Part shown: positions 1 to 64,000 of the stretch, one piece after another
Position numbering within the stretch: the stretch's first letter is position 1
Layout of the letters: each line of letters begins with the position of its first letter
Origin: Tetrahymena thermophila SB210
Taxonomy: Eukaryota; Ciliophora; Oligohymenophorea; Hymenostomatida; Tetrahymenidae
Length of the DNA stretch: 64,000 nucleotides
Reading direction: 5' to 3'
NCBI RefSeq assembly: GCF_000189635.1
Contig: NW_002476463.1
Coordinates: 1,178,001 to 1,242,000 of the forward strand
Notes under the pieces: generated by a model
The model's database searches: none
Told to the model about the DNA's origin: nothing
Seen by the model: only the letters and a program-made list of their open reading frames with translations
Position numbers and translations under genes: made by a program

Positions 1-18
1 AATCAATCATTCATTGAT

Positions 19-3000
19 TCATTTTGTAATAAAGGCTAATATCTTTCTAAATTTTTCCCAAGAAGATTCAATAGCAAATATCATGTCTTCTTTAGTTTTT
101 TCCTCGAATTATTCATATTTAATTTATTTTACAACTGATCCAGGAAGGGTAAGGAAGTCTTCTTTTATGTTGGTATGCAAAGCCAATAAACTCTAATTTT
201 TTTTCTCAAGCTATTTAATTAATGGGTACATCATTTTATATGTTTCCTCTAATAACCCTAATTAACTAACAGTGTCATAAAGAGAAGTGAGCCTTTCTTT
301 GAATTTTTACTACTCAATTTATGGATCAAATACTGTAGTTGAATTACTGTTATTATTATTATTATTATTATTGTTAGAAGTACTGTTTGCTGTTTTTGAG
401 CTCGATTACTAACCATTTTTATTTAAAATATTTCCCATAATAGAATTTCCAGTTTTACTTGGATTTTTAACTGTATTCATTGAAGTTATTGATTTTTACT
501 TACCTTTACTATCATCTTTTTTAGAATCATCAGTCATTTCAAACTTATCTGTTCTACTTACTAGCTCTTATATTGCTTTAGGAGCTTTTATCTTTAAAAA
601 ATTTTATTTGATGCAGTCATCGTTAACCAGAAAAGGTATTAATCTCATAACTGCTACATTGAGAGGTGTTTTTTCGGTTGTTACTCCTATATTTTAATTT
701 GTAAATAGATATATTTAATCTTTAAAAATTTATATTTGTATATTTTTACCTTAACAAAATTCTCTGTATGTAACTTCTAACCAACGACTGCTTTTTTTAG
801 GCAGCACTTTACTTACTATTTTGGTAAAATCTTAAAACCCAATTAGACATTCAAATCTTGGATTAGATTTCAATTTTAAGGAAGAGTATACTCCTTCTAG
901 CTCAAAGAATCTTTAGTCAACCATAGTTTCTAATATGCATCTACACAAAGTATCGAACCGAATATAAGAGTCTTCTTACTCTTGTTATGTTCCTGTATAC
1001 ACTCCTAAAGGATCGTTTGTCCTTTGAATCACATCTTGCTGTACCTAAAAAAATAATTAAAAAATATTACTGTCTGTTTCACTTTTTTTTTTTGCTAATT
1101 TTACTATCCTTTTAAATTTGCTCTCTAAAGCAGAGAGATCTAATTTATATAAATTTTCTTCTTGAGCTATTGTTTCCCATATTCTAAGACTGTAGTCGTT
1201 TGAAACTAAGTCCAAGCACCTCTGTAAAATATTAGGATATAAAGGCAAGTACTAATTTTAACCATAGTAATTTTTGTTAGTCATTCTTACTAAATAAGCT
1301 ATCTTCTATAGGATTGTAACAGTTTCTTAAGTTCTCATGTATGTCTTTTTAAATCTCTATCTATTTATACCTTTAATAGAAAACTTATAAAATTAAAATT
1401 CAATAATAAATAATTTAACCTATTTAAACTGCATAAGCTGTATTGTTGTAGAGATAAGAAGTGTTATCTTAGTCTTATTCTAATAGCTCATCTAACCCGC
1501 ATATTTCACAAAATATCTTAAATCTTTCATTCTATTTCCCATACTTTTTTAAGCTAATAAGATAATCTTCATTATAAAAAAAATATTTTTTTTTTTAAAT
1601 ATAATTTATTCATTTCTTTACCTTTCATGAGTGATTCTGCAACATCTTTGTTTCCAAATTTTTTTAGAAACCACTCACAAACATAAATATTCATTGGTAT
1701 GCAGGGACGTAGGTCGTTTTCATCCATGATATCAGATAAAAACTTATCTGAAAAAACAGCATTTGTAACCATTAAAGTCCACTCTTTAGACTACACAGTA
1801 GCACTTTTCAGATATATAATAGGCTAAATAATAATATGTGTTATGTCATTTTCTTTTTTTAAAACTGGATTCTTTTCAACAACGAATGTGCATTAAATTT
1901 GTTTGTCTGCTGTATAATACTGCTTAATCTTATTTTTTATATCATCCTATTAATTATTCTTATTTAAAACCCCACTATTATTATGTGCATTAGTTCCCAT
2001 TTCTATTTTATCTTTTTAGTTTAAATTGGCTGAATTAAGCATGCCATTATTTACATTCTAAGAAGCATTATTATTGTTATCTTTAAACATGTTGTTGTAT
2101 AACTGAATCTTCTTGCTTTGTTTTTGTATTTATTCATTCAATCTTTTATTTTCTTATTTTAAATTCTCAATTGTTTAAGTGTAATAGTCTTCTAATATCC
2201 TTATATTAGAATTTTAAGAGCTAATTGAGTTTCGTTTCTGATCCTGCTCATTACTTTCTGTTTCCAAAAAGAAAATGTTATAAATAAGACTTATTTTTAT
2301 CATAACTTAATTAATTACCTGCTCCCTACTTATCGGTCTGTATTGTGAGCATTTTATGCAAAAATTGGCTCCTTTGTTCTTGTAAGTCTTAACATATTTT
2401 AGTCAATTCTTCATTTTCTTTATTTAGTTTTCCAATCTTAATGAGTGCATTATCAATTTTTTCGTAGTTACTTTTTAAGAGATCCTCTAAATCTTCAAAC
2501 AGCTTACAAACCTATCACATATAATATTATATAAAACTGCTTTAATTAATACTTGAATAATTTAGTTTACTTTATCATTTCTTGGGTCAGTTTTTAAAAT
2601 ACTTTTAAATTAGTATAAAGATTTTATATAAACATTATAGTCTTGCTTACTTTTACCAAAAACTTCTAATTCCTTTTATTAGAAATATTATGTGTTGGAG
2701 AAATAATTTTTTAAAAGAAAATAATTTTACTTTGAAATAATAATTGTATGTATCCATCAAGACTTTAAGAGCCTCCTAAAAATCAGTTATCAAAATAATT
2801 TCTTTGTCTTGGAAGGTATTAAATTTTTTCAACTACTCTTCTTAATTGTTGATATACTAATCGTAATACTCTATGATGGTTTAAATTTCCTGTCCTATAA
2901 TTTAAGCAATTTCTTTATTAACTTCTTTACTAGGTCCATCCTTTATTAAGGTTTCAATAAAAAACCTTTCGTATAGCCTTTTAATGTTTACAACTCTCTC

Positions 3001-3645
3001 TTTTTAAGAAGAAAGAAATTCTTTTGATTTCATTTTTTTTATAAGCTCTAAAGTGTATTTTTCTTTATCATCATGGTGTTCTAATATTTCTAATAGATTA
3101 TTAGAGTAGTTTCCTAGGATATAAATAACGTTGCTTAAGTTTGTCACACGTTTAATCATCTCAGAATTTTGATTATTATCAGTTTACTGCTTTTTCTATT
3201 TGGTTTGTTATTGAAATCTTTCTTCTTACTATTCATCTTATATCATGTTCTACTATGATTTCTCAATTGTTATTTTTTTAGATTTAGGACTTAAATCTTT
3301 TTATTTAAATTTATAAACGACTCCTTTTTCTGCGCTCACTAAATGATGAGAATTTTCTCTTTTTGGTGAAGTACTTTACATTTTAATTTAGGGAAAATTT
3401 GTTTAATTCTCAAAAGAATTATTTCTTTTTAATTGATTACTATCTTGCCTAACAAAATTAATTCCTGTTCTAGCCGTCTTTACTCCACCAAGTATTTTAT
3501 CAATCTCACTTGATAGGTCCAATTCTTTCTTCTATTTTTTCCCATAAAACGAAGGAATTTATTCTTTGCCTAAAGTTTAAAATGGATTTCCATTATCTTA
3601 CCTCGTTAAAATTGATTTTTTATCTGTAAGTTCTACCTTCATCAT
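19..3645 (-). CDS. Long coiled-coil protein, function unknown
   Basis: Spliced gene read leftwards from the doubled ATG at 3645 (protein starts MMKVELTDKKSILTR) to a TGA at 19-21. The frame uses many TAA/TAG as Gln. The N-terminal third is charged and Q/K-rich with heptad-like stretches; exons around 1780-2290 give a coiled coil (ENLKQENKRLNEQIQK) followed by a more globular stretch (KEWTLMVTNAVFSDKF, then RPCIPMNIYVCEWFLKKFG). Exons at 760-1250 look globular too (PLYPNILQRCLDLVSND; KVLPKKSSRWLEVTYREF). The C-terminal part has a run of Asn (352-372) and a last helical segment. At least five introns are needed; one closes in phase between the residues FKRI and VQQDV near 1035-1105. I do not recognise the family. 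A structural, possibly cytoskeletal, role is only a guess. Exon borders in 2280-2760 were not resolved. Confidence 0.7.
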
Positions 3646-4112
3646 TTGTTTAAATAGTAAAATTTACCAAATATATAAAAAATTATATTGAATAGATTTA
3701 AAGAATGTAATAAGATCTAAACATTAAAGTAATCATAAATTTAAATAATACAGACTAACCTTTAAAAAAGAGCTTAAATTTAATGGAAAAATGTATGTTT
3801 TAATAAATCAATTTTAATTGATTATTTTTATTTTAAAAAATATTTTAAAATTTATCAATAGAAAAAAGATAAAAGTTGTTTTTTTGTGTTTAAAAATTAA
3901 ATAAAAAAAATTCATTTTTAAGTAAATAATTTATTTTGATAATAAAAACATTAGCTAAATGAATGACAAAAAATATCTTGCAAAAATTTCAAATTTTTAT
4001 ATTTTTTTTGAAAATACTTTTTAACATTTTAACTAAAATTATTTAATAATTAAGAATTTTTTAAGAGAAATCTAAGACTAAACATAAAAAACAATAATAT
4101 TTAATCAATTAT
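3646..4112. other. Gene-free AT-rich spacer
   Basis: Very AT-rich tract between the start of the long coiled-coil gene and the stop of the Dpy-30-type gene, both on the minus strand. It should hold the promoter of the former and the 3' end of the latter. I see no other structure in it. Confidence 0.6.
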
Positions 4113-4475
4113 TCATTTAATTTCAGCCTAAGTTGGAGCTATAACAGGTTTTGATTCTTAACTGTTTAAGGGTACTTTAGCATGTTATTAAGAATAAGGA
4201 TTATGTGTAATTAGATAATATGAAAAGAATTCTATAGGATTAATTGGTCTTTCTTTTTCTAAAGCCTCTAATGCTTAGTATACAGTAGGAAGAATTGCTT
4301 TTTCAAGATAAAGTCTAGTTGGTAAAGCATTTAAATTTATTTAAGGTTGATCTTCTAAAGCTCTCGCTTCCACATATTATGCTTCCTTTTCATCATCTAA
4401 ATTAAATTCAGGATCTATAGGCTTGCTTTTTGATTAAATTTTAGTTCCTTCTTATTATAACTACTCGCCTTCCAT
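4113..4475 (-). CDS. Small Dpy-30 / RIIa-like dimerisation-domain protein
   Basis: Single exon, 120 residues, TGA at 4113-4115. After an acidic N-terminus the segment from about residue 50 to 95 reads LPTRLYLEKAILPTVYQALE, then ALEKERPINPIEFFSYYL. This matches the Dpy-30 motif (YL...V.P.L..GL..L...RP.NPIEFLA.YL), including the conserved RPxNPIEF. The domain forms a four-helix dimer that docks onto amphipathic helices; in DPY30 it serves Set1/COMPASS methyltransferase, while in ciliates many short Dpy-30/RIIa proteins belong to radial spokes and other axonemal parts. Sequence alone does not choose between these roles. The start ATG is the first that gives a compact protein, though the frame stays open upstream, so an upstream exon is possible. 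It lies head-to-head with the gene starting at 5491. Confidence 0.85.
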
Positions 4476-5490
4476 TTAATATATCTCTAATCTATTCCTA
4501 AGTAAATATGGTTAACTAACTATTCAAAATTTTAATTTATTCTATGCCAAAAAGCAATTCCTGTTTTCAATCTTAACTATTGAGTTATGATTCTTATCTA
4601 ATTTTTTAATACAAATTTTAATTGCTTGTAAAAGTAAAACTTTTTCTTATTAATTAAATAACAAAATTTAATAATTAAACTAATGTTTGCAAATAAACAA
4701 TATTAATTGATTTATAATAATTAGATCTATTATATTAAATAATTTGTTGTAGTATTTATAAAATACTTGCTTTAAATTCTTTATTCAGAGCTAATTAAAA
4801 AATAATTTTTTATTTTCATAATTAACAAAAATATAATTTGAATATTAAAAAAATCTTTAAAATGAAAATATATTTAAGGAATGCAATCTGCCTAAAACAA
4901 TAAGTTTTTATCAAATAATCGTTAAGATATTTTTATATGATTTTCATATTTTCAAATGATTGAATATTGATTAATAATATTGATTAATTATGATTTACCT
5001 TTATCTTTATTTTTATGCTATAAAAAGCTAATTCTTCTTCAATGTTATTTGACTAAAAATGTGATTCGATGATTATTTAAGCATATAAAAATTTATTTAA
5101 ATTATTATTGTCATGTAAATTCAATAAAAATAATTTTAATTTTTTTGAACGCTTAGTAAAATAGTCATATAAAATAAGAAGAAATGTTTATAAATAAAAC
5201 GCTTAAAAAGAAAAGTTATTAATCTTAGTAATCAATTGAATTTTCAAGATGAATCATTCATTCATTAAATGATTTACTATCAGGTTTTTTTAGAATGCAG
5301 TTTTACATATTTCTTTCGTAACTTCGATAAATTAATTGATTTATGTAAGAATAAAATTTGATAAGATTGATTAATATATAATAATATAGTAGAAACTATT
5401 AATTTGTCAAATAAAATCGAATTTACTTCAAACTTTTTAGGGTAGAATTAACATTTAAAGCTGCATTTAGAAATAATATTCATTTGAGAA
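4476..5490. other. Divergent intergenic region
   Basis: About 1 kb of AT-rich sequence between two divergently transcribed genes (4113-4475 on minus, 5491-7144 on plus). It must contain both promoters. I could not pick out a specific element. Confidence 0.5.
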
Positions 5491-7144
5491 ATGGCGTATG
5501 TTACTGATTTACATGATCCCTCAGGATTGGGAATGTTTTCTAAGGCCGGTAGATTCACGTCTGAAAAATACATTATATTTTAGAGGAAAGATGAAATACT
5601 TTACAATAAAAAAAGAGTGCTTAAGGTTTCGTCATATCCTTCATTAGGATTGGAAAATGTAAAAATTAATTTAATTTCAACTCTCATAAAATATTTTAAT
5701 TAATTAAATTATTTTTTAAGTTTTTTGAATCTTAAAATAGCATTTCAAAACTGTAAGTTTTTAAATCAATAATATAATATTTTTTTTTTAAAAGAAAGTG
5801 AATGAGTTTGATAAAAAGAAGTAAGATGACGCAAAAAAAGATGAAGAGGATAAAGATAAAAATAAAAAAGAAGGCAATTAACCATTTGATAAGCAGCTTT
5901 CACGTGAGCGTTTGAATTAGATAAAGGTAAATAAAATACATATTTTGCTTTAATTCTGTTTTTTAATCTATTCAAATTCTTTAAAAAAAATATAATAAAG
6001 GGTATTAAAAATCCGCCTAAACCTGTTGGGTATTATCATCCTAGATATACAGTTCTCGAAAAGTAAAGCTTTCTCTTTAAAAATAATTTTTATTCAGGAA
6101 AAATAAAAATAAGTGCTTAATTAATAGATTTTCTTTATTATAATTAGATCACCTTAGCTAGTTTGGAACATCCTTGAAGTATATAAAAAATAATATTAGA
6201 AACCTATTTCAGAAAAACCAGAAGTGACATATGAAGAGCTTACATAGTAAAAATGAGTTATAAATAATACAGGAAATAATTAATTATATTTATATTATAT
6301 TTAAAGACCAATTCCTGAAAAATTGCCACTTAAGGTTCAAGGTTTAATTGAATATGGAAGATCACTTGGAAGGTAATTATTAGATTTAGTTGTTAATAAA
6401 TATTGATGAAATATAATGTGAATTTATATAAAAATAAATTAAGAGGTGACACATTAATGAACTAAAAAGGTAATCCCCATGAAAATAGATTTGAAACTAT
6501 TCATCTATCTTAAACTTGGTCAAATATGAAGAGAGTTCCTTCTTTTAACATGAGAAAAACTATTGGAAGAGAAGATAATAAAATATATGAAAATAAAGAA
6601 TTTGCACCAGATTATCACCCCAACTACGAGTTTGGTAAAAGAGGTTTAGGAAGTAGTGGCCCACTTTTCCAAAAAATACCTTCTCGTAGGCCATTCCATA
6701 AGGCTGCTTTAACTCATAATGAAAATTTCTACGATTTCGATAACTATAAAACTAAATCAGTTATATTTAGAAAGTAAAAACTCATTTAAAAATAATCATT
6801 AAATAAATAAGTTTTATTTCATTTTCAAAAAAAGTACCACTTGCCCAGACTTCAAGCGTTAATTACCCAGAGAAAGAGATCCAAATTCTCCTTTGCCAAG
6901 TTTTATGCAAGTAAATAATATAAAAAATAAAAATAAATATGTCTAAATAAATTATTTTAATTAGAAATTTGTAAACTCTAGAACTCAGCTTGTAAGTTTA
7001 AGTCATAAAATGTTAGAAGAAAATAATTATATGGAAGGCAGATTCTAAAGTACAGAATCTTAATTTAAATCAGTACCTAAAACTAAACCTAAATAAGACG
7101 ACGAAGAATCTCAAGATTCTATTGTTTACGATAACTAAAATTGA
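5491..7144 (+). CDS. Eight-exon protein with repeated F-x-(K/R)-x-(L/I)-x-R-E motif, possibly ciliary
   Basis: Exons 5491-5658, 5795-5926, 6001-6062, 6148-6246, 6307-6372, 6444-6773, 6835-6910 and 6965-7144 join in phase to 371 codons ending at TGA, giving 370 residues. The ATG at 5491 begins MAYVTDLHDPSGLGMF. A short basic motif recurs three times: FDKQLSRERL, FNMRKTIGRED and FKRQLPRERD. There are also two proline-aromatic stretches, PKPVGYYHPRY and APDYHPNYEF, and an acidic C-terminus. Short, spaced, proline- and basic-rich motifs of this kind are common in proteins that bind along or inside ciliary microtubules (for example the STPG/SHIPPO type), but I see no clear named domain, so a ciliary role is inference. 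Its head-to-head partner is a Dpy-30-type protein, which would fit such a role. Confidence 0.8.
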
Positions 7145-8835
7145 ACTAGGAGAATAAATAAATATCTATTTTAAGAAATCTTCTTTATATAAAAAATTAA
7201 CTAACTAATTTAAAAAAAAAAAAAATTTATTTTCTATCTTTCAAATCAAATTAATTTATATTTTTATAAATTTTCAAACGAATATAATGTAAGAATTTAG
7301 GTGTTTGTTTAGAGAGTTATTTTAATCACAAATATAGTAAAATATTCTCAAAAGTATTATGTTTCATATTAATATCTCATTTACAATTTATTGGCATTAT
7401 TGCTAATTTTATTAAAAATTGTTATTACTATGAAGCTTTTTCGATAATAAAAAGTCGTTAAAAATCAAAATAGTAGTTTTTTATTAAAAAAGATTTAATT
7501 CTAATAAAAAGTATTTTCATCTAAAATAATTTGAATATCTTATTAAAAAAAAAATCTTTTTTATTAGTGTAAATTATAAATTTATAAAATTTGATTAATT
7601 TTTAATATACTAACTTAAAATTAAAAAGCATTGCTATTTATGTGTGAGAAAGATTTCTTAAAAAGTATGGAAAATACATATATTTATTTTAGTGCATTTG
7701 ATAATTATAATAATATACCATAATTCCTCAAAATATATGCCCAACCGAAAACCTGAGGAAAAGTTTTTATTTGTTTCTTATAAATGGGTATTAGGGAGGA
7801 GTTAATTAATGAAAATTATGCTATATTAAAGGAATAAAAATTTAAATTAGAAATTTTGCATTTAAAAACATTTTATAGTTATTATCAATTTATTTCATAT
7901 CATCTTTATGAAAGTTCAAATTATTTAAAAAGAAAAGTTTTTTTTTAAATAAAAAAACATAATTCAAATTACTTCTATTGAGCTTCTTGGTTTTAACAAT
8001 ATAATTCTCTTTAATTTTGATTAATTATAAATAAGTGCTACCAAATGATTATTAAAAATATTAATTGCAGCAAACTCTATTTATAATTTACTTAAATTTG
8101 GTACATAGAATTTTGGTAATATTTATTGATATAAATTTTATTTTTTAAATAATTAACAGAATTATATGTAATTCTCAATAAATTGATCTCTATCTTCATT
8201 TAATTTTTAATTTATTTTTGTTGATTTTATTTAAAAATATTTAATTTTCAATATTTAAGTCAGTCAAATTGTTTTTAAGGACTTATTAATTCAAAATCAC
8301 AAACAAATTCTTTCTTACTTTTTTATTTCACAGAAATTTTAAATAAGAAATTAATTATTTTAGAATTAAATCTTATTAGTAAAGTTCAATTTATATTTTG
8401 ATTGTCAAAATATATTAAAATAACTTGTAAAAAATAGAAAATATTTTAAAGAGAGATTTATTAATTAATAATAGACAAAAAATAAATCAACTAGTTTGTT
8501 TGATGATTAAAAAGAAAGATAACTTTTATCTTCTATTTTATATTAATTATTAGATCAGATTTTTATAATGTGAAAAATAGAAAATGAAAAATTACTGATT
8601 ATTTTAATAAAATATCTTTCATGTGTTCATTTTCAGGATAAAAATTTTGATATTTTATATTTTTATTAGAAAGAGCAGCTGAGCGATTCTATCATTTTAA
8701 ATATTTTAAATTATCAAAAAAGGGAATTATTTCTTTATTTATAATAAAATTTAATAAAAATTGACAAAAAATTTATAGAAAGTAAAGCAAGAAAGAAAGA
8801 ATTTATTTATTGTTTGTTTGTTTAGGTTTACAAAA
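7145..8835. other. Gene-free AT-rich tract
   Basis: About 1.7 kb of A/T homopolymer runs and short repeats between two plus-strand genes. Neither strand shows a convincing exon. It presumably holds the 3' UTR of the upstream gene and the promoter of the WD40 gene. Confidence 0.6.
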
Positions 8836-11687
8836 ATGATGAACACTATCTACGAAGAGTTCGATTTCGGCTCGAAGATTAAAGATTTACAAAATAAAAA
8901 GATTAAAATAAAGAGGGCAGTTAAAAAAGATGAGCATGGAAATCCTATCATGACTCAAAGTACTATTGGTGGAGAAGATTAGAGCTTAAGCGAATCAGTC
9001 ATGATGTCGAATAACAAAAATAAGATTAATCCTACCTCAAAACCAAATTTAAGTGCATCATCATTGACTAACTCTACTATATTAAACAAAGCTCTTGACT
9101 AATCTTAAATAGTAGCTAATCCTAGATTAATTTAACCTCCTCAATCTAGCAATTAACAAATAGGAGGAGTAAGCAACACTCAATAAGGAGTACCAGAAAG
9201 AAAAATTAATAACCCACTTTTTTATTCCACTGCTCCAAGTGGAGCTGCTGGTGGCAAATTCAATAGCCATTTGGTTGGAGGAAATCAACTTCTCAATACA
9301 ACTAATAATTAGATACAACAAAAGCTTAATCCTGGATAAGATGATTCAGGAAAGGGTGATAGAAAAGCAGGCAATCAACTCTTCATGAGTTAAAATGTTA
9401 ATTTGGGATAAAGCACCGTTTCCTCAAGGTAATTGGAAATAAATTAAATAATAGAAAAACATTTATTTAGCAAATAATTAAATGGAGACTTTTAATAATT
9501 GGATATAAAACCCATTTCAATCTTTTAATATAAATATAAAATAGATAATTTGCTCAAGATTTGTAACATTTAGTTCTTCCTCGTTCTGTAACTTAGGCCA
9601 TTGGTGAAGAAGATGAGGCTGTTCAAAAAATGGAAGCCCACATTGCAAAAGAGAAGAAGAAAATTGATATAGATTTCGATTAAACCATTAGTGATGTAGT
9701 TGAAATGTTCAATTAACAACGTCAGACACTTCATTCTAAATTTGATGACTTTCTAAATCGTTATAAAGAAAATTATTCTAATTTGAAGGAAAGAGTTACC
9801 TACTTCAAAGAAAAATCCTATTTAGTTTCAAATAAGAATAACACTTCTGCACCTAACTAGAATATTAGTACTTTGAATATGGTTACTTATTATGGAAGAG
9901 ATCCTGTAGCTACAGACACTATAGTCAAATTGAGGGATGAAAAGTGCAAGCTTCAAGCAACTATTGACAACATCGAAAAGGAAGTAGAAAAGAAGCTTTT
10001 GAATTTCCTTTCTGATGAATTATCTAAGCAATCTTTCCACTTACCTCTTTACAATCACTCCGAAACTTCTTAACTTCTATTAACAGAAATCAAGATGAAC
10101 ATTATCAATTCTTTAAGTGAAAATCTTAGAAACTTAAATCATTTAGCATATGCAACTTAATTCCCTGAGTTTAGACATATGACAGTAAATTATTATTCAA
10201 ATTTCATTTTTTATTACTTACTTCGAATCAACAATAAGAAATTTTATCATGATGATAATTAATTATTTTTGAATTTGAATTTAAGGAATTTTGAATAAGG
10301 ATATTTTTTAATTTTTAGGTAAGTCCAACTATCACATCCCTTATTTCTGAAGATAGAACATCAGTTATTGGTGATTACAGACCTCAAAAGGGTCTTTAAG
10401 TTTCTATCGAAGCTAAATTTTCAACTTCACATAATGACTCAATTTTGTGTTTGTTTGCTCTTAATGAAGATACTATAGCTACAGGTTCTAAAGATTCAAC
10501 CATTAAGATTTGGAATATTACTTTAAATAAGCATTTAGCTAGTCTCCAAGGTTATCACTAGTCATCAGTTAACGCTCTTAGAGGATTTAGAGCTTTCCCT
10601 TCAGAAATGAACATTGGAAAAAGCTAAAAGGGCTCAAATTTAGCCAAATTTTTGCAAAGTAATTTTTTTTTAATTTAAATTCAAGCAAGCAAGCAATTTT
10701 TTAACAAATAAATAGCTTTAAATAAATTATTTTAAAAAAGATTAAATTAAAAAATGAATAACAAGCAAAAATAATAATTTATAATAAAATAATTAATTAA
10801 AAAAGAACAAAATAATTAATTATTTATCATTAATAATTTTATAAATAGATCGTTAACAAAATGAGAAAGAAAAGGAACTTTTATATTTGGCATCAGGAGG
10901 TGGTATGGGAGACCATTAAGTTATTGTTTGGGATATATAAAAACATTCCCCAATTAGAGTTTTGAAGGGTCATACTGGAACTGTTACCAGTTTAATCAGT
11001 GTCAAGGATGGTAGAACTTTATTAAGTTCTTCATAGGATGGCACAATAATTATTTGGGATGTTCTTAATGGAGTTCCTTTGGCTTAAATGAGAGAACATG
11101 GTGGACCTGTTAACTGCATGACTATTTCAAAAGATGGTAGTATGCTTTTGAGTGGTTCAAGTGATAAAACAATTAAAGTTTGGGGATTAACTCATGTATT
11201 TAATGTAGGTTTACAACGTAAAGTATTAGATGTTTTCACCTTCTAAAAGTCAATTGAAGACACTTGCCATGTTTACAGTATAAACTCTTCTCATATGGAT
11301 CCTAACATCATATTCACTGGTGGCTCTGACTCCAAAATCAAAATCTGGAACTTAGCTAACAATACTTTGGAGAGAGAAATCGTTGGACATTAAACTATAG
11401 TCTCAGAATTAATTCTTTTTGAAAACCCATTCGATAACAAAAAAAGCAACTATATGTTATTAAGTTGTGGATCAAGTGATGAGCTCCTTCGTTTGTCTAA
11501 CCCAATCTCTCCTATTAATAATGGTTTAATGATTGATGAAAGATTATATCACGAATGGGCTCCTTCCTGTTCCCCTGTAATGCAAATCATTCGTAATAAT
11601 GCTGATGATTCTATTCGTGTAGCTATAGTTACTCAAGATGCTAATGAAAGATTCTTTTTAGTATTCAAAATACGTTCAGCCTATTGA
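8836..11687 (+). CDS. Coiled-coil and WD40-repeat protein
   Basis: Four exons (8836-9428, 9545-10184, 10319-10658, 10849-11687) join in phase to 804 codons, 803 residues. Residues 1-200 are N/Q/S-rich and probably disordered. Residues of about 215-400 are helical and charged (EEDEAVQKMEAHIAKEKKK and KLRDEKCKLQATIDNIEKEV), suggesting coiled coil. From about residue 440 to the end there are WD40 repeats: DTIATGSKDSTIKIWNI, LSSSQDGTIIIWDVL, LLSGSSDKTIKVWGL and FTGGSDSKIKIWNLA, each with the usual GS/SxDxTIKIW signature. At least five blades can be seen, and the rest of the propeller is probably degenerate. WD40 propellers act as protein-interaction scaffolds; the partner cannot be told from sequence. 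The first two codons are both ATG, and the start is preceded by an A-rich stretch typical of ciliate starts. Confidence 0.9.
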
Positions 11688-12663
11688 AATTCAATTATTT
11701 ATTTATTAAATTGGATTTTAAATTCTAAAATTATTAGTGCAAGTTTAGAATATTTTAATTAATTATTTATCTTATTTTCTGCAAACCTTTATGTATCTGT
11801 TTAATTTAAGAATGCAACTTTAGTTGTTTTCTTATAGATTGATTGATTATGTAATTTAATTTCAATTAAATACTATTTTAAATTTTTGTAAAAATCTATT
11901 TTAATTAATTGAGATAATAACGATCAGTAATTAATTAATTAATGGTACCTTTTAACTTTTAAATACTTTAAATCCAAATATTTTTTTTTGTAATTAGAAA
12001 AATAAAAATAATTTTTAAGTGTAAAAATCTAATTACTATTTTTATTAGTTATTTAAAAAAAATATTATGATGTATTTTTTAATAAGTAGAAATATTTAAG
12101 AATAATTAAATTATCCAACAGTTTATCTCAATGTTAACATCTTTAATCAATATTAAAAAATAAAATTTAATTTTAAATTTTCCATTTTCAAAAGCTATTT
12201 TTATTTTATTTTATTTATTAAATTGAAAAAATAGTCAATTTAACTTGCTACTTATTTTATTTTTTTTGGTTAAATTTGTAGGTTTTTGGATTTAAAGTAT
12301 TATTTTTTAGGGTTTGAACAAAGATGAAAACCAAAATTTAAAGAAAAATTAATGAGATTAGTTTCATTTAATATTATTAAATACATGAAAATAATGTCTG
12401 GGTTTTATTATTTTGGAATGCAAAGAAATAAACAAACCTATTTAAGATTTAACAATAATTACAAGTTTAAAGGTTCAAATGTGCGCTAGTACTACCTATC
12501 TATTTTATATCTTCTAATAAAGTGTTTATTTTTATATTTTAAATTGTCTATATTACCTTTAATAATCAATGGATACTTTTTGTAGATATTAAAATTCTTA
12601 ATTTTTAGTATTACAATTAATATTATAAATTAAAAATTAATTAATTGTTTTTCTACAAAAAAG
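11688..12663. other. Gene-free AT-rich spacer
   Basis: Nearly 1 kb between the WD40 gene and the aspartic protease gene, both on plus. It is low-complexity A/T sequence with several attaatta runs near 11910-11950. No exon is seen on either strand. Confidence 0.6.
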
Positions 12664-14354
12664 ATGAATTAAAAGTTACTATTTATACTAATTGCCTTAG
12701 CATCCATCTTTTTTAACTAAGTAGCATGCTCAGAAAAGGTAGAAATTGATCTTGTACATACCTTAAGATAAAAATTTGATATAAAGAGTGTAACATCTGG
12801 AGAATTTTAAAAAATTAGGAATCAAAAGATTTAGCAAATAATTTAAAAGTTCGAAAAATAAAATAAAGCATAGATAAATAAGTTAAATTTAGCATCAACA
12901 CCTCAAGAAATAGAAGAAAATATTCATAGAAGCTATTCTACATTCAAAGAAATCGTGACTCTCACAAATTTTATTAACTTTTAATATATTGGTTAAATCA
13001 AAGTTGGATCATCAAATTAGTAATTTACAGTACTTTTTGATACAGGCTCGAATCAGCTTTGGTTACCTTAGGATTAATGCTAGTAATGCACTTTTGCAAA
13101 TAGTAGATATACATGTCAAACAAATACTTGTTCTAATACAACTTAAGATATTGCATACGGTTAAGGCAAAGTGAAAGGATATAATTCGAAAGATTTAATC
13201 ACTGTAGGTAATAAGTCTACTTTTTACCCTTTTCTTTCTGTCTTTTAAGCTTAAGATTTAGATGGATTCTAGGTAAAATATTATTAATATGCTAATATAT
13301 TAATATAAAATATTTGTTTTAAAATTAAATTTAGAGTGATGGAATAATGGGAATGGGTGTATCTAAAAAGGACAGTCTAGTTAATAAATTGTATATGGAG
13401 AAAAAAATAGAAAAAAATTAATTTTCTTTTAAGCTTTCTTCAATTGATTTAAGTTAGTATTCAAAAGACCAACAAAACATGGCAACAGATAAGAATTCAT
13501 AATTAATATTAGGTGGATATGATGATTAGTTAATAAGTGAAGACAGTATAAATTATTTCTAGGTTGTAAGCAAAAGTTATTGGGCTATTAAAATGCGTTC
13601 AGCAAGATATAATAAGTAAGACATTTTTAATGGCAAAAATGAATTAAGATTAGCTTTGATCGACACTGGTACTAGTTTGATTCATATGCCTACAGCTGAT
13701 TATTAAGCATTTAATAGGACGGTATTAGAAAAATCAAGCAATAAAGGATGCTTCGAGTTTGGATTGCTTATATGTGTGTGTAATTAGAAACAAATACCTA
13801 ATTTCCCAACAATTAGTTTAACTTTTACAGATGTTGATAATAATGACCAAATAATTAATATTTTACCAGAATATTACATCATGTATTAAGATGGTTTTTG
13901 TGTATACTTGGTAGCTGAATTTCCTGATATGGGCATTAACAATATGTGGATATTAGGAGATGTTTTTATGAGATAGACATATAACATATTTGACTATGAT
14001 AGACAAGCTATTGGTATTGTTAATTTGTAGCCAGAAGACGAAGAAGGTCATCAAATAAAAAGTGGTACATTTAGTGGCTTTGGTAAATTAGTTATAATGC
14101 TATTAGTAATTGGTATTGGAGCCTTTTTAGCAAATTACATTTATTAAAATTACATTAAAAACAATTCCAATAACTAATAACAAAACTATCAAGGCAACTA
14201 TTAATAATATTAGCCTTAGTAAAGCTATTAACCTCCTTAGTAATATTACTAATAATAGCCTCCTCAGCAATACTATCAATAGCCACCAGCTTAATATAAT
14301 AACTAAAACTATTAAAACATTCCTCTTTAGCCATTAAACTAGTAATAAGTTTGA
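12664..14354 (+). CDS. Membrane-anchored pepsin-like aspartic protease (family A1)
   Basis: Two exons (12664-13272, 13335-14354) join to 543 codons, 542 residues. Residues 1-23 form a signal peptide (KLLFILIALASIFFNQVAC). Both catalytic motifs of the A1 family are present: DTGSNQLW with Asp at about residue 126, and DTGTSLIHMP with Asp at about residue 313. The hydrophobic ILGDVFMRQTYNIFDY segment before the end of the catalytic domain matches the conserved 'ILGDvFlr.yy.vfD' block. The sequence between has cysteines that could pair as in pepsins. A single TM segment at about 455-475 (VIMLLVIGIGAFLANYIY) follows, and then a roughly 65-residue tail almost wholly made of Q, Y, P and N. The layout is a type I membrane protease facing the lumen of the secretory or phagosomal system, with a low-complexity cytosolic tail. 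The active site looks complete. Confidence 0.95.
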
Positions 14355-15165
14355 TTCAAAAAGTAATTAAACTCCTAAATACAATTATTTCTAGTGTATT
14401 AATATTTAATTACAAAGATAAATTAATATTTGTACAAATTAAAATAAATAAATAAACAAACTATTTATGCATTCAAAGACTATTCCAAATAAAAAGGATA
14501 ATTTTTTAAAATTAAAATTTAAACGATTTTCATATTTAACAATCTAAGATTTATTTTTTTTAATACAAATTAACTGCTTTAAATCTGTTTTAAATTTCTT
14601 GACATAATTTTATAACTTTGTTGATACATATCATGATTTGTGTTTGATTACTTGCTAATATTTTTATTTTTAATATTCGAGAAACAAAAAGAAAGATTTT
14701 GATAAAAAATTAATTAATTAATTAATTTCTGCTATTGATTTATCTTGTTTGTTTGATTATACTTTGAAGATAGATTTGAAAAAATAAATCAAGAGAGAAA
14801 ATAAATATTTTTAAGTTTTTATTCTAATTTATTCCTTTAATTCTAGAATATTAAATTTTTCGAATACTGATTACAACAGGCAAATAATTTTCATTGAGAA
14901 AAAAATAAATTTTAATTGGCAGTAATCGAAATATCTACTCAGCAATAGAAATACTAACATAAATTTGTATGAATGCTTATTTTTATAAATTACTTTCACA
15001 AAGTTATAGTAAATTTAAAAAAGGAAGATTTTAGATGTATCTAAGCTAGGCAACCATTTCATGTCTTACTATGTACATTTAATATAAATTTAATTTATAG
15101 ATATATGAATTTAAATTGAATATGCGAATAGAGTTTTTGTTTTTTTTATCTTCTTCTACTTTCAA
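14355..15165. other. Convergent intergenic region
   Basis: About 0.8 kb between the stop of the protease gene (plus) and the stop of the small Tim gene (minus). It should hold two facing 3' UTRs. Only AT-rich runs are seen, including a repeated taattaattaatta near 14711. Confidence 0.6.
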
Positions 15166-15533
15166 TCAGTAATTGGACTTAGAAGGTTGAATTCTATCAA
15201 CTCCACCATTTTCATTTAAAGTATGCATGAAATTTAAAGCATTGATCAATTTTATAGTGCATGACTCTGTTTATTAATAATAAAATCATAAAATTATTTA
15301 ATTGGAATTCATAACTTTTAAAAAGCAAGCAATCAAGCAACTAATTAATTAATTCATATTTCTAATCTGTTTAATAAATTGTAAAAATGTAATTTCAAAT
15401 TACTTAAGCAATATTCTTCATTATTATTTAACTTTTTTTAGGGAGTGCTAACACATTTATCATAACAAATAGTGTCTATGTCCGATATTTTTGAAAAGAG
15501 TAATTAAGCTGCTTTATCTTTCAAATCTGACAT
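15166..15533 (-). CDS. Small Tim chaperone (Tim8/9/10/13 family)
   Basis: Two exons, 15533-15404 and 15266-15166, separated by a 137-nt GT-AG intron, give 76 residues from MSDLKDKAAQLLF to a TGA at 15166-15168. The twin CX3C motif that defines the family is present: CYDKC, fourteen residues, then CLKSC. Both pairs would form the two disulfides of the helix-loop-helix hairpin made in the intermembrane space by the Mia40 pathway. Proteins of this family form hexamers that ferry hydrophobic precursors to TIM22 or the SAM complex. The family's usual length (75-110 residues) fits. I cannot assign it to Tim8, 9, 10 or 13. The intron falls inside the second CX3C motif, so the gene is invisible as one open frame. 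The frame stays open upstream of the chosen ATG without another ATG nearby. Confidence 0.85.
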
Positions 15534-16886
15534 TTTTAATTTTACTTTATATGAAAATAAGTTTTAATTTGAGTACTTTTTCTTAATAATTAAATAATTT
15601 ATTAATTTATTAAAATTTTTTAATAATTTCTGGTTTTTGTAATTAATTAATTAGTCATCTCTTTTATATCCTATCAAATTTTTATCAGCCAATTCAATCA
15701 TTAAATCAAGAATATTCTGTATCTAATTTGTAAAAATCCATCGTAATAAAATTATCTAATGCCTCAAAATAAAATATAAGATAAAATTAATTGATTTTTG
15801 AAGATTTTGTTAAAAATTAAAAAATAATATTTTTTAAATTGATTTATTTATCATTACCTTCTAAAATTTTTTTATTCGAATTCTAAAAAGTAGTAAATAA
15901 TTTATATTTTATTTAAATAAATCTAAAAATTGTGTTTATTACTTAATAATTAAGTTTTAAATAAAAAAAAGCAAAGAATTCTTAAATTTAAGATTTTAGT
16001 TTTTCAAAAAAAATAAAATATTATTTCTAAATATTTCTAAAGAAATTAAACAAATTAGTTTTAATATTTTGCAAGTTTATATTATTTTTTTCTGGATCAT
16101 CGTCTAACAAGCCTTCTTTAAAATCTAGAAAATTTTATAATTTTTATTATTTTTTTAATTTTTGAATGAAAGATAAATATTTTCGTTTTATTTTATGTTT
16201 AAAATAGAAATATAAATAGATGAATCATATTGGATATTTTTATAATTATTTTATATCAAAGTTATGGTGTTAACTTTTATAATTGAGCAAAATTTGAGTG
16301 TGTTTAATTAATTTGATTTTAATTGTTAAAAGTATTTAAATTATTTATTAAAATGATACTTTTGAGTTAATTTTACTGTTATTTTTAAAATAGTGAGTTG
16401 ATTTTTATGAACAACTAAAATTAATAAATTATTAAGAATATTATTTATTTTAATTAAATAACTCATAAATTTTACTTTTAATTTTAAATATTAAAAAATT
16501 GAAGAATATCAACAAATATAAAAAAGTTTAAAAATATATCAAATTCAAAGAAATATGAAAGTAAAAGTAATATTATAATAAGAGTAAACATCAAAAAGCT
16601 AGACAAAACATGTATATAATAAAATAGATATTACATTTATTACACATTTAACATTTTATATAAAGTAAACATTTAAATTATTTGTTTAGGAAAAATTATT
16701 TAGTATTTATTTTGTTTTTATTATGTACATTATTATTTTGTATTTCTTTAATTTTGAAAGAAATCAAGTTATCAAGTTATCGTAGATTTTTTTTAATAAA
16801 TAGAAATCTAATTTTTATATTTATTTTAATATTGTTTATTTAAAAAAATAATACATTTGTAAAGATTGATTGTTTAAATATTGTTC
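15534..16886. other. AT-rich region with coding-like patches on minus
   Basis: No complete gene could be built. Short patches on the minus strand read like protein: at about 16090-16140 (DFKEGLLDDDPEKNN, just after a possible acceptor TTTTCTAG), at about 15710-15770 (EALDNFITMDFYKLD) and at about 15660-15710 (LDLMIELADKNLIGYKRDD). They could be exons of an unrecognised small gene between the Tim gene and the N/Q-rich gene, or chance open frames. The rest is low-complexity A/T. Confidence 0.35.
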
Positions 16887-17468
16887 TCAAAATTACTTTT
16901 GAATAACTATTTATCTAAAATTTATTTTCTAAGCACAAGGTTCAATATGCTCTTATTCGAATTCTTCGAAAACAGAACTTTCTTAGAAACGAGTTCCTGT
17001 CATATTTTACTTTTGTAAATACCTCTAACTTTGCAGTTCATTAAATTAATTCTCTTATTATAAGTCTATATTTACTTTATTTTAAATTTCTAAACTTTGG
17101 TTATTTTATTCTATTGTTTATTCATAATGATTTTCAACTCCATTAAAAATAAACTGATTATGATTCAAAAACTTATTTAAAGGTGTACTTTTTGACAAAG
17201 GTTATGTGTGATTAGTCGATTTTAGGTAAGAACAATTATTCACTGTTGCATGAATATTATCTGCACCCACTTAAGTACCTTAAGTAGATAAATCTATTTC
17301 ACTGTATTAATGATTAAATGCCAAAAAATGCTTTATAAACTTTTACCACACTTCTTCATCAGTAAAAGTTTTTATTTCTTTTGAATTCATTATTAGTTTA
17401 TTGTTATCAAACATAACAATCGATTTTTTAAATAGAGGGTTATTTTAAGGAAAGCTCATTGTGTACAT
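16887..17468 (-). CDS. Short N/Q-rich protein, unknown
   Basis: Single open frame of 194 codons from the ATG at 17468 (MYTMSFPQNNPLFKK) to TGA at 16887-16889, 193 residues. It is polar, with many N and Q, no TM segment and no signal peptide. A stretch near residues 30-50 (MNSKEIKTFTDEEVWQKFIK) may be helical. I do not recognise a domain. It lies 170 nt downstream of the PH-domain gene on the same strand. The reading frame is also open a little upstream of the ATG, so the start could be slightly earlier. Confidence 0.65.
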
Positions 17469-17638
17469 ATTTTCTTCAGTTGCTTTATTTAATTAAATAA
17501 TTTTTTATTTTTAAAGTATATTCAATAAAATAAAAACTATTTATTTAAATCCAATTTCAATTTTATTTCATCAAAAGTTGATAAATTTTTAAAGTAAAAT
17601 CTAAAATTTTTTTGTTATTTCATCAAAAATAATTTTTT

Positions 17639-20370
17639 TCAATTAGTTTAAAGTAAATTTTATTTAGCTTATTTAAATAAAAATCTTGAATTTAGCTTTA
17701 AAAATTATTGTAATTTGATAATATTAAAAAGTTTACTTTTAAGAATTGACTGTTTTTGGATATTCGAGGTGTATTAAGGATTGTTCATAGAATTAATTGT
17801 ATTCAAGACTTAATTTTGTGAACCTTAACGAGTGTGATAAATATTTTAAGGCATTTAAGTATGTGCAGCTGCTTAAGTTGAATGAATTTTGTTTTAATAA
17901 TCGTTGGGATTATATTTGAATGCTTATTTTGGGGAATCATCATTGTGTTCATCATCTTCCTCTTTTACTTCCTCTACAACATCTTTTTAAGCAAAAATAT
18001 CATAGTAATCATTATCACCTTCCACTTCACTTAGCTTTAAATTGTTTTTGTTTTAAGCTTGACCATTTTATTTATAATCTCCACTACCAAATTAAGAGCG
18101 GTTATTTTATCTTTTATTTTTAATTAAAGCAAGTTGTTGCTAGTGAGTTATATTATTTAATTATGATCCATTTAATGTTTATGAATTAATATTCAAGTTA
18201 TTGTGAATACTTAAAGTGTGCAAATTTTAATTTAATTCGTTTTCTTGAGTATTTAGATTACTAAAGAATTAATTTGTGTTGAAACTTTGGTAGTAACAAA
18301 AGCTAGCTTTATTCTTCTTTTTCATTCTAACTAACATGGTTTTATGGAAATTAATGGTGAAAATCCATTATTTGCGCTTATACTCGCTATCAGCAGCAAT
18401 TATTAAACGATCTGGAGTTTTTTTATAGATTTTTTACAGAATTTTTGAAAAGAATCCTTATTTGCTACTCTGCTACTGACCATTTGGAGTTTGTTATTAT
18501 TAGCAATTATATTATAACACTTTAGGACTTAATATATTAGTAGTAATTTCATTTTTTAAGCTTTTTTCTCCTAGATTTATACTTAATTTATTTTACATTT
18601 TATTATTTTCATTATTTATCGTATTATTTGAAGGGTTGAAAACAACTACTGAAGAATGCTAGGATTGTATTTATTCTTCTTTCTTCTTAGCTTCATCTTC
18701 ATTGTTATTTTAATCTGGCTTGACAGTTTTTTCAAGCATAAAAGAATATTGACATGATGGAGTATGAGGTAATTTTGGATCTAATTTAATTTCGTATTCC
18801 ATAAGATTTATTTTATCTTTCTGTTTGATGTTATATATTTTACATTTACCTATTAATTCATATCAAATAATATATTATATAATAAACCATAGAAAGCTAT
18901 TAATTTACCTTAATCTATGACAAGATATTATTTTTTGAAAGAAAATTGGTTGAGATTCGTGTAAGATATATTAATTGATTTTTTATCGCACATTGCAATT
19001 TCAATTATACCAGAGTATTATCTATAGTACTCAGGAAAGTTTTATAGCTTAGTATTTAAATCTTTATCATTCTTTTCATTAAGGACTACTGTTTTGTTGT
19101 GGAAGGAAATAATGCTCATTATAGTAATACTTTCCTCTGATCTTATTAAATAACTTTTGTTAGAGGATTTATCGAATAAAAAGAAATTTTATAATTCATT
19201 TTTTCTTGCAATTGATTATGTATGAAGATTAGAATTAGACATTTTTGATGCATCGTTAGAGTTGTTGTAAGTATTTAATTTATCTCCTTCTGTCATTGAC
19301 ATAAAATTTTTGTTTCTAAGCTTTCTTCTTTCCATATTTGCCTTCCTAGTTTCCTAATAATCTAGCAATTCTATGAAATTGCATTTAAATAATTCTATAT
19401 TGAGGCAGCTTATTTCTCTCTATTAATTAAATTAAGAATATAAAAAATGTAAGATTAATCTAAAATAAATGTATTATCAGCTTTAAAATGATATAATTTT
19501 ACTTTAAGAGAAGTGGGTTTGATAGAAACTAAGTGTGAGTTATCGTGGTAGATGTAAAAGAATAAATTTGACCATTTATTTTGATGTTTCTTGCTTTTTC
19601 TTTGTAGCCAACCTTTATTTTTAGGGCGATTCTCTTAAAAATAATCTTCTATTTCATTTTCTACTTGATTTTCTTTATCATTATTTTCCTCAACAGCAAC
19701 TTCAAAGTTAAGATTGAAATTTTTCTTAAGCAATCCCTAAATACTTTCTCTTTCCTGTTTAATGTCAAATGTGTTTAATGCCCTTTTTTAACCACTCTTT
19801 ACTTCTTTATCGTCATAAACTTTTAGTTTAAGAGTAGTAGAAGTGTCTAGCTTTGGTCTTTGGTTTTATAAAAAATCTTCTAATTGATAAACAAAGCGAT
19901 CACTTATAACTTTAGTAATCTTTGGAGCACAGTTTTAAAAGAATTATACTATAGACTATTTTTTTTTAATGACTCCTGTATAAATATTATCATAGAATTC
20001 AAAAATTTCAAGAAGTTATATCTATATAATTATGAAAATAAATATAAGACATTTTATTTAGGTTACAAATTATTTAATCTTTCATATTTTTGTTAATTAA
20101 TTAAAAATAAATAATATATTTCCAGTAAAACTATTAAATAATAAAGACTGTGTGAGTTCTTCCTTCAGTCAAAATATCAAAATAATACAAAAAATACTTT
20201 AAATCAAATAATTAGTAAAATCATAAATAATATTTTACAAAGTCTAAATCAAGATCTAAATGTGCTTTGCTGTAGATCATTAAATCTCTTAAATCTAATT
20301 AAACTTTCTCCTTTCCTAATACTCTGAAAAACTCCAAAACTTTTTTTTTTAATTTTATTTAAATTAACAT
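17639..20370 (-). CDS. PH-domain protein with long disordered tail
   Basis: Four exons (20370-20239, 20021-19503, 19419-18909, 18849-17639) join in phase to 791 codons, 790 residues, ending at TGA 17639-17641. From about residue 180 the sequence KGWLQRKSKKHQNKWSNLFF matches the first strands of a pleckstrin-homology domain. A second PH-like block begins near QYLVIDQGKCKIYNI and ends with LIIAADSEYKRKQWIFTINF (about residues 533-550), the typical C-terminal helix with its invariant Trp. Between these halves sits a 100-residue N/Q/S-rich insertion. PH domains bind phosphoinositides or proteins at membranes; here the ligand is unknown. The last 240 residues are acidic and then Q/N-rich. The long open frame in the opposite direction at 17882-18166 is a shadow of this exon. 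PH assignment is by motif reading only. Confidence 0.85.
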
Positions 20371-21251
20371 TTAGTTTTAGTAGGAATTTTATAGAAGACT
20401 ATAAAATCATCTAAATAATCAATCAATCAGTTAGCAATTAATAAATGTAAAATTAAAATTAAAAATTATTTTTTATATTAATTTCTAAAATGAATAATAA
20501 ATACCAAGTCTTAGCAGTAATTCTGTGGTTGCTATTTCAGTTAAATTTAAAGATTTTAATTCCTTACTAAAAAACAAGAAAAACTCTAATTTTTTATAAA
20601 AAAAATATATTAATTAATAAATAAATAAATTCGATAATTAAACTAACTTTATAAAAATCCTATCAAATATTAAATATAAATTTTGTTCATGAATGACAAA
20701 ACTCTGATAAATTGGTGGTTAAAAATACATCCTGAGTTCTTTAAATTAAGATTAAAGTTAAAAATAATTTACATTCATGAGAGCAAAAGTCATAACTCTG
20801 ACCACTAATACGTATAAAGACTTTTTGAGCTTCAACCTGTTTTAATTTTTATAGTGATACATGTTAATATGGATTAAAAAAGTATTTAATGTTAAAAATT
20901 AAAGTAAAACATTAATTTATGTATATGTTAAGTATTCAGCAATCTGTATTTTTTTTTAAATTTAAATTATATTTTAGTTATTTAATCAGTTAATCATTCT
21001 GTTACTCATTAATTATATATTTTGTTAGATTGTTTATTAGATCCCATTTTTAATTTAATTGCTAATATTATTTTATTTATTAACAAAAAAAATTGATGGA
21101 AAACTTATTTCTAACTCATTTTATATTCGTTAGTAGCTTTTTGAAAATACTTATCATCCTATTTTGTTATCTATCTATTTATTGATTGGATATTTAATTT
21201 TTTGATTTTTTCTATGTTTCTTATTTGCATGCATGTATTTGAGCTATTGTT
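20371..21251. other. Gene-free AT-rich spacer
   Basis: About 0.9 kb between two minus-strand genes, with A/T runs only. It holds the promoter side of the PH gene and the 3' end of the EF-hand gene. Confidence 0.6.
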
Positions 21252-22049
21252 TCATTCAATTAAGTTTTTGTATGTAAATTAATAAATTGATCTAATAATT
21301 ACTTGACTTGAGCATATTTTCAATTTTTTTAGGAGTTTAAAAAAATTGTTAAACTAAATCTTTCCGTTTGAATCAGCTTCAGCTAGCACCATAAGCTCTC
21401 TTATGACAGGAATTGATTCCATCACTGTTTTATATTGAAAAAGTATTAATATATTTTAATATGAAAACTTGCCATAATAATAAAAAAGTTTATGAATTTA
21501 GTAGAGAGTAGCTTACTTAATGATAGATTTTCTTAGTCTACATTTTAATCAATATAATTGTCATCTTTTAGAACAGTAGATTCATTTTCTAAATTCAGAT
21601 TGCTGATATTATGAAGATAATTGTTGCAATCCTAATTTTAAAATTGTATTTTATCCATATTGTAGTCATCTTATGCTTAAAAATTTTCTTGCTCAACAGA
21701 ATCATCAAAGTAGGTACAGGGCGAGCATTTGTCATTTTTAATAGGAGAAGTTTTATAGTTTGCTTACTATTAATTTACTAGCTGATAAGTATAATGCGAC
21801 GGATTTTAGTGGCATATGTTTTAATAGCTACTCATCTTTTTTATCTTATGTTGGATTTGTTTAGCTATTGAGCCTAGAATTAACCTTTAATTTTTGCCTT
21901 TTATATGATATTCTATGCTTATTATCAATTAAAACCTGTATGTTCTTTATTAAACGGAATTTTTTACTTTGTAATAACATAATTTTTTGTATTTTTTTTA
22001 TGAATCTTAAGTGAATGTATTTATCTAATTATCGGCTGCTTGCAGTCAT
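21252..22049 (-). CDS. Protein with one degenerate EF-hand
   Basis: Three exons (22049-21968, 21897-21517, 21424-21252) join in phase to 212 codons, 211 residues. The N-terminus (MTASSRQLDKYIHLRFIKK) is basic and helical; the middle is N/Q/D-rich. Near the C-terminus IRELMVLAEADSNGKIQF followed by NNFF has the spacing of an EF-hand: helix, loop with D at position 3, N at 5, G at 6 and I at 8, then an F of the exiting helix. Loop position 1 is Glu and position 12 is Asn, both poor calcium ligands, so calcium binding may be weak or lost. Both introns use GTAA donors and AG acceptors with matching phase. The last twenty or so residues are uncertain, since another small intron could change them. 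The function is unknown; calmodulin-like or centrin-like ancestry is possible. Confidence 0.65.
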
Positions 22050-23170
22050 TGGTAAAGTTAATAATATAGAGAAATCAATCCAAGCTAAAGCAAATTATAA
22101 TAATATATATTACTATAAATTAAATTACAAACATACTATTATTATTATGAAAATATCAAAAAAAATTGAAATCAAAATTAAAAACCAATTGATTCATTTC
22201 ATTAATATAAATATTTTTTTTCGTTGATACTGCAAATATTCTTAATTACCATATAGTTATTAAGGTGTTTACTCTTAAATCGATCATTCGAAATAAATAT
22301 TTCATTCTATTTGTTCATTTTATTGATCGAATGGCAACTGTGTAGCCTTTTTTAACAATATTTTAATAAATACTAATAACAACATTTTATTTTTAATTAT
22401 TTTTAACATTTATAATCACTTTCTTTTCTATATTTTCATTTTCGCTCGCTAAGCAGCATTTAACATTTTCAAATATATTTTTTTACTGTTTATCACAAAT
22501 TAATTAATCATATTAACAAATTTCCTATCCAAATTAGCTTGACTTTTTTTTAAATTTTTTTTTCTTTAAAAAGCTAAATAAATTGGTGAATTTTTATATT
22601 TGCGACAAATACTGATCATATTGTTTGGGGTAATAAATTTACTGTATTTTTATAATTTATATTGTCAATTAAGTAGAAAATATAACAAAATAGTATCAAC
22701 TAAATTCTACTCTAGAGTAAATTACCTTCCTTTAAAAAATTGATAGAAATACTCTAATGAATTTTTAATATATTTAACTGATTTATTAAATTCAAGGATA
22801 AAGAGAGAATAAATTAATAAATACCTCAAGTAGATAATCATTACTATTTATTATTTAGTTTGATCTAAATTCTAGCATTAAAAAAAATAGGTGATTTTAA
22901 AAATTAATTAATTATTTTTGATATAATGACAAATAATCAAATTTAACTTTTTAAAAAATCTAATTTTTAGATGATTTTATACGCAACACAAATAAATAAA
23001 AAATAGCCGAACTTTTATTTCTTAAATAACGTCTTTTAATAAATTTTTTTGTTTAAATTTTATGTATAATTTATGTGTTTGTTTTCTCACAAATATTTAG
23101 GATTATTGTAAAATAAATAATCATATAAATTTTAATTAACTATTTTTCAACTTAAATTTAGTAAGATTTA
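22050..23170. other. Divergent intergenic region
   Basis: About 1.1 kb of AT-rich sequence between the EF-hand gene (minus) and the cyclin-like gene (plus). It should contain both promoters. No specific site could be recognised. Confidence 0.55.
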
Positions 23171-24473
23171 ATGGCTGCTTTTTCAAAATTAAGAGGAGAA
23201 AAATTAATTATTATAAAGTAATAATTAATTTTTTAACCAAAAACTATATTTTTCGTTTGTGTTTATTTGATAAATATTTAAAATAGTGCTTGCTGTTTTA
23301 TGAAAATGAACCATCATTAAAATTTTGAATAATTTTAATTTTGTTCTTAACTTGTATGGTCTGTTCCATCCCTCTTTGGGATTAAAGTTACAGGTATCTT
23401 ACCTATATTAAACTCCAATTTTCAAAGATATTATATTTTTTTACAAATACTTCAAATTAAATATAGAGTTTTTGAAGCACAATTTGAATGAAAAGCGTCA
23501 TGAGGAATATGTAAAAAAGTCAAATATTAATATTCCAGCAGATTTGATTGCTTACATTTTTTAATGTTCAGAACTGCTTGAAGTAGAGACGATTGTCCAT
23601 TTCCATTCTATCCACTTATTTCACTTTTACTTAGAGAGGAATCCACAGTATTTATTCATTTTCTTAATCTTTTTTAATGAAACACTTTAAATTATAGTGA
23701 ATTGAAGAGTGACTTGTAGCTAGTGTGTCTCGTTTGTCTGATGCTTTCATCGAAGGTAACTTTATAAGTAAACATTATATTTATAATAAGACTTCTTATT
23801 AAAATTGAAAGTTATATGAGAAATGTTAGATATGTGCAGATAATATCATTTACATATCTAATTATTCATACACCAAACAAGGTAAACAAATTGAATTTAA
23901 TTATCTTATAGCTATAATATTTTACTTTAAAATGATAAATACCACTAGATATCCTAAAAACAGAAAACAAAAGTAAATAAATAAAAATTTAATTTAATCA
24001 ACTTTTAAGTAAGTTTAAAATTAATTTCAATAAACAGTTTTAACTTCATTTAATTTCTAAATCACACTAAGAGATGAGCTATTAGTTGACAAAGTCATGA
24101 TTTTTCTAAAACTACTTGACCCTCTTGTAGCCTCAAATACCTTAGAAGTGTTCATTAAGATATCTATATAGCTAATTGAGGCCCTCTACGAAGATTTTTT
24201 GTACATAAAGAACTTCCCAGATATGAATTTGCTATCTGCATCAAGTAATTTGATTAAATTCAACATATTATTCTTAAATACTTTTTAAAATTTTTAATAT
24301 ATCAAGTAATTTAATGTGCATCCGTCCTTTTAACAAGACATACAGGAAATATGCCAATTATTTTAAGATTAAGCAGTTTGATAAAGCAAAATCAATTAAC
24401 AGTCTTGTAAGTTTCTCATTAAATATTTAAGAAAATCCTTAAAAAAGAGTTTATGAAAGGATTCTCCTTTTGA
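23171..24473 (+). CDS. Divergent cyclin-fold protein
   Basis: Seven small exons (23171-23217, 23287-23393, 23467-23647, 23698-23755, 23812-23881, 24074-24244, 24307-24473) join in phase to 267 codons, 266 residues, TGA at 24471-24473. The segment LLEVETIVHFHSIHLFHFYL, then the block QLVCLVCLMLSSKLYEK, follows the first cyclin box: helix 2-3 with the HxFYL pattern, then the 'lva.tclfLAsKlyE' helix. A second box is suggested by DMNLLSASIIQCASVLLTR, the usual 'p..lAaa.i..A..ll' helix. Cyclins bind and activate a cyclin-dependent kinase in the nucleus or cytoplasm. The sequence is too divergent for me to place it among cell-cycle, H/T/L/Q-type or other cyclins. With six introns in 1.3 kb it is the most fragmented gene in the window, and the last two junctions are the least certain. 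Confidence 0.75.
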
Positions 24474-24705
24474 ATTAAATTGAAAATGGATGAATAAAAA
24501 CTGCAATGAATATATATATATATAAAGTGTTTAGATGCACATACATATTTACAATTAGTATAAATTAGTTAAAGAAATATATAATTAATTATCTAATAAA
24601 TTTAAACAGTTAAAGAAGTTTGATACTATTTATTGTTATTTAATCAATTAGAGAAATAGAATGTCAACCTATTTATCCCTTTTTATAAATAAAATCTATA
24701 TGATT

Positions 24706-25728
24706 TCATTCAAAATACTCTTCATCTTTTTATTAAGCTAATTTCTTGCCCTTCCTTATTTGTTTCATATTTTCTTCTATCATAATTTATATTTCATCAG
24801 TTTTAATACCACCAGCCTCTGCATGTTCTTTCTTTCTATTTTCTTCATCAATGAAGAATTGATCATAGTCTTTCAAGAATATTGGATACAATGAATCAAA
24901 TACTCTATCGATGCTTCTATATGATGCTATTTAACCTATTATAAAATTAAAAAATAAATTATATTATCATTATTTTATAGTTTAAACTTTAATCTTCTCT
25001 TATTTTAATAGTAAGCTTGCTTAATTATAATAATTAACTATAAAATACTTTAAATATAAATCTTGTATGCTAAACAAAAAAATTATTTTTTTTTAATAGT
25101 TACCTCCTATATGCGTGAAGGTTAAAGTCAGACAGACCTTTCTTATAATTGATTATTTTCTCATAAAAGTACCCCAACAAATACTAGAAGCGAAGATTCC
25201 CCAAAAGAATCCATTAAATCTGATACGATTTTGACATTAAGCGACTTAGTTAATGTACAAAACTCTATTATCGAATTTTAGCTTATTTATACCTTAAATT
25301 CTGTTTTCGAGAGTGTATATATACATGTCCTACTCTTCAATACCACCATATGCTGATTTATATTTGAGAGGGCTTTCCATATCAGCTTTGTTTCTGAAGT
25401 ACAAATAATTCAATATTTTTTACTTTTATGAAAAAGAAAAATTATTTTTAGGTTCATAGTCATCACCAATGATGCCCTTAAAAAAAGCTTTAATGTCACC
25501 AAGAGCAGTATCAACGTATTTTGCAACTCTCATTTCTTCACCATATTCAGGTTTTCTCTCATCAGTAAAAAATTGCTTTTATATCATCTCTTTTTAATAC
25601 TTAATTTCTATTTTCTCGAGTTGTCTTTCCTCAGATTTATCTTAGAAGTACTTTGCTTTGGCGATATCATTTTCTACACCAAGTTTAATGGCGTCTCTAA
25701 TTGTCTTTGGTTGATCGTTTGAAGACAT
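24706..25728 (-). CDS. 284-residue single-TM protein, possibly mitochondrial
   Basis: Two exons (25728-25104 and 24935-24706) with a 168-nt intron join to 285 codons. The N-terminal half is hydrophilic and helical (MSSNDQPKTIRDAIKLGV and KAKYFQDKSEERQLEKIEIK). One hydrophobic segment at about residues 168-186 (FNGFFWGIFASSICWGTFM) would span a membrane. After it come basic residues and then a charged C-terminal helix (MIEENMKQIRKGKKLAQQ). I do not recognise the family. Proteins of this layout, a soluble N-terminus with one TM and a short helical tail, are common among ciliate-specific subunits of the respiratory complexes, but that is only a suggestion. There is no cleavable signal peptide. 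The stop lies 230 nt from the end of the convergent cyclin-like gene. Confidence 0.75.
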
Positions 25729-27575
25729 TTGTTATCAGTAAAACCTAATTTAAAATTATAATTTTTAATACACTACGAATGTACTAATTAAAGAATAAAT
25801 ATTGATCTCTAAAATATTGGTAATTTTTAATCAAAAATTTGCATTTAGAAAATTCTTTTTAAAATAGCATATCCTTTACTATTCTAAAATAAGATACATA
25901 CATACATACATAAACATAGAAGATCCATGTCAAATTAATGAATCTAATTAATTATCTGTTAAATTTTAATTTGCTGAAATAAATAGCTATAATCTCTGTC
26001 ATAATATCTAATTATATTTTATCATAGATAGATAAATCATCTTTATTTAAAAACTTACTTTTCAATAAAAAAATGGTATTCAAAATTTGTAGATAGAAAT
26101 AGAAAACAAATAAATAAATAAGTTAAGTTAATAAATAAATAAATAAGTTTAAGATAGATTTTAATGTAATTTCAAAGAATATAAATTTAATGACATTCTG
26201 AAACTATTGAATTATTATTTCAATAGTCTCTTTTTTACATACACAAAGAAATTTAGGATTTTACAAATAAAGGGGCTTATATGTACGTTGGCTGGCTAGT
26301 AAGTTTTTGTTTGTTTATTTGATTTTTTATTGTTTTATCTTTTTTTTAAAAATGGTTGGATATTTTATTTATCTTGCCAATAATTTAATAATAATTTATT
26401 ATTGTCTGTATGTTTGTTTGTTTGATTGATTGATTGAAAAGGTTATTAATTATGGTAATTAATTAATTAGAAATTAAGATTTTTCATTTGACTTTCGTTA
26501 TTTATTTATTCGAGTAATGATTTGCTCCATTAAGTATGGCTAAAAGTTCTCTCCACATGTTTAAAAGGCTTATGGGTTAATTTAAATTTGGAAACATACA
26601 TCAAATTCAGCTGCAATTATTTGAACACTATTACATATTTTCTTGCTAATAACTTGATAGTTGGTTTGATGCTCTCTTAATAATTAATTAGTTCTGTTCC
26701 AGAAATTAGAAGCAATTTATTTTTAAGAAAAAAAGGAGTCTTGAGCATAGATAAATATATTATAATATAATTTATCTGAATGCTTCAAAGATGATAGTTA
26801 AATAATATTAATTTATTTATTTATTAATTAATTACTACAGTACTTAAGTGTTGGGTAATTATTAGTTTTTTTGTAAATATATGATTATGTGCTTCTATTT
26901 TTGTTTCAGAATCAAGTTAATTAATTTTAATAAAATAAATATTATTGTTTTAATAATGTTTTAGTATTGTTGAAGGGAGGCGAAAAAATATAATGAGTTT
27001 CATGCTATTTTAATTGGTTTATAAATATTTATTTCAAAAGTACTCAGCTATTTTTGCATTGTTGGATGGTTGGCTGATTTACTGGATGTATGTTTATTTG
27101 TTTGTTTGTAAGTAAGTTTATATTTAGGTATGTATGTAAAAATGGTTGTGTCTAGATTCAAAACAACTTTCTCAATTTATGATTAATTTAATGCGAATTA
27201 AAAGCTAGAAATAGAAAAATGGTTCTTTGCAAAGCTTAGAGTAAGTGATTAATTTTTATTATTATGATTGTTTGTTTGTTCGTTCTATGATATTGTAGAT
27301 TAATTATTAATTTACTAATAGGATTTATAAATAAATATAATGATGTATTTATGGTTGGCTAAGAAATGAGAAGAGGACTAGCTGATAGAATGAGAAAGAT
27401 AATAAATGGATTTAGAATGAATTAAATTATTAATGTTTTTATTGATAAGAGTATCTATTTTTTTATATTTATATAGCGCATCATGGTTATTATATATATT
27501 TATTTAATGATGTCTGCTGATTGATTGATTGTTATGTTAATTTATTGGTTGGCTGTTTCATTAAGCTTAATTAAT
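25729..27575. other. Gene-poor tract with short tandem repeats
   Basis: About 1.85 kb rich in 4-nt repeats: catacatacata near 25900, aaataaataaat near 26110-26150, tttgtttgtttgattgattg near 26410-26440, and tgtttatttgtttgtttg near 27090-27110. A 145-codon open frame on plus at 26536-26973 starts with a good-looking ATGGCT but has no recognisable content and may be chance. It lies between the starts of one minus gene and the stop of TBP. Confidence 0.5.
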
Positions 27576-28271
27576 TCAATTTTGCACCATATTTTGTCCT
27601 AATTAACCACCATTTTGGGCGTTGCTGGATGGTGGTTCTTTCTTCATAAAGGCAACAAATTCTGGTTTGATTTTATCGTATGCTTACTAAATATCTTCTT
27701 AGCTTTTTGCACCTGTGAAAACCATTTTACCAGATGCGAAAACTAACGCAATAATGTTATTTTTTTTCTTTTACTCACCAGGATTAAGCATATAGCGATA
27801 AATTAAACCGGGGAATGTATCATCATAAGTTGAGAATTGCTTATGATCTTTATCATCATGTATTTTATCTAGACACACAGGGTATCCTAGTTTACATGAG
27901 GCGACTATATTTCTAACTTGGACTTCTTTATTCTCAAATCTACAGTCCACATTGAGCTGTTTTTTGATGATACCGAAAATTCTCTCTGCGGCAGTTTGAC
28001 TTTCATTTGTACTTCTTGTTCCAACGATTGTCATATTTCCAGAAGAATAAATTAAACCAGTTGCTTTGGGATCTTTAATACGCATGAATACAGCAGGAAA
28101 TCTTTTTGGATTGTACTAAGTATTACGACACTTTTGCGCAATCTCCTAAAGATCAAAAGTCTATTTTTGCTTGCTGCTGTTGCCATCTTGACGAATCATC
28201 TTGATGGTTGCGACTACGTTTTGGATTTTTGGAGTGTCGTCAGATTTATTTTGCTAATTAGCTGAATTCAT
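27576..28271 (-). CDS. TBP: TATA-binding protein (TBP)
   Basis: Single exon, 232 codons, 231 residues, TGA at 27576-27578. Two direct repeats form the saddle. Repeat one: TPKIQNVVATIKM (13-25), RFPAVFMRIKDPKATGLIYSSG (57-78) and AAERIFGIIKKQL. Repeat two: VQVRNIVASCKLGYPVCLDKI, TFPGLIYRYMLNPGE, ALVFASGKMVFTGAKSQEDI and the last helix. Of the four Phe that kink TATA DNA, F58, F153 and F178 are kept, while the first-repeat position after LI is Tyr75. The DNA-facing Asn/Val/Thr positions are only partly standard (GTRSTNES in place of GAKSEEDS in repeat one). The short N-terminal extension and the Q/N-rich tail are unlike animal TBP. The protein is a general transcription factor for all three RNA polymerases in the nucleus. 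Whether this is the only TBP or a diverged TBP-like copy cannot be told here. Confidence 0.95.
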
Positions 28272-30744
28272 CAATTCCTCTCTATTCTTTTCACACTCTC
28301 AGTTTTTCTTCTTTTGTAATTTTTAATTTATTATAATTTTTTGACTCCCCAATATTTAAGCTTCAAACCCCAAAACCTTGAAATCTCTCTCTTTTTTTAT
28401 ATTTTTTAAAATTTTATACAAAAATTCTATTTTATAATCACATTTTGGACTGAATCGGTACCCTTTTAGTGCTCCTGATGTTTTAAATGCCTTCAATAAG
28501 ACATTTTTTATTACAGTTTTCTTCCCTATTATCAGTGCTTTAGAACCTTTCTTAACAAATAATATAAGAAATTGTAATAAAATTTGATCTCTTAAATAAA
28601 AGTGGGGATAACATTCAATTAAAATTCTTAATCGCTACATAAAATATGTCATCCCTTACCTTTATACATTTAACTCCTCTTTCAGAGCATATATTCAACA
28701 TTTTAACTGTATTTTAATTTGCTTTTCTTTTTTTAAAAGGGGGTGCTCTCATATTGTCAAAAATTCAAAAAAATTTGAAAAACCATTCTCCTTTATTTTA
28801 CGCGCTAATAAATATTCCATATGTTAATACATTGATTTCAAATAAGATGTTGTTTCTATTACAAAAAATCATGATACATAATTAATTGATTAATCAAATA
28901 AAAAATCAATCTTTCTAAGGAAGGAAAAAATCAAATAAAATTTGGGTAGCAGCTAGCTTCCCTTCAAATACGACTCATAAAAATTGATATATAATTATTT
29001 GAATAATACTTAATTAAAAATCAAAAATTTCTTATAGATTTCTAAATTTCTTTAAATACAATCATAGAAATAATAGAACTAAGAAATAGTCGCTACTTCC
29101 TCTTATTGAAGTAGCTCAATCAAGGAAATATAATAAATAAGAAGATACATTATATCCAAATTCAAATTCATTTATAATATTTATGATTTATAAAGCTAAT
29201 TCTTTCTCCGTTTGCATAAAAATAAAATACTTAATTATTTTATTTAAAACTATTTTTTTGTTTGATATTTATAGAAAACTTGTTTTACCAGCTTTTTTAT
29301 CAATTTTTGATATAGACAAATAAAGAGGAAAAAGAATATAATTATTCAAAATATCAACCAAAATATAAAATGTCTAATTAATTATCAATAAGCTAATAAA
29401 TCATAGAATCAATAGATACATTTCAATTCCAAATTAAATTTTATCGATAATTTAAAAATTTTCTTTCTTTGATTTAGTTTGTTTAAATAAAAGTAAAATA
29501 AAACTATTTTATATCTGAAATATATATGATTTGAAATCAAATAGATATTTGCTAAATTTATCTATCTAACTATTCATTTTATTTAATTAAAGAAGAATCA
29601 TATATGACAATTTTAAGAAATTTCTTTATAATTATTAATTGATTTTTTAACTATTTAATATTCTAATAAATAATTATTTTATATTAAAATGCTATAGACA
29701 ATCAATCTTTTTTAATTTTTCAATTCAAATATCATCTTGCTAACAAATATATCAAATCAAATAGATGCATTAATTCATTATGTTAAATTTTATCAGATTT
29801 GGCATAAATTATATATTGAAATCTGAATACTTCAAAAGATAAACTAAAAAATTGATTAATTAAATAATTATTGAGCAAGGGAATTTAAATTAGACTGATT
29901 TCTTTTCAAATTGTTTTAGAAAAATTTATGTAAATTTTATATTTAAGACATTTTGAATAAGAAGATGCATTATAAAAAAGTTTGAAATAAGATTAAATAT
30001 AGAATATTCAGTGTAAAATACTTTTATTCTATACTATTTTTCTACCAAAATATACTCGAATGATGTTTTTATAAAACTTCCATATTAGTCTGTAATTTTT
30101 ATAAAAGAAAATAAAGTTGATTATATAGGCAAATGTTTTGAGAATAAATATTTCAATAATAATAAGTCCAATTATTTTATGATTAATTCTAATTTTAAGA
30201 TTCGAGATTCAAGAAGTTTCTAAACGAAATATTTAACCAGCAATTTATTCTATCTGTTAAAATATTGCTTTTATCGATTCTAATAATAATTTATATTTAC
30301 AAACAAAATAATAAATAATACTAAATAAATCAATATTGCCCAAAAAATATAATTGCTGCAATTTGAATAAATAATAGAATAAAAAACCTTAATAATTGAT
30401 ATAATTTATTGATTCCTACAAAATATAACTATTTAATATTCGTAATTCTAAAAAAAATACATCTTTTTAGCTACTTTTTTAATTAAGGGTAACCTGTAAT
30501 AATACAAAATATTTATCTATTAAAGTAGTTAGTTGGTCTGCTTTACTACTTCATAATTGATAGCCTTTAACTGTTTTAATTGAACACGCAAGCTAGAGTA
30601 TTAAAAATATAGCAAAATAAATCTGAAAAAAAAAAAAACATAACAATAAATAGTGAGAAAGTAGCTAAGAATAAATTTTTTAGACTATTTCAGTGAGAAA
30701 AACAAATAAAATACACTGGGAGATCAAAATTTAATTAGATTTTT
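28272..30744. other. Long intergenic region with two unproven open frames
   Basis: About 2.5 kb between TBP (minus) and the gene at 30745 (plus), so it contains both promoters. The stretch 28440-28990 is somewhat less AT-rich and is open on plus for 169 codons (28478-28987, MFQMPSIRHFLLQFSS) and also on minus as a possible two-exon small gene beginning MRAPPFKKRKANQNTVK near 28755. With only TGA as stop such frames arise by chance, so neither is called. From 29000 to 30740 the sequence is low-complexity A/T with nothing visible. Confidence 0.45.
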
Positions 30745-31593
30745 ATGAATAATATTTTGATTGATAAAGGAAACACATTTACAATGAATTTAGTTCAAAA
30801 ATGTATAGATAGGTTACCTAAATGGGATGATGTTACTCGTAACATGCCATTTATCATCACAGGTTCAGTAGGAATAGCATTTATTTTGATGAGCAGGTAA
30901 GAAAGGAAAAAGCAACTTTAAAGGGAGCGCAAGATGCTTGAATAAAAGCTTAAAAAAGACACAAAGGCTACTGAAAAGAAAAATGATTAAGGAGCAAAAC
31001 AAGTAGAGGAAGAAGAAGAAAAAAAAAATGATTAAACAGAAAACAACAATAATTAAAATAATTTGCAATTAAATCATCAATTCCAAACAGAGAAAACTGA
31101 GGAGAAGACTCCCCAATCGCTCAATAACAACTTGAGATTTTAAAAAAAGATTAACAAAAAAACCTTGGAAAACGATTCAGGTTCAGGTGATGAGAATGAC
31201 TCAGATGAATTTTAAAAGAAGCTCCAACAACACTAAGCTCATTAAGGTAGTAACCACGCATACATTAACAGCAGCGAGTATGATTTCTTCAATAGCCATA
31301 GACACAGCTAAGGTGAAGATGATGAAGAAGAGAGATTTGATAAGGTGAACCCAAATGAACAAATCTCTGAAATAAACTCTGTTCATTAAAAATCCACTAT
31401 CCCAAAAGAAAAAAGACAAAAACGTGCTCCTATAAAAATCAACAGAAACTTTGCCACAGACACTGAAAATAACGAAAAATTACAAAAGTTGAAATCTATT
31501 GTACAAAAGGAAAAGAAGATTGAAGACAAAGTTTTCTTTTAAATGTTTTTGAACATCGTCGGCACTGAAGCTGAACAAGATGACGATGATTGA
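30745..31593 (+). CDS. Single-TM anchored, highly charged protein
   Basis: Single exon of 283 codons, 282 residues, from MNNILIDKGNTFTMN to TGA at 31591-31593. One TM segment near the N-terminus at about residues 36-52 (PFIITGSVGIAFILMS) is followed by a basic helical stretch (RQERKKQLQRERKMLEQK) and then by a long low-complexity tail alternating E/D-rich and N/Q/K-rich parts, ending in EAEQDDDD. This looks like a signal-anchor protein with its charged bulk in the cytosol. No domain is recognised. A mitochondrial or ER membrane location is possible. The start is the first ATG after an AT-rich leader. Confidence 0.75.
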
Positions 31594-33314
31594 TTGAATT
31601 GTTTATTTGAAAAGCTAATAGCACTATTTTATTTATTCCTACAAAAATTGCCAATATATCAAAATCCATTACTAATAATCATTCCAACGAGCAACTAAAC
31701 ACAAGCTCTATAACTAAAATACTCACAAGCTTTAACACCTAACGCTTTAATGATCTTAATATCTTACTCTATCTTAATACTCCAAGCAATAGTGAAACAA
31801 AAATATTAAAAATTTGTTTACTTTAGTAAAGTAAAAACAGACAAAAACGCAGTTGGTTACATGCTAATTATAAAAATTTTAAAGCGGAAGTGCGAAAAGA
31901 ATAATTTAAAATATTTTTTTATAATATAATATAAAATATACATAAGTAAATTCATAAAATACCATTTATTACTTTTTATATAGAAAACTAATCAATATGA
32001 TGAGTCTTATAAATAAATAAGAAAAAAATAAGTCAAATCAAATCAAATCAAATAAATTTGAAAACAAATAAAACTCTACATTAAAAAAATCTGAATTAAC
32101 CCAAATCAATCAACCAAATATTTATTTTCTTTTATTGAAATGATTATAGAATTTTAACCTAAATATTCCCAAATATTAATAAAAGTGATTGTTTTTGTTG
32201 GTAAATTAGTTTTGCTCTTCTTATCCCCAAAAACTAATAAACTAACAACTTATTTTTTTATATATTAGGGATTAATTAAGTCCAAATTTAAACAAACAAA
32301 CTAAGAAACAATCAATAAATCAATTAATAAATTTGTAGGTGAAGCAACATGAAATAAAATAGTAAAATTTAACAATAATTGATACATTTATTCAAAAATA
32401 TTTTAGATGTAATGGTCCTAATTTGTATATTACCAAAAAAGTTTTCTATATTGTTTATTTATTCTTATTTTAACAATTTTAACTCATAGTTTCTTTTTAT
32501 ATTACTAAAATATAATGCATGGTATCTCTTTTTAAATTTAAAGATAATTCATATCTTTTTTTTCGTTTTTAATTCTTAATAATTTTTATTTACAAATCTA
32601 TCTAATTAATTAATTGCTGAGTGTATCTTTTGACAAATATATATTTATTCTATGTTTTCAGTCTTCTCATTATTTTTTAGAGCCAATTAATTTTAATTTT
32701 TTTACTTTAACTGATAAAAATTAATAAAACATTAACTTTTAAATTAAAAACTCTCCATCAAAAATAAATAAGAAACTTTATTCGCTAAAATAAATTATTA
32801 AAACAAAAAATAGAAAAAAAGTAAAATTTTAATAAATCTTTCTTTGTTATTAATTTTAATTTTATATTTTTTTAAATACAAAAAATACAATTTTAAGTCT
32901 AATTTTTTTGTATTTTTTTTTAACAATTAATTCAATTTATTTTTTTAATCAAATTTGTTTTTTTTAAAAAAAATATTTTTTGAGTTATTTAACAATTTAC
33001 TTGTACATAAAAAATTAAATTTAATATTTACAATGATATGATCATAAAATAGAATAATAAATCAAGAAAAAAAATATTTCTAATCAACCTTTTAATTACT
33101 ATTGAAGAAATGGATTTTTCAATTTGCTAATTATTTTTACAGAATCGTCTAAGAATAATTAAAGACAGGATTTGATTATAAATTTTATGATTAGAAATCT
33201 TGATAGTTGATATCTTTTCAATTAATTTTTAAATTAATAAATACAAACAAAATAATTTATAAAATTTTTCAAAAACATTTAAACTTTAAAAAAAGTAATT
33301 CGTAAATAGCAACA
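31594..33314. other. Gene-free AT-rich tract
   Basis: About 1.7 kb between two plus-strand genes. It includes a short aaatc tandem repeat at about 32034-32054. No exon, RNA gene or clear regulatory site could be supported. Confidence 0.6.
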
Positions 33315-33739
33315 ATGTTAAAAGGAATCTTCGAAGCTCTTGCAGGCAACTTAGTTATAATTTGGGTTATGTTTATTTTATGCCCAGTTTATCTTGTTTT
33401 AGGAAATTTAATCGCAAATTTCTATAAAAATATCTGGTTAATGGTAACTAGTAGATAGTCATGGGTTTATAAAAATTTAGGAGATCTTTCATGGCTCTTC
33501 CCCTTCACTGTAATAATTATAGTTTAAGAAACTAAATTCTATATATGACTATTTTTTTTATTTAAATATAGTAAAGTAGCTAACAAATTAGATTAACTGA
33601 TACTCTCTTAATTTCAGTTTTATGTGGTATTTTATCTCTTCTGATTGTAGTTGCTATGGTTTATAATAATATGCAAGAAAAAAACCAAAAAAGACTTGAA
33701 AAAGAAATCAAAGAAGAAATGGATAAAAAGAAAAATTGA
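33315..33739 (+). CDS. Small two-TM membrane protein
   Basis: Two exons, 33315-33509 and 33572-33739, joined across a 62-nt intron in phase 0, give 120 residues. TM1 at about residues 13-33 (LVIIWVMFILCPVYLVLGNL), TM2 at about 77-97 (LLISVLCGILSLLIVVAMVY), and a strongly charged C-terminal tail (QKRLEKEIKEEMDKKKN). The first 55 residues may hold a second weak membrane-skimming segment. I do not recognise a family. The small size and charged tail suggest a subunit of a larger membrane complex, which is inference. The stop is TGA at 33737-33739. Confidence 0.75.
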
Positions 33740-34544
33740 AAACTTTAATATTATTTGTCAATATAAAATTTTTAATTTGTATTTTCATTAAAAGTATTCC
33801 TTTAAAGATAATCTTTTAAAATCATCAAAAATGAATTATTTTTGACACTAATGAACTAGATAAAAAATATCTAATCTTCTCATCCTATCAAACTTAAATA
33901 AATTAAAAAAAAAATACTTATTACTATAATTCAATTATTTATTTACTTTTATAATATATTAATATTGCAATATAATTTATTTAAAATTATTAGTATTATT
34001 TAAAAAGCTCAATCAAAAATAATTCATATTACTAATTTAAAATTGGCGATGAGTATATTTTGCAGCAGAAAAATTCTATTTATTTTAATTTTTAAAATCT
34101 ACTTTCATTAATATAATCAGATATTTTAACTACTATTCCTATCAAATAAATTCTAATTTCATAAATTATTTTTTTAAAATAATCAAAGATAAATATTTTA
34201 ATTTAAGAAATTAATTATAACTTAAATTGAATTTTATTTTTACTTTAAAAATAATTAAAGTCTAAAAGAAATAAAGAAAATTAAAAACAAAAGAAAGTCT
34301 TAAAAATTATTTTAGACATTCTTAAATGTGTAAAATGGAATCTTTTATTTTTAATTTAAGCATTACTGTAATATAAAAAAGTAAAACATACACAAAATAT
34401 TTGTAAAATTAAATTAAAAAATGGGATAATGAATTATAATAATATTTTTAATTATTGTAAATCCTTTACTAATATTATATAAACAATGTAAAATATGATT
34501 AAATAAAGATTATTGATGTTATAATATATATTGAATAATAATTT
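33740..34544. other. Convergent intergenic region
   Basis: About 0.8 kb of very AT-rich sequence between the stop of the two-TM protein gene (plus) and the stop of the PAS membrane protein gene (minus). Two facing 3' UTRs are expected; nothing else is seen. Confidence 0.6.
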
Positions 34545-37500
34545 TCATTTTAATTTACTAATATAATTCATAAAGTATGGATTATCAATAATAATATCAG
34601 GCTCGAATAAAGTGATAATCTTTTTATTTTTATAAAGTTAGTCACTCACTATTTTGAAAAAGTTCCTCCATCCAAATACGTAGATTATTAAAACAAGGAA
34701 AATCTATGTGGAAACAAGAATGTATTAAGTAGTCCACATATCATTTATTTTATCATACCCGTTATTTAAAAATATCTATTATGTAAAATCAACTATGAAG
34801 CACATGTAATCATAGAAGGTTTCAAATTCTTTCACATCAAAATTATGCTCCCACTCAATAAATTGGATTTTTCTCATAATTGTATCATTTATACTAGAAA
34901 TTTAATATAAATCATTCATTTAATTTAAAAAGTATTAGCTAGCCACCTAGAAGCCTTTAGTTAATATTCCACCTCTAATTTCTTAACATTATTGGTAGTT
35001 AAAAGTTATTTAGTTTTGTAGGGAAAACAGATTAGGATATTAATTTATTACTTCGCAAAGATTATTTTAATATATTTCAGTTATTATTGATAAATATGAC
35101 TTATTACTATTGTTGGATTGTGATTAAATTGTATTTGCAATTTTCTACAATTTTATAAAATTGTTTTAGCTTTCTTAAAAGATTTTTACGAGATTTTACT
35201 CGAAAAATTAAGGATTATAAAGGTATGAATTTTGACTCTCTACAAGCTTAGAATAAGTGTTTCCGTAACTGAATGCTACAGTTTTTGTTAGTGAATCTTT
35301 CATAGCAAATAAAGCATCTAATTTTAATTAAAAAATTAAATATTTATTTATTTAATAATTTAAAACACATTTTATTAAAATGTCATACTTGCAGTTAAAT
35401 ATGAGTATTCATAAAAAAATAATTGTAAAAAAGATAATTAAAATTTTTTTAGATTATTAATCTTTTATGTAAATAATTTAAAAAGCTTTAATAAAAACTT
35501 AAAATTATCATAAATTTTATCGGTTTTGAATTTGTAAAAAAATATTTAGAAAAAATAAAAATGAAAATGATAGCATAAATTTATTTAATAAAGAAAAATT
35601 TTAAAAATGTTAAATAAATTATTACCTAACCCCAAAAAGATAGTAATACACTCTTGTTTGAAAGATTGAACTAGAATTGAATTAAGGATAGGTTGAATGC
35701 TTATTATTGCAAATACAGCAAAACCATAAAGTGGGAGAAGAAGATTCATTTTATTTATGCTAGATGTTTAAGATATCAATTTTTTCTTAGAATTAAAATC
35801 TAGTGCTTGGAAAACTAATGCTTTTTTGGTGTCAATATTTTCTATTTCAGCAGAGATACAATTTTTTTTAATTTAATTATTTAAATAAAATTGTTTATAT
35901 TTTTAATTTTTAGATTAAACAAATTGCTAATTTGGATTATTTGAATTTAATAGCTATAAACTTTCTTTACAAGAGCTCTTCATTTTATCGATACTTTATT
36001 TTTGTAGAGTAGAGAATAGCTTTAGAATAACTTCACGTTCTTTTTGAATGAGTATATAAATTGGCAGAGTAAACAGAACTTATATGAAAGTTAAAGCTAT
36101 AATGACTATCATGACAGTATATACATCCACTGAGATAGAACTGTTAGAGATTTATTATTCTAAAAACTATAAATTATTTTACATGAGTTCATAATTTTCA
36201 GTGATCATTAATTATTCTTCTAATGAATGGTATACATTTAAAAAATAATAATACATGTTAGCCATATAGTTTTGCATAAAAACTAGTTCTGAATCTCCTT
36301 AGCGAAATAACTCAACAACAGAAGTGCTAGGAAGATCTTATTTAGGAATGTAATAAGAATTTCTTCTGTATGTAATATCCAAAAAATACCATCCTATAGT
36401 ATAATCACTTATTATTTAATCGTGGTAGATGTATTAACCGTAGTGTTATAACTGAAGCATTTTTTGTTAGATTTCTGGTTAATAGTTTATCCAAGAAGCG
36501 CTTAGCTAAGGTAAAATCTTTGAGTTTTGTATGAGTAAAAGATTGATATACATCCAAATTTGGTTGCATGTAGATGAAATTGATGCTGGCCAAGAAACAA
36601 AATGTAAATCAAACTGAATACTTATAAGTCCATCTACCATCTCGACAAACTAAAAGAAACTAAGTCCTATAATAAGAACGAGAGTAAATAATCCAAAAAG
36701 ACTTAGAAAAAAGAGAGATTTATTTAGCTTTTTATTTGCTAATTTATTGTAAACTGTTTTAATTTAGATCTGATGGCCAGTTTTACCAGAATTTTAAGAA
36801 CTCTTTTCATTCTCCTCTTTATTCCTATTTATATCAGCTTTATTTACTTTATTAATGTCATTATTATGAATATAAAACAATGAACTACTTTCATTATTCT
36901 AAGACTTGTTTACTATCAATTATGATTAAATTGAATAACCACGATTAAATTATTTTTGAATATTTTTAGTGTTGTTGTCTTGGATTTCTTAAATTGAATT
37001 ATTTTAATACTGATTCTGATAATGCTTCATTTAATCAAAAGACTACTCTATTTCAATGAAGCTTTCTATTGGTTTAGATAAACTCGATTGTATATTTAAT
37101 TCATCATGTTCTCTATATACAGAATTAGCATATAGTTAATTTAAAATAGAATCTAAATAACTCTTATTAAATTATTATTATTAAACTTAAAGATAATCTT
37201 AGAAAGTATGTGCAGTAGTTAAACTATTTTTATTCATTTTAGGAGTCAGCAGGGAAGACCTTTAAGAGTTGATTTTTAAATAGTTTGAATCAGCTATTTC
37301 TGTAATTGTTTTCTAGTTGTTTTTTGAGTGGCTAGTTATTTGGTTATTTTCTTCAGTTTCATTTGTTGTTGGATGCATTATCTAATTAAATGTATGATGA
37401 TGCATTTACCTTTATCTAGGAGTGATCATTAAATCTATAACTTTAATAAAATAAATTAAAATAAATATTTTATTTTTAATATTAAAATATTTCAATAAAA

Positions 37501-40500
37501 AGTTATTTGTTTGTAGTAAATATATTTATTTAGCTTAAATAATTAAAATTAAATTTTTAATGATTTCTAATTTTATTTATTTTCATTAAATAATAGATTA
37601 GATTTAATTATTATTTACTTTTAGCTTATTTAATCAAAATAATAACTTTATTTTATATTCCAAAGTATAAAAAATATTATTTTAAGAAAAGCTTTAATAA
37701 TTGATATTTTTAAATACATTTTCTAGATAAAACTCTTAGTTTTTCTAAAAAATTAAATGAAATTCAAAGAATTCAAAATAAAATAATTTTTAAAAAGTGT
37801 TTACTGTTGATTGAGGATACTTCGTTGTCAGGAGAATATTAAGAGTTCTACTTGCTGGCTTTTGCTTGATTATCTTTAAAACAATCCTGAGAGATAAATT
37901 AATTTGTTTTGAGTAACTAGCTTAAATAATCAAATGCTGTGAAAATTTCTTAGTCAGAGGAAACATTATATATTGAAACAATTTCTATTATTGTTAAGTC
38001 AGAGCTTTTAATTTATTTCAAGCTGTGCATCTTAATGTTTATCTTAAATACCTAAAATTGGTTAAGATAAAATTACGATTTACTGAAAGATTCAGTTAAA
38101 TTTTTATAGCTATAAATTCTATTTTTTTAAAAATATTCTTGGGTTGGTAGGATTGCATAGCTTTAGATTTCTTTATTATCATTTGGTTGAACAGGCTTTT
38201 TTTTGAAATCAAGGCTACTGAGTATTGGTAAAAATGAAGGAGTCTCCATTTATTAGAGCTGTTCTTAGTTTATTAAGTTATTTAAATATTGATTATAGAA
38301 ATTTTTTGACACAAATCTAATTTTCTAAGTCTTGTTATCATTAATAATAAAATAGCTGGAGTTATTTAATGGAGTAAATTATGCAAATACAACTATTTAC
38401 TGTAATTACTAAATATATTCTATACTAAATTATATTTTCATAGGAATGCAAAAACCTTAGCTTGTTTACGCAATAACAAAATTAAGTCTTTGCTTATTTG
38501 TTATTTATTCTCTTTATTAGTAGGCTTGGTCTGAAGAAAATTATACCAAGTATTAACTGATTAATGCTTAATGCTCTTTTTAGAATTCATGTGGAATAAA
38601 ATCATAAATATCTGTTCCTTGTGGTGATTTTATCTCAAACAAATCAGAAAACTGCTATGATGCTTTGACTATCATATTTATATCATCTTTTTCTAAAGAT
38701 ATTAAAGCTGTAGCTTAATTTAAATATTATTAAAATTTATAGTTTGAAGAGGATTAAATATGATTCATTTGATTGTCATGATCAAATTTTAAGTCAAAGC
38801 CAATGCTTTTCTATAGCAAAGGAATTATTTCTGCTAATAAATGATTACATCTCCATTTTTTTTATATCTCTTATTTATAAATTTACAGCTGTTGCTTACT
38901 TTTTAAAAGTTAAAGAGCCAAAAATTAAAATTAATCCAATTAAATGTAATCTTTGTCTATTAAATTTAATACTTCTAATTTGTCTATTAAGAATTTCTCA
39001 TAGTATTTCTTTAAACGATCTATTTTATCTTCTACAAGTAAAAAGCTGAATGATTAGTTTGTTTGCTTATTTAATTAAAACTCCTATTTTTTTTTTAAGA
39101 TATTTTAGTTCAAAAACTCTAAATACATCTTGCTTTTTAAACTTAATGATTTCTACATTTGTTATAGCAAATGGACTTAGTAGAGACAATTAGTCTTTGA
39201 TAAGCTTACATTCATCAAAAAATTAATGTAAACAAATTTAAGTTCTAGCAATTAATCTGAAAATTTTGAATCATTAATCTTTTCATTTTAAGCCTCTGCA
39301 CATTATTAAATGAGTAACTAGTTGATATAGTTCAAAACAAATATTTTACGTTTATCATCGCTGATAACGTTATCCCAAACATCTTAAGCAGTTTCAGTCT
39401 TTAGTATTAAAATAAAATTTTTTATGAAAAATTAAGAATTCGAAGTTTAAATTTACTTAAATATAACAAAAGCAGTCTGGATAATTTAAACAAATTTGAT
39501 TGTGATTTAATATGATATCATCGATTACTTATGAAGATTAATTTTGAGCATAATCTATGTAATTAATTTTCTTCAAATTTTAAATCAAGGAGTAAATTAA
39601 AAAATAGATGCTATTTTTAGTTCTTTTTTGTTAATAATGCGAATATCTCTTAATTAGGCTAAAGCTTGAAAACTCATAGAAATATACTATTTTTAGTATC
39701 AAGGGAAAAACTACAACAGACAAAAAAATTAAAGAAATATCATTATTAACAATTCTTACAAAAATCAAAGTAAGAGAAAATCCTAAAAGAATAGAATACC
39801 CAATCAAATCTATTAATCTTATATTTCTCTTGATGAACGCATTTCCTTAAAACACCACCATTAAATTATAAACAGAAAAAAAGAAAAAAAATATATCTTG
39901 ATAAGCAAATATGCTTTTAGTATTGTTAATGATCAAGAAAATCATTGTTATCTGACTAAGTTCTTCAAAATACTTTGTTGGAAACTTCAAAAGAGAGTCA
40001 TCTTCGCTTTCCATCAGCTAAAAATCGAAATTTAATAAGAAAGCTCCTGATTCTATTTTTTAAAAAATATAAAAAATTGATTTGATGATAACCAAAAAAA
40101 ACAATAAAAAAAACTGGAGTTTTAATGATAATCTCAAAGATAAAAAAATCCTAAATTTGAAAATAAAAGTAGTAGATATAACAAAGTGTTAAATGAGATG
40201 AATTATTTAAATGGATAAAATCTAAAACAATAAAAAATGATTAAATAATTTTAAAATTTACATATGATTAGTACTAGTATCATATTTAAAATAGCAGGAG
40301 CTAAATTCGATTATAGAGATAAACTTACAAATAAAGATGGAGCAAAGAAAATATATTTGTAGGATCTCAAAATACAGCTAAGCAGTTTAACCAAAACTAA
40401 TTAGTCATTTTATACATTAATAGCATATGAAACCAATCTGAACAAGAATAGCACTACTATCAAACAGTTGATTGTTAAAACAAGCCATAAAATATACTCA

Positions 40501-40721
40501 TTTGTTTAATTTTAAATTGTAAAAGAGTCAGTCTTTTATTTGGAATGAAATTAAGCAGAATCCAACGAAAAAAGTTTGCATCTCATTTCATAGTTAAATA
40601 AAATGTATAATGCTTATATTTTATATAAAATGACTAATATTCCTGCAAATGTTGAATTGAACTTGGAGATTTTATAATCGAATAGCAATTGCTTAATAAA
40701 GTATTATCTAAAATTTTCCAT
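34545..40721 (-). CDS. Large multi-pass PAS-containing membrane protein, TmcB-like family
   Basis: Exons 40721-40329, 40221-39457, 39398-37805, 37434-35626 and 35317-34545 join in phase to 1,778 codons, 1,777 residues. The N-terminus (MENFRQYFIKQLLFDYKISK) leads into several TM segments up to about residue 330. Around residues 373-386 the block HNQICLNYPDCFC matches the cysteine-rich signature that follows the first membrane region in the large ciliate TmcB-like (tiny macrocysts protein B) family. Near residue 640 DLFEIKSPQGTDIYDFIP resembles a PAS fold. After an N/Q-rich linker come TM segments at about 1156-1180, 1354-1380, 1478-1500 and 1718-1738, with LIQKEREVILKLF on the cytosolic side. 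Family members are thought to be sensors or transporters; the ligand is unknown. The 370-nt intron at 37435-37804 is the weakest joint: a TGA at 37773 and an ATG at 37429 would split the locus into two genes, but phase and family layout favour one. Confidence 0.8.
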
Positions 40722-41304
40722 TTTCTTTTTTCTTAAACTGAGTATTATGAAGATATAATTTTAATAATTTAAAAAAATAATAAACAAATTATGTAATCTT
40801 TGTCTTTTTAAATCATTAAAAAGTTTAAATATCTCCAGATTATTTTTGCTACTTTAAATTAAACTGTAAATTTTTTATTTGTTTACTTATTTTCCACAAA
40901 ACTAACTATTAATTAGTATTAGAAAAAACATCTTCAATTTATGTAATTTTTTCAGCAAATACGAAGGATCATTTTATAATTAGCCTAGAAAAAAATTAAC
41001 AATATATTAAAATGAATCTTTCAGAAATTTACAAATTTGTTTTAAATTTAAAAATATTAAAAAATAAAGTGGAGAAAGTTATGAAAATAAAATGTTTTGT
41101 GACTAATTTTAATATTTATTCCATATTTATATTATTTTTATAAATATTTCGCAATATCAAAAAATTAAAAATAAATTTCCCTAAATTTGATTGAGATAAT
41201 TTTAGAGATATTTTTGTTAAAAAATAATTTTTGATATAATAATTATCAAGTACATTTATATTTTTATTTTATAAATAAGAAATATAAAAATTCTATTGAT
41301 TGAT
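40722..41304. other. Promoter-side spacer of the PAS membrane protein gene
   Basis: About 0.6 kb of AT-rich sequence upstream of the start at 40721 and downstream of a small minus-strand gene. No specific element is recognised. Confidence 0.5.
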
Positions 41305-41649
41305 TCATTCTAAATATAAAAAGTAAACATATTTTTTCATTTATATAAAATCTGATTTATCAACCAAAATCTTTTACTTTTAAAAATATTAGATAAATAA
41401 TTTAATAATTAATTATTTTTTTATATTTTCTTTTAATTAAATTAAAAATTAAAGTAATGCAGTAATTTTCTATGACATTTAAGACAGATTTAATTTCTGT
41501 TTTAAAGTTCTTCCTTGTGATTTAGTTTCCCAGTTTCCTTGAGGTTTATTCCATTCTTATAAATTAAATTTTTATAACTACTATTCCACTTTTATTTCTA
41601 AAATTGTTTCTTCAATAGTCTCTAAGCTTTCCATCTTTTTATGAGCCAT
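41305..41649 (-). CDS. Possible small protein, unknown
   Basis: Single open frame of 115 codons from the ATG at 41649 to TGA at 41305-41307, 114 residues. The first 65 residues look like real protein (MAHKKMESLETIEETILEI and FNLQEWNKPQGNWETKSQ), with mixed polar residues and two Trp, and the DNA here is less AT-rich than around it. The remainder (from about residue 70) is K/I/Q-rich and may instead be intron or 3' UTR, so the true C-terminus is uncertain. It sits 429 nt from the stop of the first tandem receptor gene. No relative is seen in the other tandem units. Confidence 0.4.
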
Positions 41650-42077
41650 TTAACTTCATGCGGTAACATTCAATTTTTTTAATAATTATTGTTTATTTAT
41701 ATATGATTTAAGAGAGTATGAAATCTTATATTATTTTCATTTTTATTTTAAAAATTGTAAAATGCCAAATAATAAAAAATTTATAATAAATCATATTATA
41801 AAAGAATATCCTTCACATTCTAATTTAAAATAATTAATAGTTTCTAAATTAACTCAAAAACAATTTACATTTCAAAAAATAAAACTTTAGTTAAATATAA
41901 CTAAACTAATTTTACATAAGTTGTATTTTTTCTAAAAGAGTTTGTATAATAATAGTATTTAATATATTAACAGCAATAAATAAAATACAAAATAGCTTTA
42001 AAATTTAAGATTAGCTTTAAAATTTAAGATTGGCTTTTAAATTATAAAACTAATAAAGTGCTAATAGTTATTATACT

Positions 42078-45000
42078 TCAGAAGTGTTCATAAATCATAG
42101 GATACAGATAATTTTTAACATGCTCTCTAGAGTTGTAAATATATTAGAGTAGTTTTTCTTCTGTACTAAAAAATGTAACTACTGGCTTTTAGTTGTAGAA
42201 AATATTTCTAAAATCTGTATGTTCTTACTATGATAAATCCTAATTTAAAATTAAAATCAATAGTTCTACTTGTAAGTTGATTAAAATAGCACAAAGCTCG
42301 TCAAATAATTATTAATTTTTGATTTAAAGTTACTAGTCAGTGATAAAAATAAGATATGTGTAAAATTCTTTAACTCTTTATTATTATTATTAATCATTTT
42401 TTTCATTATATTTCTTTTCAGAAATATAATAAGATATTTTTTCATCAGTATTAAGTATAAACTACTTTATGGCTGCTTAAATACCTTAATGAAATAAAAA
42501 CTCACCAGAAATAAGACATGGATTTTAACTGATTTATATTTAATTTGATTGACTTTCTAAAAGAGGACTTTATTCATAAATGATAGAAGTATTAACTTAT
42601 GATTACATCATTTTTTACTTTTATTCATAATTTTGATTATCTTATTTCTAAGGATTTTGGTTAATTGCATTGTTTTATTATTATTTTGATTAATTTATTT
42701 AAGACAATTAATCTGTTTTTTGATATTCTTTCTATTAATTTTTATTGGATACAATTTAAAAATAGGTCTATTGGTTATTTTAAATAAATTTATTGACTTA
42801 CTCTTAATTATTATTATTACTATTATTTAAGGTTTTACAAATATTTTCTTCATTCAGCAGTTTATTTTGAGTAAAGCTTTTCTTTAAAATTGTAGGAGAC
42901 TAAATACTATCCATAACTTCAATAATATTATTGTTTTCATAGCTCTTTAGCATACTATTCCCTTAGTTAATATTATCGATACATTCTGAATTTAATCCAG
43001 AAAAACTTTCTCCTAAATTATTTGGTTTTGCAAACTTGGAAACTTGAAAATTTTGGCTGTCTAACATACAATTCTATTATGATTTAAATTTATTTTTGTT
43101 AACAATATTATCACTTGAATCAAAATTATTAAACTCATTTTTATTATTTGAATTTAGTTAGCTAAGTTGTGGGCTTGAATCTACAAATTTATTTTCTGAG
43201 ACGAAATTATGAGAAATTATTTATTCATAACTGCCTATTTTAAAGAATTCTTCCTAATTTTCGGTCTTGTGATTTTTTAAATTATTTCTTTATGGACTAA
43301 AAGTGTATTTCCTTATTAGAGAGTCTGGATTCAGTAATGAATCATCTTGATTAAACTAAGATAATAAGAAGTTTAATTATTGATTTTAATTATTTGTAAT
43401 ATGTTATGCTCTAGTTTTAAGTCTTTGCTAAAGCTTTTGTGCAAATGAAGGTTTTTTATTTTATTAAGTTTTATTATCACTGAATTTTATTTCTTCAAAT
43501 TATATGTTAAAGGAATCTTTTAAGTTTTTTTATTCATTTTAAATTGGTCTACTAAATGAAGATCGATTTTATTCTGATTTTTAGATTTTTTTTTAAAGAG
43601 TATCTTAAAAAATACTCTTAGTTAGTTAAATACGGTTTTAAAAGAAAACATTTTAACTTTGTTAAAGTTATTGAACTTCATTCTAATTGTATTTAAATAT
43701 TCCATATTTCTCTAAACTTTTAAAGTCTTTATTAAGTAACTTTTCGAAGAATATTTTGATGAAAATATTTTCAAATATTTCTAAATTTGAATTTAAAGTT
43801 TTTAAATTGATAAATTGCACTAGCTGCTAATAGTTATGATCTTCAAAACAATAGTTTAGCAAACCGATTTGATCTCTTTCTTTAAATAAAATATCTTTGA
43901 TTAAATCACTTTAAACAGTATAAGATCTAAATAGAGAATATTTGCTAAAGCAAGCTTAAATAGTGCATACTTTAAAATAACTATCAGGGAAAATTTAATA
44001 TTTATTAGCTATTTCTTATAGTTCTGGATTATTAATATTTTATTATTTGAATAGTTTACATAGCATATTAAATGCCTGTCTTTTAAGATGAGGTAAATAA
44101 AGTACACATTTTTCTAGCATATTCGTTAAAATAGTCCCAGCATTTTTGTAATTTTTTAGAGTAATTTAATGTTGAGCTTATTCAAGAGCATAGTACTAAA
44201 AGAAAATATCGGAACTGAATTCATAGCGACATAGCTTGAATTAATCAATTACTTTTTTTACTTAAAAGTAGCATTTTTAATTTGAAAAATTTTCAATTCG
44301 AGTGCTTTTTCTTTGTTTAATTTTATAGTTTTGTTTCTTAATTGATTGCTTACTTTGACTTACAGTTTTAGTTCTGGAACGATCAATGCAACTCGAAGCA
44401 GATAATTGTTATTGATTCGATTATGTTAGCTTATCAAATAAGTCCTTTAAGGCATATTTTAAATGTGCATTTTTATAATTTCTATAACTGTCAGGTAAAT
44501 ATTTTTGAAGTTACTATCTATTTTTATCATTATTCTAAATTGGGGATTCTAAAAAACTAAAAATGTTATTTTAATACTCATATATACAAAAATGTTTCTA
44601 AAAATTATTATCCTTCTGCTCTTTAGATTTATCATCTTCACTTTTTAGATCATTCTTTTTAAATTTTATCAGGTAAAAATTGACAAATTAATCTAAGATT
44701 TGAATAGAATCTGACAGAGAGTTATTCAACTTATTTGTTAGAAGTTATAAATAACACTCATACATGAATCTCTTATTAGAATCTGGCAAATATAACTTGC
44801 TTATACTTATTAATTCATGAACTTGTTCAATTAATACTTCTTAATGATATGTCTCTTTGCTTTATACAGCAAATGAATTAAGTGCTTTTATTAAATTGAG
44901 TTTTCTATTGTACAAATTCCAAAAATGGTCATTTTTTTCTAAATATTGATAATTATTATCTTTTGATTCTTTATTATTTAGGTGCCTTTCAAACTTAAAT

Positions 45001-47135
45001 TGGTATAGTGCTTATTCTTGATCACCATTCTGCTTATATATATTTACAAAATCTTTGATGTTTTTTACTATCTGAACTCCATTTATCTCATGGTCGTAAA
45101 GTCCTAACTCATATTTTGCAAACACAACTGATTTCTAGAAATTTTCTATTGATTCTTAATATCTACCACATTTATAGTGAATCACACCTATGTTATTATA
45201 GCAAACTCCTAGCGCTCGGTTATTTCTAAATTTATCAAAGTGTTAAATTTGAATATTCAAGTTGATAAGAGAAGTGCTTTCATTATCTTTGTACAAGTTT
45301 TATGTAGTAAAAGCCAGCACCTTAAAAAGATTTTGAAAACTGTCAAACAATTGCTAAGTATCACTTGAAAAGCATTGCTCCTTTTAACTTTATTCCTACT
45401 ACTGTGAATCATAGTTATTCAAATCTTCGAAAATCCACATATCTTTGTTTATATCTTCTATGGTTGGTAAATACTAAACCAAATTATCTTTAACTTACTT
45501 TTTTTAATCATTGTCTTGAGAAATCATTTAATTTAAAATCTTTGTTAAATGAATAACAGGATTTAAAAATGAAGTCCCAAACTACAATGAGTATTTTCCA
45601 TGTATTATTAAAACTAGAATAGTTATTCCTAAACTGATATAAGAAAATAGTACATTGTAATATAATATTTATTGCTAAATGCTATTTGAATATTATTCCA
45701 TTTTTTCTTTTGAAAGAATGTCTAAAAATAGAAAAGCATTTTTAACCTAAAACTTCGGAGCGGGATTAACTTTTCTTTAATATTCATATTTTGGTACTTT
45801 ATCAATGAAGGTGACTATATTTTTAATCACTAAACACTCAGTCCCGTTTCTGTTGTATTCGAACAGATATTAATCAGAAAAAGTAAATCCAAATAAATCT
45901 GCAAAGCTTGTGTTTTTTATGATAAAGTCATTATTTTATGTGATATTGTTTAAAAAGTATTTTGCTTAGTTTTAATCTTATAAGTATTATGTTTCTATGT
46001 CTTTTATAGTTACAACCTAAGTTCTTTTCAAATTTTATTCAGAATCATAAACCACAGTGAGGTAAGAAGGATTCAAAACAAATTGTAGCTTTGAATTATT
46101 ACCAAAATTTTCGAAATATTTTGGAATTAAAGTGAGATCTAATGTCAAACAAAGAATAGAATATTTAGTATATTCTGAATTAGGGTCATCTGACTCATAT
46201 TTTAGTCTTCTTTTACAAAAAGGTTGTAATATAAGAGGAGTTACATCTGTATATAATATGGAAGGGTTAAAAACCATTGTTGAATAATTTCCCATAGTTG
46301 GGCTGTAATAATATCTGCATCTAACATCCATTAGATACTATCCAATATAAGGGCAACCTTTAGGAGGAACATACCCTTTGTAAGTAACATTAACACTAAC
46401 AGTGTAGATTAATCCATCATAATCAAATCCATAATAAAAGTCTTTGAATTTCATCCATCTTCCATTTTCGTTTTTATTATCTAGCTAAATAGATTTCCAT
46501 ATTGATTCAATGCGTATTGTTTCATCTAACTCTTTTAACTATTTTTAATCTAATTCTGTTAAGAAAGATTAACTAACTTAATGCCTTTTTTAAATTAAAT
46601 AAATTCATCAAGAAAAACCAATAATAAATAAGTAAAAATCAGAGGAAAGAATGATTATTAAGCAATAATTTTACCAAGTAGAAGTCATGACTGAGTTTTT
46701 TTTAAACATATTTAATACAATAGGGTTTTCAGTTTAATTATAAGTCCTATCTATATTGTGAATAGCTGGTATGTACTTACTATTTTTTATTATTTTGCCC
46801 TGTATAACATTCCCAAAAAATTCATTTACTAAGTTCATCTACCAATCAATTTTTTGAGTTTGCGAGCTTAGCTGATATACTATTGCAGAATTTAGGAGTT
46901 TGGAACTTGTGATCTAATCTTAGAATAAATTATTTGAGAAGTCTTTAACTATTTAGAAGCAGACATCTTAAAAGTAAATTAGTATTAAATAAGTAGAGAC
47001 TACTAATATAAGAGTTGGAAAGAGAGTGATTACTAATATAACTGATTGCGTTTTATGATTCTACAAAAATTTGCCTATAAAGTTTAGACCTTAGCCAGAT
47101 TCTTTGTTTTGGTTTTTAGAAAAATTGTATTTCAT
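42078..47135 (-). CDS. Cache-like receptor with TPR and C-terminal vWA-like domain, copy 1
   Basis: Two exons (47135-46675, 46584-42078) with a 90-nt intron give 1,656 codons, 1,655 residues. A cytosolic N-terminus (MKYNFSKNQNKESGQG) is followed by TM1 at about 32-56, an extracellular region of some 400 residues, and TM2 at about 466-486 (LFSYISLGITILVLII). The extracellular part, with YIPAIHNIDRTYN, FYYGFDYDGLIY and LTLDLTLIPKYFENFG, reads like a Cache-type sensor. Right after TM2 a HAMP-like LNPVIHLTKILNQM appears. Cytosolic TPR-like helices start near 607 (RALGVCYNNIGVIHYKCGRY). A 600-residue N/Q/S-rich linker follows. The last 110 residues (TYLIFITDQ... ELCAILINLQVELLILIL ... YPMIYEHF) resemble a degenerate vWA/Rossmann domain. 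It would be a plasma or ciliary membrane sensor; the ligand is unknown. No break is seen. Confidence 0.88.
46585..46674 (-). other. Conserved single intron of the tandem receptors (copy 1)
   Basis: A 90-nt GT-AG intron splits the codon of a Trp in the extracellular region. The same joint is at 53128-53223 in copy 2 (96 nt) and 59091-59185 in copy 3 (95 nt). Donor GTAAAA and acceptor AAAAAG are the same in all three copies. The length differences leave the coding frame unchanged. Confidence 0.85.
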
Positions 47136-48377
47136 TTATGGTTGATTTCTTGATATTACTTTTTGTTGATTTTGATTATCAAATTGTTTTTCTACTAACC
47201 AAATATAAATCAAAAGAGTAATTAAGAGTTTTCCTTCTTAACATAATAATTAATTTATCTATTATTTAGCATTTATTATCGTAAAACTAAAAATTAGTTT
47301 AATTTTGATATTTACCATGAGTTTATTTCCATATTGGTCATTTCTAATTAACATAAATTATATTTTATATTTTAAATTGCGATAATTAGTTTTACATTAA
47401 GAATAAAGATTATTTGTAAAAAAATTGCATTCATTTTTTTTTTTGCGAAAATTTCTGTTTAGTTTTAGTAAAAATTGAAAATCAGTTTTTATTTTTAAAA
47501 AACAATCTTTATTCAGATGAATTTTTAATAAAATGTGTATTTTTGATGGATTTTGATAAATTATAAAACTTTATTTTCCTTTTATAATAAATAGAAAATT
47601 ATCAGATATACGAATTATCTTTTAGCGGATCAATATTAATTGAATTATTATGAATTCCTAAAATATAAATTAAATAAAAAAAAGATAAATTAAAGAGTTC
47701 AAAAATTATTTTATTTAAATTTACTTTTTAATTAGAGTTTAAAATTACTTTTATTCAATAAAAATTATTATTAATAAAAACAAATATGAAATTTTTACTT
47801 TTCTTTTTAAAAAATACTTATTTATTTTAGAAAGAACTTTATTATTTTCCTTTTTAAATATTTTTCATTTTATCAAATTATTTTCAAAACATAAAAAGAT
47901 ATTTTTATATTTAAAAAGCACTATTAATATTTTAATAACAAGATTAAAATTTTAATAATATCTACATAATAAGAAGTAACTTCTAGAATTTTATTTACAT
48001 TATATTTAAACAATAAGTATTTTTTAAGATAAATTTTTTATTATTATTTAATTTAATAGTTATTTATTATAATATTTTTTGTTTTTTTAATCAAAAATTT
48101 TTTGATAAGTATATTTTTTAAATTAATAAACTTTGTCAATTTATTATAATTTTTATTTTTCACATTTAAATTTGATAGAAGATTAATAATGGTTGATATA
48201 AAATAAAATTTATCATCATAAAAATTTAAATTTATTTATTTTTTGCATGATTTAAACGCATTTTAGCATTCTTTTACACATTTTGCTAATATTTTATAAT
48301 TTATTTTATTAAGTACTGTATCTTTTTTTTTAACTATTATTGTCAATTTTTATATTTAAGTATAAAAAATATTTATT
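47136..48377. other. Upstream flank of copy 1
   Basis: About 1.2 kb of highly AT-rich sequence upstream of the copy 1 start. From about 47760 onward it is recognisably related to the flank of copy 3 (for example aaacgcattttagcattc at about 48255 and 60407). It should hold the promoter of copy 1. No exon is seen. Confidence 0.65.
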
Positions 48378-48440
48378 ACTATAAAATTAATTAAAATACT
48401 TAAAAATATGAAATATGAAGAAACAATGAAAAAATACAAT
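48378..48440. repeat. Junction repeat before unit 2
   Basis: About 62 nt (ataaaattaattaaaatact, then aaaaatatgaaatatgaaga and on to aatac) found almost unchanged at 54342-54403. It sits directly at the end of units 2 and 3, but is missing before unit 1. It marks the duplication junction and shows that the unit boundary moved with the last duplication. Confidence 0.8.
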
Positions 48441-48662
48441 AGTTTTTAAATTAACTTAAAAACAATTTACATTTCAAAAAATAAAACTTTAGTTAAATAT
48501 AACTAAACTAATTTTACATAAGTTGTATTTTTTCTAAAAGAGTTTGTATAATAATAGTATTTAAAAAATAAAGAGCAATAAATAAAATACAAAATAGCTT
48601 TAAAAATTAAGATTAGCTTATAAATTATTAAACTAATAAAGTGCTAATAGTATTTAATTTCT

Positions 48663-51600
48663 TCAGAAATGTTCATAAATCATAGGTAACAGATAATTTT
48701 TAACATGCTCTCTAGAGTTGTAAATATATTAGAGTAGTTTTTCTTCTGTACTAAAAAATGTAATTACTGGCTTTTAGTTGTAGAAAATATTTCTAAAATC
48801 AGTATGCTCTTACTACGATAAATCCTAATTTAAAATTAAAATCAATAGTTCTACTTATAAGTTGGTTAAAATAGTACAAAGCTCATCAAATAATTATTAA
48901 TTTTTGATTTAAAGTTACTAGTCAGTAATAAAAATAAGATATGTGTAAAATTCTTTAACTCTTTATTATTATTATTAATCATTTTTTTCATTATATTTCT
49001 TTTCAGAAATATAATAAGATATTTTTTCATCAGTATTAAGTATAAACTACTTTATGGCTGCTTAAATACCTTAATGAAATAAAAACTCACCAGAAATAAG
49101 ACATGGATTTTAACTGATTTATATTTAATTTGATTGACTTTATAATAGAGGACTTTATTCATAAATGATAGAAGTATTAACTTATGATTACATCATTTTT
49201 TACTTTTATTCATAATTTTGATTATCTTATTTCTAAGGATTTTGATTAATTGCATTGTTTTATTATTAATTTAATTAATTTATTTAAGACAATTAATCTG
49301 TTTTTTGATATTCTTTCTATTAATTTTTATTGGATACAACTTAACAATAGGTCTATTGGTTACTTTAAATAAATTTATTGACTTACTCCTAATTATTATT
49401 ATTATTATTTAAGGTTTAACAATAATTTTCTTCATTCAGAAGTTTATTTTTGGTAAATCTTTTCTTTAAAATTGTAGGAGACTAAATACTATCCATAACT
49501 TCAATAATATTATTGTTTTCATAACTCTTTAGCATACTATTCCCTTAACTAATATTATCAATGTATTATGAATTTAATCCAGAAAAACTTTCTCCTAAAT
49601 TATTTGGTTTTGCAAACTTAGAAACTTGAAAATTTTGGCTGTCTAACATGTAATTCTATTATGACTTAAATTTGTTTTTGTTAACAATATTATCACTTGA
49701 ATCAAAATTATTAAATTCATTTTTATTGTTTGAATTTAGTTAGCTTAATTTTGGGCTTGAATCTACAAATTTATTTTCTGAGACGAAATTATGAGAAATT
49801 ATTTATTCAGAACTTCCTACTTTAATGAATTCTTCCTAATTTTCAGTATTGTGATTTTTTAAATTATTTCTTTATGTACTAAAAGTGTATTTTCTTATTA
49901 AAGAGTTTGGATTCAGGAGTGAATCATCTTGATTAAACTAAGTTAACTATAAGTTTAATTATTGATTTTAATTATTTGTAATATGTTATATATTAGCTTT
50001 AAGTCTTAGCTGAAGCTTTTGTGCAAATGTAGGTTTTTTATTTTATTAGGCTACATTATCACTTAATTTTATTTCTTCAAATTAATTGTTAAAGGAATCT
50101 TTTAAATTTTTTTATTCATTTTAAATTGGTCTACTAAATGAAGATCGATTTTATTCTTATTTTTATATTTTCTTACAGTTTTATAAGAAAGCTTTTTAAC
50201 TTTGTTAAAGTTATTGAATTTCATTCTAATTTTATTTAAATATTCCATATTTCTCTAAACTTTTAAAGTCTTTATTAAGTAACTTTTCGAAGAATATTTT
50301 GATGAAAATATTTTCAAATATTTCTAATTTAGAATTTAAAGTTTTTAAATTAATAAATTGCGCTAGCTGCTAGTAGTTATGATCTTCAAAACAATAGTTT
50401 AGCAAACCGATTTGATCTCTTTCTTTAAATAAAATATCTTTGATTAAATCATTTTAAACAGTATAAGATCTAAATAGAGAATATTTGCTAAAGCAAGCTT
50501 AAATAGTGCATACTTTAAAATAACTATCAGTGAAAATTTGATATTTATTAGCTATTTCTTATAGCTCTGGATTATTAATATTTTATTATTTGAATAGTTT
50601 ACATAGCATATTAAATGCCTGTCTTTTAAGATGAGGTGAGTAAAGTACACATTTTTCTAGCATATTTGTTAAAATAATCCCTGCATTTTTGTAATTTTTT
50701 AAAGTAATTTGATGTTAAGCTTATTCAATGGCGTAGTACTAAAAGAAAATATCTGAGCTGAATTCATAGCGACATAGCTTGAATTAATCAATTACTTTTT
50801 TTACTTAAAAGTAGCATTTTTGATTTGAAAAATTTTCAATTCGAGTGCTTTTTCTTTGTTTAATTTTATAGTTTTGTTTCTTAATTGATTGCTTACTTTG
50901 ACTTGCAGTTTTAGCTCTAGAACGATCAATCCAACTCGAAGCAGATAATTGTTATTGATTCGATTATGTTAGCTTATCAAATAAGTCCTTTATGGCATAT
51001 TTTAAATGTGCATTTTTATAATTTCTATAACTGTCAGGTAAATATTTTTGAAGTTGCTATCTATTTTTATTATTATTCTAAATTGGGGATTCTAAAAAAC
51101 TAAAAATGTTATTTTAATACCCATATGTACAAAAATGTTTCTAAAATTTGTTATCCTTCTGCTCTTTAGATTTATCTGTTTCATTTTTTAGTTCGTTCTT
51201 TTTAAATTTTATCAGGTAAAAATTGACAAATTAATCTAAGATTTGAATAGAATCTGACAGAGAGTTATTCAACTTATTTGTTAGAAGTTATAAATAACAC
51301 TCATACATAAATCTCTTATTAGAATCTGGCAAATATAACTTGCTTATACTTATTAATTCATGAACTTGTTCAATTAATACTTCTTAATGATATGTCTCTT
51401 TGCTTTATACAGCAAGTGAATAAAGTGCTTTTATTAAATTGAGTTTTCTATTGTACAAATTCCAAAAATGGTCATTTTTTTCTAAATATTGATAATTATT
51501 ATCTTTTTATTCTTTATTATTTAGGTGCCTTTCAAACTTAAATTGGTATAGAGCTTATTATTGATCACCATTCTCCTTATATATATTTGCAAAATCTTTG

Positions 51601-53684
51601 ATGTTTTTTACTATCTGAACTCCATTTATCTCATGGTCATAAAATCCTAACTCGTATTTTGCAAACACAACTGATTTCTAGAAATTTTCTATTGATTCTT
51701 AATATCTACCACATTTATAGTGAATAACACCTATGTTATTATAGCAAACTCCTAGCGCTCGGTTATTTCTAAATTTATCAAAGTGTTAAATTTGAATATT
51801 CAAGTTGATAAGAGACATGCTTTCATTATCTTTGTACAGGTTTTACGTAGTAAAAGCCAGCATCTTAAAAAGATTTTGAAAACTGTTAAATAATTCCTAG
51901 GTATCACTTGAAAAACATTGCTCCTTTTAACTTTGTTCCTACTACTGTGAATCATAGTTATTCAAATCTTCGAAAATCCACATATCTTTGTTTATGTCTT
52001 CTATGGTCGGTAAATACTAAACCAAATTATCTTTAACTTACTTTTTTTAATCATTTTCTTGAGAAATCATTTAGTTTAAAATCTTTGTTAAATGAATAAC
52101 AGGATTTAAAAACGAAGTCCCAAACTACAAAGAGTATTTTCCATGTATTATTAAAACGAGTATAGTAATTCCTAAACTGATATAAGAAAATAGTACATTG
52201 TAATATAATATTTATTGCTAAATGCTATTTGAATATTATTCCATTTTTTCTTTTGAAAGAATGTCTAAAAATAGAAAAGCATTTTTAACCTAAAACTTCG
52301 GAGCTGGATTAACTTTTCTTTAATACTCATATTTTGGCAATTTATCAATAAATGTTACAATATTTTTAATCACTAAACACTCAGTCCCGTTTCTGTTGTA
52401 TTCAAACAGATATTAATTTGATAAAGTAAATCCAAATAAATCTGCAAAGCTTGTATTTTTTATGATAAAGTCATTATTTTATGTGATATTGTTTAAAAAG
52501 TATATTGCTTAGTTTTAATCTTATAAGTATTATGTTTCTATGTCTTTTATAGTTACAACTTAAGTCCTTTACAAATTTTATTCAGAATTGTAAACCACAG
52601 TGAGGTAAGAAGGATTCAAAACAAATTAAAGCTTTGAATTATTACCAAAATGTTCAAAATATTTTGGAATTAAAGTGAGATCTAATGTCAAACAAAAAAC
52701 AGAATATTTAGTATATTCTGAATTAGGGTCATTTGACTCATATTTTAGTCTCCTTTTACAAAAAGGTTGTAATAAAAGAGGAGTTACATCTGTAAAAAAT
52801 ACGGAAGGGTTAAAAATCATCGTTGAATAATTTTCCATAGTTGGGTTGTAATAATATCTGCATCTAACATCCATGAGATACTATCCAATATAAGGGCAAC
52901 CTTTAGGAGGAACGTACCCTTTGTAAGTAACATTAGCACTCACAGCGTAGATTAATCCATCATAATCAAATCCATAATAAAAGTCTTTGAATTTCATCCA
53001 TCTTCCATTTTCGTTTTTATTAACTAGCTAAATAGATTTCTTTATAGATTCAATGAGTATTGCTTCATGTAACCTTTATAACTATGTTTGATCTAATTCT
53101 GTTAAGAAAGATTAACTAACTAAATGCCTTTTTTAAATTAAATAAACTGATAAAAAAAACAACTAATAAGTAAAGAAAATAGTAAAAATTAGAGGAAAGC
53201 ATTATTTAAAAAAATAATTTTACCAAGCAGAAGTCAAAATAGAGTTTTTTTTAAACATTTATAACACAATCTGGTTTTCTTTTTAATTGTAAATCCTATC
53301 TAAATTAAGAATAGCTGGTATGTACTTACTATTTTTTATTACTTTGCCCTGTATAACATTCCCGAAAAATTCATTGACTAAGTTCATCTACCAATCAATT
53401 TTTTAAGTTTACGAGCTTAGCTAATATACTATTGCAGAATTTAGGAGTTTGGAACTTGTGATCTAATCTTAGAATAAATTATTTGAGAAGTCTTTAACTA
53501 TTTAGAAGCAGACATCTTAAAAGTAAATTAATATTAAATAAGTAGAGATTACTAACACAAGAGTTGGAAAGAGAGTGATTACTAATATAACTGACTGAGT
53601 TTTATGATTCTACAAAAATCTGCTTATAAAGTTTAGACCTTAGCCAGATTCTTTGTTTTTGTTTTTAGAATAATTGTATTTCAT
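48663..53684 (-). CDS. Cache-like receptor with TPR and C-terminal vWA-like domain, copy 2
   Basis: Two exons (53684-53224, 53127-48663) with a 96-nt intron give 1,642 codons, 1,641 residues. The architecture is that of copy 1: TM1, extracellular Cache-like region, TM2 with HAMP-like follow-on, TPR helices, N/Q-rich linker, vWA-like end. It is 14 residues shorter, largely from loss in the linker around 50155-50205. In the sensor region it reads NPTMENYSTMIFNPSVFFTD where copy 1 has SPTMGNYSTMVFNPSILYTD, a set of changes near one another. The C-terminus is YLLPMIYEHF where copies 1 and 3 have YLYPMIYEHF. The exon sum divides by three and the frame is open throughout, so I take it as a functional gene. 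Confidence 0.87.
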
Positions 53685-54144
53685 ATATGATAGATTTCTA
53701 TTCCTTTATGTGCGTATTGATTTTCAAACTGTTTGTTTTTCTACTAACCAAATATAAATCGAAAGAGTAAAATTTTCCTTCTTATGAAAATTTTATAATT
53801 AATTTATCTGTTATTTCACATTTATTTATGAAATTTACCACCAGTTTATTTTCAAATTAACATAATATAAATTAAATTTTGTATAATAAATATTTATATG
53901 TCGTATTATATTAAGACAAAGGATTAATTGTATAAAAAATTGCTTTCATTTTTTTTTGAGAAAATCTCATTTTAATTTTTGTAAAAATTGTTAATAAAAA
54001 AAATAATTATGTAATTTTTACTTATCCTTTTTAAAAAACAATTATTTTAATTCTTATTAAATATTTTTCATATTATCAAATTATTTTAGAAAGATAAAAA
54101 AGATATTTTTTATTTAAAATTTATTATAAATATTTTGATAGCAA
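53685..54144. other. Upstream flank of copy 2, shared part
   Basis: AT-rich sequence upstream of copy 2. It is still alignable to the flanks of copies 1 and 3 (for example ctactaaccaaatataaatc at about 53740) up to about 54145. It presumably carries the promoter. Confidence 0.6.
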
Positions 54145-54341
54145 GAGAATTTACAATCGGGGCGTTTATGGATCAGTAGGTAGAAAAAAAAATATTCTAC
54201 ACAAAATAATGAGTATAATTTTATTCGTATTTGCTATTTTATAAAATAATTAATTATTTTTACATTTATATATATATATATTATTTCTTTTTATATTTCT
54301 TACTTCTTTTTATATTTTTATATATTTCTTATTTCTTTTTA
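54145..54341. other. Segment unique to the unit 2 flank
   Basis: Here the flank departs from those of copies 1 and 3. It begins with a GC-richer stretch for this genome (caatcggggcgtttatggat at about 54156), followed by AT repeats of ttctta/tttata type at 54265-54335. It replaces roughly 450 nt present in the other two flanks. It may be a deletion scar, an insertion, or the trace of an excised element. Confidence 0.6.
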
Positions 54342-54403
54342 TTATAAAATTAATTAAAATACTTAAAAATATGAAATATGAAGAAACAATGAAAAAATAC
54401 AAT
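54342..54403. repeat. Junction repeat before unit 3
   Basis: Second copy of the 62-nt junction sequence also found at 48378-48440, almost identical. It directly abuts the homology of unit 3. Confidence 0.8.
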
Positions 54404-57400
54404 AGTTTTTAAATTAACTTAAAAACAATTTAAATTTCAAAAAATAAAACTTTAGTTAAATATAACTAAACTAATTTTACATAAGTTGTATTTTTTCTAA
54501 AAGAGTTTGTAAAATAATAGTATTTAATATATAAACAGCAATAAATAAAATACAAAATAGCTTTAAAAATTAAGATTAGCTTATAAATTATTAAACTAAT
54601 AAAGGGCTAATAGTATTTAATTTCTTCAGAAATGTTCATAAATCATAGGATACAGATAATTTTTAACATGCTCTCTAGAGTTGTAAATATATTAGAGTAG
54701 TTTTTCTTCTGTACTAAAAAATGTAATTACTGGCTTTTAGTTGTAGAAAATATTTCTAAAATCAGTATGCTCTTACTATGATAAATCCTAATTTAAAATT
54801 AAAATCAATAGTTCTACTTGTAAGTTGATTAAAATAGCACAAAGTTCGTCAAATAATTATTAATTTTTGATTTAAAGTTACTAGTCAGTAATAAAAATAA
54901 GATATGTGTAAAATTCTTTAACTCTTTATTATTATTATTAATCATTTTTTTCATTATATTTCTTTTCAGAAATATAATAAGATATTTTTTCATCAGTATT
55001 AAGTATAAACTACTTTATGGCTGCTTAAATACCTTAATGAAATAAAAACTCACCAGAAATAAGACATGGATTTTAACTGATTTATATTTAATTTGATTGA
55101 CTTTATAATAGAGGACTTTATTCATAAATGATAGAAGTATTAACTTATGATTACATCATTTTTTACTTTTATTCATAATTTTGATTATCTTATTTCTAAG
55201 GATTTTGATTAATTGCATTGTTTTATTATTAATTTAATTAATTTATTTAAGACAATTAATCTGTTTTTTGATATTCTTTCTATTAATTTTTATTGGATAC
55301 AACTTAACAATAGGTCTATTGGTTACTTTAAATAAATTTATTGACTTACTCCTAATTATTATTATTATTATTTAAGGTTTAACAATAATTTTCTTCATTC
55401 AGAAGTTTATTTTTGGTAAATCTTTTCTTTAAAATTGTAGGAGACTAAATACTATCCATAACTTCAATAATATTATTGTTTTCATAACTCTTTAGCATAC
55501 TATTCCCTTAACTAATATTATCAATGTATTATGAATTTAATCCAGAAAAACTTTCTCCTAAATTATTTGGTTTTGCAAACTTAGAAACTTGAAAATTTTG
55601 GCTGTCTAACATGTAATTCTATTATGACTTAAATTTGTTTTTGTTAACAATATTATCACTTGAATCAAAATTATTAAATTCATTTTTATTATTTGAATTT
55701 AGTTAGCTAAATTTTGGGCTTGAATCTACAAATTTATTTTCTGAGACGAAATTATGAGAAATTATTTCTTCCAAACTTCCTACTTTAATAAATTCTTCCT
55801 AATTTTCAGTATTGTGATTTTTTAAATTATTTCTTTATGGACTAAAAGTGTATTTCCTTATTAAAGAGTGTGGATTCAGGAGTGAATCATCTTGATTAAA
55901 CTAAGTTAACTATAAGTTTAATTATTGATTTTAATTATTTGTAATATGTTATATATTAGCTTTAAGTCTTAGCTGAAGCTTTTGTGCAAATTAAGGTTTT
56001 TTATTTTATTAGGCTATATTATCACTTAATTTTATTTCTTCAAATTAATTGTTAAAGGAATCTTTTAAATTTTTTTATTCATTTTAAATTGGTCTACTAA
56101 ATGAAGATCGATTTTATTCTTATTTTTATATTTTCTTACAGTTTTATAAGAAAGCATTTTAACTTTGTTAAAGTTATTGAATTTCATTCTAATTTTATTT
56201 ATATATTCCATATTTCTCTAAACTTTTAAAGTCTTTATTAAGTAACTTTTCGAAGAATATTTTGATGAAAATATTTTCAAATATTTCTAAATTAGAATTT
56301 AAAGTTTTTAAATTAATAAATTGCACTAGCTGCTAGTAGTTATGATCTTCAAAACAATAGTTTAGCAAACCGATTTGATCTCTTTCTTTAAATAAAATAT
56401 CTTTGATTAAATCACTTTAAACAGTATAAGATCTAAATAGAGAATAATTGCTAAAGCAAGCTTAAATAGTGCATACTTTAAAATAACTATCAGTGAAAAT
56501 TTGATATTTATTAGCTATTTCTTAAAGCTCTGGATTATTAATATTTTATTATTTGAATAGTTTACATAGCATATTAAATGCCTGTCTTTTAAGATGAGGT
56601 GAGTAAAGTACACATTTTTCTAGCATATTTGTTAAAATAGTCCCTGCATTTTTGTAATTTTTTAAAGTAATTTGATGTTAAGCTTATTCAAGAGCATAGT
56701 ACTAAAAGAAAATATCTGAGCTGAATTCATAGCGGCATAGCTTGTATTAATCAATTACTTTTTTTACTTAAAAGTAGCATTTTTGATTTGATAAACTTTC
56801 AATTCGAGTGCTTTTTCTTTGTTTAATTTTATAGTTTTGTTTCTTAATTGATTGCTTACTTTGACTTACAGTTTTAGCTTTGGAATGATCAATGCAACTC
56901 GAAGCAGATAATTGCTATTGATTCGATTATGTTAGCTTATTAAATAAGTCCTTTATGGCATATTTTAAATGTGTATTTTTATAATTTTTATAACTGTCAG
57001 GTAAATATTTTTGAAGTTACTATCTATTTTTATCATTATTCTAAATTGGGGATTCTAAAAAACTAAAAATGTTATTTTAATACTCATATGTACAAAAATA
57101 TTTCTAAAAATTATTATCCTTCTGCTCTTTAGATTTATCATCTTCATTTTTTAGCTCATTCTTTTTAAATTTTATCAGGTAAAAGTTGACAAATTAATCT
57201 AAGATTTGAATAGAATCTGACAGAGAGTTATTCAACTTATTTGTTAGAAGTTATAAATAACACTCATACATGAATCTCTTATTTGAATCTGGTAAATATA
57301 ACTTGCTTATACTTATTAATTCATGAACTTGTTCAATTAATACTTCTTAATAATATCTCTCTTTGCTTTGTACAGCAAGTGAATTAAGTGCTTTTATTTA

Positions 57401-60400
57401 ATTGAGTTTTCTATTGTACAAATTCCAAAAATGGTCATTTTTTTCTAAATATTGATAATTATTATCTTTTTATTCTTAATAATTTAGGTGCCTTTCAAAC
57501 TTATACTGGTATAGAGCTTATTCTTGATCACCATTCTGTTTATATATATTTGCAAAATCTTTGATGTTTTTTACTATCTGAACTCCATTTATATCATGAT
57601 CATAAAATCCTAACTCATATTTTGCAAACACAACTGATTTCTAGAAATTTTCTATTGATTCTTAATATCTACCACATTTATAGTGAATAACACCTATGTT
57701 ATTATAGCAAACTCCTAGCGCACGGTTATTTCTAAATTTATCAAAGTGTTAAATTTGAATATTCAAGTTGATAAGAGACATGCTTTCATTATCTTTGTAC
57801 AGGTTTTATGTAGTAAAAGCCAGCACCTTAAAAAGATTTTGAAAACTGTTAAATAATTGCTAGGTATCACTTGAAAAACATTGATCCTTTTAACTTTATT
57901 CCTACAACTGTGAATCATAGTTATTCAAATCTTCGTAAATCCACATATCTTTGTTTATGTCTTCTATGGTCGGTAAATACTAAACCAAATTATCTTTAAC
58001 TTACTTTTTTTAATCATTGTCTTGAGAAATCATTTAATTTAAAATCTTTGTTAAATGAATAACAGGATTTAAAAATGAAGTCCCAAACTACAAAGAGTAT
58101 TTTCCATGTATTATTAAAACTAGCATAGCTATTCCTAAACTGATATAAGAAAATAATATATTGTAATATAATATTTATTGCTAAATGCTATTTGAATATT
58201 ATTCCATTTTTTCTTTTGAAAGAATGTCTAAAAATAGAAAAGCATTTTTAACCTAAAACTTCGGAGCTGGATTAACTTTTCTTTAATACTCATATTTTGG
58301 CAATTTATCAATAAATGTGACTATATTTTTAATCACCAAACACTCAGACCCATTTCTGTTGTATTCGAATAGATATTGATTTGAAAAAGTAAATCCAAAT
58401 AAATCTGCAAAGCTTGCATTTTTTATGATAAAGTCATTATTTTATGTAATATTGTTTAGAAAGTATTCTGCTTAATTTTAATCTTATAAGTATTATGTTT
58501 CTATGTCTTTTATAGTCACAATTTGAGTTCTTTTTAAATTTTATTCAGAATTATAAACCACAGTGAGGTAAGAAGGATTCAAAACAAATTGTAGCTTTGA
58601 ATTTTTACCAAAATTTTCGAAATATTTTGGAATTAAAGTGAGATCTAATGTCAAACAAAGAACAGAATATTTAGTATATTATGAATTAGGATCATCTGAC
58701 TCATATTTTAGTCTTCTTTTACAAAAAGGTTGTAATATAAGAGGAGTCACATCTGTAAAAAATACAGAAGGGTTAAAAACCATCGTTGAATAATTTTCCA
58801 TAGTTGGGTTGTAATAATATCTGCATCTAACTTCCATGAGATACTATCCAATGTAAGGACAACCTTTAGGGGGAACATACCCTTTGTAAGTTACATTAAC
58901 ACTCACAGTGTAGAGTAATCCGTCGTAATCAAATCCTTAAAAAAAGTCTTTGAATTTTATCCATCTTCCATTTTCGTTTTTATTAACTAGCTAAATAGAT
59001 TTCCATATTGATTCAATGAGTATTGCTTCATCTAACTTTTTTAACTATATTTAATCTAATTCTGTTAAGAAAGATTAACTAACTAAATGCCTTTTTTAAA
59101 TTAAATAAACTGATAAAAAACAACTGATAAGTAAAGAAAATAGTAAAAATTAGAGGAAAGCATTATTTAAAAAAAATAATTTTACCAAGTAGAAGTCAAA
59201 ATAGAGTTTTTTTTAAACATTTATAACACAATCGGGTTTTCATTTTAATAGTAAGTCCTATCTAAATTGTGAATAGCTGGTATGTACTTACTATTTTTTA
59301 TTACTTTGCCCTGTATAACATTCCCGAAAAATACATTTACTAAGTTCATCTGCCAATCAATTTTTTGAGTTTAAGAGCTTAGCTGATATACTATTGCAGA
59401 ATTTAGAAGCTTGGAACTTGTGATCTAATCTTAGAATAAATTACTTGAGAAGTCTTTAACTATTTAGAAGCAGACATTTTAAAAGTAAATTAATATTAAA
59501 TAAGTAGAGACTACTAATATAAGAGTTGGAAAGAGAGTAATTACTAATATAACTAATTGTGTTTTATGATTCTACAAAAATTTGCTTATAAAGTTTAGAC
59601 CTTAACCAAATTCTTCGTTTTGGTTTTTAGGATACTTATATTTCATATATGATTGATTTCTATTACTCTCTGTTGATGTTAATTATTAAATTGTTTGTTT
59701 TTCTACTAACCAAATATAAATCAAAAGTGTAAAATTTTTTCCTTCTTATGAAAATTTTATAATTAATTTATCTGTTATTTCACATTTATTTATGATATTT
59801 ATCACCAGTTTATTTCCAAATTAACCTAATATAAATTAAGTTTTGTATAATAAATATTTATAATTAGTTTTACATTAAGGCAAAGGATTATTTGTATAAA
59901 AAATTGCTTTCATTTTTTTTTTTTTGAAAAATATCATTTTAATTTTTGTAAAAATTGTTAATAAAAAAAATAATTATGTAATTTTTACTTATCCTTTTTA
60001 AAAAACACTTATTTTAATTCTTATTAAATATTTTTCATATTATCAAATTATTTTTTAGATTTTAGAAAGATAAAAATGATATTTTTTATTTAAAAGGTAT
60101 TATAAATATTTTAATAACAAGATTATAATTTAGACAATATCAATAAAGAAAGAAATAAATTCCAGGTACATTTTAAAGAATAGGTATTTTTTAAGATAAA
60201 TTTTCTTTTTTATTTAATTTAATGGTAATAATAAAATTTCTATTTTTTTCAATCAAAAAATTATTGATAAGTATAATTTTTAAATTAATAAGTTTTGTCA
60301 ATTATTTATTATTTTTCATAATTAAATTTGAGAGATTAAAATTGATTAATATAAAATAAAATTATATCATAAAAAGTTCAATTAATTTTTTGTTGTTGCA

Positions 60401-60520
60401 TTATTTAAACGCATTTTAGCATTCTATTATTAATTTTGTTTTGCTAATATTTTATAATTTATTTTAAGTATTATATCTTTTTATTTAACTATTATTGCCA
60501 ATTTTTATAATTAAGAGTAA
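54404..60520 (-). repeat. Tandem unit 3
   Basis: Third direct repeat, containing copy 3 and an upstream flank that is alignable to that of unit 1 up to about 60520. After that the sequence is unique. Confidence 0.85.
54626..59646 (-). CDS. Cache-like receptor with TPR and C-terminal vWA-like domain, copy 3
   Basis: Two exons (59646-59186, 59090-54626) with a 95-nt intron give 1,642 codons, 1,641 residues, the same length as copy 2. The N-terminus MKYKYPKNQNEEFGQGLNFI differs from copies 1 and 2 at several places, and the sensor region carries its own changes (MEVRCRYYYNPTMENYS; a Gln-containing GFDYDG segment near 58935 read through TAA). TM1, TM2, TPR, N/Q linker and the vWA-like end are as in copy 1. 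The C-terminal half is almost identical to copy 2. The exon sum divides by three and no break is seen. Shared intron position (just after the extracellular SxxTW) shows that the intron predates the duplications. Confidence 0.87.
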
Positions 60521-60778
60521 AAATTAATATCAAATTTTTAAAAAGTGATGAGATAAATTAAAAAAATTAAATTAAATTTTGTTCGTTTTTAATAGGTTAA
60601 TGTTGAACTTTATTTATAAAATAAGTAGACAATATAAAAAGATAAAGTAAATAAAACAAGTAAAATATTTATTTGATGCAAATAAATACTTTTTAAAATT
60701 AGTGAAAGTTAATTTATTTATTTATTTTTTAATTAATTACATTATACTTAGTTAATATAGATAAATAAGAATATACTA
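59647..60778. other. Upstream flank of copy 3 and spacer
   Basis: About 1.1 kb. The part up to about 60520 resembles the flank of copy 1 and should include the copy 3 promoter. The rest is AT-rich spacer before the stop of the next minus-strand gene. Confidence 0.6.
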
Positions 60779-63700
60779 TCAAGAGTACGAACTGTCTAAT
60801 ATGTTAATATTATTAATATCTTCTAAAATATTGCATAATTATTTATTTTAACTTTAATCAAAATTACATTCCTAATATTCCTGCTCAATGAATATGTTTT
60901 CGTTTATAAATCCTTTAGAGTTATTGTTAATAAACTCATTTTTGAGAAGGTTTTATTCCACTTTTTGATGTGCATTTTCGTAGCATGGTAGTTAATTTAT
61001 TTATTACTGTTGAAGTTATTATTTTTAGTAAATTTCTTCAACCTAGTTTCCATTTTTATTATTTTGCACAGCTTCTTCGTTAGTTTAAGTTGGGATTTTC
61101 TTAATTTCATTTAAATTTAACTTTAATTTCTTTTGAATACCATCCTCTATTTTAGATCTCCCACTGTTTGCATTAGACTAATACTTAAGTTAATCAATTT
61201 GATTAAGAAGGGAATTTTCTAAGCTTTAAGGTTTTCCATAATAATTAAAACTACTTTCATCAGAATCATTTATAACTATTTTATATAATTTACGTTAGCA
61301 AAATGTTAAATTAAAAGATTTGAAAATCATTCTTTTTATTCTTAAATATAACAAAATTAAAAAAATATTTACTTGACTCGTCTGCATATCCAAAGAACTA
61401 TGAATTGTTTCTTTAGTCGATGATTCCATTTTTTAAATTTTCAATATACCTTGATCTTACAAGATTGTTTACTTAGCCCTAATCATTTTCTTCCTATTCA
61501 TCATCTTCTTCATCATCATCATTGTTATTATTCAAATTTTGCTATTTGTGTGAGTGTATTTAATTAACAACGTCTCTTTCATATATTTCATCAATGTCAA
61601 CTCCATTTTTTTTTATTGCAAGAAGAAGTTTGATCATGCTTGATTCCTTGTCTTTGTATGCAGTTAATTTTTTTTCTTGTTCAACTACATACTCTCTCAG
61701 TATTTAGTTTTCATTGTAGACTTCTTCAATTTCTTCTTTTGTTACTTGGAAATTATTTTATTAGTTTTATTTTTATTTTTCTGTTGAATCATTTTCTTTT
61801 AATATTGTCTGAGTTTGTTTTTCTTAAAAGCGGCTAATTTCTATTTATTTTTCATTTGGGCTATTAAACTGCTTTAATGATTATACCTTATACTATTAAG
61901 TTTCTTCTTAATTGGTTTTTGCAATAAACTCGACCTAATTTGTAGGAGACTATCCACTGCTAAGTAACTTTTGATTTTGATTAAAATTAATATTATTATT
62001 GTAGTTGTCAGAAGGAATATTGATGTTATTATTTGTTTTTGATTGATTAGAGTTTGTCACGTTTGTAGAATTGCTAAGCAACTGCTAATTCTCATTTTAA
62101 AGAATGTTAACTTTATTTATTAATTACTTTTTTTCATTGTTAATAGTTTCTACATTCTTTTTTAGCTGCTAAGTTTTTGCTGCAAATATTTTTAAATTCT
62201 TTATTTTAGAATTCATGTCATGCATAAGTGAATCTAAACAAATCTTTAACTTCTAAAGGCTTGATTAGAAATAGATATCTGACGAGCTCAGCTAAGAAAA
62301 GACTTCCATAATTTCTGAATAGCTGTTTTAATCAATTCTTTGTTTTAAAATCTAATCGAATTTCGATGAAATTTTTGCATTTTCTAAATTTAAGTTCTGC
62401 TCAGAGCTCTTTGAGTGTTGCTAATCTTTTTCTGAAATTTTATCCTTTGTATAACTATTTACGGCAGTTGTATCATCACAACTGACATGATTTTATTAAT
62501 GCTAACTCTGCTTATCATTTTAATTTTTGGCTGAACTATGCTACTCTATTAACTGCTATTTCAACAGTTAAAAATTTACTTAGCTTTAATAAATTTATTT
62601 ATTTTATTTAATTAAGAGATCAGTTCCTCCTCCACCTACTCCGCTTTGAATTGAAAGTTAAGGAATTTTTTTAGGCTCTTCTTAATTTTTATTTTAGTTC
62701 AAACTATTTTAAGCAATTTTCTAATGATTTGGGTTTGCAGTAGAAACTGATATGCAACTTTAGCTTTTATGAGATTTCTTTTGTTAAGTCTTTTTAGCTT
62801 ACAATTACTGCTATTGAACAGCAGGCTTTGTGTTATTATTCTTGCCTTAATTTGTTATTTTAGACAAAAAGTTTTTACTTTTTTCTGAACTCCTATGAGA
62901 AGATTTCTCAATATCTCTACTTACTTCATTATTTTAACAATTATTAGTGATTTTTTAATTAAAACTCAAATTTCCTGGTGTTTTGCTAACCTTGATTTAT
63001 AAATAGTTTTAATTATCTGCATTTTAAACGGATTAATTCTAATGATTATGAGGAGTGCAGAAATTTGCTTCTCCCTTTTCACCAGAGTTTAACTATTTCA
63101 GTTACTTTGCACCATTTGAATTAATTTAATTTGTTGAAAGAAGATGGAAATTAGATGTTGTTTAAGGACTAATTCCTTTAAATAGCTTTTTGACATCAAC
63201 TATATTATAAGATCCTTTGGAGCAATCAATATACATATTTTCTTTGCTGTATTTTGGTGAGCTTGAGCTCATAGACGCTACTTTCCTATGTTTTTATGTA
63301 TTGCTTAACTATTAGGTAGGTGATTTAATTCCAGATAAATTGGTGTTATTAAAAAAATTTGGTTAGCTTTACCCTTACTACTAACTTCCTGTAATATTAC
63401 TTTAATTAACACTATTGGAGTTATGAATTTCATTCTACTAGTTGTTTACAAGCTAGTGAATTTGCTTAATAAATTAGTTCTAAGAATGTTGAGGCTATTA
63501 TTACTAGTAAGGTTGATGTGTATCATGATTCATCAATTAGTGATATTGTTATATAGTGAAACTCAATGTTTTTGAAAGTTGATTTGCAGAATTTGATTGG
63601 ACTTAATTTGAATTATTGTTCAAATTCGTTTATTGTAACCCAAACATATTTTTACTGTTAAAATTATTTATGCTGTTGCTGAGAAAAGCTGTGCGCTATT

Positions 63701-64000
63701 ATGGCTAAGATGCTTGAGAAGGTTAAATGCTGTTTTTGTTGGATCCTAAAATTTGCTAGTTGAAATTGTAATTATTATTATTATTATTACTGCTGCTATT
63801 ATTCCCTTAGTAGTGATTAACAGTTGTGGAATTATTTGATGGAAGAGAAGATTTCGAATAAGAAGCATTAGAAGTTAAACCTGATTAGTGTACATTTCTT
63901 GGATGCCCTTTCGCTGAGTTAGAATTTTTATCTCTTTTTTTAAGTTTTTCAAAAATAAGAGTTGCTGCTAAATTTAAATTATCTAAATCAGATTATTTAT
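60779..64000 (-). CDS. Large N/Q-rich coiled-coil protein, C-terminal part
   Basis: The gene runs in from the right edge, so its start is outside the window. Exons 64000-61373 and 61275-60779 are separated by a 97-nt intron (phase 1) and end at TGA 60779-60781, giving more than 1,040 residues. Most of the sequence is N, Q and S (for instance an Asn run at about 63775-63790 and polyglutamine written with TAA/TAG/CAA). A coiled-coil region lies at about 61600-62300 (SLMHDMNSKIKNLKIFAAKT, then QLKKNVETINNEKKQLINKV) and a second helix at EEIEEVYNENQILREYVVEQ. An acidic run (NNNDDDEEDDEQEE) precedes the intron. No catalytic domain is visible in the part seen. Such proteins are often scaffolds, or the long tail of an enzyme whose domain is upstream, here outside the window. 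Confidence 0.75.

Follow-up and report, generated by a model that had tools for sequence, protein, structure and literature searches.

A tandem triplet of Tetrahymena genes predicted to encode membrane receptors with a dCache-like ectodomain and an interrupted vWA-like domain

Results

Three head-to-tail genes share an intron and are under purifying selection

The window analysed here is a stretch of 64,000 nucleotides of Tetrahymena thermophila SB210 (contig NW_002476463.1). Read in the standard code, the window contains no open reading frame of at least 150 amino acids; read in code 6 (TAA and TAG as Gln), long open reading frames emerge, with the genes of the array on the minus strand. A repeat search of the window recovers the array as three-copy repeat families, spaced 6543-6602 and 5962-5963 bases apart, with repeat identity of 91-98% in coding blocks and 71% in the 3' flank of one copy. 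An earlier note on this DNA had claimed three tandem copies; the three-copy repeat families establish that they are real and head-to-tail, and the predicted coding sequences fall inside 41839-60520 (Table 1).

Each copy consists of a short exon 1, carrying the first transmembrane segment (TM1), followed by a long exon 2, and this gene structure is supported by computation. The genes had been described as all open, which holds for the spliced frames (zero stops in copies 1, 2, and 3) but not for the unspliced ones: each copy is split by an intron, and only that of copy 2 is in frame; the copy 1 intron introduces a stop, and the copy 3 intron a frameshift. Reading through its in-frame 96-nt intron makes copy 2 appear continuous. 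We reject the reading of copy 2 as one continuous open reading frame because the intron is conserved in the family: an exon pair with an intron at the same position is present in 19 of 24 family members examined (no exon-1 candidate was found for the other five), and the splice boundary reads TGG at the exon end, TAA..AG in the intron, and GCA followed by T or C at the next exon start in 18 of the 19 recovered pairs, the remaining pair, on contig C51, having another acceptor. The copy 2 intron (53128-53223) has no in-frame TGA, and a gene caller working without RNA would add 32 hydrophobic residues at this point. Start codons and the lack of additional introns are predicted from the sequence.

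Overall pairwise dN/dS values for the three copies are 0.27, 0.26, and 0.29, and computation thus supports the conclusion that the copies are under purifying selection. Individual small blocks show a wider spread, with values of up to 1.44 (first insert, one pair, two synonymous changes) and the lowest values in the TM2/HAMP, TPR, and vWA blocks. Between copies 2 and 3, dS is 0.016 in the linker (49092-50267 and 55055-56230) vs. 0.176 in the ectodomain, a difference that points to a probable gene-conversion patch. The near-identity of this linker could also be taken as a sign that the triplet is an assembly artefact or a set of decaying copies; we regard this as extremely improbable, given the ectodomain dS of the same pair, the three intact frames, overall dN/dS below 0.3 throughout, and arrays of other members elsewhere in the genome.

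Outside the array, the window contains the start of a eukaryotic aspartyl protease gene (12352-13659, plus strand; Pfam Asp E 1.1e-17, model positions 1-82 of 315), the sole Pfam match at E 0.01 among ten other open reading frames of the window scanned. Upstream of the array lies a long N/Q-rich open reading frame (61266-63998, minus strand) that is open at the window edge and whose ATG-started part has no Pfam match at E 0.01. The window has no Rfam match.

Table 1. Predicted coding sequences of the array and features of copy 2 (window coordinates).
Feature	Position	Strand	Details
Copy 1 CDS	42078..47135	-	exon 1 46675-47135; intron 46585-46674 (90 nt); exon 2 42078-46584; 1655 aa
Copy 2 CDS	48663..53684	-	exon 1 53224-53684; intron 53128-53223 (96 nt, in frame, stop-free); exon 2 48663-53127; 1641 aa
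Copy 3 CDS	54626..59646	-	exon 1 59186-59646; intron 59091-59185 (95 nt); exon 2 54626-59090; 1641 aa
TM1, copy 2	53505..53588	-	about residues 33-60; hydropathy
dCache-like ectodomain, copy 2	52251..53504	-	hhalign vs. dCache references; spans intron 53128-53223
TM2, copy 2	52140..52196	-	hydropathy
HAMP-like region with long connector, copy 2	51834..52127	-	hhalign vs. 8 bacterial post-TM2 segments; no Pfam match
Single TPR, copy 2	51657..51746	-	Pfam TPR_1 E 2.3e-5, 24.5 bits, cut-off 27.8
vWA-like N-terminal half, copy 2	50271..50537	-	hhalign 29.9 vs. shuffle maximum 13.7
N/Q-rich insertion, copy 2	49092..50267	-	392 aa, 34% N+Q
vWA-like C-terminal half, copy 2 (the "vWA-like end" of the earlier note)	48666..49091	-	vWA order when joined to N half

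The predicted ectodomain resembles bacterial dCache sensors

Hydropathy analysis places TM1 (about residues 33-60) and TM2 (about residues 465-483) in all three copies; a third hydropathy window, near residues 1570-1600, which exceeds the threshold in copies 1 and 3, is taken as the core of a domain, not as a transmembrane segment. The region between TM1 and TM2 retains an N-x-T sequon in 27 of 29 members, four cysteines in 26-29 of 29, and a fifth cysteine in 21 of 29. The conserved sequon and cysteines would fit a topology with this ectodomain outside the cell.

A Cache domain had been proposed between the two membrane segments. Searches of the family sequences against Pfam and against PDB sequences return no Cache match, a genome-wide search with PF02743 returns four places, none belonging to the family, and in a sequence-profile search just 2 of 29 members exceed the best of 526 scored decoys. 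A first profile-profile comparison (hhalign), of nine ectodomains with three ciliate dCaches, was negative. The positive result came after the addition of five distant members and of eight bacterial references: a 14-member ectodomain profile, from which seven near-identical rows had been left out beforehand, scores 37.3 against the eight bacterial and three ciliate dCaches, as compared with a mean of 11.7 (SD 1.4, maximum 15.1) for 40 column shuffles, 13.5 for the reversed profile, and 12.8 for a vWA reference. Against the bacterial dCache references alone, the score is 34.4 (shuffle maximum 19.0). Because hhalign's own probability for the dCache comparison is 38%, the dCache claim rests on the shuffled, reversed, and cross-reference controls. 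A Cache-like region between the membrane segments is supported by profile-profile comparison but is not recognised by Pfam or PDB sequence search.

The confident part of the dCache alignment comprises 116 columns and corresponds to the membrane-distal subdomain, where it sets the family motif D-x-R-C-R-x-Y-Y on the bacterial motif Y-D-P-R-x-R-x-W-Y. The motif of the amino-acid sensors termed dCache_1AA is given in PMC9796306 as Y121 R126 W128 Y129 Y144 D173. Among the 29 members, the R126 equivalent is R in 23; the W128 equivalent is Y in 23, W in 3, F in 2, and N in 1; the Y129 equivalent is Y in 26 and F in 3, and hence aromatic in all 29; and the D173 equivalent is D in 13, N in 11, S in 2, Y in 2, and Q in 1. 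Tyr occurs at neither the 121 nor the 144 equivalent in any of the 29, so that neither position is conserved and none of the 29 carries the full motif. The three window copies have R, Y, Y, and D at the R126, W128, Y129, and D173 equivalents, and thus share three of these residues with dCache_1AA sensors and differ in having Tyr for W128. Because D-x-R-C-R-x-Y-Y and the D/N-variable site resemble part of the dCache_1AA pocket, our first guess is that the ligands may be amino-acid-like or amine-like and may differ between paralogs.

A putative HAMP-like region and a single weak TPR follow TM2

TM2 is followed by a P-(V/I)-I-H-L-T helix, a connector much longer than is usual in HAMP domains, and then the motif D-T-Q-E-L-x-x-S-F-Q-x-x-F. 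The region could be located in 21 of 30 members, and removal of seven near-duplicates left a profile of 14 rows, which scores 20.8 against 64 post-TM2 residues of eight bacterial receptors; the controls here are shuffles alone (30, mean 7.5, SD 1.5, maximum 12.1). The HAMP-like follow-on proposed earlier is thus backed by a score above the shuffle maximum, but hhalign's probability is 12% and Pfam scans of the three copies and five paralogs return no HAMP match. The same scans of the same sequences return no match to the MCP signalling domain.

Where TPR helices had been proposed, one TPR is visible, but as a single weak repeat that does not reach the Pfam cut-off in the window copies; TPR_1 exceeds its cut-off in one of five distant members (28.3 bits). 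Apart from this repeat, Pfam and PDB sequence searches of these genes return no domain, and the Pfam scans run agree with the proposal that a kinase, cyclase, or channel part is absent. Weak matches to SATase_N and TcdA1_RBD_3 (Pfam), to a PDB chain (E 0.047), to tRNA-synt_1e (E 0.029, one of nine sequences), and, for the joined vWA-like halves described below, to GET4 (Pfam, E 2.7e-4, one of 11 sequences) and LAGLIDADG_3 (E 0.0074, one of 11) are taken as chance.

An N/Q-rich insertion appears to split a vWA-like domain

The C-terminal end of these proteins had been likened to vWA. Pfam and PDB sequence searches of the family return no vWA match. In profile-profile comparison, the recognisable part lies before the N/Q-rich linker: a block F-K-V-x-x-I-x-A-C ... 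D-Q-F-G-L-I-x-Y matches the first half of vWA, with a score of 29.9, as compared with a mean of 10.1 (SD 1.5, maximum 13.7) for 30 shuffles, 12.4 for the reversed profile, and 11.3 for a dCache reference, and with an hhalign probability of 44%. (The family profile has 12 rows, 3 of 15 having been left out; in the vWA reference, 4 of 8 rows were dropped as near-identical and 10 added, giving 14; global hhalign alignment was uninformative.) The region after the linker, to which the earlier assignment referred (residues 1545-1655 of copy 1), is the C half only, and alone it scores 14.8, within the range of shuffles (maximum 16.4). The assignment therefore holds as to the kind of domain, but the recognisable half is not the end.

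Joining the two halves adds nothing to the score (30.0 vs. 29.9 for the N half). In the joined alignment, F-H-x-G-I-x-A-A corresponds to the helix that follows the Thr loop, and I-F-I-T-D to the strand that bears the last MIDAS Asp. Both halves are conserved in 15 of 15 full-length members read, and the insert between them varies from 65 to 536 amino acids. Given the vWA order, the conservation, and the variable insert, the two halves are best read as one domain, and, since a recognisable half precedes the linker, the vWA-like domain of the window copies seems to be interrupted by about 390-410 residues. The N/Q richness of this linker, already noted, measures 33-34% N+Q in the window copies. 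The metal site (MIDAS: DxSxS, Thr, Asp) looks degenerate: in a low-confidence alignment of 15 members, the first Asp is present in 2, Glu occupies the Thr position in 11, and the last Asp is present in 13. With most MIDAS residues lost, metal binding would be unlikely.

Similarity to dCache, to HAMP, and to the N half of vWA is thus supported by computation. An alternative reading treats the similarities to known profiles as incidental and takes either the ectodomain or the split cytosolic domain for a fold specific to ciliates; it would account for the lack of Pfam and PDB sequence matches, for hhalign probabilities of 12-44%, and for weak chance-level matches to unrelated families. We judge it quite unlikely, in view of scores that far exceed those of shuffles, reversed profiles, and cross-references (for HAMP, shuffles only) and of the occurrence, in sequence, of the known order TM-Cache-TM-HAMP.

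The array belongs to a dispersed family with local tandem expansions

The genome searched comprises 101 Mb in 445 contigs, and contains long GGGGTT arrays, for example, among the places listed, at the start of contig C4 (first 314 bases) and near 465.6 kb of the same contig; it is likely to be a Tetrahymena-like macronuclear assembly. A protein search of the same genome yields at least 44 exon matches in five clusters of paralogs (the window, two on C31, one on C308, and one on C51), and a divergent member as query yields the same five clusters, with 54 matches. The C-terminal half as query gives 41 genome matches, with extra places on C311, C244, and C332 and at other positions of C308. Computation thus supports the family size, and 24 exon-2 sequences and 6 divergent members were read.

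In a tree of 29 ectodomains, the window triplet forms a clade (support 1.0) whose neighbour is a gene of C308 (0.95), and a separate clade (1.0) unites the five adjacent genes of C31. The two clades indicate local tandem expansions of dispersed members. No relatives of the ectodomain were found in one scan each of viral and of prokaryote contigs. A description of such a ciliate family was not found in the open-access literature by title or abstract start, which is no proof of novelty, and no open-access paper was found that jointly covers Tetrahymena, the Cache domain, von Willebrand factor, and tetratricopeptide; the one paper found that mentions both Tetrahymena and a HAMP domain deals with actinobacterial cyclases. 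PMC6564038 counts TPR as one of the top domains in species-specific genes of Tetrahymena, and the word Cache is absent from it.

Large tandem arrays that expand locally, together with pocket positions that vary (D173 equivalent D in 13, N in 11, and another residue in 5 of 29), could instead mark a surface family specific to the lineage, whose Cache-derived ectodomain would function in adhesion or in recognising prey, mates, or self, would bind no small-molecule ligand, and would be merely anchored by the cytosolic part. However, the distal pocket largely retains its arginine and aromatic residues (R in 23 of 29 members; an aromatic residue at the Y129 equivalent in all 29), the HAMP-like relay and the cytosolic part are conserved, and dN/dS has its minimum in the TM2/HAMP, TPR, and vWA blocks. 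We consider this explanation unlikely.

Discussion

A chemoreceptor-like reading of the family

These genes are best read as joining an input module that resembles those of chemoreceptors to a non-enzymatic tail of TPR and vWA type. It is probable, on our assessment, that each gene encodes one membrane receptor, with, in order, TM1, an extracellular dCache_1-like sensor, TM2, a HAMP-like relay, a TPR, and a vWA-like domain interrupted by a long N/Q-rich insertion. According to this reading, a small molecule would bind the membrane-distal part of the Cache, TM2 and the HAMP-like helices would transmit the resulting change, as happens in bacterial chemoreceptors, and the relayed change would affect the choice of partner proteins that the cytosolic TPR and vWA-like parts bind. 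Since no enzyme is recognised and the metal-site residues are mostly lost, such a receptor would act by regulated protein binding, and its topology, location, ligand class, relay, and output are all predictions.

A more far-reaching proposal, which we hold to be fairly unlikely, is that the family could be the lineage's own non-GPCR chemoreceptor repertoire: dozens of TM-dCache-TM-HAMP paralogs, with specificity tuned between tandem duplicates at the D173 equivalent (D, N, S, Y, or Q), with a metal-free split vWA and TPR as a wholly protein-binding output, and with an N/Q insert that might be flexible or condensate-forming.

Comparison with known systems

Bacterial dCache_1 chemoreceptors (PF02743; PctC chain 5ltv, chain 3c8c) and the receptors predicted here have in common the order TM-dCache-TM-HAMP, as predicted for the ciliate family, and similarity in the distal subdomain, including a DxRxRxxY-like motif. 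Unlike those chemoreceptors, the ciliate family has no detected MCP domain and has instead a TPR and split vWA-like tail, a long HAMP connector, and extra conserved cysteines.

Another ciliate dCache family is present in the same genome: L031, L032, and L033, close together on contig C9 (about 95-109 kb), and L034 on C17. These four loci match PF02743 with E 1.3e-6 to 2.3e-4, below the cut-off, L033 matches PDB chain 3c8c with 1.6e-5, and the C9 family served as the positive control for the sequence searches. Beyond the dCache, these proteins have a hydrophobic stretch and then a conserved helix, an order also predicted for the array genes; unlike the array family, the C9 proteins (L031-L033) have no TPR/vWA tail within the 3.3-kb loci read.

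Canonical VWA_2 occurs at 49 places in the genome, in several tandem groups (C51, C79, C17, C64, and C220), and none of the 49 is a locus of the array family. Canonical VWA_2 proteins share their block order with the N half, and, in one alignment, with the joined halves; by comparison, the array family has lost most MIDAS residues and has a long insertion before the T-loop helix.

In the alpha2-delta subunits of calcium channels, vWA and Cache are both extracellular. These subunits are likewise eukaryotic proteins with vWA-type and Cache-type domains, and the ciliate proteins differ in that the vWA-like part comes after TM2. We reject a relationship to alpha2-delta because no VWA_N was found by Pfam and because of this position of the vWA-like part. 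The presence of vWA plus Cache in alpha2-delta is named in PMC4822843. According to that paper, Cache domains form the largest superfamily among the extracellular sensors of prokaryotes and are much scarcer in eukaryotes, and eukaryotic sequences were excluded from its model building because their domain boundaries were unclear.

The seemingly interrupted vWA-like domain illustrates how half a domain can be overlooked if an N/Q-rich linker is accepted as it stands. If a large ciliate family has input of the Cache-HAMP type without a recognised bacterial output, this would add a class of eukaryotic receptor. The family would then be a candidate set of sensors for dissolved molecules in genetically tractable cells, with ligands that could be tested on purified ectodomains.
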